Below, piece after piece: positions 1 through 64,000 of a DNA stretch of 64,000 nucleotides (the stretch's first letter is position 1; the number at the start of each line of letters is the position of its first letter). Under the pieces are notes generated by a model. That model saw only the letters and a program-made list of their open reading frames with translations, was not told the origin of the DNA and did not search any database. A program made the position numbers and the translations under genes. Source of the DNA: Rhizobium sp. C1. GTDB lineage: Bacteria; Pseudomonadota; Alphaproteobacteria; Rhizobiales; Rhizobiaceae. The stretch lies in assembly GCF_021026335.1 (NCBI RefSeq), contig NZ_JAJNCY010000001.1, positions 558,001 to 622,000 on the forward strand. The letters run 5' to 3'.

Positions 1-2
1 CT

Positions 3-1757
3 GCCTATAATGCGTTGCGCCACGGCCGCATGAACATGGATGTGCCGATCGCGCTGGCCATCACGCTGTCCTATGCCATGTCGCTTCACGAGACGATGAA
101 CCACGGCAAGGAGGCCTATTTCGATGCCTCCGTGTCGTTGCTCTTCTTCCTGCTGATCGGCCGTACGCTCGATCACATCATGCGCGACCGCGCCCGTTCG
201 GCGATCAGCGGTCTGGCGCGGCTCAGCCCGCGTGGAGCGACCGTGCTGACGACGGATGGCGGGCGCGAATATCGCAACATCGACGAGATCGTCCCCGGCG
301 ATCGGTTGCTGATGGCGGCCGGCGAACGGGTGCCGGTCGATTGCGTCGTGATGTCGGGGGCGAGCGAACTTGATCTTTCCATCGTCAGCGGCGAGAGCCT
401 GCCGGTGGCTGTAGCCACGGGCTCGGCGCTGCAGGCTGGCGGGCTGAACCTCACCGGCGCGCTCGTCGTGCAGGCGACGGCTGCGGCGCGCAACTCTTTC
501 GTCGCCGAGATCATCGGCTTGATGGAGGCGGCGGAAGGCGGCAAGGCGCGCTATCGGCGTATTGCAGACCGGGCGGCGGAAATCTATGCGCCGGCGGTGC
601 ATATTCTGGCGCTCGCCGCCTTTCTCTTCTGGGGCGTGTTCGGCGGCGACTGGAAACATGCGCTGACGATTGCGATCGCGGTTCTGATCATTACATGCCC
701 CTGCGCACTCGGCCTTGCCGTGCCGGTGGTGCAGGTGGTGGCGGCCGGACGGCTCTTCCGCGACGGGATCATGGTCAAGGACGGTTCCGCCATGGAACGG
801 CTGACGGAGATCGATACCGTTGTCTTCGACAAGACCGGCACACTGACGCTGGGCAAGCCGAAGCTGGTCAACAAGGGCGCGGTGCCGGCGAGGGTGCTGT
901 CGACGGCCGCTTCGCTGGCGCTGCATTCACGCCATCCGCTGTCGCTGGCGCTGGCAGAAGCGGGCGGGGGTGACGTAACACGCTTTGCGGCCGTCAGCGA
1001 GATTCCGGGCTCCGGCGTCGAGGCCTCGGATGCGGAGGGCGTTTGGCGGCTCGGCCATCGCGCCTTCGCGTTGAACGTGGCGGCGCAGGATGTCCGCGAA
1101 GACAATTTGGCCGGGCCGGAAACGGTTCTGTCGCTGGATGGCCAGCTGATGGCGGTCTTCCAGTTCGAGGACCAGACGCGGCGCGACGCCCAGGGCCTGA
1201 TCACGAACCTCGCCGCGCGGGGCTTCAAGACGGCGGTCCTCTCCGGTGATCGCGAGGGGGTCGTGGCGGCGCTTTGCAGACGTCTCGGTATCGGCTTCTG
1301 GCGCTCGGCCCTGACGCCGAAGGGCAAGGTCGCGGAGATCAGGGCTGCCTCGGCACACGGCCACAAGGTGCTGATGGTGGGCGACGGCATCAATGATGCT
1401 CCGGCGCTGGCAGAGGCGCATGTTTCCATGGCGCCCGCGACGGCCTCCGATGTCGGCCGTCAGGCTGCCGACTTCGTCTTTCTGCATGAAAGCCTGTCGG
1501 CCGTGTCGCTGGCCATTGAGGTCTCGAAGCGGGCAGGGCGGCTGATCATGGAGAATTTCGCACTGGCGATCGCCTATAACGTGGTCTTCGTGCCGTTGGC
1601 GCTGCTGGGCTATGCTTCGCCGCTGATTGCCGCGATCGCCATGTCGACGTCTTCGATCATTGTCGTGGTCAACGCCATGCGCCTGTCGCTGAGCGGGGTG
1701 AAGGCAACCGCCCCGACGCAACAGGAGACACCCATGACACCGGCGGTGGCCTCATGA
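3..1757 (+). CDS. fixI: Copper-type P1B ATPase FixI/CcoI (5' truncated by window edge)
   Basis: Membrane ion-pumping ATPase that supplies copper for assembly of the cbb3-type cytochrome c oxidase. The reading frame is open to the window start, so the N-terminal metal-binding domain and first helices are missing. Visible P-type landmarks in order: an actuator segment with SGES, the membrane motif CPC (in ITCPCALG), the phosphorylation motif DKTGT, the P1B-typical HP pair (SRHPLS) and the hinge GDGINDAP. Its stop overlaps the start of fixS by 4 bp. That coupling is what favours FixI over a general copper exporter CopA, which has the same motifs. In rhizobia fixGHIS is normally induced at low oxygen, but its promoter lies outside the window. 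Confidence 0.9.
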   Translation, partial: AYNALRHGRMNMDVPIALAITLSYAMSLHETMNHGKEAYFDASVSLLFFLLIGRTLDHIMRDRARSAISGLARLSPRGATVLTTDGGREYRNIDEIVPGDRLLMAAGERVPVDCVVMSGASELDLSIVSGESLPVAVATGSALQAGGLNLTGALVVQATAAARNSFVAEIIGLMEAAEGGKARYRRIADRAAEIYAPAVHILALAAFLFWGVFGGDWKHALTIAIAVLIITCPCALGLAVPVVQVVAAGRLFRDGIMVKDGSAMERLTEIDTVVFDKTGTLTLGKPKLVNKGAVPARVLSTAASLALHSRHPLSLALAEAGGGDVTRFAAVSEIPGSGVEASDAEGVWRLGHRAFALNVAAQDVREDNLAGPETVLSLDGQLMAVFQFEDQTRRDAQGLITNLAARGFKTAVLSGDREGVVAALCRRLGIGFWRSALTPKGKVAEIRAASAHGHKVLMVGDGINDAPALAEAHVSMAPATASDVGRQAADFVFLHESLSAVSLAIEVSKRAGRLIMENFALAIAYNVVFVPLALLGYASPLIAAIAMSTSSIIVVVNAMRLSLSGVKATAPTQQETPMTPAVAS

Positions 1758-1909
1758 ATGTGTTGATCTACCTCATCCCCATTGCGCTCGCGATGGGCGG
1801 ATTGGGCCTCGCGACCTTCCTCTGGTCGCTGAAAAGCGGCCAATACGACGATCTCGAAGGCTCATCGTGGCGCGTGCTCGACGACGGCGACGATCGACCG
1901 GAGGCATAG
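1754..1909 (+). CDS. fixS: cbb3-type oxidase assembly protein FixS/CcoS
   Basis: Small 51-residue protein with one N-terminal membrane helix (about residues 4-24) followed by a short acidic tail, the usual size and shape of CcoS/FixS. It begins at an ATG that overlaps the fixI stop (ATGA), implying translational coupling. The family motif FLWSLKSGQYDD after the helix is clear. CcoS is needed for cofactor insertion in cbb3 oxidase maturation, working with the CcoI/FixI copper ATPase. Downstream, 77 bases separate it from gnd, so the fix operon probably ends here; no terminator was recognised. Confidence 0.88.
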   Translation: MNVLIYLIPIALAMGGLGLATFLWSLKSGQYDDLEGSSWRVLDDGDDRPEA

Positions 1910-1958
1910 ACTTAATCGATTTGCTCTTGCCCAGGGCGGTATCGAGTGCCAAAAAAGG

Positions 1959-1978
1959 CTCCAATAAAAACATTGGAG
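1959..1978 (+). promoter_or_regulatory. Stem-loop that includes the gnd ribosome binding site
   Basis: Inverted repeat CTCCAAT (1959-1965) / ATTGGAG (1972-1978) with a 6-base A-rich loop. The 3' arm holds GGAG (1975-1978), the only good Shine-Dalgarno sequence for the gnd ATG at 1987. If it folds in the mRNA, the ribosome site would be masked. A regulatory role is inference; a 7-bp stem could also arise by chance. Confidence 0.35.
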
Positions 1979-1986
1979 TGATCCCC

Positions 1987-3408
1987 ATGGAAAAGGCAGA
2001 AATCGGTCTCATCGGGCTGGGCGTAATGGGGGCGAATCTCGCTCTCAACATCGCCGAAAAAGGCAACCAGATTGCGGTGTTCAACCGCACCACCGAGAAG
2101 ACCGACGAATTTTTCGCCGAGGCCGGCGCACTCGCCGAGCGCATCATTCCCTGCCACACGATGGAAGAATTCATCGCGGCGATCCGTCCGCCCCGTCCGA
2201 TCATCATCATGATCAAGGCCGGCCAGCCTGTGGATGACCAGATCGAGGCGCTGAAGCCGTATCTGACGAATGGCGATATCGTCATCGACGCCGGCAATGC
2301 CAATTTCCACGACACGCGACGTCGTTTCAAGGAGCTGGACGGCACGGGCCTGACCTTCATCGGCATGGGTGTCTCGGGCGGTGAGGAGGGCGCGCGCCAT
2401 GGGCCCTCGATCATGGTCGGCGGGACGCCGGAAAGCTATGCGCGTGTCGAGAAGGTCCTGACCTCCATCTCCGCCAAGTTCAACGGCGAGGACTGCTGCG
2501 CGTGGCTCGGCGCGGATGGTGCGGGCCATTTCGTCAAGACGATCCATAACGGCATCGAATATGCCGACATGCAGATGATCGGGGAAATTTATGGCCTGCT
2601 GCGCGACGGCGCCGGCAAGTCCGCCTCCGAGATCGGCAATATCTTCGGCGGCTGGAACAAGGGTCGTCTCAACTCTTATCTCATTGAGATCAGCGAAAAG
2701 GTTCTGGCAGCGAAAGACCCCCATGGCGACGGCCCAATGGTCGACATGATCCTCGACCAGGCCGGACAGAAGGGCACGGGCAAGTGGTCGGTTATCGAGG
2801 CGCAGCAGCTCGGCGTGCCGGCAACGGCGATCGAGGCGGCAGTGGCCGCCCGCGTCCTCTCCTCCATGAGGTCGCAGCGCGTCGCCGCCGAGAAGATCTT
2901 CGGCTCGGCTCCAGGCAAGATCGACGCGGACGGCGCAGGATTGAACGATCTGGAACTGGCGCTGTTTGCCGCCAAGATCGGCGCCTATGCTCAAGGGTTT
3001 GCCGTGATGGCGGAAGCCTCGAAGGAATTCGGCTGGTCGCTGCCGATGCCGGTAATCGCCAAGATCTGGCGCGCTGGCTGCATCATCCGCTCGCAGTTCC
3101 TCGATGAGATCACCAGCGCGTTCACGGACATGCCGGATGTCGAGAACCTCATCATGACGCCGGCCTTCTCGACGATGTTGACGGAAGCGCTTCCGTCGCT
3201 CCGCCGCGTGGTCGCCGCTGCCGTCACGGCCGGGCTTCCGGTGCCTGCGCTCTCCTCGGCGCTGTCCTATTTCGACAGCTACCGACAGGCGCGCGGCACG
3301 GCGAACCTCATCCAGGCACAGCGCGACTTCTTCGGGGCGCATGGCTTCGATCGTCTCGACGGCAAGGACTTCCACCATGGTCCCTGGGGTAGCGGCCTGA
3401 ATGAATGA
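1987..3408 (+). CDS. gnd: 6-phosphogluconate dehydrogenase, decarboxylating
   Basis: Oxidative pentose phosphate pathway enzyme that converts 6-phosphogluconate to ribulose 5-phosphate and CO2 with NADP+. At 473 residues it matches the long-chain family. The N-terminal Rossmann motif is GLIGLGVMG. The substrate-binding signature follows (GVSGGEEGARHGPS), then the catalytic lysine/asparagine region (HFVKTIHNGIEY) and the C-terminal HGPWGS tail. The ATG at 1987 is chosen because Gnd proteins start just before the Rossmann strand and because GGAG lies 8 bases upstream; the frame is open further upstream with no family similarity. It overlaps the next gene by 8 bp. Confidence 0.96.
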   Translation: MEKAEIGLIGLGVMGANLALNIAEKGNQIAVFNRTTEKTDEFFAEAGALAERIIPCHTMEEFIAAIRPPRPIIIMIKAGQPVDDQIEALKPYLTNGDIVIDAGNANFHDTRRRFKELDGTGLTFIGMGVSGGEEGARHGPSIMVGGTPESYARVEKVLTSISAKFNGEDCCAWLGADGAGHFVKTIHNGIEYADMQMIGEIYGLLRDGAGKSASEIGNIFGGWNKGRLNSYLIEISEKVLAAKDPHGDGPMVDMILDQAGQKGTGKWSVIEAQQLGVPATAIEAAVAARVLSSMRSQRVAAEKIFGSAPGKIDADGAGLNDLELALFAAKIGAYAQGFAVMAEASKEFGWSLPMPVIAKIWRAGCIIRSQFLDEITSAFTDMPDVENLIMTPAFSTMLTEALPSLRRVVAAAVTAGLPVPALSSALSYFDSYRQARGTANLIQAQRDFFGAHGFDRLDGKDFHHGPWGSGLNE

Positions 3409-4252
3409 GCGGATCGTTCTCCTTGGCACCAAGGGCGGTCCGGCAATCCGACCCGGCGGCCCTTCGCCGACGTCCAGCCTGATCGAGACGGGCGGGCGCG
3501 TGATCGCAGTCGATTGCGCGCTCGGCGTTTCGCGCGGCATCGTCAATGCCGGCGTGTCGCTGAAGGGGCTCAGTCACATCCTGGTGACCCACCTTCATTC
3601 CGATCATGTGCTGGAGCTGGGCGGGCTCATCCACACCGCCTGGACATCAGGTCTTTCGACGCCTGTGAAAGTCTATGGGCCGAAGGGCACGGCCGATGTC
3701 TGGCATGGTTTCCTTGCATCGCTGACGGTCGATATCGCGACGCGGATCGTTGATGAGGGCAGGCCGGTTCTTGCCGATCTGGTCAGGATCACGGAGATCG
3801 ACGAGGGGCCGGTTCTCGATGAGCCCGGTTTCCGTGTCACGGCGCTGCGCGTGCCGCATCCTCCGCTGGCCGATTGCTTCGCTTTCCGGGTGGAGATGCC
3901 TTCCGGCGTCGCCGTTTTTTCCGGTGACACGGCCTTTCATCCGCCGCTTGCGGATTTCGCCAGAGACGCGGATCTTCTCATTCACGAGGCGATGCTGCCG
4001 GAGGGGCTGGAGAGCATTATCCGCCGGACCGGCAACGGCTCACGGTTGCGGGAGCACCTCATTGCGTCTCACACCTTTGCCGCCGATGTCGGGCGGATTG
4101 CGACAATGGCCGGGGTCAAGCGCCTCGCGCTGAACCACATGATCCCCGCCGACGATCCGGATTTTACGGAGCTGCATTGGCGGGCTGCCGTGGCGGAGAC
4201 CTATGTCGGCGCATTGATCGTCGGGCGTGACGGGCTGGAAATTACCCTCTGA
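3401..4252 (+). CDS. MBL-fold metallo-hydrolase (RNase Z-like)
   Basis: Cytoplasmic 283-residue metallo-beta-lactamase-fold hydrolase. The zinc motif HxHxDH is complete (H64, H66, D68, H69 in THLHSDH). A later metal aspartate lies in FSGDTAFH, further ligands in LIHEAML, and a C-terminal histidine in LALNHMIP. The general pattern resembles ribonuclease Z or arylsulfatase-like MBL proteins, but the substrate cannot be read from sequence. The start overlaps the gnd stop by 8 bp, so it is probably co-transcribed with gnd. It lacks a signal peptide. Confidence is high for the fold and low for the substrate. Confidence 0.8.
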   Translation: MNERIVLLGTKGGPAIRPGGPSPTSSLIETGGRVIAVDCALGVSRGIVNAGVSLKGLSHILVTHLHSDHVLELGGLIHTAWTSGLSTPVKVYGPKGTADVWHGFLASLTVDIATRIVDEGRPVLADLVRITEIDEGPVLDEPGFRVTALRVPHPPLADCFAFRVEMPSGVAVFSGDTAFHPPLADFARDADLLIHEAMLPEGLESIIRRTGNGSRLREHLIASHTFAADVGRIATMAGVKRLALNHMIPADDPDFTELHWRAAVAETYVGALIVGRDGLEITL

Positions 4253-4267
4253 GGGCCATCCCGGTTC

Positions 4268-5320
4268 TCACGTTTCGTCCGTCCAGGTCGATGTCGCGAT
4301 GCTCTGCCAGCTTGTCGGGTCAGCGCCGGCGATACGGGCGAGCAGCGCGCGCGCAAGTTCCCGGCCGGCGCTGGTGAAATCCTCGTTCATGGCGATGATC
4401 TGCGGCTGGAACCACGGCAGGACGCCCGCGGATTCCTTCGCTGCCATATCGATCTCACGGCCGATCGCCTTGCCTGACGAGGCAATGCCTGCCGCCGCGG
4501 CAATCGCCGAACTGCCGGAGCAACAGATGAGCCCGTCGGGAGCGTTTGCGCCGCGCATGAGGTTTTCGACCGCGTCCTTCTGTTCTGCCGCGGGCACCTC
4601 AATGTCGATCCCGTCGAAGGGGACCTCTTCCAGACCATAATCCCGCAGGCCGCGTCTGAAGCCGTTCATGGTGTGGCCGGAATAGGTCAGCTGCTTGGGG
4701 GGCGGCAGGATCGCGAGGCGCTTGCGTCCGCGCGCCGCCAGCCTCTCGACCGCCTTGTAGGCGAAGGCCTCGTTGTCGAAATCGTGGTAGGGATGCGTGA
4801 GCCCCATTTCCGTGCGGCCATGCGTGACGAAGGGTATGTTGCGCTCCGTCAGAAAGCGGATGCGCGTGTCGTCCGGCTCGGTTCGCGAGAGGATGACCCC
4901 ATCGGCCGAGCCTGTCTCCGCGATGTAGCGGACCGGCACCATGGGGTCGGCGCTGCTGATATGCGGCGTCAGAACGAGGTGATAGGGCGTGCCCGTCAGC
5001 ACTTCGGATATGCCGTAGACCATGCGTCCGGTCATGGACATGATTTCAGCGTCCATGCCGAGCACCAGGGCGATAACATTGGTCTTGCCTGTTCGCAGGC
5101 GGACGCCGGCGCGGTTGGGCTGATAGCCGAGCTGGCGCGCGACAAGGCGCACACGTTCCTTCGTGTCTGCACCGATGTCGGGTGCATCCTTGAGCGCGCG
5201 GGAAACCGTCGTGACGCCCAGACCGGTGAGATAGGCAATCGTCTTCAGCGTCGGACGTTCGCCTTCCAGAATTTGCGGCGCATGAGCCTTTCCGGCGCTC
5301 GCCCGATCCGATCCTGACAC
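4268..5320 (-). CDS. LacI-family transcriptional regulator
   Basis: 350-residue LacI/GalR-type repressor. A helix-turn-helix lies at about residues 27-46 (LKTIAYLTGLGVTTVSRALK), followed by the hinge helix region and a periplasmic-binding-like sugar sensor domain. It reads divergently from the sugar importer starting at 5756, the usual arrangement for a local regulator. The start is a GTG at 5320 with GGAG at 5327-5330. Two near-identical palindromes in the intergenic region (5420-5433 and 5728-5741) have the central CG typical of LacI operators. It likely represses both itself and the importer operon until an oligosaccharide or derived sugar binds; the effector is unknown. Confidence 0.88.
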   Translation of the reverse strand: MSGSDRASAGKAHAPQILEGERPTLKTIAYLTGLGVTTVSRALKDAPDIGADTKERVRLVARQLGYQPNRAGVRLRTGKTNVIALVLGMDAEIMSMTGRMVYGISEVLTGTPYHLVLTPHISSADPMVPVRYIAETGSADGVILSRTEPDDTRIRFLTERNIPFVTHGRTEMGLTHPYHDFDNEAFAYKAVERLAARGRKRLAILPPPKQLTYSGHTMNGFRRGLRDYGLEEVPFDGIDIEVPAAEQKDAVENLMRGANAPDGLICCSGSSAIAAAAGIASSGKAIGREIDMAAKESAGVLPWFQPQIIAMNEDFTSAGRELARALLARIAGADPTSWQSIATSTWTDET

Positions 5321-5419
5321 CTTGCACTCCTTCGCGACACCATGCCTTCACTCGCCGGATTTTCGAGGTTCTGCCGTGCTTGGTCAATGGCATGTCTCCG
5401 CAAATATCCCGTCTCAAAT

Positions 5420-5433
5420 CTGTAACGTTACAG
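5420..5433. promoter_or_regulatory. Putative LacI-type operator, regulator side
   Basis: Perfect 14-base palindrome CTGTAACGTTACAG, about 100 bases upstream of the regulator start. The central CG and AACGTT core are typical of LacI/GalR operators. It matches the site at 5728-5741 in 12 of 14 positions. Confidence 0.6.
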
Positions 5434-5727
5434 TTCGGAAGTCGAGAGGGAATTTCCCCACAAAAGCCGAATCTGCGAATTTTGCCGAATGTCGCGTGAC
5501 AGCAATTATTTGTTGCATCGCGAATTCGCGCCGCAAAGTGATATCGTTCTCATATTCATAAAAATATCTTGTATTCAGTGACTTATGTGGATGCTGGAAC
5601 GTGCGTTTCTTCCTTTGTCGGGCCCGCCGTCCCTTTCTGTGGCACACGTTATGAGATTAATTTGGTGGGAGAAAAAAATTTGCGAAGAGCCGGTTGCGTG
5701 TTTCCGGACTTTGTCATAGGTTTTTTC

Positions 5728-5741
5728 CGGTAACGTTTCAG
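5728..5741. promoter_or_regulatory. Putative LacI-type operator, importer side
   Basis: CGGTAACGTTTCAG, 12 of 14 positions identical to the palindrome at 5420-5433. It ends just before the ribosome binding site (5743-5750) of the binding-protein gene, a position where a bound repressor would block transcription of the importer operon. Confidence 0.55.
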
Positions 5742-5755
5742 TGAGGGAGGAACTC

Positions 5756-6991
5756 ATGAATATTCGTTCTCTGGCTGCTGCACTCGCAGCATCCGTGACG
5801 CTTTCTGTCGGCGCAGCTCAGGCAACCGATCTTGAGGTGACGCATTGGTGGACATCCGGCGGGGAGGCTGCCGCTGTCGCCGAGCTTGCCAAGGCATTCG
5901 ACGCAACCGGCAATCACTGGGTCGACGGCGCGATTGCCGGTGGTGGTGATGTCGCGCGTCCGATCATGATCAGCCGCATCACCGGCGGCGATCCGATGGG
6001 CGCGACGCAGTTCAACACCGGCCGTCAGGCTGACGAACTGGTGGAAGCCGGCCTGATGCAGGACGTTACCGAGGTCGCCAAGGCCGAAGGCTGGGACAAG
6101 ATCATCAACCCGCCGAGCCTCTACAAATCCTGCGTCAAGGACGGCAAGTGGTATTGCGTGCCGATCAATATTCACTCCTGGCAGTGGATGTGGATGAACA
6201 ACGCGGTTTTCGAGAAGATCGGCAAGCCGGTTCCGAAAAACTGGGACGAGTTCGTCGCCGATGTGCCGGAACTGCAGAAGGCCGGCATCATTCCGCTCGC
6301 CGTGGGTGGTCAGGCCTGGCAGTCGAACGGTCTCTTCGGCGTTCTGCAGGTTGCGCTGGGCGGTGTTGATCTCTGGAAGAAGGTCAATGTCGACAAGGAC
6401 GCAAAGTTTGCCGCCGGTCCGGAAATGCTGAAGATCTTCAAGGCGGCTGCTCAGGCGCGCGAATGGTCCAAGGACACGAAGGTTCAGGACTGGAACCAGG
6501 CGACGAACATGGTCATCACCGGCAAGGCCGCCGCCCAGATCATGGGCGACTGGGCGCAGGGCGAATTCGCCGTGGCGGGCAAGGTCGCCGGCAAGGATTA
6601 TACCTGCCTTCCCGGGCTCGGCGTGAACGAAATCATCAGCACCGGCGGTGACAGTTTCTATTTCCCCAAGCAGAAGGATCCGGAAAAGACCAAGGCCCAG
6701 ATGGTTCTGGCTAAGACGCTGCTGGACAAGAAAACGCAGGTTGCCTTCAACCTCAAGAAGGGTTCGCTGCCGGTTCGCGGCGACGTCGATCTTGCTTCGG
6801 CCAATGACTGCATGAAGAAGGGTCTCGAAATCCTCAAGAAGGGTAATGTCCTGCCTGATGGCAATCAGACCCTGTCGCCGGACACGACCGGCCAGCTTCA
6901 GGACGTCATCGACAAGTTCTGGCACGACTTCTCCATCACCCCCGAAGAAGCCCAGAAGCAGTACGCTGCGATTATCGCCAAGGCCGATTGA
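5756..6991 (+). CDS. CUT1 sugar ABC transporter, periplasmic binding protein
   Basis: 411-residue extracellular solute-binding protein of family 1. It has a clear Sec signal peptide (short basic start, hydrophobic stretch, cleavage near GAAQA-TD at about residue 24). Mature motifs such as VTHWWTSGG and the tryptophan-rich HSWQWMWM region fit binding proteins for oligosaccharides. The start is the ATG at 5756, preceded by GAGGGAGG. It heads a run of nine same-strand genes and sits directly behind an operator candidate. The ligand is inferred from neighbours (beta-mannosidase, beta-xylosidase) to be a plant hemicellulose oligosaccharide; glucose/mannose-type ligands are possible. Confidence 0.9.
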   Translation: MNIRSLAAALAASVTLSVGAAQATDLEVTHWWTSGGEAAAVAELAKAFDATGNHWVDGAIAGGGDVARPIMISRITGGDPMGATQFNTGRQADELVEAGLMQDVTEVAKAEGWDKIINPPSLYKSCVKDGKWYCVPINIHSWQWMWMNNAVFEKIGKPVPKNWDEFVADVPELQKAGIIPLAVGGQAWQSNGLFGVLQVALGGVDLWKKVNVDKDAKFAAGPEMLKIFKAAAQAREWSKDTKVQDWNQATNMVITGKAAAQIMGDWAQGEFAVAGKVAGKDYTCLPGLGVNEIISTGGDSFYFPKQKDPEKTKAQMVLAKTLLDKKTQVAFNLKKGSLPVRGDVDLASANDCMKKGLEILKKGNVLPDGNQTLSPDTTGQLQDVIDKFWHDFSITPEEAQKQYAAIIAKAD

Positions 6992-7005
6992 TTGCCGAGC
7001 GTTTC

Positions 7006-7026
7006 GGGCCGGCTTTCGGCCGGCCC
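7006..7026 (+). other. Strong intercistronic hairpin after the binding-protein gene
   Basis: GGGCCGGC (7006-7013) pairs perfectly with GCCGGCCC (7019-7026) around a 5-base loop. There is no T-run, so it is not a classic terminator. Such hairpins behind binding-protein genes are known to protect the upstream mRNA and so raise binding protein over permease levels; that role is inferred here. Confidence 0.5.
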
Positions 7027-7083
7027 GGTTTCTGTCAGAAGAAGAGCGCCGGACGTCGCCAGACGTAACCGGGAGGAGGGGAG

Positions 7084-7983
7084 ATGGAGCGCGCAGCGCC
7101 CAGGCGAAGGAATTCGCTTTTCAAGAATATCAGCGCCAAGATTGCCGCCATTCCGATGGCGTTCACGGCTCTTGTCGTCTTTCTCGGTGGAACGATCTGG
7201 ACCGTCGTCTATTCATTCACCAATTCGAAGCTGCTGCCGCGATTGAATTTCGTCGGCTTCGACCAGTATACGCGCCTATGGTCCACGCCGCGCTGGCTGG
7301 TCTCCGTTGAAAACCTGGCGATTTACGGCGTGTTGTCGCTGATCTTTTCGCTTGTCATCGGCTTCATTCTGGCTGTCGCGATGGATCAGAAGATCCGGTT
7401 CGAGAACACGTTCCGGACCATCTTTCTCTATCCGTTCGCGCTATCCTTCATCGTCACCGGGCTTGTGTGGCAATGGCTGCTCAATCCGGATCTCGGGGTG
7501 CAGCACATCGTGCGCAGCCTCGGCTATACGAGCTTTACCTTCGATCCGCTCTACAATGCCGATATCGTGATCTATGGTGTGCTGATTGCCGGTCTCTGGC
7601 AGGGCACGGGGCTGATCATGGTGCTGATGCTGGCCGGCCTTCGCGGGATTGACGAGGAAATCTGGCGGGCCGCGCGCGTCGACGGCATTCCGACATGGAA
7701 GACCTATGTGTTCATCATCATCCCGATGATGCGTCCCGTCTTCGTCACGACGCTTGTGCTCATCGGCTCCGGCATCATCAAGGTCTACGATCTGATCGTC
7801 GCACAGACGGGCGGGGGACCGGGCGGGGCATCCGAAGTCCCTGCGAAATACGTCTACGACCTCATGTTCTATTCGCAGAATCTCGGCCAGGGCTTCGCGG
7901 CCTCGACCATGATGCTGGTCAGCGTGATCGTCATCGTCGTTCCGTGGGCCTATTTCGAATTCTCCGGCAGAAAGGCACGCTGA
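7084..7983 (+). CDS. CUT1 sugar ABC transporter permease (first)
   Basis: 299-residue inner-membrane permease of the MalF type with about six hydrophobic helices. The EAA loop that docks with the ATPase is visible near two thirds of the length (EEIWRAARVDGIPTWKTYVF). The start at 7084 follows a strong GGAGGAGGGG. Its stop overlaps the next permease start by one base (TGATG), so the two are translationally coupled. It forms the channel with the following permease. Confidence 0.92.
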   Translation: MERAAPRRRNSLFKNISAKIAAIPMAFTALVVFLGGTIWTVVYSFTNSKLLPRLNFVGFDQYTRLWSTPRWLVSVENLAIYGVLSLIFSLVIGFILAVAMDQKIRFENTFRTIFLYPFALSFIVTGLVWQWLLNPDLGVQHIVRSLGYTSFTFDPLYNADIVIYGVLIAGLWQGTGLIMVLMLAGLRGIDEEIWRAARVDGIPTWKTYVFIIIPMMRPVFVTTLVLIGSGIIKVYDLIVAQTGGGPGGASEVPAKYVYDLMFYSQNLGQGFAASTMMLVSVIVIVVPWAYFEFSGRKAR

Positions 7984-8909
7984 TGACCGCCATTTCTTCC
8001 ACCAACACCAACTTGGGCACGAGCACGGGCGCAGAACCGCGTGGCGCCAAGCCGAAAAAGGCCTTTTCCCGCCGCAACATCATCATCTACGGCACGCTCG
8101 TCGTCGCCGCCGTCTATTACATCCTGCCGCTCTATGTGATGATCGTGACATCGCTGAAGGGCATGCCGGAAATCCGGCTTGGCAACATCTTTGCTCCGCC
8201 AGTGCAAATCACCTTCGAGCCGTGGGTCAAGGCCTGGTCGCAGGCCTGCACGGGTCTGAATTGCGACGGGCTTTCGCGCGGCTTCTGGAATTCCGTGATC
8301 ATCACGGTTCCATCGGTCATCATCTCGATCGCGGTCGCCTCGCTCAACGGCTACATGCTGGCCAACTGGCGGTTCAAGGGCGCTGATCTCTTCTTCACGA
8401 TCCTGATCGTCGGAGCCTTCATTCCCTATCAGGTGATGCTCTATCCGATGGTCATCATCCTGCGAGACCTCGGGGTCTATGGAACGCTTCAGGGCCTGAT
8501 CATCGTGCATACGGTCTTCGGCATGCCGATCCTGACGCTGCTCTTCCGGAACTATTTCACCGCACTGCCGGAGGAATTGTTCAAGGCGGCGCGTGTCGAC
8601 GGGGCGGGGTTCTGGAACATCTATTTCCGGATCATGCTGCCGATCTCGCTGCCGATCTTCGTGGTGGCGATGATCATTCAGATCACCGGTATCTGGAACG
8701 ACTTCCTTTTCGGCGTCGTCTTCACCAAGCCGGACACCTATCCGATGACGGTTCAGCTCAACAACATCGTGAACTCCGTTCAGGGGGTCAAGGAATACAA
8801 CGTCAACATGGCCGCGACGCTGATCACGGGGCTTGTGCCGCTGATCGTCTATTTCGTCTCCGGCAAACTGTTCGTGCGCGGCATCGCCGCCGGCGCTGTA
8901 AAGGGATAA
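7983..8909 (+). CDS. CUT1 sugar ABC transporter permease (second)
   Basis: 308-residue MalG-type inner-membrane permease. An approximately 35-residue polar cytoplasmic N-terminus precedes the first helix, and the EAA motif is visible (ELFKAARVDGAGFWNIYFR). It starts at an ATG that shares one base with the upstream TGA, and is followed after four bases by the ATPase gene. It pairs with the first permease; the conserved aspartate-glycine of the coupling loop is present. Confidence 0.92.
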   Translation: MTAISSTNTNLGTSTGAEPRGAKPKKAFSRRNIIIYGTLVVAAVYYILPLYVMIVTSLKGMPEIRLGNIFAPPVQITFEPWVKAWSQACTGLNCDGLSRGFWNSVIITVPSVIISIAVASLNGYMLANWRFKGADLFFTILIVGAFIPYQVMLYPMVIILRDLGVYGTLQGLIIVHTVFGMPILTLLFRNYFTALPEELFKAARVDGAGFWNIYFRIMLPISLPIFVVAMIIQITGIWNDFLFGVVFTKPDTYPMTVQLNNIVNSVQGVKEYNVNMAATLITGLVPLIVYFVSGKLFVRGIAAGAVKG

Positions 8910-8913
8910 TCGA

Positions 8914-9999
8914 ATGAACACGAGTGTTTCGGTCAAGGACCTGACGCTGAAATTCGGCGCGATCACAGTGCTGGACAAGCTCAATCTCGACATCGGCGAC
9001 GGCGAGTTTCTCGTTCTTCTCGGCTCGTCGGGCTGCGGCAAGTCCACTTTGCTCAACTGCATAGCAGGCCTTCTCGAACCGACGGACGGGCAGATCTTCA
9101 TCAAGAACAAGAACGTCACCTGGGAAGAGCCAAAGGACCGCGGCATCGGCATGGTGTTCCAGTCCTATGCGCTCTATCCGCAGATGACGGTGGAGAAGAA
9201 CCTCTCGTTCGGCCTGCGCATTGCCGGCATGGCGAAGGACGAGATCGACCGGCGCGTGGCGCGCGCCGCCGAAATCCTCCAGATCGGCCCGCTCCTGCAG
9301 CGCAAGCCTGCGGCGCTTTCCGGCGGTCAGCGTCAACGCGTCGCCATTGGCCGTGCGCTGGTGCGCGATGTGGATGTCTTTCTGTTCGACGAGCCGCTGT
9401 CGAACCTCGATGCCAAGCTGCGTTCCGAACTGCGCGTCGAGATCAAGCGCCTGCACCAGAATCTCAAGAACACGATGATCTACGTCACCCATGACCAGAT
9501 CGAGGCGCTGACGCTGGCCGATCGCATCGCTATCATGCGTGGCGGGGTCATTCAGCAGCTCGACGATCCGATGACGATCTACAACGAGCCGAAGAACCTC
9601 TATGTGGCGGGCTTCATCGGCTCGCCGGCGATGAACTTCTTCAAGGGCGAGATCACGACCGCAGAGGGCCGCCCGGCTTTCGTGACCAATGGGGTGACCT
9701 TCATGCTCGATGGCTACAAGGCCAAGGGCCTATTGCAACCGGGGACGAAAGCGGTGCTGGGGTTGCGTCCGGAGCACATAACGGTCGATGGGCCGGAGGC
9801 GGGCAACACACATCAGGCCGTCGTGGAGATCGAGGAGCCGATGGGCGCCGACAATCTGATCTGGCTGAAGCATGCCGGTCAGTCGATGTCCGTGCGCATT
9901 GGCGGGAGCCGGCGCTATAGGCCGGGCACGCAGCTGAGGCTGTCCTATGACATGGGCGTGGCTTCGCTCTTCGATGCCGAAAGCGAGCTGCGGATCTGA
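8914..9999 (+). CDS. Sugar ABC transporter ATP-binding protein (MalK/UgpC type)
   Basis: 361-residue cytoplasmic ATPase that powers the importer. It has Walker A GSSGCGKST (about 37-45), a Q-loop (VFQSYALYP), the signature LSGGQRQR, Walker B FLFDEPLSNLD and the switch histidine in VTHDQ. A C-terminal TOBE-like regulatory domain starts at about residue 240. The full length is typical of the MsmK/UgpC group. In rhizobia this ATPase is usually dedicated to its own operon, unlike the shared MsmK of Gram-positives. Confidence 0.94.
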   Translation: MNTSVSVKDLTLKFGAITVLDKLNLDIGDGEFLVLLGSSGCGKSTLLNCIAGLLEPTDGQIFIKNKNVTWEEPKDRGIGMVFQSYALYPQMTVEKNLSFGLRIAGMAKDEIDRRVARAAEILQIGPLLQRKPAALSGGQRQRVAIGRALVRDVDVFLFDEPLSNLDAKLRSELRVEIKRLHQNLKNTMIYVTHDQIEALTLADRIAIMRGGVIQQLDDPMTIYNEPKNLYVAGFIGSPAMNFFKGEITTAEGRPAFVTNGVTFMLDGYKAKGLLQPGTKAVLGLRPEHITVDGPEAGNTHQAVVEIEEPMGADNLIWLKHAGQSMSVRIGGSRRYRPGTQLRLSYDMGVASLFDAESELRI

Positions 10000-10069
10000 G
10001 TTCGTGTTCTGACAGGGTCGGCGGGCTTGCGCCCGTCTTCCATCTTGAAAACGTGACAGGGTGAGTGCG

Positions 10070-12532
10070 ATGCCGGTGGAATGGGTCGGGGCGGAGAAGG
10101 ATTGCGTTGATCTTTCGGGCGAATGGCATGTGGCGTCGGAGGGGTTTCCCTCGGTCGACATGACCGTACCGGGCGATGTTCATTCGGCGCTGGAAGGCGC
10201 GGGGCTGATCCCCGATCCCTATTACGGCCGCAACGAATACAAGCTCCGGCATCTGGCCGAGAAGGATTGGGTGCTGACGCGTATCTTCGAGCTGGGTGAC
10301 AGCGCCGGCGCGCAAGGCTGGTATCTCGATATCGACTATCTCGACACGGTCGCGACCGTTTCGATCAACGATACCGTGGTGCTCAAGGCGCAGAACGTCT
10401 TTCGGCGCTATCGTCCCGATGTCAGCCACGCGCTGAAAGTGGGCCGCAACGAAATCCGCATCGTCATTCACTCCTCGGTGACCGAAGGCGCGCGGCGGCA
10501 GGCGCTGCAGCCTTTCTTCGTGCCGCATCATGAAGGCAACTCACCGATCCCGAACGGCAATCTGCTGCGCAAGGCGCAGTGTGATTTCGGCTGGGACTGG
10601 AATATCGCGCTGGCACCGCTGGGGCTTTACGGCACGGTTGCGCTCAAGCGCATGGAGCCGGCACGGATCGAGCATGTCGAGGCGCGGCAGACGCATCACG
10701 ACAATGGCGCGGTGGATGTCACCGTAACTGTCACGCTGCATGCGTTCGAGCCTGGTGTCGTGCCGCTCTATCTCACCTTCGACGGCGAGCGCGACCGGCT
10801 GGATTGCTCGGTCGGCAAGGGGCTGACGAAAGTCACGCAGATCTATCGTATCGAGAAGCCTAAGCTCTGGTGGCCGGCGGGCTCGGGTGAGCAGGCGCTT
10901 TACGATCTCGCCGTCGAGACGACGCGCGAGCGGGTCAGCCGCAAGATCGGCATCCGCAAGGTCGAGCTGCTGACGGACAAGGACGAGGCGGGCAGCCGCT
11001 TTGCCTTCCGCATCAATGGCCGCGAGATTTTCTGCCGTGGCGCGGACTGGATTCCGGCCGATGCGCTGTTCTCCAAAACCAGCGAGGCCAAGACCGAGGA
11101 TCTGCTTCAGTCGGCGGTCGACGCCAACATGAACATGATCCGCGTCTGGGGCGGCGGGTTCTACGAGCAGGACTGGTTCTACGATCTCTGCGACGCCAAG
11201 GGGCTGATGGTCTGGCAGGACTTCATGTTCGCCTGCAATATCTATCCCTCGACCGAGGATTTCCTCGCCGAAGTGCGCGAGGAGGTGCTCTATCAGGTGC
11301 GCCGGCTCTCGTCGCATGCCTCCATTGTGCTCTGGTGCGGTGATAACGAACTGATCGGCGCGCTCGGCTGGTTCGATGTCACCCGCAACAATCGCGACCG
11401 CTATCTCGTCTCCTATGACCGGCTGAACCGGACGATCGAGGTGGCGCTGAAGGAGGCAGGGCCGGATCTCATCTGGTGGCCGTCGAGCCCGGCATCCGGC
11501 TATCTAGACTTCGGCGATGCCTGGCACGCCGATGGCTCGGGCGACATGCATTACTGGTCGGTCTGGCACGAGAACAAGTCGTTCGACAATTACAGGACCG
11601 TGCGCCCGCGCTTCTGCTCGGAATTCGGCTTCCAGTCCTATACGTCCATGCCGGTGATCCGGCAGTTTGCCGATCAGGCGGACATGAACATCGCTTCTCC
11701 GGTGATGGAATCGCACCAGAAGAATGCCGGTGGCAACGAGCGGATTGCGGGGACGATGTTCCGCTATTTCCGCTTCCCCAAGGACTTCCCGTCCTTCGTC
11801 TATCTCAGCCAGGTCCAGCAGGGGCTGGCGATCCGCACGGCGGTGGATTTCTGGCGGTCGCTGAAGCCGCATTGCATGGGCACGCTCTACTGGCAGCTCA
11901 ACGACACCTGGCCGGTCGCCTCCTGGGCGAGCCTCGATTACGGCGGCGGCTGGAAAGCGATGCATTACATGGCGCGCCGCTTCTTCCAGCAGGTCGCCGT
12001 GGCGGCGATCCCGTCCGAGGACGAGAGCGAGATTGCGCTCTCCGTGGTCAACGACACGCTGGAGGACACGACCGTCAAGATCGAGACTTGGCTGGTCGAT
12101 CTCGCCGGCAAGCGGCGGCCGTTCCGCCGTTTCGACTGTGTGGCACCTGCCGACCGGGCGGTGACCGCTGCGACGATCACCCGCGCCGACATTCCGGAAA
12201 ACATGCTGCTCTTCTGGTCCTTCACCGCCGCCAACGGCATGACGGGTGAGGGGCATCATGCGACTGCGACCTACAAGTCGCTGGACCTGAAGCCTTCGGG
12301 TCTCGCAATCGACGTGCAGCCCTTCACGGGCGGCGTGTTCGAAGTGCGGGTCACCGCGAAGGGACTGGCGCTGCATGTCATGCTCGAGGCCGATTGCGAG
12401 GGGCGCTATTCCGACAATGCCTTCGACCTGACCGCCGGAGAAACCAAGACCGTCATCTTCACGCCCGCGAACCGTCTGGCCGTCGCGCCGCAGTTCAGCG
12501 TGCTGGATCTTCACAGCTGTTACGCCGGCTAA
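10070..12532 (+). CDS. Glycoside hydrolase family 2, beta-mannosidase-like
   Basis: 820-residue GH2 enzyme without a signal peptide, so it acts on imported oligosaccharides in the cytoplasm. Order: sugar-binding jelly-roll domain (about 15-190), immunoglobulin-like domain (about 190-290), TIM barrel (about 290-610), C-terminal beta domains. The acid/base glutamate is in WCGDNE (about E427) and the nucleophile in FCSEFGFQ (about E518). Motifs WGGGFYE and NDTWPV fit exo-beta-mannosidases. The ATG at 10070 was chosen because AGGG lies 8 bases upstream; an in-frame GTG at 10061 overlaps that site. The likely reaction is release of mannose from beta-mannosides; beta-glucosaminidase activity is less likely. 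Confidence 0.88.
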   Translation: MPVEWVGAEKDCVDLSGEWHVASEGFPSVDMTVPGDVHSALEGAGLIPDPYYGRNEYKLRHLAEKDWVLTRIFELGDSAGAQGWYLDIDYLDTVATVSINDTVVLKAQNVFRRYRPDVSHALKVGRNEIRIVIHSSVTEGARRQALQPFFVPHHEGNSPIPNGNLLRKAQCDFGWDWNIALAPLGLYGTVALKRMEPARIEHVEARQTHHDNGAVDVTVTVTLHAFEPGVVPLYLTFDGERDRLDCSVGKGLTKVTQIYRIEKPKLWWPAGSGEQALYDLAVETTRERVSRKIGIRKVELLTDKDEAGSRFAFRINGREIFCRGADWIPADALFSKTSEAKTEDLLQSAVDANMNMIRVWGGGFYEQDWFYDLCDAKGLMVWQDFMFACNIYPSTEDFLAEVREEVLYQVRRLSSHASIVLWCGDNELIGALGWFDVTRNNRDRYLVSYDRLNRTIEVALKEAGPDLIWWPSSPASGYLDFGDAWHADGSGDMHYWSVWHENKSFDNYRTVRPRFCSEFGFQSYTSMPVIRQFADQADMNIASPVMESHQKNAGGNERIAGTMFRYFRFPKDFPSFVYLSQVQQGLAIRTAVDFWRSLKPHCMGTLYWQLNDTWPVASWASLDYGGGWKAMHYMARRFFQQVAVAAIPSEDESEIALSVVNDTLEDTTVKIETWLVDLAGKRRPFRRFDCVAPADRAVTAATITRADIPENMLLFWSFTAANGMTGEGHHATATYKSLDLKPSGLAIDVQPFTGGVFEVRVTAKGLALHVMLEADCEGRYSDNAFDLTAGETKTVIFTPANRLAVAPQFSVLDLHSCYAG

Positions 12533-12624
12533 TCTTTTCGGGCGCTGACCGCGCCCGTAAGGCGGCATCGCCCAAGGATGCCGGCTGACGTAACGGAAAC
12601 AATACAACGAGGAGGAGTTACCCC

Positions 12625-13389
12625 ATGGAAAAGTTCAGCTTTCAGCTTTTCAGCTCGCGCAACTATCCGCCGCTTGAAGACGTCTTCAAGCTTCTGGCCG
12701 CCAATGGCTATTCCTATGCCGAAGGTTTCGGTGGCGTCTATGGCGATGCCGACGAGGCTGCCGGCAAGGCGCTGAAGGCGCAGCTCGACGCCAACGGTCT
12801 GGCGATGCCGACCGGCCATTTCTCCATCGACGCGCTGGAGCAGAATCCGGACAAGGTCATCGCCTTCGCCAAGGCCGTGGGCATGGAGATCATCATCTGC
12901 CCCTACCTGATGCCCGACCAGCGTCCCAACTCGGTCGAAGGCTGGACGGATTTCGGCCGCCGGCTGCAGAAGGCCGGTCAGCCCTATCGCGCCGCCGGTT
13001 TCGGTTTTGCCTGGCACAACCACGACTTCGAATTTGCGGCCCTCGAAGACGGTTCGGTCGTCTTGGATCGTATCTTCGAAGGCGCGCCGGATCTCGACTG
13101 GGAAGCCGATATCGCCTGGATCGTCCGCGGCAAGGCCGACCCCTTTGCCTGGATTGAAAAGTACAAGGACAAGGTCTTAACCGTCCATGTGAAGGACATT
13201 GCGCCGGCCGGTGAGGCTGCGGACGAGGGCGGCTGGGCCGATGTCGGCCATGGCGTCGTGCCGTGGGCGAAGCTCATGCCGTTCCTGCGCGAGACCACAA
13301 GCGCGAAATATTACATTGCTGAACACGATAACCCGAACGATCTCAAGCGCATGGTCAGCCGCTCGATCGCTTCGTTCAAGACGTATTGA
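12625..13389 (+). CDS. Sugar phosphate isomerase/epimerase (TIM-barrel family)
   Basis: 254-residue cytoplasmic protein of the xylose-isomerase-like TIM-barrel (AP endonuclease 2) family. Metal-ligand regions of the fold are visible: WHNHDFEF in the middle, a DWEADIAWI segment and HVKDIAP near the end. It has a strong GGAGGAG ribosome site. Members act as isomerases, epimerases or, beside Gfo/Idh/MocA enzymes, as 3-keto-glycoside or inosose-processing enzymes. Being followed after 11 bases by a Gfo/Idh/MocA gene suggests the two work in sequence on the imported sugar. The exact substrate is unknown. Confidence 0.82.
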   Translation: MEKFSFQLFSSRNYPPLEDVFKLLAANGYSYAEGFGGVYGDADEAAGKALKAQLDANGLAMPTGHFSIDALEQNPDKVIAFAKAVGMEIIICPYLMPDQRPNSVEGWTDFGRRLQKAGQPYRAAGFGFAWHNHDFEFAALEDGSVVLDRIFEGAPDLDWEADIAWIVRGKADPFAWIEKYKDKVLTVHVKDIAPAGEAADEGGWADVGHGVVPWAKLMPFLRETTSAKYYIAEHDNPNDLKRMVSRSIASFKTY

Positions 13390-13400
13390 GGATTGCAGTC

Positions 13401-14540
13401 ATGGCACGTGAATATGGAGTTGGGATCCTAGGCTGCGGAAACATTTCCGCCGCCTATTTCAAGCTGATCCCGCTGTTCAAGAACCTCAAGGCTGTGGCCT
13501 GCGCCGATATCAACCCGGCAGCGGCCGAAGCGCGCGCCGCGGAATTTGGCGTTCGCGCGGAAACGGTCGAGGCGCTGCTAGCTGATCCGGAGGTGGATGT
13601 CATCGTCAACCTGACGATCCCGGAAGCGCATTTTGCGATGTCGAAGCGCGCGCTGGAAGCCGGCAAGCATGTCTATTCGGAGAAGCCCTTCGTGCTCTCC
13701 GTGGAGGAAGGCGAAGAGCTTCGCAGGATCGCAGACGCCAAGGGGCTGCGTGTCGGCTCGGCGCCGGATACGTTCCTCGGCGGCGCGCATCAGTTTGCCC
13801 GCAAGCTGATTGACGACGGCGCCATCGGCAAGGTCATGTCCGGCACGGCGCATGTGCTGGGCGCCGGCATGGAAGCCTGGCATCCGAACCCGGATTTCTT
13901 CTTCCGTCCCGGCGGCGGGCCGATCCTCGACATGGGGCCTTACTATGTGACGAACCTCGTCAACCTGGTCGGTCCGGTCAAACGCGTGATGGCTATGGCC
14001 AACATGGCACGCTCCGAGCGCGTCATCGGCAACGGTCCGCGCAATGGCGAAGCCGTGCCGGTTTCGACCCCGACGAATATTCACGCCATCCTCGAATTCG
14101 AGAACGGCGCGCATATTGCGCTCATGGGCAGCTGGGACGTCATTGCCAACAAGCACACGAACATGGAGCTTTATGGTGTTGACGGCGCCCTGCATGTGCC
14201 GGATCCGAACTTCTTCGGCGGTTCGGTGGAGATGGCGCAGCGCGGCGGCAAGGGCTTCGAAGCGGTGGAGCTTTGGGACCATCCGCTGACAAGTGCCAAG
14301 TTCCAGACGCAGGACGGGCGCATGCTCGCCAACTATCGCGCCGCCGGTCTTTCTGACATGATGGCGGCGCATGAGGAGGGACGCGAGCATCGCTGCTCGC
14401 TGGATCGCGCGCTGCATGTCGTTGACGTGCTGCTTTCGATCCTGAAGTCGGCGGAGGAGAAGCGTTCGGTCGATATCGGCACGAAATGCACCCAGCCCGC
14501 GCCCTTCACCATGGAGGAGGCGGCAGCGCTGATGCGCTGA
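13401..14540 (+). CDS. Gfo/Idh/MocA-family oxidoreductase
   Basis: 379-residue NAD(P)-dependent sugar dehydrogenase. The N-terminal Rossmann motif is GILGCGNIS and the family's catalytic lysine is in the EKPF motif; the C-terminal alpha/beta domain follows. The ATG at 13401 is chosen over an in-frame TTG at 13386 because GAGG (13388-13391) serves it. It forms a tight unit with the isomerase/epimerase gene upstream. Likely role: oxidation or reduction of a free sugar or glycoside (for example at C3) before or after cleavage. The substrate is not predictable from sequence. Confidence 0.87.
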   Translation: MAREYGVGILGCGNISAAYFKLIPLFKNLKAVACADINPAAAEARAAEFGVRAETVEALLADPEVDVIVNLTIPEAHFAMSKRALEAGKHVYSEKPFVLSVEEGEELRRIADAKGLRVGSAPDTFLGGAHQFARKLIDDGAIGKVMSGTAHVLGAGMEAWHPNPDFFFRPGGGPILDMGPYYVTNLVNLVGPVKRVMAMANMARSERVIGNGPRNGEAVPVSTPTNIHAILEFENGAHIALMGSWDVIANKHTNMELYGVDGALHVPDPNFFGGSVEMAQRGGKGFEAVELWDHPLTSAKFQTQDGRMLANYRAAGLSDMMAAHEEGREHRCSLDRALHVVDVLLSILKSAEEKRSVDIGTKCTQPAPFTMEEAAALMR

Positions 14541-14561
14541 CACCTTCATTTCAAAGCTTCG

Positions 14562-14588
14562 AGCCGCGCCCGAACAGGCGCGGCTTTC
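14562..14588 (+). terminator. Terminator-like hairpin between oxidoreductase and aldo/keto reductase genes
   Basis: AGCCGCGCC (14562-14570) and GGCGCGGCT (14577-14585) form a perfect 9-bp stem with a 6-base loop, followed only by TTCCC. The short T-run suggests partial termination or an mRNA-stability element inside the operon. Confidence 0.5.
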
Positions 14589-14613
14589 CCTGTTATAGCT
14601 CAAGGATGACATC

Positions 14614-15666
14614 ATGGCCTGGCAGCCCGCCGAAAACCGCTACGAGAAGATGAAATATAACCGCTGCGGCAAGAGCGGCCTGAAGCTTCCGGCGATCTCG
14701 CTGGGGCTCTGGCACAATTTCGGCGAGGATACGCCGATGGCCACCAAGCGTGACATCTGCCGCACGGCATTCGATCTCGGCATCACGCATTTCGATCTCG
14801 CCAACAATTACGGCCCGCCACCCGGCAGCGCCGAGACGGCCTTCGGCGACATCCTGAAGACCGACTTCGCGGGCTATCGCGACGAGCTGATCATCTCTTC
14901 CAAGGCCGGTTATCTGATGTGGCCGGGCCCTTATGGCGAATGGGGCAGCCGCAAATATGTGATTGCGTCCTGCGACCAATCGCTGAAGCGGATGGGCCTC
15001 GACTATGTCGACATCTTCTATTCGCACCGCTTTGATCCCGACACGCCGCTCGAAGAGACCTGCGGCGCGCTTGATCATATCGTGCGATCGGGCCGGGCGC
15101 AGTATGTCGGGATTTCGTCCTACAATTCGAAGCGCACGCGCGAGGCTGTCGCGATCCTCAACGATCTCGGTACGCCGTGTCTCATCCATCAGCCAAGCTA
15201 TTCGATGATCAATCGCTGGATCGAGGAGGACGGGCTGGTCGACACGCTGGAAGAACTCGGCGTCGGCTCCATCGTCTTCTCGCCGCTGGCGCAGGGCATG
15301 CTGACGTCGAAATACCTCAACGGCATTCCGGATGCGAGCCGCGCCGCACAGGACAAGTCGCTGAACCCGGATTTTCTCAACGAGAAGAATATCGAGAATA
15401 TCCGTGCGCTGAACCGCATCGCTGAGAAGCGCGGCCAGACGCTGGCGCAGATGGCGATTGCCTGGGTCCTGCGCAGGGGCCGCATCACCTCGGCGCTGAT
15501 CGGGGCGAGCCGCGCCGCGCAGGTCATCGATTGCGTCGCCGCGCTCGACAATCTCGACTTCACCGATGCGGAACTCGCCGAAATCGACACTTACGCCCGC
15601 GAAGCCGACATCAATCTCTGGGCCGCCTCTGCCGAGCGCAAGGGCCCGCCGCGCAAGAAGAAGTGA
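14614..15666 (+). CDS. Aldo/keto reductase, YghZ/Gpr type
   Basis: 350-residue NADPH-dependent reductase of the L-glyceraldehyde-3-phosphate reductase-like group. The catalytic tetrad is visible as the aspartate and tyrosine of FDLANNYGPP, the lysine of ISSKAGY and the histidine of FYSHRFD. The GPPPGSAE and WHNFG motifs are hallmarks of this subgroup. AAGGA lies 7 bases upstream of the ATG. It may remove reactive aldehydes formed from sugars or reduce a sugar aldehyde in the same pathway. It is separated from the next gene by only five bases. Confidence 0.86.
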   Translation: MAWQPAENRYEKMKYNRCGKSGLKLPAISLGLWHNFGEDTPMATKRDICRTAFDLGITHFDLANNYGPPPGSAETAFGDILKTDFAGYRDELIISSKAGYLMWPGPYGEWGSRKYVIASCDQSLKRMGLDYVDIFYSHRFDPDTPLEETCGALDHIVRSGRAQYVGISSYNSKRTREAVAILNDLGTPCLIHQPSYSMINRWIEEDGLVDTLEELGVGSIVFSPLAQGMLTSKYLNGIPDASRAAQDKSLNPDFLNEKNIENIRALNRIAEKRGQTLAQMAIAWVLRRGRITSALIGASRAAQVIDCVAALDNLDFTDAELAEIDTYAREADINLWAASAERKGPPRKKK

Positions 15667-15671
15667 GCGTC

Positions 15672-17279
15672 ATGATCCAGAACCCCATTCTTCCCGGCTT
15701 CAACCCGGACCCGTCGATCTGCCGCGTCGGCGATGAGTATTACATCGCGACCTCGACCTTCGAGTGGTTTCCCGGCGTGCAGATCCATCACTCGCGCGAT
15801 CTGGTGAACTGGACCCTTGTGCGCCGACCACTGGAGCGGCCTAGCCAGCTCAACATGCTCGGCAATCCCGATAGCTGCGGCATCTGGGCGCCGTGCCTGT
15901 CCTATGCGGACGGGCAGTTCTGGCTGGTCTTCACCGACGTCAAGCGTTTCGAGGGCTCGTTCAAGGATGCGCCGAACTATATCGTGACCTCTCCGACGAT
16001 CGAGGGCGAATGGTCAGACCCGGTCTTCGTCAACTCCTCGGGCTTCGATCCATCGCTGTTCCACGACGATGACGGGCGCAAGTGGTTCGTGAACCAGCAG
16101 TGGAACCACCGACCAGAGGCCCGCCATTCCAAGGGCCATGTTGCCTTCGACGGCATCGTGCTGCAGGAATATGATGCCAAGGCCGGCAAGCTGGTTGGGC
16201 CGGTGCGCAACATCTATTCCGGCACGCCGCTTGGTCTGGTCGAGGGGCCGCACCTCTTCAAGCGCGACGGCTGGTATTATCTCACCTGCGCGGAAGGCGG
16301 CACGGGTTACACCCATGCGGTCACCATGGCGCGGTCACGCACTATCGAGGGGCCGTATGAGGATCACCCGAACCTCTATGTCATTACCTCCAAGGACAGC
16401 CCGAATGCCCCGCTGCAGCGCGCCGGCCATGGGCAATATGTCGAGACGCCGGACGGGCAATTCTACCACACCCATCTCTGCGGCCGTCCGCTGGCCCCCA
16501 ATCGCCGTTGCACGCTGGGCCGCGAAACGTCGATCCAGAAGGTCGAGTGGCGTGATGGGTGGCTCTATCTTGCCGAGGGCGGGCAGGTGCCTTCGGTCGA
16601 GGTGCAGTCGCCGACCGGAGCGAAAAAGAACCCGAAGCCGACCGAGATCGTCCAGACCTTCGACGATGCCAAGCTGCCGATGGAATTCCAGTGGCTGCGC
16701 ACGCCTTATCCGGAGCGCATCTTCTCGCTGACGGAACGGCCCGGATACCTCCGCATCTTCGGCCGCCAGAGCATCGGCAACTGGTTCGAGCAGGGGCTGG
16801 TCGGGCGCCGGCAGGAACATCATTCCTTCCGCGCCGAAACCACGCTCGATTTCAAGGCAGAGACCTACCAGCATGTCGCGGGGCTGACGCATTACTACGG
16901 CCGCTTCAAGTTCCACGCGCTGGGTCTTTCCTGGGATGAGGAACTGGGCGCATCGCTCATCATTCTGTCCTGCCCCGGCGCCTATCCGACCGGCAAGCTG
17001 GAATACCCGATCGGCATGGGCGTGTCGGTGCCTGAAGGTGTTCTCGATCTGGCAATGGAGGTCCGCGACAATGACCTGCAGTTCTTCTGGCGCAAGGCGG
17101 GTGAGGGCGAATGGCTGCCAGTCGGGCCGGTTCTCGATGCGAGCGTGATATCTGACGAGGGTGGCGGCTTGAACGAACATGGCTCCTTCACCGGCGCCTT
17201 TGCCGCGATGTTTGCCTTCGACATCACAGGGCATGGCAAGCCCGCGGATTTTGACGGGTTTACGTATCGGGTGTTGTGA
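15672..17279 (+). CDS. Glycoside hydrolase family 43, beta-xylosidase-like
   Basis: 535-residue GH43 enzyme: an N-terminal five-bladed beta-propeller (about 1-310) and a C-terminal beta-sandwich domain (about 335-535), as in two-domain beta-xylosidases. The inverting catalytic triad is visible as base D13 (FNPDPS), pKa modulator D126 (GFDPSLF) and acid E191 (LVEGPH). It has no signal peptide, so it cleaves imported xylo- or arabino-oligosaccharides in the cytoplasm. The start at 15672 follows the preceding stop closely. It is the last gene of the carbohydrate run; alpha-L-arabinofuranosidase activity is possible in this family. Confidence 0.9.
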   Translation: MIQNPILPGFNPDPSICRVGDEYYIATSTFEWFPGVQIHHSRDLVNWTLVRRPLERPSQLNMLGNPDSCGIWAPCLSYADGQFWLVFTDVKRFEGSFKDAPNYIVTSPTIEGEWSDPVFVNSSGFDPSLFHDDDGRKWFVNQQWNHRPEARHSKGHVAFDGIVLQEYDAKAGKLVGPVRNIYSGTPLGLVEGPHLFKRDGWYYLTCAEGGTGYTHAVTMARSRTIEGPYEDHPNLYVITSKDSPNAPLQRAGHGQYVETPDGQFYHTHLCGRPLAPNRRCTLGRETSIQKVEWRDGWLYLAEGGQVPSVEVQSPTGAKKNPKPTEIVQTFDDAKLPMEFQWLRTPYPERIFSLTERPGYLRIFGRQSIGNWFEQGLVGRRQEHHSFRAETTLDFKAETYQHVAGLTHYYGRFKFHALGLSWDEELGASLIILSCPGAYPTGKLEYPIGMGVSVPEGVLDLAMEVRDNDLQFFWRKAGEGEWLPVGPVLDASVISDEGGGLNEHGSFTGAFAAMFAFDITGHGKPADFDGFTYRVL

Positions 17280-17290
17280 AGCCAGACACT

Positions 17291-17431
17291 CCGTCATGCC
17301 GGACTTGATCCGGCATCCAGTGCGCGCTGTCCAGCGCGCGTAAGACTCCTTGATCTCTCACTCCGTTTGAAGAGTTCTTTCAGCCCGCAGACGCGGGCTG
17401 GCTGGGTCCCGGATCAAGTCTGGGATGACGG
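17291..17431. repeat. Palindromic intergenic repeat (MITE/REP-like), 141 bp
   Basis: Terminal inverted repeats of about 30 bases: the left end begins CCGTCATGCCGGACTTGATC (17291) and the right end, read in reverse, begins CCGTCATCCCAGACTTGATC (ending at 17431). Between them lie two further hairpins, CGCGCT/AGCGCG near 17322-17339 and AGCCCGC/GCGGGCT near 17382-17399. Similar CCGGACTTGATCCGG-type palindromes recur in many alphaproteobacterial genomes. It lies between two convergent genes, where it may also end transcription. Confidence 0.7.
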
Positions 17432-17446
17432 ATTTTGGGAGAGCCC

Positions 17447-19372
17447 TTACGGCGTCGCCGGCATGAAGCTACCGTCCCGCGCAGGGAGCGCCGGCACGTC
17501 GATATGCTCCGGGTCCAGACCCGATTTCGCCCGCTCGACCATCGCCTCATAGCCCGCCTCAAGATGGCGGCAAAAGCGTTCAGCGTCGAACAGCGGAGCG
17601 CGGAAGCGATTGGTGGCAAGCTTCTCGCGGATCGTCCCCAGCCGGTGACGGTCGGTTGCGAGTGACACCGCAAGCTCGATATAGCCGGCATTGTCGGCGG
17701 CGACGAGTTCGGGCGCGCCGACAGCGTTGAGCAGGCTTTCGGTGATGCGCGAGGCGAAATGGCTGCCCTTGCGGGTGACGACCGGCACGCCTGTCCATAG
17801 AAGATCCGAGCTTTCCAGCGCCCCGTTATAGGGGAAGGTGTCGAGCGCGAGATCTGCCGCCTGGATGCGGGCAAGGTGGTCTTCGTAGAAGACGTTGGGT
17901 GCGAAGACGAGCCGGTTCGGCATGACGCCCTGCAGTAGAGCGAAGCGGGTCAGGTTCTGGCGCGCCAGGACCGAGGTCTCCGCAAGCCAGAGCACGCTGT
18001 CGGGCACTTTCTTCATGATCGCGATCCAGAGACCGAAGGCTTCCGGCGAAATCTTGTCCGGCGGTGCAAACGCGGAGAAGACGAACTTGCTTTCCGGCAG
18101 AGCGAGGTCACGTCGTGTGCGCGGCTCGGGCAGCGGGCGGCGGACCGGGTCGTTCGGCATGAAGCTTTCCGGCAAGCGGCAGAATTTCTCGCCGTAATGG
18201 GGCTTCGAGCTTTCCGGCAATACGACCGGATCGCCGATCACATAGTCGAGATCGAGATTGACCAGCGTACCGGGGAAGCCGAGCCAGGAGATCTGGACGG
18301 GGGCTGCCAGCTGATTGAACAATCCCGGCCTTGCGCCGCCGGTATAGCCCTTCAGGTCGACCAGAATGTCGATGCCGGCACTGGTGATCGCGCGCGCGGC
18401 GGCGGTGTCGTCGAGGTCGTGGATGGAAATGATCGTTCCGTAGCGGGCACGGTTGTTGAAACCGAGCTTCTCCGGCGGCGTGGCGTCGATCAGGTAGATT
18501 TCGAACTTGTCCGGGTCATGGGCGTTGAGGACGCCGCGAATGAGATGCATGGACGGATGCTGGTCGGTAAACTCGTCAGATACGTATCCGACCTTGATGC
18601 GCGCGCTCCAGTCATGCGCCTGGACCCGCCGGATCATGTCGAGCCCGTCCGGCTTGTCGGGCATGTCGCTGGCATTTTCCGCGAGGCGGTTGATGGTCTC
18701 GTTCTCGCTCCAGATCAGGCTGTGGCGCGGAATGTCGCCCTTGAAGATCGCGGTATTCCCGGCAGCGAAATCGTTCTTCAGCCGCGTTTCGAGCGCGTTG
18801 AGCGTGTCGAAGTCGTGGAATACGGCCGCCAGTTCCATCAGGGAGAACAGGATCGGTCCCTGATCCGGCGCAATCGCATAGAGCTTCTTGTAGAGCGTCA
18901 GGTGATCTTCCGTCAGCTCGGCGCTGCCGACGAGACGCGAGGCCAGCGCCAGATGTTCCGGATTGGTCGAGTTGATCAGCCGGCGCTTGTGCGCTTCGAC
19001 GAGCTCTTTCTCGCCGCGCTCCAGGAAACCCTTGATCAGGATGTAGACGACATCCTGATGGTCCGGGATCACCTTGTTGAGCTGCAGGGACAGAAGGAAG
19101 GCCTTCTCGTGCTGCCCCGCCTCTTCGTAAAGCTGCATGGCATTGAGAAGGAAGGCCGAGGCATGGGGTGTCTCGCGTTGCGCGGCACGCTCCAGCACTT
19201 CGGCGGCTTCGACCAGCATACCGGCTTTATGAAACGTACGGGCCAGAAGCGACAAGACATTCACGTCGTTAGCACCGCCGCTCGTCATCAATTCATTGAT
19301 GATGATGAAGGTCCTGTCGAGGTCGCCGGCCTCGAAGGCGGCGACGGCCGCCTGCAGTGTGGGCTCAGTCAA
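17447..19372 (-). CDS. TPR-domain GT41 (SPINDLY/OGT-like) glycosyltransferase
   Basis: 641-residue protein. The N-terminal third (about 1-230) is a helical, tetratricopeptide-like repeat region. The C-terminal part has the GT41 signature of O-GlcNAc transferase/SPINDLY proteins: IKVGYVSDEF, a HSWLIWS-like donor-domain region, DLKGYTGGARPG, QISWLGFPGT, and late DTFPYNGALESSDLLWTGVPV. It probably attaches a sugar to proteins or a surface acceptor from a nucleotide-sugar. The apparent start is TTG at 19372 with GGAG about 9 bases upstream; no in-frame ATG precedes it. It is convergent with the GH43 gene and co-directional with znuA, with no obvious functional partner nearby. Confidence 0.82.
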   Translation of the reverse strand: MTEPTLQAAVAAFEAGDLDRTFIIINELMTSGGANDVNVLSLLARTFHKAGMLVEAAEVLERAAQRETPHASAFLLNAMQLYEEAGQHEKAFLLSLQLNKVIPDHQDVVYILIKGFLERGEKELVEAHKRRLINSTNPEHLALASRLVGSAELTEDHLTLYKKLYAIAPDQGPILFSLMELAAVFHDFDTLNALETRLKNDFAAGNTAIFKGDIPRHSLIWSENETINRLAENASDMPDKPDGLDMIRRVQAHDWSARIKVGYVSDEFTDQHPSMHLIRGVLNAHDPDKFEIYLIDATPPEKLGFNNRARYGTIISIHDLDDTAAARAITSAGIDILVDLKGYTGGARPGLFNQLAAPVQISWLGFPGTLVNLDLDYVIGDPVVLPESSKPHYGEKFCRLPESFMPNDPVRRPLPEPRTRRDLALPESKFVFSAFAPPDKISPEAFGLWIAIMKKVPDSVLWLAETSVLARQNLTRFALLQGVMPNRLVFAPNVFYEDHLARIQAADLALDTFPYNGALESSDLLWTGVPVVTRKGSHFASRITESLLNAVGAPELVAADNAGYIELAVSLATDRHRLGTIREKLATNRFRAPLFDAERFCRHLEAGYEAMVERAKSGLDPEHIDVPALPARDGSFMPATP

Positions 19373-19471
19373 AATTGCGGACTCCGGTCTGCGAATCGTT
19401 CGGCAATTCTTGCAAGACTAAAATGGAGCCGGCAAGGGGCGCGACACCCCCAAGGCCCGGTTGCCAACCGT

Positions 19472-20458
19472 TCAGGCTTCCTTGCTGAGGCATTCTTGCA
19501 AATTGTCAGCCAGAGACTGCAAGAGACGCGGGTAAAGATCGACGCCTTCCTCAAGAGTGGCGCCTTCCGGATCGAGTTCTCCCCGGAAAGTTTTCGTTCC
19601 CGAGGCGATCGTGTCCATCAGCTTCGGCTCGAATTGCGGTTCGGAGAAAATGCAGACTGCGCCGAGCGTCCGGATCTTCTTCTGGATCTCGGCAACACGG
19701 GCCGCTCCCGGCTGCACATCGGGGCTCACCGTGACCGAGCCGGTGGCATTCAGGCCAAATCGCTTCTCGAAATACTGGTAGGCATCGTGGAAGACCACGA
19801 AATGCTTGTCCTTGTAGGGGGCAAGCTGGTCAGTGATTCTGGTTTCGAGCGCGGCGAGCGCCGCATCGGTGCGGGCCGCGTTTTCGGAATAGGCGGTTGT
19901 ATTGCTCGGGTCCGCCGCGGAAAGGGTTGCGGCAATGACCTTGACGGCCGCACGGGCATTTTCCGGGTCCAGCCAGAAATGCGGATCGGTTTCTTCTTCC
20001 TCGTGATCGTGATGATCGGCCACTTCATGAGCGTGATCGTGATCCGCCTGCGCCTCGCCGCCGTGGTCATGCGGCTCGAACGTGCCGCCTTCACGGGGTT
20101 TCAGCGTCACGACTGCCGGGGTTTCCAGAAGAGCGACGGTCGTCGCCTTGCCGGAGAGCGAGGCCAGCGGCTTGTCCATGAATTTTTCCATGTCGTGGCC
20201 GGTCCAGAAGACGACATTGGCCTGCGAAAGTGCTGCGGCGTCCGAGGGCTTCATCGTGTAGGTATGCGGCGAGGCTGCACCCTTGACGATGAGGGCGGGT
20301 TCGCCGACGCCCTGCATGACGGCCGCGACCAGCGAGTGGATCGGCTTGATCGAGGCGACGACATGCAGGTCGTCCGCCTCGGCCGGAAGCGCGGCAAAGC
20401 TGGTCGAGCCGGCGAGGAAAAGGACGGCCAGACCAGACACAGTCTTGCAAATGGGCAT
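19472..20458 (-). CDS. znuA: Zinc ABC transporter, periplasmic binding protein ZnuA
   Basis: 328-residue cluster-9 metal-binding protein with a Sec signal peptide (cleavage near residue 28, after a PAEA-type motif). Zinc ligands fit ZnuA: a first histidine (ASPHTYTMKPSD), the DPHFWLDP histidine, and FHDAYQYF. A His/Asp/Glu-rich loop lies between about residues 135 and 165 (several DHDH-like runs), diagnostic for zinc rather than manganese proteins. The ATG at 20458 has GAGG upstream; the open frame continues further without signal features. It is transcribed divergently from znuC across a 78-base gap with a Zur-box candidate. Confidence 0.94.
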   Translation of the reverse strand: MPICKTVSGLAVLFLAGSTSFAALPAEADDLHVVASIKPIHSLVAAVMQGVGEPALIVKGAASPHTYTMKPSDAAALSQANVVFWTGHDMEKFMDKPLASLSGKATTVALLETPAVVTLKPREGGTFEPHDHGGEAQADHDHAHEVADHHDHEEEETDPHFWLDPENARAAVKVIAATLSAADPSNTTAYSENAARTDAALAALETRITDQLAPYKDKHFVVFHDAYQYFEKRFGLNATGSVTVSPDVQPGAARVAEIQKKIRTLGAVCIFSEPQFEPKLMDTIASGTKTFRGELDPEGATLEEGVDLYPRLLQSLADNLQECLSKEA

Positions 20459-20473
20459 GGATAACCTCAGATA

Positions 20474-20488
20474 TGTTATACTGTTACA
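20474..20488. promoter_or_regulatory. Putative Zur box between znuA and znuC
   Basis: TGTTATA-C-TGTTACA matches the Zur consensus (TGTTATA-n-TATAACA) perfectly in the left arm and in part in the right arm. A further TATAAC half-site lies at 20503-20508. Its position in the divergent znuA/znuCB-zur promoter region, in an operon that encodes Zur itself, supports the call. Confidence 0.6.
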
Positions 20489-20536
20489 AACTTGTGTCAC
20501 GATATAACGTGTGCGATAAGGCCTGACAAGGGCGGG

Positions 20537-21469
20537 ATGACGGAACTGATGTTGCATAAGGGCAATGGCGCAGAGCCGCTGGTAACGCTTCGCGGGGCAG
20601 GGATCTCGCGCGGCGGACGCTGGCTCGTGCGTGGCGTCGACTTTTCGGTTTTGCCCGGCGAGATCGTGACGCTGATCGGTCCGAACGGTTCGGGCAAGTC
20701 CACCACGGCGAAGATGGCAACAGGCGTGCTGAAGCCCTCCGAGGGCGAGGTGATCCGCCGTGGCGGGCTCAAGGTCGGCTATGTGCCGCAGAAGCTCGCC
20801 ATCGACTGGACCATGCCGCTCACCGTGGAACGTCTGATGACCCTGACGGGCGCTCTGCCGGCACAGGAGATCGACGCGGCGCTTGCGGCCACAGGCATCG
20901 CGCATATGAAGAAGGCCGAGGTTCACCATCTCTCCGGCGGCGAGTTTCAGCGCGCGCTTCTCGCCCGCGCCATTGCCCGCAAGCCGGACCTTCTGGTGCT
21001 TGACGAGCCCGTCCAGGGCGTCGATTATGCTGGCGAGGCGCTGCTTTATGAACTCATTGGGCGTATTCGCCGCCAGATCGGCTGCGGCATTCTCCTGATT
21101 TCGCATGATCTGCATATCGTCATGGCGGAGGCCGATACGGTCATTTGCCTCAACGGCCATGTCTGCTGTCGCGGCACACCGAAGGCGGTGAGTGAGAGCA
21201 ATGCCTATCGCAATCTGTTTGGCGCACGCGGCTCGGCGGCGATTGCCTTCTACGATCATCATCACGACCACGAGCATCTGCCGGATGGGCGGGTGCGGCA
21301 TGCGGACGGAACGGTGACAGACCATTGCCATCCGGACGACGGGCATCATCACGATCACGCGGACCATGCGCATGCGGGCCACGATCATGCAGGCCATGAC
21401 CATGCGCATCATGATCGTGATCACGCGCACCACGACCAGGCGCCGAAGGGCGGGCATCGCCATGCTTGA
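20537..21469 (+). CDS. znuC: Zinc ABC transporter, ATP-binding protein ZnuC
   Basis: 310-residue cytoplasmic ATPase of the zinc importer. Walker A is GPNGSGKST (about 48-56), the signature LSGGEFQRALLAR, Walker B LLVLDEPVQGVD and the switch histidine in LISHDLHIV. Beyond the standard ATPase core it carries a C-terminal tail of about 70 residues with about 25 histidines in HDH/HAH repeats, which probably binds zinc in the cytoplasm. The start at 20537 follows AAGGGCGGG; the longer open frame upstream runs into the promoter. It overlaps znuB by 8 bp. Confidence 0.94.
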   Translation: MTELMLHKGNGAEPLVTLRGAGISRGGRWLVRGVDFSVLPGEIVTLIGPNGSGKSTTAKMATGVLKPSEGEVIRRGGLKVGYVPQKLAIDWTMPLTVERLMTLTGALPAQEIDAALAATGIAHMKKAEVHHLSGGEFQRALLARAIARKPDLLVLDEPVQGVDYAGEALLYELIGRIRRQIGCGILLISHDLHIVMAEADTVICLNGHVCCRGTPKAVSESNAYRNLFGARGSAAIAFYDHHHDHEHLPDGRVRHADGTVTDHCHPDDGHHHDHADHAHAGHDHAGHDHAHHDRDHAHHDQAPKGGHRHA

Positions 21470-22310
21470 TGACTTCTTCATCCGCGCGCTTCTGGCCGGT
21501 CTCGGGCTGGCGCTGGTCGCAGGACCGCTCGGCTGTTTCGTGATCTGGCGGCGCATGGCCTATTTCGGTGACACGATGGCGCATTCGGCGCTGCTTGGGG
21601 TCGCCCTTTCGCTTCTCCTGCATGTCAATCTGACCGTGGCCGTCTTTGGCGTCGCGACGCTCGTTTCGCTGGCGCTTCTGGCGCTGCAGCGGCGCGGCGC
21701 GCTTTCGACGGATGCGCTGCTCGGCATTCTGTCGCATTCGACGCTTGCCATCGGTCTCGTGCTGGCGGCCTTTCTTACCTGGGTCCGCTTCGACCTGATG
21801 ACCTATCTCTTCGGTGATATCCTTGCGGTCGGCCAGACGGACATCTTGATGATCTGGGGCGGCGGCGTTCTCGTTCTTCTGGCGCTGGCGAAAATCTGGC
21901 GGCCGCTGATTGCCGCCACCGTTAATCCGGAGCTTGCTGAAGCCGAAGGTATGGAGCCGGAACGCACGAGGCTCTTCTTCATGCTCCTTCTGGCACTTGT
22001 CATTGCGATTGCCATCAAGGTTGTCGGCATCCTGCTGGTCACGGCCATGTTGATCATTCCGGCAGCTGCTGCGCGGCGTTTTGCGGGTTCGCCCGAGATC
22101 ATGGCCGTGATGGCCTCGGGCCTCGGGATGGTCGCGGTTGCGGGCGGGCTGTTCGGCTCGCTGCGTTTCGACACGCCATCGGGACCGTCCATCGTGGTGG
22201 CGGCGCTTGTCATCTTTCTTGTCAGCCTTCTGCCGTTCGGGCAGAGGAAGACCATCGATCAGCCGGGCCCGGGACAGCGGGCGGACAGCCGGCGTGGAGG
22301 CATATCATGA
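21462..22310 (+). CDS. znuB: Zinc ABC transporter, permease ZnuB
   Basis: 282-residue inner-membrane permease with about eight or nine hydrophobic helices and the family motifs GCFVIWRRMAYFGDTMAHSA near the N-terminus and LLVTAMLIIPAAAAR later. The start is the ATG at 21462, inside the end of znuC (8-bp overlap), not the longer upstream frame, which is only the out-of-frame His-tail coding. Its stop overlaps the zur start by 4 bp (ATGA). It forms the channel for zinc delivered by ZnuA. Confidence 0.94.
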   Translation: MLDDFFIRALLAGLGLALVAGPLGCFVIWRRMAYFGDTMAHSALLGVALSLLLHVNLTVAVFGVATLVSLALLALQRRGALSTDALLGILSHSTLAIGLVLAAFLTWVRFDLMTYLFGDILAVGQTDILMIWGGGVLVLLALAKIWRPLIAATVNPELAEAEGMEPERTRLFFMLLLALVIAIAIKVVGILLVTAMLIIPAAAARRFAGSPEIMAVMASGLGMVAVAGGLFGSLRFDTPSGPSIVVAALVIFLVSLLPFGQRKTIDQPGPGQRADSRRGGIS

Positions 22311-22702
22311 GCGTTGCGGGTCTCACCAAGAACCAAGCCCTCGTCTTTGACAGGCTGACGAATGCCGGCGGGCCGATGAGCGCCTATCAGATCCTTGATA
22401 ATCTGCGGGAGGAGGGGTTCCGCGCGCCGTTGCAGGTCTATCGCGCGCTCGACAAGCTGGTCGCCGATGGGCTCGTGCACAAGCTTGAAAGCCTCAACGC
22501 CTTTGTGGCTTGCGCGCATCCGGAAGAAAAATGCGGTAGCCATGGGCTCACGGCTTTCGCCATCTGCAACGAGTGCGGCAATGTCTTCGAATTCCATCAT
22601 CACGGGTTCGAACACGACCTCGAGCATTTCCTTGGAGCGAAGGGCTTCAAGCCGGAAAAGACAGTGGTGGAAATTCGCGGGAAATGTGCGAACTGCGCCT
22701 GA
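22307..22702 (+). CDS. zur: Zinc uptake regulator Zur (Fur family)
   Basis: 131-residue Fur-family repressor, last gene of znuC-znuB-zur and coupled to znuB by a 4-bp overlap. It has an N-terminal winged helix (about 1-75) and a C-terminal metal/dimer domain with two CxxC zinc motifs (CNEC and CANC) and a His-rich segment EFHHHGFEHD. With zinc bound it should shut off znuA and its own operon through the box at 20474-20488, giving negative feedback. Context (zinc importer) favours Zur over Fur or Mur. Confidence 0.93.
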   Translation: MSVAGLTKNQALVFDRLTNAGGPMSAYQILDNLREEGFRAPLQVYRALDKLVADGLVHKLESLNAFVACAHPEEKCGSHGLTAFAICNECGNVFEFHHHGFEHDLEHFLGAKGFKPEKTVVEIRGKCANCA

Positions 22703-22708
22703 CCTCGA

Positions 22709-23746
22709 TCAGGGTGAGAGCAGGATTTTCCCGTTCCGCGCCGCCAGCGCCGCCGGCAGTTTCTCGATCGCGTTTTTCAGCGGAATGATTTCGGCGACGT
22801 CCGTCGTCCAGCGGCGGTCGACGAAGCGCTGCTGGACTTCGCCGATGACGCGGATCTGTTCTTCGGGTGGTGTGTCGCGGAACCATTCGGTCAGCCAGAA
22901 ACCGGTGATCGATTTGCTCATGAAGATGAACTGGCCGAGTTCGCGGGCGCTGATCGCGCTGGAATCGAGCTTGCCGTAGATCACCCAGTTGGCGCGGTTC
23001 GGCATGGCGAAGAAGATGTCGGCGGAGAGCTGATTGGCGACCGCGTCCAGCATGACGCGCGGCTTTTCCTGCCGGGCAATGGCGCGGAACTGGTCGAGCA
23101 CGTCCGGATCGGTTTCGACGAGAACATGGGCGGCGCCGAGCGCCTTCAGCGGCTCTATCATCTCGCGGCGGCGGACGAAGACGATGGCGCGATAGCCTTC
23201 GTCTCTCGCCAGTGATGTGACCAGCTTGGAGACCTGGCTGGCGCCGGCCGTCTGGATGAAGCTCTTGCTTTCGGCCTGGCGGACGATCTGGAACATCGCA
23301 TAGGCGGTCAGCGGATTGACGATGTGCCCGGCGGCGTCCACATCCTGCATGTCGGACCGCACCGGGATGCAATTGTGGGCGGCGGTCAGGGCATAATCGG
23401 CCCAGCTTCCCGAACCGTCCATGGAGACGGAGAAGGCGACGCGCTTGCCGACGAGCTTTTCGGCATAGCTGCCCTTACCGGAGACCACATCGCCGACGCC
23501 TTCGAAGCCGGCGGGAAATCCCTTGCGGCGTGGCTGGCCGTATTCTCCCTTGATGAAATGGAGATCGGAGGGGTTGATATTGGCGAGCCGGGTCCTGATC
23601 AAAACCTGTCCGTCCTGCGGTTCCGGCACCGCGATCTCGCCATTCTCGATGAAGGGTTCCATCGTGTCGAAGAGGATGCCCGTCTGCGTGCCGGAATAGC
23701 CGTCGTGTTTCTGGAGCAGGGCGTGCATGGTCTTCGCAATGGTCAT
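22709..23746 (-). CDS. Zinc-type medium-chain dehydrogenase/quinone reductase-like protein
   Basis: 345-residue MDR-superfamily oxidoreductase. An N-terminal GroES-like fold holds the motif NPSDLHFIKGEYG and a G-rich substrate-domain stretch (GFPAGFEGVGDVV). The Rossmann nucleotide-binding region carries the motif AGASQVSKLV. No catalytic-zinc cysteine/histidine set is evident, so it resembles the quinone-oxidoreductase/enoyl-reductase branch, probably NADPH-dependent. The start at 23746 is preferred because GGGAG sits about 9 bases upstream, while the open frame continues 31 codons further. It is convergent with zur, six bases apart. The substrate is unknown. Confidence 0.78.
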   Translation of the reverse strand: MTIAKTMHALLQKHDGYSGTQTGILFDTMEPFIENGEIAVPEPQDGQVLIRTRLANINPSDLHFIKGEYGQPRRKGFPAGFEGVGDVVSGKGSYAEKLVGKRVAFSVSMDGSGSWADYALTAAHNCIPVRSDMQDVDAAGHIVNPLTAYAMFQIVRQAESKSFIQTAGASQVSKLVTSLARDEGYRAIVFVRRREMIEPLKALGAAHVLVETDPDVLDQFRAIARQEKPRVMLDAVANQLSADIFFAMPNRANWVIYGKLDSSAISARELGQFIFMSKSITGFWLTEWFRDTPPEEQIRVIGEVQQRFVDRRWTTDVAEIIPLKNAIEKLPAALAARNGKILLSP

Positions 23747-23861
23747 CGCTGTCGTCTCCCTGCGACTGCCGCCGGACAAGGCGTGGATCGGCAGCGTTTC
23801 ATTTTGTTCAGCCATGAACCAATTGGACGCCCCGGTCAACGCCTCGCCTTTGCGGGGCCTT

Positions 23862-24398
23862 TCAGGTCACAGGGATCTGCTTCAGGCCTTTGCTGAAGCG
23901 TTTCCAGTTGCGGACATAATTCTGCGCGGACAGGCCGAGCCGTGCCGCGTCGTCTGCTTCGAGCGTACGAATGGCGCGGGCCGGGGCGCCGACGATGAGA
24001 GAATTGTCCGGGAACTGCTTGCCTTCGGTGACGAGTGCATTGGCGCCGACGAGGCAGTTGTTGCCGATCTTTGCGCCGTTGAGCACGGTTGCGCCCATGC
24101 CGATCAGCGAGTTGTCGCCTATGGTGCAGCCATGGATGACGGCGCTGTGGCCGATGGTGCAGTTCTGTCCAATATGGACTGGGAAGCCGGGATCGGTGTG
24201 GATCACGGTGTTTTCCTGGATGTTTGAGCCCTTGCCGATAGCGATGATCTCGTTATCGCCGCGCAGCGTCGCGCCGAACCAGATGCCGACATCCTCGGCG
24301 AGTTCCACCTTGCCGATGACATGGGCACCCGGCGCGACCCAGTATTCGCCGTTTTCGGGCGTCTTCGGGGCAATTCCATCCAGTTCGTAAAGCGGCAT
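23862..24398 (-). CDS. Gamma-carbonic anhydrase-family hexapeptide protein
   Basis: 178-residue left-handed beta-helix protein. Hexapeptide repeats run from about residue 20 to 130 (I/V-G-x patterns such as VIGKVELAEDVGIWFG and TIGHSAVIHGCTIGDNS). Histidines at VIHTD, TIGHSAVIHG match the metal ligands of the gamma-carbonic anhydrase/PaaY/YrdA family. The ATG at 24398 follows a GGGAGGA site. Such proteins are cytoplasmic trimers; some hydrate CO2 and many have no proven activity. It is followed downstream by the MDR gene on the same strand. Confidence 0.85.
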   Translation of the reverse strand: MPLYELDGIAPKTPENGEYWVAPGAHVIGKVELAEDVGIWFGATLRGDNEIIAIGKGSNIQENTVIHTDPGFPVHIGQNCTIGHSAVIHGCTIGDNSLIGMGATVLNGAKIGNNCLVGANALVTEGKQFPDNSLIVGAPARAIRTLEADDAARLGLSAQNYVRNWKRFSKGLKQIPVT

Positions 24399-24572
24399 TT
24401 CGTCCTCCCGTTGCACTATGAAGCCATTTATTGGATGGAAAGGCTGGTTATTCAAGAGGCTAGGACCCATATCCGGTTGACACGGGCCCGCGTTCCCGGC
24501 AGGTCACAGCAATATTGATGACTATGCTCGACAAGCCCCTTTGCAAAAATCAGAACAGGAGATGTGATCGGG

Positions 24573-25253
24573 ATGTTCGGCCTTGAAATGTCCGCTATCT
24601 ACGCCCTTTTTCAGGTGGCGATGATCGATCTGGTGCTGGCGGGCGACAATGCCATCGTCATTGGCATGGCGGCGGCCGGTCTCGACAAGAGCCTGCGCAG
24701 CAAGGCCATCCTGATCGGCATTCTGGCGGCCACGGTACTGCGCATCCTGTTTGCGATCGTGGCCACGCAGCTTCTCCAATTGACCGGACTGCTGCTGGCC
24801 GGCGGCATCCTGCTTCTGTGGGTCTGCTGGAAGATGTGGCAGGAATTGCGCACCAGCGCAACCGAGCGCGCGCATGGCGACGCGGCGCTGGATGCAGCGA
24901 CCGATGGTGTGCCGGATGGTGCTGATCCCGTGCTGGACGCCGCGCCGCGCAAGACGCTGCGGCAGGCCGTCACGCAGATCATCATTGCCGATGTCTCCAT
25001 GTCGCTCGACAACGTTCTGGCCGTTGCGGGGGCTGCGCATGATCACCTCGGCGCCATGGTCTTTGGGCTTTCGCTTTCTGTCGTGCTGATGGGCGTCGCC
25101 TCGTCCGTCATTGCCAAACTTCTCCACAAGCACCGCTGGATCGCCTGGCTCGGTCTCCTTGTCATCGTCTATGTCGCGATCAACATGATCTTCGACGGGA
25201 CCGACGATCTGACCCATGGGGGCCTGCCTTACGTTCCGTTCCTGAAGGGGTGA
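24573..25253 (+). CDS. TerC/YjbE-family integral membrane protein
   Basis: 226-residue membrane protein of the TerC family with about seven helices and two internal repeats. Each repeat holds the family's acidic metal-site motif: LAGDNAIVIG near residue 25 and SLDNVLAVAG near residue 145. A soluble, acidic loop lies between helices 3 and 4 (about 95-130). Members are linked to manganese or calcium export and to tellurite resistance. The ATG at 24573 was chosen; an in-frame GTG at 24564 is close to the AGGAG (24557-24561) and cannot be excluded. It is separated by three bases from dusA. Confidence 0.85.
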   Translation: MFGLEMSAIYALFQVAMIDLVLAGDNAIVIGMAAAGLDKSLRSKAILIGILAATVLRILFAIVATQLLQLTGLLLAGGILLLWVCWKMWQELRTSATERAHGDAALDAATDGVPDGADPVLDAAPRKTLRQAVTQIIIADVSMSLDNVLAVAGAAHDHLGAMVFGLSLSVVLMGVASSVIAKLLHKHRWIAWLGLLVIVYVAINMIFDGTDDLTHGGLPYVPFLKG

Positions 25254-25256
25254 GGC

Positions 25257-26267
25257 ATGGGAAATTTCTACGCTGAAGCCGTGGCATCGGGTGAGAAGAT
25301 CTTCTCCATTGCACCCATGCTGGACTGGACCGACCGTCACTATCGCTATCTGGCGCGGCTGCTTTCGAAGCGCGCGCTGCTTTACACCGAAATGGTGGTG
25401 GCCGATGCGATCATCCATGGCGACCGCGAAAGGCTGCTGGGCTTCGATCCGTCAGAGCATCCGGTCGCACTGCAACTCGGCGGGTCCGATCCGGGCAAGC
25501 TGACGGAGGCGGTGCGAATTGCCAGCGATTTCGGCTATGACGAGATCAACCTCAATGTTGGCTGCCCGTCTGATCGTGTCCAGTCCGGCACGTTCGGGGC
25601 CTGTCTCATGCAGACGCCGGATGTCGTCGCTCGGGCTGTGGCGGCGATGAAAATGGTTTCAAACGTCCCGGTGACGGTCAAGTGCCGGATCGGTGTGGAC
25701 GAGCAGGATCCGGAAGAAGCGCTTCCCGGTCTCGTGGTCCCGGTATTGGAGGCAGGGGCAGACGCGGTGTGGGTTCACGCCCGCAAGGCTTGGCTGCAGG
25801 GCCTCAGCCCCAAGGAAAACCGCGATATTCCGCCGCTGGACTACGACATCGTCTATCGCCTGAAGCAGCGCTTTCCCGATGTCTTTATCGGCATCAATGG
25901 CGGCATTCTGACACTCGATGAGGCGAGGGCGCATCTGGCGCATGTCGACGGCGTGATGATCGGCCGGGCCGCCTATCACAACACGTCGATCCTTGGAGAT
26001 GTGGATGCGGTGCTTTTCGGGGAGGAGCACGAGCCGCTGTCGCGGGAGGAGCTTCTGGAGGCTATGACCGCCTATTGCGCGCGGTTCGTGGCCTCGGGTG
26101 GCAAGCTTTCGACCGTCACGCGGCACATGCTCGGACTGTTTCAGGGTATGCCTGGCGCACGGCGCTATCGGCAAGTGCTGTCGACCGATGCGCCGAAACC
26201 CGGCGCGGGCGTCGAGGTTCTGGCCCGCGCCTTCGAGGCCATGCAGCCGGCGGCGCTCGCCGGCTGA
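25257..26267 (+). CDS. dusA: tRNA-dihydrouridine(20/20a) synthase DusA
   Basis: 336-residue FMN enzyme that reduces uridine at positions 20/20a of the tRNA D-loop. Motifs: SIAPMLDWTDRHYR at the N-terminus (DusA hallmark), LQLGGSDP, INLNVGCPSDRVQ, and FGACLM, which holds the catalytic cysteine. VWVHARKAWLQGLSPKENR, IGINGGI and MIGRAAY follow for the FMN site. The length is typical. It is probably co-transcribed with the TerC-like gene upstream (3-base gap). Confidence 0.95.
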   Translation: MGNFYAEAVASGEKIFSIAPMLDWTDRHYRYLARLLSKRALLYTEMVVADAIIHGDRERLLGFDPSEHPVALQLGGSDPGKLTEAVRIASDFGYDEINLNVGCPSDRVQSGTFGACLMQTPDVVARAVAAMKMVSNVPVTVKCRIGVDEQDPEEALPGLVVPVLEAGADAVWVHARKAWLQGLSPKENRDIPPLDYDIVYRLKQRFPDVFIGINGGILTLDEARAHLAHVDGVMIGRAAYHNTSILGDVDAVLFGEEHEPLSREELLEAMTAYCARFVASGGKLSTVTRHMLGLFQGMPGARRYRQVLSTDAPKPGAGVEVLARAFEAMQPAALAG

Positions 26268-26293
26268 GATCTCATTTTAGTGATGTTCGCTGG

Positions 26294-26746
26294 TCAGTCG
26301 GCGCGGATCATTTCCGTGCCGAGCAGCAGGTCGTGGACCAGGCGACCGTGATTGGTGAAGAGGCCGGCCAGAAGAATGAGCGGCGTCAGAACGGCATTCA
26401 TGATCCAGAACAGGGCCAGGTGGACCAGCGCGACCATGAAGTCGATTGGCTGGTTGTCCAGCCGGCGCATTCTCAGACCCATTGCACGCATGCCGGGCGT
26501 TGCCTGTGCCGGGCCGCTGATCGAAAGGCCGAAGTAAAGACCTGCCACGACGAAGAACAGCACCGGATAGAGGTAGAAGCCGAGGCCGAACGTGATCAGG
26601 CCGAAGAAAAACACCACCACGATCGCCGGCAACATCAGCAGCGCCACGATGATATAGTCGATGCAGAAACCGAAAATGCGGCGCGACAACACACCCTGAT
26701 AGGCGCGCCAGTCGAGCGGATAGTTGTCTTCACGGGTCATGCTCAT
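26294..26746 (-). CDS. RDD-family membrane protein
   Basis: 150-residue membrane protein with about four hydrophobic helices. RDD features: an Arg in SRRIFGFCIDYII at the start of the first helix with the paired Asp, and a late TPGMRAMGLRM segment. It lies downstream of hemB on the same strand (89-base gap), a linkage seen in other rhizobia. Function is unknown; RDD proteins have been proposed as small transporters or ion exchangers. A second in-frame ATG two codons later is also possible. Confidence 0.8.
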   Translation of the reverse strand: MSMTREDNYPLDWRAYQGVLSRRIFGFCIDYIIVALLMLPAIVVVFFFGLITFGLGFYLYPVLFFVVAGLYFGLSISGPAQATPGMRAMGLRMRRLDNQPIDFMVALVHLALFWIMNAVLTPLILLAGLFTNHGRLVHDLLLGTEMIRAD

Positions 26747-26835
26747 CGTCGTTCGTCTCCAATGCCGATCGAAGTGCCGGCTCCACCTTTATATGGTGCA
26801 GTATTGGTCGATCTTCAACGCGGACGAGGCTGCGC

Positions 26836-27849
26836 TCAGCCCTTGCTGAGGATTTTGGCCACTTCGGGCGCAAAATAGGTGAGGATACCGTCGCAACCGG
26901 CGCGCTTGAAACAGAGAAGCTGCTCCATCATCACGCGCTGACCGTCGATCCAGCCGTTGGCAGCGGCGGCCTTGACCATCGAATATTCGCCTGACACCTG
27001 ATAGGCGAAGACGGGCAGGCCGAATTCCTGCTTCATGCGCCAGATGATGTCGAGATAGGGCAGGCCGGGCTTGACCATCAGCATGTCGGCCCCTTCCTCG
27101 ACGTCGAGCGCCGCGTCGCGGATAGCTTCCGTGCCGTTGGCGGGATCGATGTAATAGGAGTTCTTGTCGCCCTTCAGGAGCCCGCCGGTCGAGATCGCCT
27201 CGCGATAGGGGCCGTAATGTCCGGAAGAAAACTTCGTTGCATAGGACATGATGCCGACATTCTGGTGTCCCGCAGCGTCCAGTGCCGAGCGGATGGCGCC
27301 GATGCGACCGTCCATCATTTCCGAAGGAGCGATGATGTCGGAGCCGGCATCCGCCTGGATGACGGCGGCGCGGGCCACAAGTTCCACCGTCTCGTCATTG
27401 ACGATGATGCCATCGCGCAGGATCCCGTCATGGCCATGGCTGGTGAAGGGATCGAGCGCGACGTCGGTGATGACGCCGATTTCCGGCACGGCCTTCTTCA
27501 CGGCCGCGGTTGCCTGATTGATAAGGTTCTCACGCTCCAGAATGTTCGAGCCGGTGATGTCGCGCTTTTCCATCTCGATGTTGGGGAAGGTGGCGATCGC
27601 CGGGATGCCGAGGGCTGCGGCCTCCCGGGCCGCTTCCACCAGCCTGTCGACGCTCATGCGGTTGACGCCCGGCATGGCGGCGATCGGATCGGCGATGTTG
27701 GTTCCCGGGACAACGAAGACCGGCCAGATCAGATCGTCCACCGTCAGCGAAGTCTCGCGCACCAGACGGCGCGTCCAGTCGGCCTTCCTGTTGCGGCGCA
27801 TGCGGCGATGGCCGGTGATCAGGTCTACGGCGTGGGTCTTGTCGGTCAT
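26836..27849 (-). CDS. hemB: Delta-aminolevulinic acid dehydratase (porphobilinogen synthase)
   Basis: 337-residue enzyme that condenses two 5-aminolevulinates to porphobilinogen in heme synthesis. The Schiff-base lysine lies in MVKPGLPYLD and a second active-site lysine in SYATKFSSG. The metal region reads ALDPFTSHGHDG: the zinc-binding cysteines of animal and E. coli enzymes are replaced by aspartates, the Mg-dependent type known from rhizobia and Pseudomonas. Length and full domain coverage are normal. It reads divergently from the DUF6163-like gene. Confidence 0.96.
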   Translation of the reverse strand: MTDKTHAVDLITGHRRMRRNRKADWTRRLVRETSLTVDDLIWPVFVVPGTNIADPIAAMPGVNRMSVDRLVEAAREAAALGIPAIATFPNIEMEKRDITGSNILERENLINQATAAVKKAVPEIGVITDVALDPFTSHGHDGILRDGIIVNDETVELVARAAVIQADAGSDIIAPSEMMDGRIGAIRSALDAAGHQNVGIMSYATKFSSGHYGPYREAISTGGLLKGDKNSYYIDPANGTEAIRDAALDVEEGADMLMVKPGLPYLDIIWRMKQEFGLPVFAYQVSGEYSMVKAAAANGWIDGQRVMMEQLLCFKRAGCDGILTYFAPEVAKILSKG

Positions 27850-27987
27850 GATGGGACGTCCTTTGGAAGAATGGCTTCTGTTATCACGCGTGGTCCCGAA
27901 ACGGAACGGCGAATGAACCGTTGATGGCGCGCCGAAATGACACGGGTCGGGCTGGCGGTCGGACGCCGGCTCGCTTATCGTCTGAGA

Positions 27988-28422
27988 ATGAGTGGAGATT
28001 CAAGACCGGCCGTCCGGCGCACCCTGATCGAGACGCTTTTTACCGTCTTCATGCGCATGACGGCGGTGGCCTGCTTCTATTTCGGACTGCGCTACTGGGA
28101 CCTCGTACTGGGTGTTTCCAGCGGCAGCCACATTCGTTTCGACGTGATGACGGTGCCGTGGCGGACGATGGCGACGATCCTGGCGGTCTCCTATCCCATC
28201 ATTTCGCTCGGCCTTTGGATGGGCTCCGCCTGGGGGGCTGCGATCTGGGCGGCGGTGGCGATCGGCGAGGTGCTGGCGCATACGCTCTGGTCCCGTATCT
28301 TTGGCGCTGACGACATGCTGATCGTCATGGATGTCAGCGTGGCTTGCCTCTATCTGGCTTTCCGAATCGGACTCTATCTGGAGCGGCGCGGCCGCAGCCG
28401 GGTAAGGACTGATTCACTGTAA
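27988..28422 (+). CDS. Small Rhizobiales membrane protein (DUF6163-like)
   Basis: 144-residue protein from the ATG at 27988, with four predicted hydrophobic helices (about 20-40, 55-75, 80-100, 110-130) and a basic C-terminus. It resembles a conserved, uncharacterised rhizobial family that I recall as DUF6163; this name is not certain. An ATG at 27937 in the same frame would add 17 residues. It is divergent from hemB and upstream of ldtR. No function can be inferred. Confidence 0.6.
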   Translation: MSGDSRPAVRRTLIETLFTVFMRMTAVACFYFGLRYWDLVLGVSSGSHIRFDVMTVPWRTMATILAVSYPIISLGLWMGSAWGAAIWAAVAIGEVLAHTLWSRIFGADDMLIVMDVSVACLYLAFRIGLYLERRGRSRVRTDSL

Positions 28423-28549
28423 CTCATGCTCCTCGAATAGTAACGCCCTGTTAATCCTGCGTTTTAAGTAGAATTTTAGATGCATTCGATAGTCTCTGGT
28501 CATAGGCGGAAGAAAACAAAAGAACCGCCACAAAAACAGAGAGGCAGTC

Positions 28550-29059
28550 ATGATCAAGAACCAGAAGCAGGCCGTCGCCAAAGTCGAAACGCATGAAGAC
28601 CCGATCCGCGATCTCTATATGGAGTCGCTGCACCTGGTAGAACGGCTGCACCGCCGCCTGCTGGATGTCATCAAGGACGAGTTCGACCGCCAGGGTCGTT
28701 CGGATGTCAACGCCGTCCAGGCACTCCTTCTTTTCAACATCGGCAATTCCGAGCTGACCGCCGGCGAGCTTCGCTCGCGGGGCTACTACCTCGGCTCGAA
28801 CGTGTCCTACAACGTCAAGAAGCTGGTCGATCTCGGCCTCATCAACCACAGCCGTTCGCGGGTCGACCGTCGCGCCGTCCGCATCAGTCTGACCAAGGAC
28901 GGTCAGGACATCGCCGAGACGGTTGCACGGCTCTATGAACGCCATATCGGCTCGATCCAGAAGGTCGGCGGCATCGGCGAGGACGAGTTCACGCAGATGA
29001 ACAAGCTGCTGCAGCGCCTCGATCGCTTCTGGAACGATAGCATCCTCTACCGTCTGTAA
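28550..29059 (+). CDS. ldtR: MarR-family transcriptional regulator LdtR
   Basis: 169-residue winged-helix regulator. The recognition region includes LTAGELRSRGYYLGSNVSYN, the wing includes RVDRRAVRISLT and the C-terminus forms the dimer helices. It sits 250 bases upstream of an L,D-transpeptidase gene, the same order as ldtR-ldtP in Liberibacter and Sinorhizobium, where LdtR controls ldtP and stress tolerance. The AGAGAGGCAG stretch upstream supplies the ribosome site. Identity as LdtR rests on this synteny and recalled similarity. Confidence 0.85.
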   Translation: MIKNQKQAVAKVETHEDPIRDLYMESLHLVERLHRRLLDVIKDEFDRQGRSDVNAVQALLLFNIGNSELTAGELRSRGYYLGSNVSYNVKKLVDLGLINHSRSRVDRRAVRISLTKDGQDIAETVARLYERHIGSIQKVGGIGEDEFTQMNKLLQRLDRFWNDSILYRL

Positions 29060-29084
29060 AAGACGCGGTATTATCGTGATCTCT

Positions 29085-29120
29085 CGAAAGGGCCGGGCGG
29101 TTTCGTCCGGCCTTTCGTCT
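29085..29120 (+). terminator. Rho-independent-like terminator after ldtR
   Basis: CGAAAGGGCCGG (29085-29096) pairs with CCGGCCTTTCG (29107-29117) with one bulged G, followed by TCTTTC. It lies 25 bases behind the ldtR stop, separating ldtR from ldtP transcription. Confidence 0.65.
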
Positions 29121-29309
29121 TTCGCGCTGCGATTATGTTCTTGCGCATTGCAAGGAATCTGCGACGCCGGGACACGAATCGGCCATATTGCTATGTCACC
29201 CGGGGTACCAAAGGTCATGCGTTCGGCTTGTTGCGTACAGGAAGAGCATTATGCCCGAACGGGCGCCCCCGGCCCGATCGTACAGCGATTTCGATGGATT
29301 GGTTTGAGA

Positions 29310-30623
29310 ATGTCGGACAAGAAAATACTTGATCTCTCCCGCCGCGCTTTCCTCCGCAGCGCAGCGGCAGGCGGGCTGGTCGCCGTTGCCGGTAGCGCCT
29401 TTGCGGATGATATGGACCTTCAGAGCGTGATCGATGCGCCGCGCCGTGGGGACTGGGACGACCAGTTTGACTCCAAGGCGATCAGCTCCGCCTCGGCTGT
29501 GGCCACGACCAATCCGATCTTCGGGCCGGAAGCGATCCCGAATATCCAGCAGGCGATCAACAAGTATCAGGAGATTGTGACGCAGGGCGGCTGGCCTCAG
29601 GTCAATCCAACCCAGAAGCTGCAGCTCGGCGTGGCCGATCCTGCCGTTCAGGTTCTGCGCAAGCGCCTGATGATTTCCGGCGACCTGCCGCAGGCGGCCG
29701 GCATTTCGAACGCCTATGATTCCTACGTGACCGCCGCCGTGAAGCGCTTCCAGGCCCGCCATGGTCTGCCGCAGGATGGTGTTCTGGGCGATTTTACGCT
29801 CAAGGCCATGAACATTCCGGCCGATATCCGCCTGATGCAGCTGCAGACGAACTTCAAGCGTCTTCAGGAGGTCAAGGCAGACCTGGGTCAGCGTTACGTT
29901 ATGGTCAATATTCCGGCCGCCTACATCGAAGCTGTTGAAAACGGCCGCGTCGTGCAGCGCCATACCGCCGTCGTCGGCCGTCCGTCGCGCCCGACGCACA
30001 TCATCGACTCCAAGATCTATGAGGTCATCCTCAACCCGTATTGGACCGCGCCGCGCTCGATCGTCCAGAAGGACATCATGCCGCTGATGCAGAAGGATCC
30101 GACCTATCTGACGCGCAACAATATCCGCCTGCTCGACGGCAAGGGTCAGGAAGTCGATCCGAAGACGATCGACTGGTTTGCCGCGAAGGCACCGAACCTG
30201 ACCTTCCGTCAGGACCCCGGCAAGATCAACGCCATGGCGTCCACCAAGATCAACTTCCACAACCCGAACGACGAGTACATGCACGACACGCCCCAGCAGG
30301 GCCTGTTCAATAAGCTTGTCCGTTTCGAATCCTCGGGCTGCGTCCGCGTCCAGAACGTCCGCGACCTCGCCACCTGGCTGCTGCGCGACACGCCGCCGTG
30401 GGACCGCCAGCATATCGAGCAGGTCATCCAGACGCGCGTCAACACGCCGATCAAGCTGGCGCAGGAAGTGCCGGTCTATTTCAAGTATTTCACCGCCTGG
30501 TCGGCCAAGGACGGTATCGTCCAGTTCCGCGACGACATCTACTCGATGGACGGCGCCCAGCAGCTGGCCCTGCAGACCGGCCTGAACCAGGAAACGGTCG
30601 ATGGCTCGGTAAACGCGCAGTAA
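29310..30623 (+). CDS. ldtP: L,D-transpeptidase LdtP (YkuD domain)
   Basis: 437-residue periplasmic peptidoglycan cross-linking enzyme. The N-terminus has a twin-arginine-like signal (SRRAFLR then a hydrophobic stretch ending SAFA, about residue 32). Next come a peptidoglycan-binding domain (about 120-165, AVKRFQARHGLPQDGVLG) and a YkuD domain (about 195-360) with the catalytic cysteine in ESSGCVRV preceded by a histidine in MHDTPQQG. The ATG at 29310 is chosen because the signal peptide starts just after it; the frame stays open for 78 codons upstream without family features. Probably regulated by LdtR. Confidence 0.9.
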   Translation: MSDKKILDLSRRAFLRSAAAGGLVAVAGSAFADDMDLQSVIDAPRRGDWDDQFDSKAISSASAVATTNPIFGPEAIPNIQQAINKYQEIVTQGGWPQVNPTQKLQLGVADPAVQVLRKRLMISGDLPQAAGISNAYDSYVTAAVKRFQARHGLPQDGVLGDFTLKAMNIPADIRLMQLQTNFKRLQEVKADLGQRYVMVNIPAAYIEAVENGRVVQRHTAVVGRPSRPTHIIDSKIYEVILNPYWTAPRSIVQKDIMPLMQKDPTYLTRNNIRLLDGKGQEVDPKTIDWFAAKAPNLTFRQDPGKINAMASTKINFHNPNDEYMHDTPQQGLFNKLVRFESSGCVRVQNVRDLATWLLRDTPPWDRQHIEQVIQTRVNTPIKLAQEVPVYFKYFTAWSAKDGIVQFRDDIYSMDGAQQLALQTGLNQETVDGSVNAQ

Positions 30624-30648
30624 GCGGCGCGGTGTGATTTGAGATGTG

Positions 30649-30678
30649 AAAGGGCGGTCGATGAGGCCGCCCTTTTTT
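30649..30678 (+). terminator. Rho-independent terminator after ldtP
   Basis: AAAGGGCGG and CCGCCCTTT form a GC-rich stem followed by a T6 run (to 30678), 25 bases after the ldtP stop: a standard intrinsic terminator. Confidence 0.85.
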
Positions 30679-30825
30679 GAACTTGCGCTATTTCCCGGTC
30701 GCCATGGTCGGTTCTGTCCCGGCGATCTGGTCTGCTTGCTTCCTGTCGCAACGTCTCCTGGCTGGTTTCGTCAGCAGATGCTCAAGGCTTAACAGCGGGC
30801 CCGGGTGTGGCGGAGAAGTCGGCGT

Positions 30826-31314
30826 TCACTCCGCCGACTTGATCGACGCCATGATCTTGCCCACAGCCGCCGAGTTCTTCTCTTCCTGGCCCGGGGTGCC
30901 CCAATAGGTCAGCACGGCGACGGTTTTCTCGTTCAGCACGAGGGCGGCGAGGCCGACGGAGGCGGGGCCGTCCTTGTCCTTGCCGGACCATTCGATATAG
31001 ACGATATCCTTACCGTTCAGCTTGTCTTCCGTGTATTTCTGCGTCTTCTCGTCGATCTTGACGCCCTGACTGTCGAGGAACTTGGCGGCTTCGTCGATCA
31101 TGTCGCCGGTCTTCTTCGGCGAGGCGATGTCGATGGCGAGATAGACCGAGTTGTCGGCGGAGTTGATTTCGATGCCGGTATTTGTCTCGTTGGTCGTCCA
31201 GTCGTCCGGAACATCGGCCGAGATGATCGGGCGGTTCGACGGGATCTGGATTTCGCCGGCATAGGCGGCCGTCGAGAGGAGGAGGAGGGCGGTCGCGACG
31301 AGAAGTTTCTTCAT
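30826..31314 (-). CDS. Small exported protein, paralogue 1 of 3
   Basis: 162-residue protein with a Sec signal peptide (MKKLLVATALLLLSTAAYA, cleavage after residue 19). The mature part shares motifs with the proteins at 32231-32722 and 32872-33363: an IPSNRP start, a WTTNET segment, DKLNGKDIVYI, SGKDKDGPASVGLA and VLTYWGT. AAGGGG lies about 9 bases before the ATG. No cysteine pairs, lipobox or known catalytic motif is seen. Function unknown; probably a soluble periplasmic protein. The family arose by local duplication. Confidence 0.75.
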   Translation of the reverse strand: MKKLLVATALLLLSTAAYAGEIQIPSNRPIISADVPDDWTTNETNTGIEINSADNSVYLAIDIASPKKTGDMIDEAAKFLDSQGVKIDEKTQKYTEDKLNGKDIVYIEWSGKDKDGPASVGLAALVLNEKTVAVLTYWGTPGQEEKNSAAVGKIMASIKSAE

Positions 31315-31544
31315 GTTGGGTCCCCTTTTGCGCCCCGGTTGCTTCGTCTGATTGCGACAGCCCGGTCGGCCTGAATGAGCGAAGCGGTCATCACCTTGCC
31401 GACGATATCGGGGTTCGGATATCCGGCTCCCGCAGGCCGCTTCCGCCTACGGTCAGACGACTATAGACTGTGCACTGCGACAAAAGACACCGGCGAGCGG
31501 ATGATCCCAAAAATATCCGCGCGCAAGATGTCTCATCCTTGTCA

Positions 31545-32132
31545 TCACGGGAGGGGGCCGCCCATCTTGCCGTGCTTTTCCGCCAGGATCCGCAGGCAGG
31601 CTTCGAAACCGGTGAGGTCGGAATAGAGAGCGTCCTGGCTCGCCTTGTGGATCACGACCGGTCCGCCGCGCCGTTCGACGCCGCCATGCAGCATAAGGTT
31701 TTCGATCATGTCGAAATCCTCGAGCGACAGGCCGTCCGGGCCGCGCTTGCGGCCATCTTCCGCCAGCTCCACCTTGCCGTCATACCAGGCAACCGTGCGG
31801 GCGTAGTGGTTTTCGGCGATGTTGGTATAGGCGGCCACGAGCTTGCCGGTGGCGCACATGTAGCCGAGTTCGAAGGCCGTGCCGGGATCGGCAGCAATGC
31901 CCCGGAATGGTGTGAGGTTGGCGATCACCCCGTCTGCGGCGTTCATGAAGCCCTCATCCGTCGCGCTGATGTTGAGGCCGAACTGGTGGCGCGTCGGTGC
32001 GGGTTCGATCACGAGATCGCCGGGGCAGATGGGCTCGAAACCATAGGCGCGCGTCATGGCTGCCTTGGCGTCGAGCACCGCGCGAGCATTGGGGAGAAAG
32101 ACCTCGGGTCCGGCGAGATAAAGCTTCAACAT
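31545..32132 (-). CDS. Nucleoside 2-deoxyribosyltransferase-like protein
   Basis: 195-residue cytoplasmic protein. The N-terminal YLAGPEVF motif and the later DPGTAFELGY motif, with its candidate catalytic glutamate, match the nucleoside 2-deoxyribosyltransferase family (DRTGG/RCL-like fold), which cleaves or exchanges deoxyribose-base bonds. The ATG at 32132 directly precedes the family motif; 30 more open codons upstream look non-coding. It is placed between two paralogous exported-protein genes and may be co-transcribed with the first. Substrate unknown. Confidence 0.75.
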   Translation of the reverse strand: MLKLYLAGPEVFLPNARAVLDAKAAMTRAYGFEPICPGDLVIEPAPTRHQFGLNISATDEGFMNAADGVIANLTPFRGIAADPGTAFELGYMCATGKLVAAYTNIAENHYARTVAWYDGKVELAEDGRKRGPDGLSLEDFDMIENLMLHGGVERRGGPVVIHKASQDALYSDLTGFEACLRILAEKHGKMGGPLP

Positions 32133-32230
32133 GAAAAGACCGTCCAGCGGTAAAGGAGGGGACAATGTCCCTTCATAGGGTCCGGGACGGTCTTCGGCAA
32201 TGAGCAGATAGCAAACGCGCAATCGCGTTC

Positions 32231-32722
32231 TTACTGCGCCAGCTTGATCGAATTGAGAATTTTGCCGATTTCAGGCATGTGCTTGTCTTCCTCGCCCTGG
32301 GTGCCCCAATAGGTGAGGACCAGCACGGTCTTCTCGTCGAGGATCAGGACTGCGAGGCCGACGGAGGCGGGACCGTCCTTGTCGGTGCCGGACCAGCTGA
32401 TATAGACGATGTCCTTGCCGTTCAGCTTGTCTTCCGAATACTTCTGCGTGTTCGTGTCGATCTTGATGCCCTGATCGTCGAGGAACTTGGCGGCGTCATC
32501 AATGATGCCATCCATCTTCTTGGGCGAGGCGAGGTCGACGGAGAAATAGACCGCCCCGTCGTCGGAGGTGCCTTCCAGACCATTGTCGGTCTCGTTGGTC
32601 TTCCACGAGCCGGGCATGTCAAGCGTGGCGATCGGGCGGTTGGACGGAATTTCCCAGACTTTTGCGTAGGCCGTGGACGCAAAGAGAAGCGCAGCCGAAG
32701 CCGCGATGATCAGCATTTTCAT
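32231..32722 (-). CDS. Small exported protein, paralogue 2 of 3
   Basis: 163-residue protein with a signal peptide ending near STAYA (residue 20). It shares IPSNRP, a WKTNET segment, SPKKMDGIIDDAAKFLDDQG and DKLNGKDIVYI with paralogue 1, and SGTDKDGPASVGLA, VLTYWGT and GEEDKH with paralogues 1 and/or 3. AGGGGG lies upstream of the ATG. A 9-bp inverted repeat lies 28 bases before the start. Function unknown. Confidence 0.75.
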   Translation of the reverse strand: MKMLIIAASAALLFASTAYAKVWEIPSNRPIATLDMPGSWKTNETDNGLEGTSDDGAVYFSVDLASPKKMDGIIDDAAKFLDDQGIKIDTNTQKYSEDKLNGKDIVYISWSGTDKDGPASVGLAVLILDEKTVLVLTYWGTQGEEDKHMPEIGKILNSIKLAQ

Positions 32723-32749
32723 TTGTGAACCCCCTCAGGAACGAAGCGA

Positions 32750-32772
32750 CGGGAATCTAGCCGAGATTCCCG
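32750..32772. promoter_or_regulatory. Inverted repeat upstream of paralogue 2
   Basis: CGGGAATCT (32750-32758) and AGATTCCCG (32764-32772) form a perfect 9-bp inverted repeat with a 5-base spacer, 28 bases upstream of the ATG at 32722. It could be a protein-binding site or an mRNA hairpin; no T-run follows. Confidence 0.35.
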
Positions 32773-32814
32773 AAATGCGGTAGGGGCGGAGATTGTTCTT
32801 TTGAAACAATGGTT

Positions 32815-32845
32815 AAGGGGCGGAGGTCTACACCATCCGCCCCTT
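32815..32845 (-). terminator. Terminator-like hairpin after paralogue 3
   Basis: AAGGGGCGGA (32815-32824) and TCCGCCCCTT (32836-32845) form a perfect 10-bp stem with an 11-base loop, 27 bases behind the stop of paralogue 3 on the minus strand. Only a short U-run follows. Confidence 0.6.
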
Positions 32846-32871
32846 TATCCCTGGCACTTGTCGGTCAGCCT

Positions 32872-33363
32872 TTACTTGGCAGCCTTGATCGAGCCGATGA
32901 TCGAGTTGATCTCGGCGCCGTGCTTGTCTTCTTCGCCCTTCGTGCCCCAATAGGTGAGGATGAGGGAGTTCTTTTCGTCGAGAACGACGATCGCAAGTCC
33001 GATGGTCGCCGGGCCGTCCTTGTCCGTGCCGGCCCAGCTGACGAAAACGGCATCCTTGCCGTTCAGCTTGTCCTGCTTCTGCTTCTCCGTCTTCTCGTCG
33101 ATCTTCACGCCCTGTTCTTCGAGGAACTTGGCGGCTTCCGGGATCGTCTTGTCGAGAGCACCGGTATCGGAAATATCAACGGCAAAATAGACGGCGCTGT
33201 CGGCAGACGTGCCTTCCAGGCCCGAGTCGGTTTCGTTGGCCGTCCAGCCGTCCGGCATGGAGATCGAAGCAACCGGCTTTTCGGACGGAATGCTGAAATC
33301 CTTGGCCTGCGCGGCGGTGGAGAGCAGAAGCGCGGCAGCCGCGGCCATTACGAAATTCTTCAT
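32872..33363 (-). CDS. Small exported protein, paralogue 3 of 3
   Basis: 163-residue protein with a signal peptide ending near STAAQA (residue 20). Its mature part has the family motifs IPSEKP, a WTANET segment, SWAGTDKDGPATIGLA and LTYWGTKGEEDKH, plus a Lys/Glu-rich middle segment (EEQGVKIDEKTEKQKQ). The start at 33363 is chosen because the signal peptide begins there; 22 open codons upstream are not supported. It has its own terminator-like hairpin downstream. Function unknown. Confidence 0.75.
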   Translation of the reverse strand: MKNFVMAAAAALLLSTAAQAKDFSIPSEKPVASISMPDGWTANETDSGLEGTSADSAVYFAVDISDTGALDKTIPEAAKFLEEQGVKIDEKTEKQKQDKLNGKDAVFVSWAGTDKDGPATIGLAIVVLDEKNSLILTYWGTKGEEDKHGAEINSIIGSIKAAK

Positions 33364-33472
33364 GTGCAGTGGGTCCTTGTGGCAAAAATTGCGCGCAGAC
33401 CATACATGCGAATTCACGCATGCGGACATTCATCCCGGAAATGTTGTCGGATGGACTTGGGTGGGACCGACT

Positions 33473-36397
<2,925 letters not shown>

Positions 36398-36591
36398 GCC
36401 CGGAATATGGGGCGAGTCAGGGGAAAAGGGAAGGGGCGGAGGGGCAGGAAGGGCGGGGATGCTGACAGGAAGTGGAAGTGGTGTGTTAATATTATGCAGT
36501 ACAGAATATGTTTCGTGTCATTAGCATTATGAATGTAAGGAAGTTGGACGATCGGAAAGTGGTTTCTACCTATGTAGATCGAGAGCACGGT

Positions 36592-37443
36592 TTATGCATT
36601 TTTCTCGATAGCCCGTAGTTCATGCCACAGCTGCCTTGATAGATCCGCATTGTCTTTAACATGATCCATTCGCTCGATGCTTATCAATATCTCAGATGCC
36701 GCCCGGGTATCCAAAAGTATGTGACCGTTTTGCTCTGCGTTTACACGAGCACCTTGCTGATATCCACTATGTGCAACAAAGCACCCCATCAGAGGAGCTG
36801 AGCAATTTCTAAACCAGGCTGGGATGATCCGGGTCAGTTCTTCGCGATTGTTCCTGATTGATGTCATGCAGTCATTGAAAGATTGAATTTTCTCTCGCGC
36901 GACGGCGCTCTTGTAGTATTTTGACTGGCCGACTATACGAACGCCACGTCCGCCGGATATGAAGAGCTTCGATTTTGAGAAAGCCGGGACGATTGCAAGG
37001 AAGTCTATTCCGAACTCGTTCCCCGGGGGCGTAATGTGGACGCGGCTGGCACCCAATTTCCGCATTAAAAGACCCCCAAGGAATTCAAAGTTGCGGTCAT
37101 TTTCGAGCGATTCTATCCAATCAATCGCAAAGGATCGATTTCTCAGTTTCTGAAGACGCCTGCGATCCTGATCGTCGTCGATTATCCACTTTACCCGCAA
37201 AGATGGCCGTTCAATGTAGCTGAAGGTAGGTAGCCCGCCGAATCCGATATGTTCGAGATCATAGACTCTCAAATCGGAAAACAATGCTTTCCGAAATTTT
37301 GCTACGAACTCCTCGTCGCGAATAGATGTCTTTCCTTGCAAATGTTTTATTGCGCTTAGAGAAAGAGATTCTATAGAAAATTCTCCGACCGCTGGCTGAA
37401 GACGAAATATTCCTTTTATTATATCGGATCTAGATAAGCTCAT
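36592..37443 (-). CDS. Mrr-like PD-(D/E)xK restriction endonuclease
   Basis: 283-residue protein. The second half contains an Mrr-type nuclease fold: FEFLGGLLMRKLGA with E120, then GIDFLAIV with D147, then VGQSKYY with Q173-x-K175, the expected E...D...QxK catalytic set. The first ~110 residues are unassigned and may recognise DNA or the partner. The ATG overlaps the stop of the upstream ParB-like gene by 4 bp, so both are co-translated. Codon use is AT-richer than the flanking genes, suggesting horizontal transfer. Probable role: cleavage of foreign or modified DNA, as in type IV restriction. Other nuclease roles are possible. Confidence 0.75.
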   Translation of the reverse strand: MSLSRSDIIKGIFRLQPAVGEFSIESLSLSAIKHLQGKTSIRDEEFVAKFRKALFSDLRVYDLEHIGFGGLPTFSYIERPSLRVKWIIDDDQDRRRLQKLRNRSFAIDWIESLENDRNFEFLGGLLMRKLGASRVHITPPGNEFGIDFLAIVPAFSKSKLFISGGRGVRIVGQSKYYKSAVAREKIQSFNDCMTSIRNNREELTRIIPAWFRNCSAPLMGCFVAHSGYQQGARVNAEQNGHILLDTRAASEILISIERMDHVKDNADLSRQLWHELRAIEKNA

Positions 37444-38612
37444 GATGCTAGGAACGGATTTATTTTTTCTTCTGTCTTCGAGATCGAGCTCAGTAATTCT
37501 TTAAGTGTTTTCCTATGGTTCGCATTGGTTAGTACGGAAAGGGGTGTGTTTTGAAGTTGTTTGTCCGCTTCTTGTAACGCTCTAAAGAATCGGTCAACTG
37601 TAGATGTTTCGTCGTCTCGATTTTGTTCGAGTTCCGCTAGAATCGCTCGATTGTACGACTTCTCCAAGTCTGTTCCGCTTCTGAATTCCATCCAGTCTTT
37701 GGAAGATTTGTGGATCAAATAGGAGATATTTCTAAGATCATCTCGCTTGGAAATGCGTCTTCTTTGCCACGCATCTGTCACCTCAGATTTCGTCGGCTCC
37801 TTGTCGATGCCGTCTGTTTCTTCCTCATCCTTGTTGACTGGATAGAACCACGACATGAACTCATTCAGGTTAGCAGAGTCGTTGAAGCGCTTTGCATCAT
37901 CGTCCCATTGTAACCATTCCTTGAGAGCAATGCTGCTTCGTCCAAACAATTCCTGGAAAAACGGATAAACTCGTTCGTCAATATACCGACCAAACTCGGT
38001 TTCTTCCTTTGCTTGCTGGAATGCGTAGTACCCTCGGACCCATTGTGCCGCGCCAAATGCAGATAACCCGAAACTTTTCCCAACATGGGTGAAGCTAAGG
38101 CCCTGAGCCTCCATCTGTTCAACAAGGAGTTTTGCCTTGTTGAAAGCTGGCCATTCTGAAATTCCAGAAATATGTCGAAGACCTTGGAAAATCCAAGATG
38201 CGTTCACGCCATCTTGTGCACCTTCGTAAAGGAGGCACGGAATAATCTTCAGTGTCTCCATGATAGCATTCGGTAGCTTGCTGCCGTCTTCTGCGTGGCC
38301 GTTTATCTGCTTGGCGGCACAAATTCTTCGATTTCCTTCCAGCACCATGTACTGATCTTGGCTGAGACGCCGCACTACTACACGATCAATCGGAAGGTAT
38401 CCGTTGTGCTCCATAACTGACTTAAGCTTGTCAACGTCATGGTTTTCGACCAAACGGCTGGCAGTTGCATCCTGAACCTCAGTGGTGACGGCGTCATTGT
38501 CGGGTATAAAAATCCAGTCACTTCCCACAAAACGCGGGTTGTTTGGGTCCAAAAAAAGCTGTTGCAGCGGCACTTCGATGGGCGTCAGGTCTACGGAAAG
38601 CGGGGTGTGCAT
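37440..38612 (-). CDS. ParB/Srx-fold domain protein, partner of Mrr-like nuclease
   Basis: 390-residue protein from the ATG at 38612. The N-terminal part (about 10-130) has ParB-like boxes: DPNNPRF, then NGYLPIDRVVVR and YMVLEGNRRICAAK, resembling the nucleotide-binding ParB/Srx fold. A middle helical region (about 140-220) has a ParB-like helix-turn-helix candidate (SFTHVGKSFGLSAFGAAQWV). The rest is charged and helical, with no assigned domain. It is clearly not a chromosome-partition ParB: there is no parA or parS nearby. The start is uncertain because only a weak GAG lies upstream and the frame stays open. AT-rich like its partner. Confidence 0.65.
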   Translation of the reverse strand: MHTPLSVDLTPIEVPLQQLFLDPNNPRFVGSDWIFIPDNDAVTTEVQDATASRLVENHDVDKLKSVMEHNGYLPIDRVVVRRLSQDQYMVLEGNRRICAAKQINGHAEDGSKLPNAIMETLKIIPCLLYEGAQDGVNASWIFQGLRHISGISEWPAFNKAKLLVEQMEAQGLSFTHVGKSFGLSAFGAAQWVRGYYAFQQAKEETEFGRYIDERVYPFFQELFGRSSIALKEWLQWDDDAKRFNDSANLNEFMSWFYPVNKDEEETDGIDKEPTKSEVTDAWQRRRISKRDDLRNISYLIHKSSKDWMEFRSGTDLEKSYNRAILAELEQNRDDETSTVDRFFRALQEADKQLQNTPLSVLTNANHRKTLKELLSSISKTEEKINPFLAS

Positions 38613-38865
38613 TTGAATTGTCTCAGAACCAATGGGCTTATTTTGATCTGATGATATAGATGGTTGGTCGTCAAGACATGGAATGCTACCTAAAGAAGAA
38701 TTTTGAATCGGGAGGCTTTTCGTTCCCTGTCGTACAGAGACTGTTCTTGGTAGTGACAGCTCGGGATGTAATAGCCTCCACCCTTGCCAACCTCCCCACA
38801 TCCCTTGAATACTCCCCCGCAAGCCCGGAACCCCGCGTGATTCCCGGCTCTGGGGACACATATCC

Positions 38866-39888
38866 ATGAATCTCTTCCGGTCGCCGGGGCGCACTCTGGC
38901 GAATATCGTGCTGTTCAATCTCACGGTCGTGGTGATCGCGACCTTCGCCTATATGTGGGCGGGGTGGGATTTCGGCGATGCGTTCTACATGGTGCTGCTC
39001 ACCGTCTACACGGTCGGCTATGGCGAAGTGCATCCGATCGACACGACCTATCTCCATCTGGTGACCGTGTTTCTAATGATCTTCGGCTGCACGGGGATGA
39101 TCCTTCTCACCGGTGCACTCATTCAGTTTCTCACCATCACGCAGATCCGGCAAATCCTGGGGAGCAATCGCATGCAATCCGAAATCGACAAGCTGAAGGA
39201 CCATGTCATCGTCGTCGGCTTCGGGCGCATCGGCTATATGCTGGCGCGGGAGCTCAAGGCGGCGGGGCGCAAGTTCGTCGTGCTGGAAATGAGCGAGGCG
39301 CGGGCCTCCGAGATCCGCGAGAACGGCTATCTCTGTCTCGTCGGCGACGGCACGCATGAGGAGGTGCTGAAACATGCCGGGATAGACCGGGCGCATACGC
39401 TGGCCTGCGTGCTGCCGAACGATGCGGCCAATGTCTTCATCACGCTCTCGGCCCGCGCGCTCAATCCGAAGATCGAGATCATCGCGCGCGGCGAGGTGCC
39501 GTCCACCGAGAACAAGTTGAAGCAGGCCGGCGCCGACAAGGTCGTGCTGCCGGCGCATATCGGGGCGGAGCGGATTGCCGAACTGATCCTCTATCCGGAA
39601 GCCGCGCGGCGGCTGCGAACCAGTTCGCAGATGCAGGAGCTGGAGCACTCCCTGCGGGGGCTGGGGCTGGAAATGGATGTCGTCATCGTGCCGGCCGAGG
39701 GGCCGCTGACGGGGCTTTCCATCGCCGAGATCGAGGCGACGGCGCATGGCGGCTTCTTCATCGTGCAGGTCAACCGGCAGAGCGGCGAGACGATTGCGTC
39801 ACCCGATCCTGCGCTGGTCGTCGCCAGTGGGGACGGGATCGTGATCGTGGGGCGCAGCGTGACGGCGGCGCGGGCCTTGTTCGAGTAA
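38866..39888 (+). CDS. Potassium channel with TrkA-N (RCK) domain
   Basis: 340-residue inner-membrane K+ channel of the Kch/MthK-like type. Two helices flank the pore with selectivity filter TVGYG (about residues 48-52). A regulatory TrkA-N domain follows from about residue 107 (VIVVGFGRIGYMLARE, a Rossmann motif), then a TrkA-C-like domain at the end. It likely sets potassium conductance in response to NAD(H) or ions. It is divergent from the ParB-like gene and marks the right border of the AT-richer cassette. Confidence 0.88.
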   Translation: MNLFRSPGRTLANIVLFNLTVVVIATFAYMWAGWDFGDAFYMVLLTVYTVGYGEVHPIDTTYLHLVTVFLMIFGCTGMILLTGALIQFLTITQIRQILGSNRMQSEIDKLKDHVIVVGFGRIGYMLARELKAAGRKFVVLEMSEARASEIRENGYLCLVGDGTHEEVLKHAGIDRAHTLACVLPNDAANVFITLSARALNPKIEIIARGEVPSTENKLKQAGADKVVLPAHIGAERIAELILYPEAARRLRTSSQMQELEHSLRGLGLEMDVVIVPAEGPLTGLSIAEIEATAHGGFFIVQVNRQSGETIASPDPALVVASGDGIVIVGRSVTAARALFE

Positions 39889-40065
39889 GGGAAAGTTCGT
39901 CTATCGATTTCGATAACCTTGGCAGATTAAATCTACGTAAGATTCGAGCCGCGCCGTAATCGTGTCGGCATGGATGGGTAAATCTGCGAAATTGACGATG
40001 CGAAAATGCTCAATCGAACGGTGTAGATCCCACGTTGCAGTCGTGTTTACCATGGAGGTTTCCGC

Positions 40066-41601
40066 ATGGCGCTTGCAGATGACATGGCAGTGACGGCGCA
40101 AAGGCGCTTCGGCTTCGGCCCGGCGCCCGATGGCTGGCGAAAGGTCGGTCCGGATGCGCGAGAAGCGGTTCTTGCGCAGCTTGATGGTTATAAATTTTCT
40201 GACGGATCGGGATTGCTTGCTTCGACCGACATCCTCCAGCAATTGCGTGAACGGCAACGGGAGGTGCGGGATGCGCGCATGGCGGTCGCCAGTCCTGCCG
40301 CCCCCGCCAACGGGGTATCGGCGAACGGCGCGCCTGTCAGCGGGACTGCAGCAAATGTCGCTCCGGCCCATGCGGCGGCTGGCGCGGCCAAGGCTCCGGA
40401 TGGGGCCGCGATGGCGGGCTCCGTGACCATGGTCAAGGCGCCGGACGCGGCTGCGGCCGCCACCGCCGAGAACAAGGAAATATTCAAGCAGAAGAACGAG
40501 TTCGTCCGCATCCAGTTCGATAATGAGGCCGCCTATCGCCAGCAGATGGCCGTAACGTCCGAGCGGCCGCTGATCGAGCGGCTGACGGATTTCTGGGCGG
40601 GGCATTTCTGCATTTCCTGCTCCAAGGGCGAAGATGTGCGGGTCATTGCCGGTGCCTATGAGCGTGAGGCGATCCGGCCTCATGTCACCGGCCGGTTTCG
40701 CGATATGCTGGGCGCGATCATGCATCACCCGGCCATGCTTTACTATCTCGACAATCAGGTTTCCTTCGGGCCGAATTCCAAGGCCGGTCAGAAACAGAAG
40801 AAGGGGTTGAACGAAAACCTCGGCCGCGAGCTTCTGGAGCTGCATACGGTCGGCGTGAAGGCCGGATACAATCAGACCGATGTGACCAACGCGGCACGTA
40901 TCATCACCGGCTGGGGCATTGCGGGGGACAAGGATCCGACGCCCGGGGCGTTCAAGTTCGACGCTAACCGGCACGAGCCCGGCGCCTTTACGGTGATGGG
41001 AACGCCCTTTTCCGAGGGCGGTGAGGCTCAGGGCGAAGCGCTGCTCGACATGCTGGCCGCGCATCCGGCGACCGCGCAACATATCGCCGACAAGCTGGTG
41101 CGCCATTTCGTCGGCGACAAGGCCTCGCCGACGCTGGTTCAGACGGTCGCCAAGCGCTTCCACGAAACGGATGGCGATCTGCGCGAGACTTTCATGACGC
41201 TGGTCAAAGCGCCGGAGGCCTGGAGCCTGGCGCCCGCCAAAGTCATCTCTCCCTATGACATGGCGATCTGCTGCGAGCGCGTTCTCGCGCTGAATACCGA
41301 TCCGAAAAAGGTGGTCAACTTTGCCCGGGTGCTGGGGCAGCCACTCTGGACGCCGCGCTCTCCCAACGGCTTCCCTGATACCGACATGGCCTGGGCCGCG
41401 CCCAATGCGCTGGTCAAGCGCTTTGACTATGCGCTTCAGCTCGCCGGACAGCCGAAGAACCCGCCTGAGCCGATGGAGCTCGCCAATGCGCTCTTCGGTC
41501 CTGCGCTGAAGCCCGACATGCAGACGGCGATCAAACGGGCCGCAAGCCGCCGCGAGGCGCTGGCCATGATTGTCATGTCCCCCGAAATTCAGGTGAGGTA
41601 A
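40066..41601 (+). CDS. DUF1800-family protein
   Basis: 511-residue protein of the DUF1800 family. Typical motifs: QQMAVTSERPLIERLTDFWAGHF, ENLGRELLELHTVGV, DVTNAARIITGW and a late SPNGFPDT. An Ala/Pro/Gly-rich, low-complexity segment (about residues 75-130) is inserted between the first helices. GGAGG lies 8 bases before the ATG. It is followed after four bases by a DUF1501 gene, the standard pairing. The pair is linked to export or cell-surface assembly in other bacteria; no reaction is known. No obvious signal peptide. Confidence 0.85.
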   Translation: MALADDMAVTAQRRFGFGPAPDGWRKVGPDAREAVLAQLDGYKFSDGSGLLASTDILQQLRERQREVRDARMAVASPAAPANGVSANGAPVSGTAANVAPAHAAAGAAKAPDGAAMAGSVTMVKAPDAAAAATAENKEIFKQKNEFVRIQFDNEAAYRQQMAVTSERPLIERLTDFWAGHFCISCSKGEDVRVIAGAYEREAIRPHVTGRFRDMLGAIMHHPAMLYYLDNQVSFGPNSKAGQKQKKGLNENLGRELLELHTVGVKAGYNQTDVTNAARIITGWGIAGDKDPTPGAFKFDANRHEPGAFTVMGTPFSEGGEAQGEALLDMLAAHPATAQHIADKLVRHFVGDKASPTLVQTVAKRFHETDGDLRETFMTLVKAPEAWSLAPAKVISPYDMAICCERVLALNTDPKKVVNFARVLGQPLWTPRSPNGFPDTDMAWAAPNALVKRFDYALQLAGQPKNPPEPMELANALFGPALKPDMQTAIKRAASRREALAMIVMSPEIQVR

Positions 41602-41605
41602 CACC

Positions 41606-42844
41606 ATGTTCGAATTTCTGCATCCGACCCGCCGTGGCTTCCTGCTGACCGCCAGCGCCTTCACCGCCTGGTCCTTCGCACCACAATTTGCCAGCGCCGC
41701 GCCGGGGCGCGATCCGCGCTTCCTGATGGTCGTGCTGCGCGGCGGCATGGACGGGCTTGCAGTCATCGAGCCGGCCTTCGATCCGGATTTCGAGCGCGCC
41801 CGGGCCGGCTTGATTCTGGGTGCTGACGGGAGTCCGGCAGGCCTTCCCATCGTCGGCGGCTTTGTGATGAACCCGAAACTTGCCGCGCTGCATGACATGT
41901 TTGCCCAGGGGCAGGCGCTGGCGATCCATGCCGTGGCGACCCCCTATCGCGACCGCTCGCATTTCGACGGGCAGGACGTTCTGGAAAGCGGGATGCCGGG
42001 TACAGGTGCCGTGAGCACCGGCTGGCTCAATCGCGCCATGTCGCAGTTGGGCAAGGCGGGCAGCGTGAAAACCGGAGGCCTGGCGATCGGTCCGACGGTG
42101 CCGCTGATCATGCGCGGGCCCGCCTCGACGCTGACCTGGGCAGCCGGTGGCGTCAAGCCGGCACCGGAGGATGCACGGGCCCGACTTTTGAACTTCTACA
42201 AGTCGGCAGACCCGACGCTCGCCAACGCCTTCGGTCGCGGCCTCGATCTCGAACGTATTGCCGTTGCCAATGCCGGGATGAATGCGGCCATGGGACAGCC
42301 CGGTGCCGCCCATCCGGAGGCGAATTCGAATTTCGTCAAGGGCATGGAAATGGTCGCAAAGCTCTTCACCGACCCCAATGGCCCGCGCATCGGCGCGATC
42401 GATCTCGATGGCTGGGACACGCATGCGACCGAGCGGCCCGAAGGTGACAATCTCGGCAAGGCGCTGGCGGAACTTGATGCGGGTCTGGCGGCGCTGAAAG
42501 TTTCGCTCGGGCCGGCCTGGGACGAGACTGTCGTGGTCGTGGCCACCGAATTCGGCCGCACCGTGCGAATGAACGGCACGGAAGGCACCGACCACGGCAC
42601 AGCCACGGTGGCGTTCCTGGCCGGCGGTGCGGTCAAGGGTGGCCGCGTGCTCGCCGATTGGCCCGGTCTCGCGGACAAGGCACTGTTCCAGCAACGCGAT
42701 CTTGCGCCGACGACGGACCTGCGGGCTGTGCTGAAGGGCGCGTTGCGCGATCATCTCGGGATCGAGGAAGCGGCGCTTGGGAGGGATGTGTTCCCGGACA
42801 GCGGCGCTATCAAGCCCTTGGATGGGTTGTTGAAGGTGGGGTGA
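41606..42844 (+). CDS. DUF1501-family Tat-exported protein
   Basis: 412-residue protein with a twin-arginine signal peptide (TRRGFLLTASAF, cleavage near ASAA, about residue 32). The DUF1501/sulfatase-like fold follows: LMVVLRGGMDGLA, RSHFDGQDVLESG, DLDGWDTHA, and VVATEFGRTVRMNGTEGTDHG. The latter motifs resemble metal-binding residues of the alkaline-phosphatase superfamily. It is co-transcribed with the DUF1800 gene. A periplasmic hydrolase role is plausible but unproven. Confidence 0.86.
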   Translation: MFEFLHPTRRGFLLTASAFTAWSFAPQFASAAPGRDPRFLMVVLRGGMDGLAVIEPAFDPDFERARAGLILGADGSPAGLPIVGGFVMNPKLAALHDMFAQGQALAIHAVATPYRDRSHFDGQDVLESGMPGTGAVSTGWLNRAMSQLGKAGSVKTGGLAIGPTVPLIMRGPASTLTWAAGGVKPAPEDARARLLNFYKSADPTLANAFGRGLDLERIAVANAGMNAAMGQPGAAHPEANSNFVKGMEMVAKLFTDPNGPRIGAIDLDGWDTHATERPEGDNLGKALAELDAGLAALKVSLGPAWDETVVVVATEFGRTVRMNGTEGTDHGTATVAFLAGGAVKGGRVLADWPGLADKALFQQRDLAPTTDLRAVLKGALRDHLGIEEAALGRDVFPDSGAIKPLDGLLKVG

Positions 42845-42873
42845 GGGGCGCGATTGAAACCTTCCGCGCTGAT

Positions 42874-44004
42874 TTATCGATTAACCTCCGCAAATCCAAG
42901 CAGCCTCTCCGTGAAATCCGCAATTGCCATCGTGTCATCCAGATCGAACACCGGCAGATCCGTATCGTCCACCGCATGATCTGCCGCAATAGCCACGATA
43001 TGCGGATCTTCCGGAGCCAGCGGAACGCGGCTCTTGGCCTCCAGTCGCCGCGCCTCGATCTTTGGGACCGGTTCGCGCTTGTAGCCTTCGATCACGACAA
43101 TATCGCAGGGGGCAAGGCGGGACAGCACCTCCTCGAAGGCGGGTTCGGGATTGCCGCGCAGCTCGCGCATGATGGCGTAGCGGGTGCCGGAGACAATGGT
43201 GACTTCATGCGCGCCGGCTTGCCGGTGGCGGAAGCTGTCGGCGCCGACCTTGTCGATGTCGAAGTCGTGGTGAGCATGCTTGATGGTCGAGACGCGGTAG
43301 CCGCGGGCGATCAGCTCCTCGACGAGGCGGACCGTCAGTCCCGTCTTGCCGGAATTCTTCCAGCCGGAAATGCCCAGAATTTTCGGGGAGTGTCCAAGGC
43401 CCATCAGGTCTCTGGCGCGCTCGAAATCGCGCGGGCGGTTGACGTTGAAGAAGCTGTGGGGGGGCTCATCCACGAAATCGATGAGGCGGACCTGACATGT
43501 TGCGGCGAAGGCGCGGATGGCGCGGCTCTCGCCGGTCTCCAGCCAGTGACGCAGGCGGGCGGCGAGCGCCACAGGCCAAAGTGCGAAAGCCGGTTCGGGA
43601 TCGCCGCAATAGGCGGCCATGGCGATGGTCTCGGGGTCAACAATGGCGCTGGCAAGGCGGGCGACCAGCGTTTCCGGGAAGAAAGGTGCGTCGGCGGGGA
43701 CGGTGGCAAGGTGTGTTGCAGTCGGCAGGCTTGAGGCGAGATGGTCCAGGCCGGCAAGGATGCCTGCGAGCGGGCCCTGCTGCCCTTCCAGCGCGTCGGG
43801 CAGGAGGTCGAAGCCAAGGCTGTCGAGCGCCGTATTGGACGTATTGATGAAGACACGGGGCACCTGGTTTGCGAGGCGCGCCGCAACGATCTGTGCCAAA
43901 GGTTTGCCGGCTAAGCGTTTGACCGTTTTGTCCTCGCCCATGCGGGTGGAGCGGCCGCCTGCCAGGACCAGACCAGGAAATTTCTGGAGAGTTTCTTCGC
44001 TCAT
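42874..44004 (-). CDS. Fused MobA-MobB molybdenum cofactor protein
   Basis: 376-residue fusion. Residues about 1-200 are MobA (molybdenum cofactor guanylyltransferase): GLVLAGGRSTRMGEDK nucleotide motif, PADAPFFP and FFNVNRPRDF. Residues about 205-376 are MobB, a GTP-binding adaptor: GWKNSGKTGL P-loop, STIKHAHHDFD and VVIEGYKRE. The two parts are normally separate neighbouring genes in alphaproteobacteria. An internal ATG lies at the junction (DLMGLG), the likely remnant of the mobB start. It converts Mo-molybdopterin to the guanine dinucleotide form. moaA lies 1.7 kb downstream on the same strand. Confidence 0.9.
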   Translation of the reverse strand: MSEETLQKFPGLVLAGGRSTRMGEDKTVKRLAGKPLAQIVAARLANQVPRVFINTSNTALDSLGFDLLPDALEGQQGPLAGILAGLDHLASSLPTATHLATVPADAPFFPETLVARLASAIVDPETIAMAAYCGDPEPAFALWPVALAARLRHWLETGESRAIRAFAATCQVRLIDFVDEPPHSFFNVNRPRDFERARDLMGLGHSPKILGISGWKNSGKTGLTVRLVEELIARGYRVSTIKHAHHDFDIDKVGADSFRHRQAGAHEVTIVSGTRYAIMRELRGNPEPAFEEVLSRLAPCDIVVIEGYKREPVPKIEARRLEAKSRVPLAPEDPHIVAIAADHAVDDTDLPVFDLDDTMAIADFTERLLGFAEVNR

Positions 44005-44014
44005 GGTTTGCTCA

Positions 44015-44920
44015 TCAATGCGGCGCGCGCGGTAGCGACTGGGCTGGCATGTCGGTCCGGCGGCGGTTCTCGCGGCAGAATGTATAGATGCCAGAGGCGA
44101 CGACAATCGCGCAGCCGATCATCATGAACATGTCCGGCAGGTCGCCAAAGACCGTGAAGCTTAGCGCCAGCGCCCAGATCATGTAGGTGTAGCGGAAGGG
44201 CGCGATGAAGGAGATTTCGCCCGTGCGCATCGCCGTAATTAGGGCCAGATAGCCGACCATCAGACAGATGGCAGCGAGCGCGAGAATGCTCACGTCGATG
44301 AGTGGCGGGGTTTGCCAGCCACCCAGTGGGGTGATGAAGAGGCCGGCACCTGCGGTGACAGCAAAGGAGGTCAGGAGCGTGACATAGACCGTGGGAATCC
44401 CCTGCGGCAGGCGCTTGGTCGCGATGTCGCGCGCGGCGGCGGCGAAGACGCAGGCGAGCGCCAGGAGGGAGGCCAGCGAGAAGCCATCCGGGCCGGGCTT
44501 GATGATGAGCAACACGCCGAGGAAGCCGGCGATGATCGCGCCCCAGCGCCGCCAGCCGACTGGCTCTCCCAGAAAGATCGCGGCGCCCAGCGTGACGGCG
44601 AGCGGCAGGAATTGCAGGATCGCGCCGGCATTGGCGAGCGGGAGTTGTCCCAGCGCATAGATATAGGTGAAGGTGGCCGTGACCTCCGCCAGTACGCGCA
44701 GCGCCAGCATCGGGTGAAGCGCGGTTTTCAGCGGCCTGAGCGCCCCCATATGCAGCGCCAGCAGAAAGATCAGGCAGGTGGATATCGTGCCGCGGATCAG
44801 GATGATCTCGCCGGTCGCCAGCGTCTTTGTCGCCGTCTTGACCAGCATGTCGTTGAAGCCGAAGCCTGCCATGGCCGCGGTCATGTAGAGCGCGCCTTTT
44901 ATATTGTCCGACAAGGGCAT
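44015..44920 (-). CDS. EamA/DMT-family transporter
   Basis: 301-residue membrane protein with about ten hydrophobic helices in two repeats, as in the drug/metabolite transporter family. Motifs include the first-repeat helix end FGFNDMLVKTATK and the second-repeat start LLALACVFAAAARDI. It ends ten bases upstream of mobAB. No substrate can be deduced; family members export amino acids, sugars or other metabolites. The ATG at 44920 gives a standard N-terminus. Confidence 0.82.
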   Translation of the reverse strand: MPLSDNIKGALYMTAAMAGFGFNDMLVKTATKTLATGEIILIRGTISTCLIFLLALHMGALRPLKTALHPMLALRVLAEVTATFTYIYALGQLPLANAGAILQFLPLAVTLGAAIFLGEPVGWRRWGAIIAGFLGVLLIIKPGPDGFSLASLLALACVFAAAARDIATKRLPQGIPTVYVTLLTSFAVTAGAGLFITPLGGWQTPPLIDVSILALAAICLMVGYLALITAMRTGEISFIAPFRYTYMIWALALSFTVFGDLPDMFMMIGCAIVVASGIYTFCRENRRRTDMPAQSLPRAPH

Positions 44921-44970
44921 TTCCGGCGTGCTTTCCGCGCTCGAGATTCGTGTTGCTTGATCAGCTTGGC

Positions 44971-45651
44971 TTATTTCTTTTTCATCGGCGGGAAAAGCTG
45001 GAAACTCTTGTCTTGCAGCTTTTGGGATGGGTTATCCAGATTGGCCTCATAGATCGGATCGATCTCGTAACGCGTCAGCACGAACTGGCCATCGCGCAAC
45101 TGCCAGTCGCCCGCCGACCACGCGTCGCCAATCCCGCGCCATTTGGCGAATTCGGAGATTGTCTGTGTCTTCTCGTCGAAGGAGGCGTTGGTCAGGAAAA
45201 AGCTGGCTGCGTATCCGGTAACGGTCGGATCGCGCTTCAGCTTCGTTTCGGTTTCGTCGCCGGACACATAGGCGATATCGAAGGTGGGTGAGGCGAAGGA
45301 GATGAGGGAAAGCTTGTTTTCGGTGTCCTTCAGGACATAGAGGAAGGCCGTGTTGTAGGCGCCGGAATAGCAATAGATTTCGTAGAGTGTCGCCTTATGC
45401 TCGACCGGCGGGTCGCCATACTTGTCTTTCCAGGTGAGTGGGTAGGCGCTATCCTCGTCCTTTTTGGCATTGTCGGCGGTGCGCTCGTCGCATTGACCAG
45501 GAACGGCAGCGAAGGCAAAGCTCGTGGCCGCAACGATGCCCGGGTCCTCCGCCTTGGCGGGCTCAGCCGGCTTGTCTTCAGCGAAGGCGGTTGCGGTTAC
45601 CGTTGCAAGAAGGATTGCGGCAAGGGTTGAAGAAAGCGTCTGCACGTTCAA
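44971..45651 (-). CDS. Exported protein of unknown function (DUF1176-like)
   Basis: 226-residue protein with a Sec signal peptide (cleavage near ATAFA, about residue 24). The mature part has two cysteines in the first third (PGQCDER and IYCYSG) that could form a disulfide. The C-terminal WRGIGDAWSAGDWQLRDGQFVLTRYEI resembles the end of DUF1176 proteins. Function unknown. It lies between the EamA transporter and moaA on the same strand. Confidence 0.6.
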   Translation of the reverse strand: MNVQTLSSTLAAILLATVTATAFAEDKPAEPAKAEDPGIVAATSFAFAAVPGQCDERTADNAKKDEDSAYPLTWKDKYGDPPVEHKATLYEIYCYSGAYNTAFLYVLKDTENKLSLISFASPTFDIAYVSGDETETKLKRDPTVTGYAASFFLTNASFDEKTQTISEFAKWRGIGDAWSAGDWQLRDGQFVLTRYEIDPIYEANLDNPSQKLQDKSFQLFPPMKKK

Positions 45652-45685
45652 ATTTCTTCCTTCTTTGCCATCGTGTCGGACATGA

Positions 45686-46723
45686 TCACCCGCCGGTGAC
45701 GCTCATGTGACGCGCCACGGCGGGGCGTTTATGATCGCGGTCGATGATGAAATCGTGGCCCTTCGGCTTGCGGCGGATTGCCTCGTCTATCGCCGCGGAA
45801 AGAACCTCCGGATCGTCGCTTTCGCGAAGCACCGCACGGAGATCCGCCGCATCGTTCTGGCCGAGGCACATGTAGAGCGTACCGGTGCAGGTCAGGCGCA
45901 CGCGATTGCAGCTCTCACAGAAATTATGCGTCATCGGCGTGATGAAGCCGAGCCTGCCGCCGGTCTCCTTCACCTCGACATAGCGGGCCGGACCGCCGGT
46001 GCGGAAAGGAATGTCGCTCAGCGTGAAGCGTTCGGCCAGGTCGGCGCGCACCTTGGAGAGCGGCAGATATTGATCGGTGCGGTCTTCCTCAATCTCGCCC
46101 ATCGGCATGGTCTCGATCAGCGTCATGTCCATGCCGCGACCATGCGCCCATTCGATCATGCCCGGGATTTCCTTCTCGTTGAAATCCTTGAGCGCGACCG
46201 CGTTCAGCTTGACCTTGATGCCGGCCTTTTGAGCTGCCTCGATACCTGCCAGCACCTTGCCGAGATCGCCGAGCCGGGTGATCTCGCGGAACTTCGCCGT
46301 GTCGAGCGTATCGACGGAGACATTGATGCGGCGGATGCCGGCTTCGGCCAGTTCCGGCGCAAAGCGCTCCAGATTGGAGCCGTTGGTGGTCAGTGTCAGC
46401 TCCTCCAGTTCCCCGGAATGGACCTTCTTTCCGAGCTCGCGGATCAGGTACATGATGTTCTTGCGCACCAGCGGCTCGCCGCCGGTGAGGCGAAGCTTCT
46501 TCACGCCCTTGGCGATGAAGGCCGAACAGAGCCGGTCCAGTTCTTCCAGCGTCAGCAGATCGCGCTTCGGCAGGAAGGTCATGTGTTCTGCCATGCAATA
46601 GGTGCAGCGGAAGTCGCAGCGGTCGGTCACGGAAACGCGCAGGTATGAGACCATACGCCCGAAAGGGTCGATCATGGGCGGGCGCGCGGTCGTGTCGGCT
46701 GTCACCGGATTGTGCTGGTTCAA
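45686..46723 (-). CDS. moaA: GTP 3',8-cyclase MoaA
   Basis: 345-residue radical-SAM enzyme that makes the first intermediate of molybdopterin from GTP. The N-terminal cluster motif CDFRCTYC binds SAM, and the C-terminal cluster cysteines lie in [11 protein letters not shown] plus a later cysteine (LYMCLGQ). The C-terminus ends in VTGG, the family's double glycine. [11 protein letters not shown] is clear. It reads divergently from the DUF971 gene; the 145-base gap shows no recognisable molybdenum-cofactor riboswitch. Confidence 0.96.
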
Positions 46724-46868
46724 CGTCTTACTCCTCCGCCCCCAATGTGACGACGGGAATGCTTCGGGTCAAGTCGTTCCGACGGAATGGAAACGGTGCT
46801 TTGCGCCGCTCCCTCTGTCTATTATATGGGGCGGACCACGCGCCAATCAAATCTTTGAAAGCAGAGCC

Positions 46869-47222
46869 ATGACAAGCCGTCCAACCGCCATCAAGGTCTC
46901 CAAGGATCGCCGCACCATGACGGTGACATTCGATGACGGAAAGGTGTTTCCGCTTGCCGCCGAGATGCTGCGCGTCCTGTCTCCATCAGCGGAAGTTCAG
47001 GGCCATGGACCGGGCCAGAAGGTGACCGTACCGGGCAAGCGCCAAGTCGAGATCATCAGCGTGCAGCCATCCGGGAACTACGCGGTCCGCATCGGTTTCG
47101 ACGACATGCATGACAGCGGGATCTATACCTGGACCTATCTTCGCCAGCTGGGCGAGGAGGGGGATGCGCTGTTTGCGGATTATCTGGCGGATCTCACGGT
47201 CAAAGGGATGGAACGCGGCTAG
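46869..47222 (+). CDS. DUF971 (GBBH-like N-terminal domain) protein
   Basis: 117-residue cytoplasmic protein from the ATG at 46869. It shows the pattern of the gamma-butyrobetaine-hydroxylase-like N-terminal domain: TFDDGKVFPLAAEMLRVLSPSAEVQGHG, then FDDMHDSGIYTWTYLR near the C-terminus. Such stand-alone proteins are common beside Fe-S or molybdenum enzymes, consistent with its divergent partner moaA. Molecular role unknown. Confidence 0.78.
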   Translation: MTSRPTAIKVSKDRRTMTVTFDDGKVFPLAAEMLRVLSPSAEVQGHGPGQKVTVPGKRQVEIISVQPSGNYAVRIGFDDMHDSGIYTWTYLRQLGEEGDALFADYLADLTVKGMERG

Positions 47223-47417
47223 TTCGTTCGCAATAAGGCCGGTGCGGGAGGTGCTTTGGGCGCTTGCGCTATCCGAAAAAAAGGTGCTGCTTTCAAGAAG
47301 AGCAATCAACGATTTATAGCCGCTTGATGCGTGGAGAATCTTAACGAAACTTTAATTTGACTGCCCGCTTCCAGCGTGGAACCGTTTTCCGTCATTAACG
47401 GTTTTTGGCGTCTGGTC

Positions 47418-48281
47418 ATGAGTAAGGTCGAGCTTATCAATCGTCGAACCTGGAAAAATCCGCTGGAGCGGCGGTACTATCGCGCCATTCACGGGTATAT
47501 CGATCAGGGCGAGGAAAAGGCCTTCGATCTGGCGCTGGCGGCAGCCTCGGGCGCGCGTGTTCTGGATATCGGGGTGGGGGCGGGCCGGACGGCAGAGCTT
47601 CTCGCGCCGCGCTCGCGCAGCTATGTCGGGATCGACTACACGCGGGAAATGATTGATCTGTCGCACCGGCTGCTGCCCGAGCTTCGCTTTGAAGTCATGG
47701 ATGCGCGTAATCTTGCCGCGTTCGAGGATGCATCATTCGATCTTGTCGTCTTCAGCTATAACGGGATCGATTCCGTGGAGGGCGAGGGCCGTCTTCAAGT
47801 TCTGAACGAGGTCGCCCGTGTTCTGAGGCCGGGAGGCTGTTTTGTCTTCTCGACCTTTAATCGCGGCTGGAACGGCTTTGGCACGTCGCGGTTCAGCCCG
47901 AGGGTGACATGGACGGCCGATCCTGTGCGTCTGGCGTATCGCTTGACCATGCGGTCAATGGGATGGTTCCGTCAGCATTGGTATCGCCGCTACGAAATTC
48001 AGGGTGAGCACAATGTCATTCTGCACCATGCGCATCATTTCGGGATCATGGTCTATGCGACGACGCCGGCACAGTTGCGCAGGCAATTGACGCATGCGGG
48101 CTTCGAGGCTCGTTTTGACCTGTTCTCACCTCAGGGGGAAATGCTGGATTTCGGTGGCGAGACTTGCGACGTGGAGTATTTCCACGTCCTCGCCGTGCGG
48201 GGTCACGATCAGGAGAGCGAGAACCGGCACTCGTCGGCTCCGCGAAAGCTCGACTTGTTGTCGAGTGCCGATCCTATTTGA
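47418..48281 (+). CDS. Class I SAM-dependent methyltransferase
   Basis: 287-residue cytoplasmic methyltransferase. SAM-binding motif I is VLDIGVGAGRTAELL, motif II gives YVGIDYTREMI, then FEVMDARNLAAF and FDLVVFSYNGID, followed by RVLRPGG, the usual Rossmann MTase order. The ATG at 47418 is chosen as the start; a GTG at 47376 is in frame but without a clear ribosome site. Substrate unknown. Its 3' end overlaps the convergent gene at 48274 by 8 bp. Confidence 0.85.
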   Translation: MSKVELINRRTWKNPLERRYYRAIHGYIDQGEEKAFDLALAAASGARVLDIGVGAGRTAELLAPRSRSYVGIDYTREMIDLSHRLLPELRFEVMDARNLAAFEDASFDLVVFSYNGIDSVEGEGRLQVLNEVARVLRPGGCFVFSTFNRGWNGFGTSRFSPRVTWTADPVRLAYRLTMRSMGWFRQHWYRRYEIQGEHNVILHHAHHFGIMVYATTPAQLRRQLTHAGFEARFDLFSPQGEMLDFGGETCDVEYFHVLAVRGHDQESENRHSSAPRKLDLLSSADPI

Positions 48282-48801
48282 CCGCGCTGACCGAGGCCTG
48301 ATCCATCTTGCGGCCGAGCGTCATGCCGATGACGGGCACGAGGCTGTCGTTGACGCGAACGGAGATGGTGACGTTCAGTGTGTTCTTGTCCTTGAGACGG
48401 GCGATCATGGCGCCGTTCAGGTTCTTGCGGTTGATGCCGACGATGACGCGGTTGCCGACAACGGCGCCCGAAACGATGTCGAGACCCTTGCCGTCAGAAC
48501 CGTCTAGGAAACTGCCCTTGTAGCTTTCGCCGCTGCGTTCGATCGTGGCAGACATCGGCTGCGCGAATACGCCGACGCGGCAGGAGCCATCAAGCTTCAG
48601 ACCTGCGCCGGTCGACTTCGACTCGCCTTTGAGGTCGCATGTGAATTTCGTGCCCTTGTACTTGCCGGCGACGATTTCGCCCGGCCCCTGCCAGATGCCG
48701 GCGGTGCTGTCGAAAAATTCGCGGTCGCCGGCATGAGCTGCGAGCGGCGAAACAGCAGCAAGCGCGAAAACGGCTGCAGCGATGGAAAGCTTGGCGGACA
48801 T
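48274..48801 (-). CDS. Small exported protein of unknown function
   Basis: 175-residue protein with a Sec signal peptide (cleavage after PLAAHA, about residue 24). The mature part starts GDREFFDSTAGIWQGPGEIVAGKYKGTKF and contains two cysteines that could pair (TCDLKG, SCRVGV). It resembles conserved rhizobial periplasmic beta-barrel-like proteins without assigned function. AAGGAAG lies upstream of the ATG. It overlaps the convergent methyltransferase stop by 8 bp. Confidence 0.65.
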   Translation of the reverse strand: MSAKLSIAAAVFALAAVSPLAAHAGDREFFDSTAGIWQGPGEIVAGKYKGTKFTCDLKGESKSTGAGLKLDGSCRVGVFAQPMSATIERSGESYKGSFLDGSDGKGLDIVSGAVVGNRVIVGINRKNLNGAMIARLKDKNTLNVTISVRVNDSLVPVIGMTLGRKMDQASVSAVK

Positions 48802-48994
48802 CGGACTTCCTTCAACGGGGATAGGCACCGGAACTGTCTCGGAGTCTCGCGCGGATTGGTTAATGGACTATGAAAAACAGATGTCCAGGGACCGTTTCCC
48901 TCACGCTGTCCACATCCCCGCGAACAACAAAACGAAGCACTCGAAACACTTCCTGATCAGAGGCGGTAACCGAAATTTTTGCGCTTGTCCAACG

Positions 48995-50038
48995 TCACCG
49001 AGGGGTTTTCGACGCGTCTTTCAGGACATTCAGAAAGTCTGTGACCTTTGGGCGACGGATTTCCGCGAAATCCATCGGACGGCACAGATCCATAGCCGCA
49101 ATGCCGATGCGCGCGGTCATCAATCCATTGGCCACGCCTTCGCCGAGACGGGCGGAAACCTTCGACGCGAGGCCATGACCGAGCACCTGCTGGATCGCGT
49201 CATCGCCGACCGCAATTGCGCCCGTCACCGCAAGGTGAGCCACGGTTTCGCGCAGCAAACGGATCAGGCCGAAGAAACCGGGCCGGCCACCATAGAGAAA
49301 GGCCAGCATGCGGATGAGGCGCGCGGCCTCGAAAAGCACGTAACCGATATCGACCAAGGCGCGTGGACTCACCGCAGTGACCACGGAAACGCGGCGGGCG
49401 GCATTGGCAATCATGCGGCGCGCTTCCTCATCCAGGGGGGAGAGAAGTTCGCTTTCCGCGAGCGCCATCATGCCGGGATTGTCGATGATCTCGCGGGCGT
49501 GATCCTCCAGCGCCTTGCGGCCGCGCGCGGTTTCCGGGCGATGCGAAAGATGAGCGGAGAGCGCCTTGACCGTCTTGGCGGCATCGTCGCGGCTCTTCGA
49601 TCGGGCGGCGTCGCGCGCTTCCTGCTTCAGCGTCTGGATGTTGGTCAGGCTTTTCAGGCCGTAGAGTTCGCGGGCCACAAAGCCGATGGCAGACAGGACA
49701 AGAACGGCGACTGCGGCCAGCGCCACATAGCCGAGCCAGTCCTCGCGCCCAAAGAGATCCTTCACGATGCTGTCGATCCAGAGGCCCATGCCCATGGACA
49801 CAAGCACACCGAGCGCTCCGGAGAAGATCTTGAAGAAGGGGAAGCGGCGGGCGGGTTTCAGCGTGCCGGTTTCGGCAATCCGCCGTTCCGCGTCGATGCC
49901 TTCGGCCTCGAAGATGTCCTCTTCCAACGGCGTTTCCACCACGCCGTTGTCGAACCATGCGGGGCGGCGCGTAGCCGTTTCCACTTTCGTTTCCGGCGCT
50001 TCGGAGAAGTTCATGGGTTTGCGCGGGGCGTCGCTCAT
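48995..50038 (-). CDS. ycjF: YcjF/DUF697-family membrane protein
   Basis: 347-residue inner-membrane protein of the TIGR01620/DUF697 family. An acidic soluble N-terminus (1-65) is followed by two hydrophobic helices (about 70-120) and a C-terminal DUF697 region containing GYVLFEAARLIRMLAFLYG and GRPGFFGLIRLLRETVAHL. Its start overlaps the ycjX stop by 4 bp (ATGA). The pair belongs to envelope-stress linked genes in other proteobacteria; molecular function unknown. Confidence 0.83.
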   Translation of the reverse strand: MSDAPRKPMNFSEAPETKVETATRRPAWFDNGVVETPLEEDIFEAEGIDAERRIAETGTLKPARRFPFFKIFSGALGVLVSMGMGLWIDSIVKDLFGREDWLGYVALAAVAVLVLSAIGFVARELYGLKSLTNIQTLKQEARDAARSKSRDDAAKTVKALSAHLSHRPETARGRKALEDHAREIIDNPGMMALAESELLSPLDEEARRMIANAARRVSVVTAVSPRALVDIGYVLFEAARLIRMLAFLYGGRPGFFGLIRLLRETVAHLAVTGAIAVGDDAIQQVLGHGLASKVSARLGEGVANGLMTARIGIAAMDLCRPMDFAEIRRPKVTDFLNVLKDASKTPR

Positions 50039-51504
50039 GCCAGCCGGTCTCCGATCAAAAATTCGATGGCGCGGTCGAGCCGTATATGCGGCAAAGTCAG
50101 TTCCAGCCCTGCTGCCGAGCCGAGTTCAGGCGGGCGGAAGCGGACTGCGGTGAAATCGCCGGGTTTCAGGAGGCTGGCGTGGCCGGCACTGTCGAACAGC
50201 GTTTCGGGGTCTTTCGGCAGGTCGCCGGGGAAAACAGCGGTGCGGCGCTTGCCGTCGAAGCGTTCTCCGTCGATGATTTCTCCGTCGATCGGTGTGCCGC
50301 TGATGACAGGCAGGTCTTCGCCGCCATGTTTGACGGTGGCCTCGCGGGTGGCGCGAACGGAGGCAAGCGCCACCGTCTCGATGCCGGCGCCCGACATGCC
50401 GATGCGGGTGAGTGCACCGGAGACGAGACGGCGGGTGAGGAGTTCCAACCGGTCGTGGCTTTCGTGATGCAGATGGTCGGCCTTGGTCGCGGCGATCAGC
50501 ACCTTGTCGATGCGGCGCGTCAGGATCGAGGAGAGCAGGTTGCCCTTGCCGGCGCGGAAGCATGAAAGCACGTCGCCCAGCGCATGTTCCAGATCTTTCA
50601 GCGCCTCCGGCCCGCGATTGACGGCCTGCAGCGTGTCCACCAGCACGATCTGGCGGTCCAGCCGGGCGAAGTGATCGCGGAAGAAGGGGCGCACCACGAT
50701 CGCCTTGTAGGCTTCGAAACGGCGCTCCATCATGGCCTGATAGGAGCCCTTCGGCGCAGGGCCGTCAATGAGGCGGATGAGGGGTGCAAAGGTTAGTGCC
50801 GGCGAGCCTTCAAGGTCGCCGGGCATGAGAAAGCGGCCGGGTGGCAGCATGGAGAGCGAGCGTTCGTCCGACTTGCAGGCTTTGAGATAGGCCGCATAGG
50901 CCTGCGCCATGTCGCGCACCACCAACTCGTCAGCAGACGAGTCCGGATCGATGCGCTCGGCGAGCGCCAGCCATTCCCGCGCCAGCGGGCCGCGGATGTC
51001 AGAGCGGGAGAGCGTCTGCGCGTTCTTCGAGAATTCCGAATAGTCCTGGCCCAGAAGAGGCAGGTCAAGCAGCCATTCGCCCGGATAATCGACGATATCG
51101 ATATTCAGCGTGCCGGGTCGGAAGAAGCGGTTCCAGCCGCTGGCGCTTTCGTAATGGACCGTCAGCCGCAGCTCGGAGATCGAGCGGGTACTATCCGGCC
51201 AGATACGTTTTTCCACCATGTCGCGGACATGGTCTTCGTACTGAAAGCGCGGCACGGCATCGTCGGGCTGCGGATCGAGATGGACGGAGGAGACGCGGCC
51301 CTGATGCAGGGCGCGTACCAGTGGGAGCCGGCCGCCATGGACGAGATTATGGACGAGCGCGGTGATGAACACCGTCTTCCCGGAGCGGGACAGACCGGTA
51401 ACGCCGAGGCGCAGCGATGGATTGACGAGACCCTTGCCGAGATCGGCGAGGTTCTCCGCCGCAATCAGCACGTCATCCGTCAGCGATGTCAGGGAAGGGG
51501 TCAT
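50035..51504 (-). CDS. ycjX: YcjX-family P-loop GTPase-like protein
   Basis: 489-residue YcjX (DUF463) protein from the ATG at 51504. P-loop GLSRSGKT is near residue 40, then VDYPGEWLLDLPLLGQ (DxxG-like switch), IVLVDTLQAVN and late KADHLH. A longer start at 51552 is in frame but less well spaced. It overlaps ycjF by 4 bp and the two are translationally coupled. Thought to act at the cell envelope; nucleotide preference is not readable from the sequence. Confidence 0.87.
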   Translation of the reverse strand: MTPSLTSLTDDVLIAAENLADLGKGLVNPSLRLGVTGLSRSGKTVFITALVHNLVHGGRLPLVRALHQGRVSSVHLDPQPDDAVPRFQYEDHVRDMVEKRIWPDSTRSISELRLTVHYESASGWNRFFRPGTLNIDIVDYPGEWLLDLPLLGQDYSEFSKNAQTLSRSDIRGPLAREWLALAERIDPDSSADELVVRDMAQAYAAYLKACKSDERSLSMLPPGRFLMPGDLEGSPALTFAPLIRLIDGPAPKGSYQAMMERRFEAYKAIVVRPFFRDHFARLDRQIVLVDTLQAVNRGPEALKDLEHALGDVLSCFRAGKGNLLSSILTRRIDKVLIAATKADHLHHESHDRLELLTRRLVSGALTRIGMSGAGIETVALASVRATREATVKHGGEDLPVISGTPIDGEIIDGERFDGKRRTAVFPGDLPKDPETLFDSAGHASLLKPGDFTAVRFRPPELGSAAGLELTLPHIRLDRAIEFLIGDRLA

Positions 51505-51646
51505 GCAGGCTCGCGGGTCGGCGGGATCATGACGAAGATATAGGTTAGGCATCCCGCCGGTTCAATCGAGGCGGCCTTGACGCCTCCTGCTCAGGACGGT
51601 TGCCTTGCGCCTGCGCAGATGGGGTCCAGGACTGGCGCGCTGTTTG

Positions 51647-52288
51647 TTACGACCCGGTTTCGATGCGCCGATGGAGCCATTGACCAATCCATTCCGCCTC
51701 GATCATCTGGCCCTTTTCGTTGCGATGGAGCCCATCGATGCGCGTCTCGTCCGGCGCGAGCGCATCCATGAAGGCCTTCCTCTCGGCGGGAGAGAACGTG
51801 TTTTCAGGCCAAAGAGCGAGCACCTGTGTGTCGATTTCCTTCATGGCGTCCATCTGGTCCGGCGTTTCAGGATAGCCGGCCGATTGCGGCACCTGGGGCA
51901 GGATCAGAAAGTCCCGCGTCGTCAGCGTGGCCACCGCTTCCTTCAGGTCTGCAACGTATTGGACAGGGTCCTCCCCGTCGTTGCGCCGATCATAAATGAC
52001 GGTGGGCAGACCGCGGTGAATGTGGTCGGCCAGCATCTTGTCGCGCAGGGCGCGGATGCTCTGGCCACCGACGCCGTCGTTGAAGACGGCGCGTTCGGGC
52101 GTGAACGACTTTCCGACGATCACCCACCAGCGCTTTGAATCCCAGCTCGGACGCAGGTTCCAGATTTTCGCCATGCCGCTGCGCGAGGCCAGTGCGGTGC
52201 TATCGCCGCGAACGGCGAGGGATGGCTGATCGCAGCCAGTGAGACAAAGTGCCAGCAATATGCTCGTAACGACATAGGAAATACGCAT
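51647..52288 (-). CDS. SGNH-hydrolase-like lipoprotein
   Basis: 213-residue protein with a lipoprotein signal: hydrophobic stretch then LTGC (lipobox, Cys at residue 19). After it come hydrolase blocks: GDST (block I serine), a GGQSIR segment (block II-like glycine), RNDGED (block III Asn) and DGLHRN with the catalytic Asp/His pair (block V). The enzyme is probably an esterase or acyl/acetyl hydrolase on a surface carbohydrate, anchored to the envelope. It is divergent in position from other genes and has no operon partner. Confidence 0.75.
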   Translation of the reverse strand: MRISYVVTSILLALCLTGCDQPSLAVRGDSTALASRSGMAKIWNLRPSWDSKRWWVIVGKSFTPERAVFNDGVGGQSIRALRDKMLADHIHRGLPTVIYDRRNDGEDPVQYVADLKEAVATLTTRDFLILPQVPQSAGYPETPDQMDAMKEIDTQVLALWPENTFSPAERKAFMDALAPDETRIDGLHRNEKGQMIEAEWIGQWLHRRIETGS

Positions 52289-52446
52289 GCGGACTCCTTT
52301 TGGTTGAGGGATTCCGCATAGCTATCCAAAATTGTATATGATGTTCAATCTTAGATTATTTCAAAGAAAATATTCATTTTAAGGTTGCGTTTAGTTGTGG
52401 CCTTAGTCCCGTTGGGTGTCGGCCCTGAAGATCTCACTGCAGGGCC

Positions 52447-53640
52447 TCAATCTTCCGGCGCCGGACCAACATAGCGGGCGCGGGGCCGGATCAGGCCGCC
52501 TTCTGCGTTCTGTTCCAATGCATGCGCGATCCAGCCGACCGAGCGGCCGACGGCGAAGAGGGCAAGCGCGCTGCCACGCGGGAGGCCCAGCGCGCGCCGC
52601 AGCGATACGAGAGCAAAGTCGATATTGGGCCGCTTGCCGGCCGTGTCTTCCATGACCGCGATGAGATCGTCGCGGCTGGCGTCGCGAGGCAGCAGCGGCA
52701 TGAGGGCCGCGGCGCGTGGATCGCCTTCCGGATAAAGGGGATGCGAGAAGCCTGGCACGCCGTCGCCGCGCCGCAGCCGCGTTTCGACCGCAGCGGCGGC
52801 ACCCCCGGCCTGACGGACATCGTCGAACAGAAGTTCGACAAGGCTGGTTGTGCCGCCATGCATGGGCCCGCTCAGGGCCGAGAGGCCGGCATTGAGGCAA
52901 GCGCCCAGCGAGGCGCCGGTGGAAGCCACGACGCGGACGGCGAAGGCGGAAGCGTTGAGTTCGTGGTCGGCAAGCAGAATGAGCGCGCGGCGGATGAGAT
53001 CGCCGCCGAAATCGCCGCATTCCCATTCGCGCGCGAGATGCTTGTGGACAGGCGCACCGTCTGCGGAGCTGCAGCTTGCCGCCCCTGCCATGGCCCGGAT
53101 AAGAGTGGCGGCGCCAGGCCAGAGTGCGCGTGCGCTTCGCTGCCACGCGGTCGTTCTGCCTGCGGCGACCAGCGGCAGCAGCGACTGACACCGTTCGGTC
53201 AAAGGCAGCGGCCGCGTGAGGTTGGTCACATAAGGGTCGAAGCGTTCGGGTATGTTGGCGGGATCGGCAAAGGGATCGGTCGCGCCGCAATCCCAGAGCA
53301 GGCGGGCGGTGTCTTCGAGCGTCGAGTTTTCGGCAAGGCGAGCGGCATCATGGCCGCGATAATAAAGCCGGCCTTCATCAATCAGCGAGATGGAGGAGGC
53401 AAGAACCGGCAGGCCCCAGTCCAGCGTCGTCTCGGCCACGGCGCGGGGGCGCCGGCCGATGGTCTTGCGCTTGTTGAGTTCGTCAATGTCGTAGGCGCTG
53501 TAAAGCCGTCGGCGCGGATCGCCATCAGAACCGGATGTATGGATCTGACCGCGACTCACATAGGCATAGAGCGTGGCGCGGCTGACACCGAGAAGCTCGG
53601 CAGCGGTTTCAGCATCGACATATTGATCGTGAGCAGCCAT
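52447..53640 (-). CDS. Citrate synthase-family protein with N-terminal helix-turn-helix
   Basis: 397-residue protein. The first ~55 residues form a MerR/excisionase-type DNA-binding domain (AAELLGVSRATLYAYVSRGQI, then a basic wing RRRLYSAYDID). The rest is citrate-synthase-like: DHELNASAF, GPMHGG, FSHPLYP.GDPR and NIDF (catalytic aspartate kept). The GFGHR motif is altered to GFSHP. It may bind DNA, possibly the palindrome just upstream (53651-53667), and make or sense citrate or methylcitrate. The ATG at 53640 lacks a strong ribosome site; a TTG at 53667 lies within the palindrome and is less likely. Confidence 0.8.
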   Translation of the reverse strand: MAAHDQYVDAETAAELLGVSRATLYAYVSRGQIHTSGSDGDPRRRLYSAYDIDELNKRKTIGRRPRAVAETTLDWGLPVLASSISLIDEGRLYYRGHDAARLAENSTLEDTARLLWDCGATDPFADPANIPERFDPYVTNLTRPLPLTERCQSLLPLVAAGRTTAWQRSARALWPGAATLIRAMAGAASCSSADGAPVHKHLAREWECGDFGGDLIRRALILLADHELNASAFAVRVVASTGASLGACLNAGLSALSGPMHGGTTSLVELLFDDVRQAGGAAAAVETRLRRGDGVPGFSHPLYPEGDPRAAALMPLLPRDASRDDLIAVMEDTAGKRPNIDFALVSLRRALGLPRGSALALFAVGRSVGWIAHALEQNAEGGLIRPRARYVGPAPED

Positions 53641-53650
53641 GGAATACACA

Positions 53651-53667
53651 TTGATTGGTTGAATCAA
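53651..53667. promoter_or_regulatory. Palindrome between the two citrate-synthase genes
   Basis: TTGATT-GGTTG-AATCAA, a perfect 6+6 inverted repeat followed by GATTGACT, lies in the 97-base divergent gap. It is a candidate operator for the HTH-containing synthase next to it. The spacing does not fit an FNR/FixK box (TTGAT-N4-ATCAA). Confidence 0.4.
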
Positions 53668-53737
53668 GATTGACTATATATCCTTCGCTGACAGGATCGT
53701 GACGGTCAACACGAAATCTGTCGCGAGGTTAATAGTC

Positions 53738-54850
53738 ATGAATATCTCCTTGAAATCAAAAGAGTCTCTGGTGGGTGACGTTGTGTCTCCCGGGCTGGAG
53801 GGCGTTGTGGTCGCGGAGACGGTGCTGTCGCATGTCGATGGGGCAGCGGGACGCCTGGTTCTGCGCGGGCATGAACTGGATCAGCTGGCCGGCTGGTCCT
53901 TCGAGGCGGTTCTGGCGCTACTCTGGCGCGATCTTGCTCCCGAAAATCTCGATGAAGCACGGCTCCGGATGCGGCTCGGCGCAGCGCGCGAGGTGGCTTT
54001 TGATCGAATGAAGGCGGCCCTGCCGGCGCTTGAGGGCCTTTCCGAAGTCGAGGCCTTGCGTCTGCTTCTGTCGCTTCTGCCGGATGCTGAAGCGGAAAGT
54101 CACCGCCTGGTGGCTGTGGCGGCGACGCCTGTCTTTGCGGCGGCAATCGCGCGGCGCGGGCGCGGACTTGAGCCGGTCGCGCCGGATGCCTCGCTGGGGC
54201 TTGCGGCGGATTTCCTGCGCATGCTGCATGGCTCGGAGCAGCCGGCTGACAAGGTCGCGGCACTGGAGACCTATCTCGTCACGGTGGCTGATCATGGGCT
54301 CAATGCCTCGACCTTTGCCGCCCGTGTCATCGCCTCGACGCAGGCCGGCCTGTTCTCCTCCGTCATCGGCGGACTTTGCGCCTTGAAAGGGCCTCTTCAC
54401 GGTGGTGCGCCGGGGCCCGTTCTCGACATGCTGGATTCCATTGGTGGCGAGGATAATATTCGTCCCTGGCTGGTGGCCGCGCTGGATCGCGGCGAGCGGC
54501 TTATGGGCTTCGGGCATCGGATTTACCGGGTGCGTGATCCGCGCGCAGATGCGCTGAAGCGGGCGGTCGCAGGCCTCAAGGATACGGGCGGCCGCATTGC
54601 CTTTGCCGAGAAGGTCGAGGCCGAGGCGCTTGCGCTGCTGGCCGAGCGCAAGCCGCAGAAGCCTCTGCAGACCAATGTCGAGTTCTACACGGCGCTTGTT
54701 CTGGAAGCGGTCGGCTTTCCGCGCAGAAGTTTCACCAATGTCTTTGCCTGCGGCCGCATGGCCGGCTGGACCGCGCATGTGCTCGAGCAGGACAAGGTGG
54801 CGCGGCTCATTCGTCCACAATCACGCTATGTCGGACCCGCTCCAGTCTGA
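53738..54850 (+). CDS. Citrate synthase/methylcitrate synthase-family protein
   Basis: 370-residue citrate-synthase-family protein without the HTH domain. Active-site regions: DHGLNASTF, GPLHGG and GFGHRIYRVRDPRA (histidine kept). The catalytic aspartate motif normally NVDF reads NVEF, an Asp-to-Glu change. The ATG at 53738 follows GAGG by 10 bases; a GTG at 53699 is in frame but poorer. The shared C-terminal motif RPRARYVGP/RPQSRYVGP shows it and the divergent HTH-synthase are paralogues. Could make citrate or 2-methylcitrate. Confidence 0.82.
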   Translation: MNISLKSKESLVGDVVSPGLEGVVVAETVLSHVDGAAGRLVLRGHELDQLAGWSFEAVLALLWRDLAPENLDEARLRMRLGAAREVAFDRMKAALPALEGLSEVEALRLLLSLLPDAEAESHRLVAVAATPVFAAAIARRGRGLEPVAPDASLGLAADFLRMLHGSEQPADKVAALETYLVTVADHGLNASTFAARVIASTQAGLFSSVIGGLCALKGPLHGGAPGPVLDMLDSIGGEDNIRPWLVAALDRGERLMGFGHRIYRVRDPRADALKRAVAGLKDTGGRIAFAEKVEAEALALLAERKPQKPLQTNVEFYTALVLEAVGFPRRSFTNVFACGRMAGWTAHVLEQDKVARLIRPQSRYVGPAPV

Positions 54851-54914
54851 GACAAAAGCGGGCGAGGCTAAGAGGCTTGAGGCACGGGCTTTAGGCTCAA
54901 TAAGCGGGCGCTCG

Positions 54915-55409
54915 TCAGGGCGTGAGCAGTGTCTCTAGCCGCCAGGGCTCGTCGCCGCTGCGGGTGAAGGCGGCAAGGCCTGCCGTTGGAAAGCCGGCCG
55001 GGATATGGCTGCTTGCCACCCGCGCGCCGGCAAGACGGTTGAAGGCTTCCTCGATCATCGGATTGTGTCCGACGATCATGACGCTGCTGCCGCTCGCCAC
55101 GGCTTGGCATATCGCCATATAGTGATCCGGGCCGGCGCTGTAGAGGTCAGGATCGAGCGACACGTCAGGCGCGTGCTCCATGGCCGCCATGAAGGCGGCG
55201 GCCGTCTGCTTGCAGCGTTCGGCGGTGGAGCAGACCAGCAGGGTGGGGCTCAGGTCCATGCCGGCGGCGGCGCGCCCGATGCGCTCGGCTTCCGCCCTGC
55301 CTATTGTGTCCAGTTGCCGGTCGAAATCGCGCTCCCCGGGCTTCGGCCACGCGCTTTGCGCGTGTCTGAGAAGAAAGAGGCGGCTGACCGTTGGAAGAGT
55401 TGTCTGCAT
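54915..55409 (-). CDS. SixA-like phosphohistidine phosphatase
   Basis: 164-residue histidine phosphatase of the RHG family. The catalytic LRHAQSAW motif is near residue 15, with a later VGHNPMIEE motif. It is similar to SixA, which removes phosphate from histidine phosphotransfer proteins. The ATG at 55409 was chosen; the frame upstream is open but lacks family similarity. It is convergent with the citrate-synthase gene and divergent from dksA. Target protein unknown. Confidence 0.85.
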   Translation of the reverse strand: MQTTLPTVSRLFLLRHAQSAWPKPGERDFDRQLDTIGRAEAERIGRAAAGMDLSPTLLVCSTAERCKQTAAAFMAAMEHAPDVSLDPDLYSAGPDHYMAICQAVASGSSVMIVGHNPMIEEAFNRLAGARVASSHIPAGFPTAGLAAFTRSGDEPWRLETLLTP

Positions 55410-55807
55410 GAACCTGTTGCCTGGACCGCCTTGCGCCGGAACGTATGGAAGATGAGCGAAGCCGCCCGGATGAGATAGTCGCCGCGGGGTCCCGGCTGCG
55501 TCTTTCAACGGACCGCGGCGCGTGAGACGAAATCTAGGGGGCCGCCCGAGGACGGTCAAGTTGGCCCTACGGTTAAGATGACAGCAGCCGTCAAGATGTG
55601 AGCACAGATGCGTGATCGAAGAGGTGTGCGCGCAGTGCAGACACGAATCTGTTCATCAAATTGTCACACCTATTCAAAAGCTTGACGATTTTTTAGGCGA
55701 TCTGATTTTATCCTGTTCAACCGTTGAAAGGCGGCATTCCTTGCTTGAACTGTGACCCCAATGTGGCTATACACCCGCTGAAAGTGATGTTCTCCAGGAG
55801 AATCGCG
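55410..55807. other. Intergenic region upstream of dksA
   Basis: About 400 bases without a supported gene. It holds the 5' flanks of the SixA-like gene and dksA, and a promoter candidate for dksA (55682-55710). No repeat or RNA gene was recognised. Confidence 0.5.
55682..55710 (+). promoter_or_regulatory. Candidate promoter of dksA
   Basis: TTGACG (55682-55687), a 17-base spacer, then ATTTTA (55705-55710) about 97 bases upstream of the TTG start at 55808. The -10 match is moderate. Confidence 0.35.
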
Positions 55808-56227
55808 TTGAGTGAGACTATCGAACTTAGCAAGTACGTCCTTTCTGAAGACGAGGAGTTCATGAACCCCAATCAGCAGGCTTATTTCCGAGCCAAGCTG
55901 ATCAACTGGAAGAATGAAATTCTCCGCGAAGCGCGCGAGACGCTCGATCACCTCGCAGAAGAAAGCGCAAATCATCCCGATCTCGCCGATCGTGCCTCCT
56001 CCGAAACCGACCGTGCCATCGAGTTGCGCGCTCGCGATCGCCAGCGCAAGTTGATTTCCAAGATCGACGCTGCTCTGCTTCGGATCGAAGACGGCACCTA
56101 TGGTTACTGCGAGGAAACGGGCGAACCGATCGGGCTGAAGCGCCTGGACGCGAGGCCGATCGCCACGCTGTCGATCGAGGCGCAGGAGCGTCACGAGCGT
56201 CGCGAGAAGGTCTATCGCGACGAGTGA
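55808..56227 (+). CDS. dksA: RNA polymerase-binding transcription factor DksA
   Basis: 139-residue DksA, which binds the RNA polymerase secondary channel and, with ppGpp, adjusts rRNA and stress promoters. It has a coiled-coil N-terminal part, with SEDEEFMNPNQQAYF typical of the family, and a C-terminal zinc-finger region YGYCEETGEPIGLKRLDARP. The finger keeps only one cysteine, so zinc binding is unlikely, as known for alphaproteobacterial DksA. The start is TTG at 55808, preceded by AGGAG (55796-55800) at 7 bases; the upstream ATG at 55787 would add a non-conserved segment. It reads divergently from the SixA-like gene. Confidence 0.92.
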   Translation: MSETIELSKYVLSEDEEFMNPNQQAYFRAKLINWKNEILREARETLDHLAEESANHPDLADRASSETDRAIELRARDRQRKLISKIDAALLRIEDGTYGYCEETGEPIGLKRLDARPIATLSIEAQERHERREKVYRDE

Positions 56228-56344
56228 TCGTTCTGGTCGCAGGAATTGACGAGATTGCTTGCAGGCAGGGCCTGCGGCAGGATTACGCCTCGCGCGGATC
56301 TCGATCCGGAGCGGGGCGCATTTGTTGAAGGATACAGGTTTCCC

Positions 56345-56665
56345 ATGCCCAAGCTGACAATCATCGCGTTCGACGGAACGCCTTTCGAAATTGATGCGCA
56401 GTCCGGTTCGACGGTCATGGAAAATGCCGTTCGCAACTCGGTGCCGGGCATTGAGGCCGAATGCGGCGGCGCCTGTGCCTGTGCCACCTGTCATGTCTAT
56501 GTCGACGAGGCGTGGTCCGAGAAGGTTGGTTCGCCCGAGCCGATGGAAGAGGACATGCTTGATTTCGCCTTCGATGTGCGCCCCACATCGCGGCTTTCCT
56601 GTCAGATCAAGATGTCGGATGCTTTTGACGGCCTCGTCGTACGCGTGCCTGAAAAGCAGGCCTGA
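56345..56665 (+). CDS. 2Fe-2S ferredoxin (ISC/adrenodoxin type)
   Basis: 106-residue ferredoxin. Cluster cysteines are C40, C46 and C49 (CGGACACATC, spacing C-x5-C-x2-C) and C86 (LSCQI), the vertebrate-type/ISC pattern. The start at 56345 is chosen because the family begins with [10 protein letters not shown]; 33 open codons upstream are not supported. It lies downstream of dksA on the same strand (117-base gap). It likely passes electrons in Fe-S biogenesis or to a P450/hydroxylase. Confidence 0.9.
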
Positions 56666-56756
56666 CCTCAGGCGCTACTTTGCACACTCCGCGCTCACGT
56701 CACGTTCTCAGGCATGGTCGACGAAGAGGCTACTCCGACCGTTCATTGAATGGGAT

Positions 56757-56793
56757 AAAAAAAGCCTCGCTTGCGGATACCGTCAAGCGAGGC
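56757..56793 (-). terminator. Rho-independent terminator on the minus strand
   Basis: GCCTCGCTTG (56764-56773) and CAAGCGAGGC (56784-56793) form a perfect 10-bp stem with a 10-base loop. On the minus strand it is followed by seven T's (A-run 56757-56763). Nothing matching follows on the plus strand, so it ends a minus-strand transcript. Confidence 0.8.
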
Positions 56794-57107
56794 CAGGCGG
56801 GCGCGCCAGGGGCGAGGGAGGATGCGCCCTGTCGTCTGTAGGACGCGCGCCAGGAGAAGGTTGAATGTCCCGGATCCGACGCCGCCTTTTCCCCTCGCGG
56901 CCGTCAGATCGAATGTGTAAATGCGATATCCCGCAAACCGTCCTAGGGAGTGATCAAGCTCCCTCAAACTCTGACGCAAGTCTGACGCGCGGCCTCAACC
57001 AAACTGAAACACGACGGCTCATCCGTCTCAAAATCAGGCGCCTCAGCGCCGGTCCGTCTTCTCTGGCGCTGGCTCGGTGGCCGCGCGGACGTTGGATAGA
57101 GATCAAT

Positions 57108-57123
57108 GTAACTCAGGAGTTAC
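57108..57123. promoter_or_regulatory. Perfect palindrome in gene-free region (operator candidate)
   Basis: GTAACTC-AG-GAGTTAC, a perfect 7+7 inverted repeat, with a further GTAACTT half-site at 57135-57141. It resembles a binding site of a dimeric regulator, but no regulated gene starts nearby. Confidence 0.35.
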
Positions 57124-57389
57124 GTCTTTGCCACTGTAACTTTTGCAGGGTGATTGCCTGTTGGCAGAGTCTGCTTCGCGCAAGTTTCGTCAGTGCGGCA
57201 GAGAATTGCGACTATGGATCGTCGCGCCTGTCATGAAGCAGACCAAGACCGAGGCAAGCTGACCAGCTGACCGGAGGCGCATCCAGATTTATACAGTTTA
57301 GAGGTTTCGCTTGTGCAGTCCGGCCGAGGCGCCGGCGGGAATCTGCAAAGGGGCAGAATTCGCGTTCAGCTGGCTGGCTGGCGTCCGGT

Positions 57390-58037
57390 TCACTTTGCGG
57401 CGCTGGCCTGCATCTGCGCCTGACGTTCCTTGATGAGGCGCATGATACGGGCTTCGAAATTGGCCATCTCGACGCGATCGAAGCGCTGCTGGTCTTCGTC
57501 GTGCAGGGCAATCTGCTCATCGGTCGTTCGTGTGACCAGAGCCTGCATTTCCTCGCAGGTTTTCTGGGGAGGCAGCGATTTCAGCGCCTGTTCCATCTGG
57601 CGCGCATGCTGGGTGGCGATTTCGGCGTGGCGCTCCTCGTGGCGATGGATGTCCCCGGCCAGTGAATCCCACAGAACGGCAAGACCCAGCGGCGCGCCGG
57701 CGCGGTTCTTCCAGTTGGGAAGTATGAGCCGTAGGTTCAGGTTCACGCGCGCGGCCGCGACCGAGCAGCGCCCCTTCGTTTCGCTATACTTGATATCGCC
57801 GGAGAACTTGATCTGGGCGGCACCCGGGTGGCGCGCCATGCCGCCGACCTTCGGGCCATTGCGCATCAGGGCATTGTCGAGTTCGGAGGCTGTCCTGCCG
57901 CTGACGCTGAAATAGACGGTGGATTTGCGGATGCTTGGATCGGCTTTGGCAAGCGAGGCCAGCGCGACAAGACCGCACAGGACGGTTCCAAGAAAGGCCA
58001 AGACGCGCCAAGACGCCCACACCGACACAAAGTTCAT
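57390..58037 (-). CDS. DUF922-family zincin-like exported protein
   Basis: 215-residue protein from the ATG at 58037 (GGGAG about 10 bases upstream). An N-terminal hydrophobic segment (about 10-32) serves as signal or anchor. The DUF922 core carries a zinc-protease motif HEERH (in HRHEERHAEIA) after IHRHE, then a helical Gln/Arg-rich C-terminus. The frame is open 20 codons further upstream but without ribosome site. Likely a periplasmic metallopeptidase; substrate unknown. It reads toward the gene-free region with the minus-strand terminator. Confidence 0.8.
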   Translation of the reverse strand: MNFVSVWASWRVLAFLGTVLCGLVALASLAKADPSIRKSTVYFSVSGRTASELDNALMRNGPKVGGMARHPGAAQIKFSGDIKYSETKGRCSVAAARVNLNLRLILPNWKNRAGAPLGLAVLWDSLAGDIHRHEERHAEIATQHARQMEQALKSLPPQKTCEEMQALVTRTTDEQIALHDEDQQRFDRVEMANFEARIMRLIKERQAQMQASAAK

Positions 58038-58182
58038 GCGCGCAAGCTCCCGTTTCGAAAGTTCCCGTTCATTGTCTTTGGGCCGAGCTTGATGCATAGC
58101 GAGGTTGAGAGCAATAAAAAAAGCAATAGAGGTCGCGATTCCGCCTCAGGTGTTGCGAAAGTATTAAGGGCGGAGATCAGGG

Positions 58183-59043
58183 ATGCAGGACCGAGCCTTT
58201 TTCGAACCGCGTGAATGGTCGCTGGCGCATGGGCGCTCTCTGGTTTTGGGGCCGCGCGGTCTGATCATGGCAATCGTCAATGTCACGCCGGATTCGTTTT
58301 CCGATGGCGGGCGTTTCGAGACCGGAGAGGCGGCGGTCGCGCAAGCGCTGCGCCTGGCTGAAGCGGGCGCGCATATCCTCGATATCGGCGGCGAATCGAC
58401 GCGACCGGGAGCGGCCGCGGTGGATGGCGCGGAAGAGCGGAGCCGGATCCTGCCGGTCATCGAGGCGCTTGTCCAACGGTTTGGCGGCGCGGGGCCGGTC
58501 ATCTCGGTCGATACCTACCGGGCCGAAACGGCTGAGGCTGCGCTGAACGCCGGCGCGCATATTGTCAACGATGTCTGGGGGCTAACGCGCGAGCCCGAGA
58601 TTGCGTCCGTCGCCGCGCGGCATGGCGCAGGCGTCTGCATCATGCATACGGGGCGGGGACGGGCGGTTCTGTCCGATGCGATCGAGGATCAGCTGGCGTT
58701 TTTCGCCCGCTCGCTCGAGATTGCGGATGCGGCGGGCATTGCGCGTGGGAGCATCGTGCTTGATCCGGGCTTCGGCTTTGCCAAGGAGACGGCGGCGATC
58801 AATATCGAGTTGATGCGGCGGTTTGGTGCGTTGCATGGTCTGGGGCTGCCGCTTCTGGCAGGCACCTCGCGCAAGCGCTTTCTTGGTGACATTACCGGGC
58901 AGACGGTGGCGGCGGAGCGGGATGTGGCGACGGCGGCCACCAGTGCGATCCTGCGGCTTGCCGGCGCCAGCGTGTTCAGGGTGCATGATGTCGCAAGCAG
59001 CAGGGATGCGCTTGCCGTGGCGGATGCTATGATTGCGTCTTGA
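58183..59043 (+). CDS. folP: Dihydropteroate synthase
   Basis: 286-residue folate-pathway enzyme that joins p-aminobenzoate to hydroxymethyl-dihydropterin diphosphate; it is the target of sulfonamides. Motifs: IVNVTPDSFSDGG, DIGGESTRPGA, the NDVWG strand and GTSRKRF near the C-terminus. Length and TIM-barrel order are normal. It is the first gene of folP-folB-folK; 56 bases separate it from folB. Confidence 0.95.
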   Translation: MQDRAFFEPREWSLAHGRSLVLGPRGLIMAIVNVTPDSFSDGGRFETGEAAVAQALRLAEAGAHILDIGGESTRPGAAAVDGAEERSRILPVIEALVQRFGGAGPVISVDTYRAETAEAALNAGAHIVNDVWGLTREPEIASVAARHGAGVCIMHTGRGRAVLSDAIEDQLAFFARSLEIADAAGIARGSIVLDPGFGFAKETAAINIELMRRFGALHGLGLPLLAGTSRKRFLGDITGQTVAAERDVATAATSAILRLAGASVFRVHDVASSRDALAVADAMIAS

Positions 59044-59099
59044 ATTGGGGGCGGCGATCTGCAACGCACGATCCACCACGCGCCGAAAGGGATGAACCG

Positions 59100-59465
59100 G
59101 TGAAGCACTATACGATCTACATGAAGAACTGCGCGTTCTTCGCCCGTCACGGTTTCTTCGACGAGGAGGCCTTTCTCGGACAGCGCTTCTTTGTCGACGC
59201 CCGGCTGGATGTCGAGGCGGACGCGCCACTTCAGGACGACAAGCTGGACGGCACCGTCGATTACGGCGTGGCCTTCAAGGTGATCGAATCGGTCGTGCTG
59301 GGGCAGCGGCGCTATCTCATCGAGGCGCTGGCGGCCGACATTGCCACCGGGCTGACGGAGAAGTTTCCCCACATCAAGCGCGCCGAGATCACGGTGCGCA
59401 AGCCGAATGCGCCGGTCCCGGGCGTGCTCGACTATGTCGAAGTGACGGTGACGCATGTCCCCTGA
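59100..59465 (+). CDS. folB: Dihydroneopterin aldolase
   Basis: 121-residue enzyme that converts 7,8-dihydroneopterin to hydroxymethyl-dihydropterin and glycolaldehyde. Motifs: FFARHGFFDEE near residue 15, VDYGVAF, and EALAADIATG with the family's conserved Glu. The start is GTG at 59100 (AAGGGATG upstream); the frame is open to 59040 without family residues. It overlaps folK by 11 bp and is translationally coupled. Confidence 0.94.
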   Translation: MKHYTIYMKNCAFFARHGFFDEEAFLGQRFFVDARLDVEADAPLQDDKLDGTVDYGVAFKVIESVVLGQRRYLIEALAADIATGLTEKFPHIKRAEITVRKPNAPVPGVLDYVEVTVTHVP

Positions 59466-59979
59466 GCCTGGTGTTCGGCGGGCCAATCTCGGGCTTGGCG
59501 GAAACATCGGAGATCCTGCGGCCAATATGGCGGCGGCGCTCAGGATGATCGACGCCCGCGCGGATTGCCGCGTCGTCACCGTCTCGCGGCTTTACCGGAC
59601 GCCCCCCTGGGGCAAGACGGATCAGGACTGGTTCTTCAACGCCTGCGCGCTGATCGAGACGAGCCTGTCGCCGGAAGCGCTTCTCGATCTCTGTCTCGGT
59701 CTCGAGAAGGAGATGAACCGTGTGCGTATCGAGCGCTGGGGGCCACGCACACTCGATATCGATATTCTGACCTATGAAGGTGTGACGAGCGACGCAGAGC
59801 GGCTGCTGCTGCCGCATCCCCGAATTGTCGAGCGCGCCTTCGTGCTGCAGCCGCTTTGCGATTATGCGCCGGATACGGTGATCGCAAAGCAAAACGCCCG
59901 CGACCTTCTGACAAAGGTTGACGCGGGCGGTATTGAGCCGGTCTCGAAAGACGGCAACTGGTGGCAGGCTCTGGCCTGA
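59455..59979 (+). CDS. folK: Hydroxymethyl-dihydropterin pyrophosphokinase
   Basis: 174-residue HPPK that transfers diphosphate from ATP to 6-hydroxymethyl-dihydropterin. N-terminal ANLGLGGNIGD, YRTPPWG, and the signature RWGPRTLDIDIL (metal aspartates) are clear. C-terminal VLQPLCDYAPD follows. It starts 11 bp inside folB. The three fol genes form a folate operon ending here. Confidence 0.94.
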   Translation: MSPEPGVRRANLGLGGNIGDPAANMAAALRMIDARADCRVVTVSRLYRTPPWGKTDQDWFFNACALIETSLSPEALLDLCLGLEKEMNRVRIERWGPRTLDIDILTYEGVTSDAERLLLPHPRIVERAFVLQPLCDYAPDTVIAKQNARDLLTKVDAGGIEPVSKDGNWWQALA

Positions 59980-59986
59980 CCGACTG

Positions 59987-60238
59987 TCACCCGAGACGGA
60001 TGCGCACCGGACGGCGGCCGTTCGGGGCGGTCGTGTAGAGGTGGATCTGCGTCCGCGGCTGCGCGCTGCGCCAAGCGCGGGCGCCGTGGCTCAGGAGCAT
60101 GGACACGAGATCGCGGGTGCGCGCCTTGCCACCGGCACCAGCCAGCCGCATGGCCGCTTCGTGCAGCGGATGCAGCATGTTGCGGAAGGGACGCAGGGCA
60201 TTGGTTTCGTTGCCCTGGAAGTTTTCGTTCATCGACAT
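59987..60238 (-). CDS. Small conserved rhizobial protein of unknown function
   Basis: 83-residue basic protein from the ATG at 60238 with GAGG 7 bases upstream. No signal peptide or membrane segment. It begins NENFQGNETNALRPFRNMLHPLHE and ends in a basic stretch. The frame is open 47 codons further upstream, rich in Pro/Arg and unlikely coding. It ends seven bases from the convergent folK stop. Function unknown. Confidence 0.55.
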   Translation of the reverse strand: MSMNENFQGNETNALRPFRNMLHPLHEAAMRLAGAGGKARTRDLVSMLLSHGARAWRSAQPRTQIHLYTTAPNGRRPVRIRLG

Positions 60239-60388
60239 GACAGGCCTCGTACGCAGTAAAAATCGAGGGTAAGCCGCGGACTTGCGGGCTCCCGGGTCGT
60301 TGATGGTCCGGCGGCGCGGCGGTGGATTGTCGCGACGCGGGAGGTTGTCGGTGCGGCCGTGATGTTGTTTCGCACCCAATTCATCGGT

Positions 60389-61984
60389 CTACTCCAGGCT
60401 TGCCCAGCAGCTGATGCCGCGGCGCTTGAGCGCCTTGCAGGCATTCACTGCCGAATCCTGGCCGCGGAAGCCGCTGAAGCGAGCGCGGTAGACCTTGGCG
60501 CCGTCAGACATTGCTGCAACCGTATAGGGGTCGGCGGAACGCAATACCTTGCCGCCTTTGGCCTTTGCCTTGTCGAGAAGACCCTCTGCGAGTTCCTTGC
60601 TCGGCGCTGCGCCAACCTGAATGGTCCAGCCCTTGTCCTTGGAAGAGCGCGAGGTGGAGGCTGTGGTCACCTGATCCACACCGTCTTCATCCTCGTCATC
60701 CTTGGACTTGGCGACTTCCTTTTCCTTCTCGACCTTTTTCTTTTCGGCCTTGGTTTCGGACTTGATCAGCGTTTCGGCCTTCTGGGCGGCAAACGCCGTC
60801 CGGACTTCGGTGCTGTCTTCATCTTCATTCTTCGACTTTTCGAAGGGCGAGGGCTTCCTCGGCGTAACGCGCGGTGCGTCGCCAAAAGCCTGATCGATGC
60901 GGTTGATCTCTGCGGCAGGCTCTGCTGCCGGCGCCGGGACTGCGACGGGTGGCAGATCCGAATTGCTGGCCGAGGCGACTTCCACCGGGGTGGAGGCCAT
61001 GGAGGCTGCAGAACGGACAGGCGCCGGGATTTCGACGGCGCTCGGTGCTGCGGCGGGTGCAGAGCGGGCAATCACATAGTTGCCGCGACCGCTGGAAGAG
61101 AGCGGCAGGTAGCGCTTCACAAGCTGGGTGACGCGCGAATCGCGGGCACCGGCCGAACGTTCTCCCAGAACGACAACGACGATGGAATGACCATCGGCCA
61201 CCGCCGACGTTGCGAGGTTGGAGCCGGCGGCGCGCGTATAGCCCGTCTTGATGCCGTCAACGCCGGCCACGCGGCCGAGCAGATGGTTGTGGTTGCCGAT
61301 CACCTGCTTGCCGAAGCGGAAGGACCGGACCGAGAAGTAGCTGTAATATTGCGGGAAGTGCTGACGCAGTGCGATGCCGAGGACCGCCTGGTCGCGCGCC
61401 GTCGTCACCTGACGGTCGTCAGGCAGACCGTTCGGATTGACGTAGATCGTGTTGCGCATGCCGAGCGAACGAGCCTTCGCCGTCATCATCTTGCCGAAGT
61501 TCGGAACGGAACCGCCGAGCGTTTCTGCAAATGCCCAGGCCACGTCGTTGGCCGAGCGGGTGACGAGGGCGAGAATGCCCTGTTCGACCGTAAAGGTGCC
61601 GCCGGCGCGGACGCCGAGCTTGGTCGGAGCCTGTCCTGCTGCCGTGGCCGACATGGTGATGGGTGTCGATTTGGTCAGCTTGCCGGAATTCAGCGCTTCG
61701 AAGACGAGATAGAGCGTCATCATTTTCGTCAGCGACGCGGGGTAACGCAGGCCGCCTGAATCCTGATTGTACAGCACTTTGCCCGTGTTGGCATCAATGA
61801 CAATGCCGGCCTGCTTGGCTGCATAGGCGGTGCTGGCGGCAAAAAACGTGCCTGCAATGATCGCGACGACGATCTTCCGGAACAATCCGACGAAGTTGCC
61901 GGCTGTAGAACGTTTTTTCTGGGAGTTTTTCAGCATTGCCACTTTTTTACTCTTACGATTGCTCACCTGTTTAGCCGGCGCCAT
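60389..61984 (-). CDS. D-alanyl-D-alanine carboxypeptidase with SPOR-like C-terminus
   Basis: 531-residue penicillin-binding protein of the S11/DacA family. Active-site motifs: SLTK (SxxK), SAND (SxN) and IKTG (KTG), within about residues 60-310. A hydrophobic signal lies at about 34-58. After the catalytic domain comes a Pro/Ala/Glu/Lys-rich linker and a C-terminal SPOR-like domain (WTIQVGAAPSKELAEGLLDKA then VYRARFSGFRGQDSA) that binds denuded glycan. It trims peptidoglycan stem peptides. An ATG at 61936 is an alternative start that would begin just before the signal; 61984 has GAGGAGGG immediately upstream. Confidence 0.9.
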   Translation of the reverse strand: MAPAKQVSNRKSKKVAMLKNSQKKRSTAGNFVGLFRKIVVAIIAGTFFAASTAYAAKQAGIVIDANTGKVLYNQDSGGLRYPASLTKMMTLYLVFEALNSGKLTKSTPITMSATAAGQAPTKLGVRAGGTFTVEQGILALVTRSANDVAWAFAETLGGSVPNFGKMMTAKARSLGMRNTIYVNPNGLPDDRQVTTARDQAVLGIALRQHFPQYYSYFSVRSFRFGKQVIGNHNHLLGRVAGVDGIKTGYTRAAGSNLATSAVADGHSIVVVVLGERSAGARDSRVTQLVKRYLPLSSSGRGNYVIARSAPAAAPSAVEIPAPVRSAASMASTPVEVASASNSDLPPVAVPAPAAEPAAEINRIDQAFGDAPRVTPRKPSPFEKSKNEDEDSTEVRTAFAAQKAETLIKSETKAEKKKVEKEKEVAKSKDDEDEDGVDQVTTASTSRSSKDKGWTIQVGAAPSKELAEGLLDKAKAKGGKVLRSADPYTVAAMSDGAKVYRARFSGFRGQDSAVNACKALKRRGISCWASLE

Positions 61985-62165
61985 CCCTCCTCGACGCCAT
62001 TGGGAGGACACTAACCGGATAGCGTTACCAATCGGTTTATGATGAATGGCGCGTTTACGAGTTTGCTCAAATTCTCGGGAAAAAGCGGGCGCGGAACGCA
62101 CCCAAACGGTGGCGCCGGCGGTGCGGGCCTCCGGTTCGAAAAGTGCGGATTCAATGGGGGCGGAT

Positions 62166-62885
62166 TCAGCTGGCGAGATGGGCGGCGGCGTAAGCGCGTA
62201 CAGCGTCGTCGAGCCGCTTCCAGTCTTTCAGGAGATTTGCAGAGAATCGGTACTGAACGCTGAGGTCGGACCCGGCGATGACGTCGCGCTGGCAGTCCGC
62301 TCCCGTCGATTGGGACGGGGATGCGGGCAGGACGCAGCGCACGGCATAGGGTTCCGCGCCGCCGTTCGGATCGGTCAGCAGAACTTCGTCGCCGTAACCG
62401 GACCCCTGACGGAATCGGTGCAGCGACAGGCCAGCCGGGCCCTGTTCGGCCGGGCCGTCGAACAGCCGCGAATAGATCGGGCCCACTCGGCCGGACATGT
62501 CGCGGGTCATGATCGACTGGGACATTTGCAGGAATATCAGCGAGGTAGCATCGGAGATGTCGAAGAAGCGGTGGGCGCTTGCGGCATCGTAGCCCTTCAT
62601 TTCCGGCCATTGCAGAGCGAGATTTATCTGCTCCTGCTTGCCGGAGAATCGCTGCTCGGGAAAGCGGATGACGTTTTGCGGAAGGCTCAGCCGGTCTGGG
62701 CCGATCGTGATGTCGACCGGCGCAGTGCTGGCGGAATATTCACCGACGGCGATGCGCTTGCCATACCATTTGCCGGCAAGGCTGAGGCCGACGGTGAGCG
62801 AGCCCAGAATGATCGCGCCGATGACTGTCTTGCGCACGAGACCGGCGGAGAGGACCGGCGCCGAATCGATCATGTCCTGTGCCAT
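62166..62885 (-). CDS. Membrane-anchored exported protein of unknown function
   Basis: 239-residue protein from the ATG at 62885. A single hydrophobic segment (about 20-42) precedes a soluble part with two cysteines (AVRCVLP, ADCQRDV) that could pair. The type II-like topology puts the bulk in the periplasm. It resembles conserved rhizobial proteins without a known function. It lies upstream of the carboxypeptidase gene on the same strand (181-base gap), hinting at envelope work. Confidence 0.6.
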   Translation of the reverse strand: MAQDMIDSAPVLSAGLVRKTVIGAIILGSLTVGLSLAGKWYGKRIAVGEYSASTAPVDITIGPDRLSLPQNVIRFPEQRFSGKQEQINLALQWPEMKGYDAASAHRFFDISDATSLIFLQMSQSIMTRDMSGRVGPIYSRLFDGPAEQGPAGLSLHRFRQGSGYGDEVLLTDPNGGAEPYAVRCVLPASPSQSTGADCQRDVIAGSDLSVQYRFSANLLKDWKRLDDAVRAYAAAHLAS

Positions 62886-63010
62886 CTCTGCACGCCCCTT
62901 GTTGACGCGCCGGCCCTTTGTCCCGTTGCGGGGCGGGTCTGGTCCGAAAGAACACAGAAAATCGCGGCACGTTTCTTGCTCGCTCAACCCTGTTGGAATA
63001 GGGTTAACAA

Positions 63011-63343
63011 ATGATGAATTTCGCCGATCTTGTATTGTGTTTGTTGACCGGATTCGCCGTTCCGCTGGCGCTGTGCGGCTTTGTCGTTCAGGGGGGTGGG
63101 CTTTATGCCGCCGCCGAGCGAGGCGCGGGGTCCGAGGGGCGCCTCGGCCGCTTGTTCGTCTTCTGGTCTTCGGCGATGATCTGCGGTCCGGGCCTGTTTG
63201 CGACCCGGCTTGTCGAAGGCTGGCGGTCAGGCGAGGAAACGCCGGCCCAGCAGGCGACCGGATGGCTCGCGGCCGGCGGCTGGGCCGCGCTTTACGGCTA
63301 TGTCGTCCTGAACCTCGTGCGGCTGGCCTTCAACCTTCACTGA
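63011..63343 (+). CDS. Small membrane protein of unknown function
   Basis: 110-residue protein with three hydrophobic stretches (about 8-30, 45-62, 82-105), a PLALCGFVVQGGGLYAAAER segment and no signal cleavage site. It is divergent from the 62166-62885 gene and convergent with the transglutaminase-like protease gene. A family name was not recognised with confidence. Confidence 0.6.
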   Translation: MMNFADLVLCLLTGFAVPLALCGFVVQGGGLYAAAERGAGSEGRLGRLFVFWSSAMICGPGLFATRLVEGWRSGEETPAQQATGWLAAGGWAALYGYVVLNLVRLAFNLH

Positions 63344-63364
63344 CGCCGAAAACCCTGAAACTGA

Positions 63365-63390
63365 AAACGCGGCCCTGTGAGGCCGCGTTT
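63365..63390. terminator. Bidirectional terminator between convergent genes
   Basis: AAACGCGGCC (63365-63374) and GGCCGCGTTT (63381-63390) form a perfect 10-bp stem with a 6-base loop, with A's on the left and T's on the right, 22 bases after each convergent stop. Confidence 0.8.
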
Positions 63391-63412
63391 CCCATGCTCG
63401 CTGGGGAACGGT

Positions 63413-64000
63413 TCAGCGAAGCGAACCAACCGCGGTGGTGCGACCGTCGTCGAGCTTCACCCATTTGGCCGAATTGTCGGTGGCCTGGCGCTTGAGGAAG
63501 CGATATTCGGTTTCCGACCACAGCATGACCTTGTTGCGCATGTTGTCGAGGACGAAGTCGCCGCGATCGGTGCGCACGGTCAGGACGGCGTGGCCTTCGC
63601 CGTTCGGCTGGAGAACCACCGTCATCAGCAGATCGGAATAGGGAACGCCTGCCTCGTGCAGGAGCTTGCGCTTCAGCAGCGCGTAGTCTTCGCAGTCGCC
63701 GGCGGTGGTGGGGATCGCCCAGTATTCCTCTACGCCGTAAAGCTCCTGGTCCGTCATCGGCTTGATCGTCGTATTGACGTTGTAGTTGATCCTGAGGATC
63801 GTCTTCCAGTTCGTCTCGTCGAGCCGAAAGGCCTGCTGGCCGTCCGTATTCGGCTGGCAGTCGCCAGGATTGCGCTTGCAATATTCGTAATGGCCGATGG
63901 GCGGATTGGTCGCGCCCAGGCTCAGCATGTTGGCCGGCAGGGCAAATGCGCTGGCGGTGCCGGAGACGATGAAGGCGAGGGCGGCAAGCGCTATTCTTAT
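63413..64000 (-). CDS. Bacterial transglutaminase-like cysteine protease (5' end beyond window)
   Basis: C-terminal 196 codons of a BTLCP (DUF920-type) protein; the frame runs in without interruption from 64000. A hydrophobic stretch ending GTASAFALP looks like the end of a signal peptide, so the start lies just outside. The catalytic triad is visible: Cys in GDCEDYALLK, His in EGHAVLTV and Asp in LDNMRNKV. Such periplasmic proteases often control biofilm adhesins by cleavage (LapG-like) or act on other surface proteins. Target not identifiable here. Confidence 0.85.
   Translation of the reverse strand: MRIALAALAFIVSGTASAFALPANMLSLGATNPPIGHYEYCKRNPGDCQPNTDGQQAFRLDETNWKTILRINYNVNTTIKPMTDQELYGVEEYWAIPTTAGDCEDYALLKRKLLHEAGVPYSDLLMTVVLQPNGEGHAVLTVRTDRGDFVLDNMRNKVMLWSETEYRFLKRQATDNSAKWVKLDDGRTTAVGSLR

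Follow-up and report, generated by a model that had tools for sequence, protein, structure and literature searches.

A ParB-like protein gene overlapping an Mrr-type nuclease gene at a variable site in Rhizobium sp. C1: a candidate two-component restriction-like module

The analyzed stretch of 64,000 nucleotides from Rhizobium sp. C1 (referred to as the window) carries two minus-strand genes between uvrB and a K+ channel gene, which encode a ParB-like protein and an Mrr-family nuclease. A sequence-only reading had described them as a two-gene cassette in which the stop codon of the first gene overlaps the ATG of the second, and the overlap was confirmed: 4 bp are common to both genes. The locus comprises the following features.

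36484..38772, variable cargo segment between uvrB and the K+ channel/TrkA gene
37440..38612, minus strand, gene of the ParB-like protein, 390 aa (N-terminal ParB fold, residues ~10-150; helical KorB/Noc DNA-binding-like region, ~153-306; C-terminal helices)
38529..38549, minus strand, ParB box I, DPNNPRF, residues 22-28
38325..38345, minus strand, ParB box II or P-motif, VLEGNRR, residues 90-96
37440..37443, minus strand, 4-bp overlap of the ParB stop and the nuclease start
36592..37443, minus strand, gene of the Mrr-family PD-(D/E)xK nuclease, 283 aa (N-terminal region ~1-110, mostly helical; then the Mrr_cat domain)
37084..37086, minus strand, Mrr catalytic E120
37003..37005, minus strand, Mrr catalytic D147 (GNEFGIDF)
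36919..36927, minus strand, Mrr QxK (Q173, K175)

The two ParB boxes and the four catalytic residues that the same reading had named are all present, and E120, D147, Q173, and K175 are invariant in 5 of 5 aligned Mrr-type members. A longer open reading frame with a GTG start would extend the ParB-like gene to 38924; the ATG was used because the homologs in Paracoccus caeni and Roseicyclus marinus begin there and because the extra N terminus corresponds to flanking sequence that is present in relatives, too. The GC content of the pair is 46.8%, compared to 61.2% for the window, and values as low were found in 5 of 620 2-kb segments of the stretch, including those covering the pair. No tRNA was detected in the window and no Rfam match over 32000-43000. 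Scans for promoters and terminators returned 3 and 5 sites, respectively, compared to 2.6 and 3.1 in shuffled sequences.

The immediate neighbors of the pair encode UvrB and a TrkA_N ion channel; parA is not among them. Homology of the flanks to four genus relatives ends at ~36478-36483 and ~38773-38800. The same uvrB/K+-channel junction was found in 4 of 5 genus relatives, each time with a different cargo; the remaining one (G003) showed no close match to the channel gene, and none of the five contained a match to the ParB gene of the window. The cargo consists of a DUF4062 protein in G001 (Pfam E 2e-30), a NACHT protein in G004 (Pfam 4.1e-6, just above the cut-off), an MqsA-like antitoxin and an AAA_31 protein matching PDC-M28B in G005 (4.2e-30), and a 410-aa protein without a match together with a glyoxalase in G002. 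PADLOC matched 1 of the 5 cargo proteins scanned from the relatives, namely, the G005 protein. We take DUF4062 and NACHT proteins to be defense-type proteins, and the cargo of three of the four relatives (DUF4062, NACHT, and PDC-M28B) was read as defense-like. The cargo of G002 is not defense-like. The junction (36484-38772; L145-L148) constitutes a cargo hotspot. Based on its low GC content and the variable site, the pair is probably horizontally moving.

A search of genome contigs with the ParB-like protein returned 4 loci. P. caeni (L002) and R. marinus (L003) carry the same pair in the same order (70%/56% identity), so that the co-occurrence of the homologs was upheld. A comparison between these two loci yielded dN/dS values of 0.061 (ParB) and 0.076 (Mrr); these ratios rest on L002 and L003 only, as dS was saturated in comparisons with the window. 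Both genes are under purifying selection, judged by these substitution ratios, and the recurrence of the pair in the same order together with these values indicates more than a chance arrangement. In the Roseicyclus contig, a second ParB_N protein (4948-5772, Pfam E 4.2e-9) is encoded just upstream of the pair. Two viral contigs (L011 and L012) also carry the pair, with ParB identities of 43 to 45% and nuclease identities of 28% and 22%. Serine recombinase genes flank the L012 pair (1750-3348 and 8062-9102), which suggests an integrative element. A third viral contig (L013) ends right after its ParB gene.

The pair is rare in what was searched. Among 385 genomes of the class, a nuclease profile had a match in 1, the window's own; among 398 genomes of the phylum, it had a match in 2. 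The second genome (G545) has an Mrr gene whose listed neighbors look like fatty acid synthesis genes, and there was no ParB-like match in that stretch. No match was obtained by tblastn in plasmids with the nucleases of the window and of L012, and the L012 pair was not found in the E. coli genomes searched. None of the libraries scanned models the ParB-Mrr pair, nor was it described in the literature searched, a body of texts that excludes most subscription journals and preprints.

By sequence, the ParB-like protein lies below the Pfam threshold for ParB_N (E 0.0012; 19.2 bits compared to a cut-off of 26.3). NCBIfam gave nothing near a cut-off for either protein (TIGR00180, 13.8 bits compared to 58.45), the ParB-like protein matched only PHROGs families of unknown function, and PDB sequence searches with either protein alone yielded no relevant match. 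An AlphaFold2 model of the ParB-like protein, built from a 71-row alignment, reached a mean pLDDT of 89.1. Its best Foldseek match in the PDB was Noc (7ol9, E 8.6e-7), followed by weaker matches to KorB and ParB. In VIA comparisons, the N-terminal domain superimposed on ParB 7bnr with a Z score of 10.5 (rmsd of 2.1 over 94 residues), and residues 10-306 superimposed on KorB 8qa9 with a Z score of 10.3 (rmsd of 3.9 over 196). The predicted structure of the protein alone thus agrees with the ParB fold that had been proposed, with the P-motif kept (R95/R96); according to the model, the 390-aa protein has a ParB-type N-terminal fold with a P-motif.

Across 80 nonredundant members, D22, N25, and R27 of box I are invariant, although for D22 and N25 this is partly built in for the 11 loci that were new in the second scan, which used box-I and NG[YF]LP patterns. 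E92 to R96 of the P-motif are likewise invariant in the 80 members, which is partly built in because the pattern of the viral scan contained V[VL]EGNRR[ILF]xA; N94 also holds in loci found without the P-motif search pattern. Read from the alignment ends and the motif, the family has N25 and N94 where canonical ParB has the Gln of QPR and the Glu of GERR. These would be the counterparts of Q52 and E93 of Myxococcus ParB, which we take to be the residues tied to hydrolysis, and mutant ParB structures (7bnr and 7o0n) were among the structure matches of the ParB-like protein. The Asn residues at both positions suggest, as far as a comparison of residues goes, nucleotide binding with altered hydrolysis. 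Nucleotide-dependent DNA binding is suggested by the ParB fold, the HTH-like region, and the kept P-motif arginines together. However, 17 of 28 ParB-fold proteins tested in a 2025 survey bound no nucleoside triphosphate, according to its main text (PMC12704722), which counts against assuming nucleotide binding here.

The nuclease matched the Pfam Mrr_cat domain with an E value of 2.8e-7 (31.1 bits; cut-off, 21). Of the other Mrr-type members, L002, L011, and L012 were scanned, and their nucleases were above the cut-off as well. There was no PHROGs match for the nuclease, and PDB sequence searches returned unrelated matches only for the nuclease profile A4 and none for profile A7. The best AlphaFold2 model, calculated from a 5-row alignment, had a pLDDT of 80.8, while the other four models ranged from 49 to 56. 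Foldseek aligned it with MspJI (4f0p, E 1.1e-6), AspBHI (4oc8, 5.6e-5), and FokI (1fok, 8.5e-4), with TM-scores of only 0.34 to 0.37 of the query. VIA returned 1y88 (Z score of 11.9; rmsd of 2.6 over 113 residues), FokI 2fok (10.2; 4.0 over 165), MspJI (9.7; 4.7 over 156), and 2vld (9.7; 2.7 over 102); the ranks in both lists say nothing against families absent from them. The PDB entry of AspBHI is titled modification-dependent, and MspJI is modification-dependent, too. The modeled likeness to these enzymes speaks for the catalytic domain and not for the same specificity. We consider it highly probable that the nuclease cuts DNA.

At E < 1e-45, a profile of the ParB-like protein gathered 103 ParB-like genes. 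This number excludes copies of the window (L091, L121, and L135) and of named loci (L122 and L123 duplicate L011 and L012, and L007 duplicates L006) as well as weaker matches with E above 1e-45, such as L005, L086, and L096-L120. The viral scan covered the best 80 of 112 confirmed loci. A recognized partner lies directly downstream in 98 of the 103 genes: it is gp96-like for 81 genes, an Mrr nuclease for 5, and a TOPRIM-like protein for 12 genes that are themselves fused to an OLD-like ATPase. Four of the 5 ParB genes without a recognized partner are located at a contig end, and the fifth (L095) is adjoined by a 355-aa protein outside these classes. After reduction to 80 nonredundant loci at 90%, the counts were 64 (gp96), 7 (OLD/TOPRIM), 5 (Mrr), and 4 (none). 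With the longest open reading frames used, the partner starts between -127 and +15 bp from the ParB stop, and it starts at or before the stop in 66 of 98 cases. "TOPRIM-like" is our own reading; the L004 partner matched nothing in Pfam. The gp96-like partner had no Pfam match either; D199, D203, Q225, and K235 are kept in 55 to 57 of 57 gp96 proteins. This D..D..Q..K pattern resembles a nuclease signature, and gp96 is thus a presumed nuclease. An hhalign comparison of Mrr with gp96 gave a weak match that falls on the active sites (probability of 15; 0.2 with fewer sequences).

The classes differ in their association with methyltransferases. Counting nonredundant loci with at least 900 bp downstream, a methyltransferase was found within 300 bp in 54 of 58 gp96-class loci, 1 of 7 TOPRIM-class loci, and 0 of 4 Mrr-class loci. 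The open reading frames of the window gave no match at an E value of 1e-3 to the 18 methyltransferase queries. These queries came from the loci themselves; 5 carried an outside label (L006, annotated; L008, L059, L034, and L013, Pfam), and the rest were picked by motif. With the window as the fifth Mrr locus, 54/58 versus 0/5 gave a Fisher p of 1.8e-5, an optimistic value since the loci are related. Few independent cases underlie the absence of a methyltransferase from the Mrr class, because there are only 5 Mrr-type members in two clusters. The four gp96-class exceptions are both pairs of L010, the locus of L009, and that of L041; the methyltransferase of L041 is 863 bp away, and one L010 pair has one 2 kb upstream. 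Several types occur (mth-like C5, D12, longer C5, and N4); for the 58 labeled rows, the ParB tree requires 6 changes between them, counted with short-flank partners included and without a shuffle control. In L013 (4009-7140), a D12 methyltransferase (4009-4842) lies upstream of an Mrr-clade ParB gene that starts at 5989, and its partner is beyond the contig end.

In the ParB tree, the Mrr-type ParBs and L013 form one clade (100/100), which groups with the OLD/TOPRIM type (100/98), and the gp96 type stands apart. The Mrr-TOPRIM grouping is less certain than the clades, because the tree is midpoint rooted and long branches meet there. Four effector labels, including "none," required 5 changes, compared to a shuffled mean of 14.7, and a number as low was reached in 0 of 200 shuffles. 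By this sequence-based tree, the effector class follows the ParB tree.

The gp96 branch is found in prophages. Phage Wphi (L006 96-3266, gp98-gp96-mth), L008, and L015-L090 combine a ParB-like gene, a gp96-like gene, and varied methyltransferases. This prophage locus looks like a restriction-modification system, and no description of it was found in the literature searched. The three-gene Wphi locus was at least 80% covered in 103 of 5,426 E. coli genomes, and any match was obtained in 139; the 12 E. coli annotations listed read ParB N-terminal domain protein, hypothetical protein, and cytosine methyltransferase. In two further contigs, ParB/gp96-like pairs lie near Z1-domain genes (L010 1230-9633, by Pfam; L009 1-7803, annotated). 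L010 contains two such pairs on opposite strands with a C5 methyltransferase nearby, and L009 has DUF262 and PD-(D/E)XK genes near its pair.

We propose that the pair constitutes a two-component restriction-like module against phages or plasmids whose nuclease acts under license from the ParB-like protein, a reading that we regard as reasonably likely as a whole. We are rather confident of a role in defense. The defense context is read from the variable site, from the ParB relatives in the PD-lambda-5 and PDC-M38 models, and from those located next to methyltransferases. Gating of the nuclease by the ParB-like protein appears moderately probable, and dependence on a DNA modification is a tentative suggestion. 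The ParB-like protein would bind DNA via its HTH-like region and nucleotide via its P-motif, act as a clamp or sensor, and recruit or license the Mrr nuclease, so that invading phage or plasmid DNA would be cut. Self DNA would probably be spared by a type IV-like rule, in which only a foreign mark or state is cut, and not by a cognate methylase, because no methyltransferase adjoins the pair, unlike in the gp96 branch. A simple 5-methylcytosine-dependent rule was rejected as the default: the host genome has 1 C5-cytosine methyltransferase (the Paracoccus genome has 2), which argues against cutting of any DNA with this mark. The sequence-only reading had assigned sensing of modified or foreign DNA to the ParB-like part and cutting to the Mrr part, with GmrSD as a parallel. 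The pairing, the ParB fold with its phosphate-binding motif, the Mrr-type nuclease, and the defense-like context stand. The missing DUF262 (GmrS) match in Pfam, the apparent replacement of two hydrolysis-linked residues by Asn, and the C5 methyltransferase of the host speak in part against a simple form of that reading.

Three other explanations were weighed. The pair could be an abortive-infection nuclease: upon sensing infection through phage DNA ends, replication, or a phage protein, the ParB-like protein would free the nuclease on all DNA, so that the cell dies. We consider this unlikely: Mrr-type nucleases are typically restriction enzymes, and methyltransferases accompany the most numerous class of the family, which points to self marking rather than suicide. 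The neighboring ParB clade, with its fused OLD/AbiLi-like ATPase and its TOPRIM-like partner, nevertheless speaks for it, as does the description of PD-lambda-5 as compacted restriction-modification plus abortive infection (PMC9519451). Less probable still is a methylase acting in trans, where the pair would cut DNA lacking the mark of a chromosomal, e.g., CcrM-like, methyltransferase. The adjoining methyltransferases of the gp96-class relatives fit this explanation, and an N6_N4_Mtase match was found in 8 of 8 genomes (the window's, the L002/L003 hosts, and five genus relatives). However, the five genus relatives have no pair, so this family is no specific partner; moreover, a CcrM partner would be unlikely for the L012 pair, which lies among serine recombinases on a contig of low GC content (33% without the pair). 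That the gene encodes a partition or regulatory ParB with an accidental nuclease neighbor, as the ParB/Noc/KorB fold might suggest, is very improbable given the neighbors (uvrB and a K+ channel gene, not parA), the conserved pairing, an effector class that tracks the ParB tree, and the other cargo held by the site in relatives.

The restriction-like module that we favor for the pair may belong to a wider scheme, which we put forward as a speculative possibility. A modular restriction superfamily would share a single ParB-fold switch, which recognizes the target and licenses cutting, and would combine it with one of three exchangeable nuclease modules: a gp96-like nuclease with any of several methyltransferase types, an OLD-like ATPase together with a TOPRIM-like protein, or an Mrr nuclease that has no methyltransferase. 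With Asn at the ParB hydrolysis residues, the nucleotide would act as a latch, and the clamp would stay on its target until the nuclease cuts. The window pair would be a methyltransferase-free offshoot that distinguishes foreign DNA in some other way. In chromosome segregation, ParB serves as the model of a CTP switch; the scheme, if true, would connect the ParB clamp with restriction. The family offers a concrete, testable role for one orphan ParB-fold group, as a switch placed before DNA-cutting modules that can be exchanged. One of these modules occurs in E. coli together with its methyltransferase, and the pair itself is a compact two-gene system that lends itself to tests in laboratory E. 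coli.

Among known systems, the closest profile match of the ParB-like protein was PDC-M38A of PADLOC (1.3e-49 over residues 12-378). PDC-M38 is a PADLOC candidate comprising a ParB fused to an OLD-like ATPase and a second protein, read as TOPRIM-like; it was named in no paper found by the literature search. L004 showed a full PDC-M38A match and a PDC-M38B match. The likeness consists of the PDC-M38A match and the neighboring clade in the ParB tree, but the window match extends no further than position 363 of the 715-position profile, and the window has an Mrr nuclease without a PADLOC match where PDC-M38B would be expected. Membership in PDC-M38 was rejected, since both the OLD-like ATPase and the PDC-M38B partner are absent from the window. 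PD-lambda-5 has been validated in E. coli (Vassallo 2022; PMC9519451), and the ParB-like N terminus is common to both (best match, 2.5e-11 over residues 12-114). The full-length PD-Lambda-5_A remained unmatched and no PD-Lambda-5_B methyltransferase adjoins the pair, so membership was rejected here as well; the PD-Lambda-5_B model matched the D12 methyltransferase of L008 (6.6e-95). The Wphi gp98-gp96-Mth locus shares a full-length ParB homolog and, immediately after it, a protein whose D..D..Q..K pattern is reminiscent of nucleases, but its gp96-like partner is outside Pfam and a methyltransferase adjoins in the 54 of 58 loci of its class.

In GmrSD, BrxU, and SspE, a DUF262 NTPase of the ParB/Srx fold has been described as the partner of a nuclease (PMC10952713). 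SspE (6jiv) was low in the structure list of the ParB-like model (Z score of 4.3; rmsd of 3.9 over 114 residues), and the pair differs by having no DUF262, Mrr in place of DUF1524, and EGNRR in place of DGQQR. Neither DUF262 nor DUF1524 was matched in Pfam up to an E value of 1, and membership in GmrSD was rejected. The Mrr-type catalytic domain is common to MspJI, AspBHI, and Mrr, but recognition would sit here in the separate ParB-like protein, and the N terminus of the nuclease is mostly helical in the model. Canonical ParB, Noc, and KorB share the ParB-fold domain and the HTH-like region but not the nuclease operon, and the pair has no adjoining parA, GNRR for GERR, and NPR for QPR; a ParABS partition system was rejected in view of the UvrB and TrkA_N channel neighbors. 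An earlier survey described a HEPN family in an operon with ParB nuclease and DNA methylase genes (PMC3710099). The 2025 survey reported many orphan ParB-fold proteins on mobile elements and suggested antidefense or phage-host roles for prophage ParB fusions, and Mrr does not occur in its main text (PMC12704722). The pair is a new variant within the ParB-plus-nuclease group, some members of which are validated or listed as candidates.
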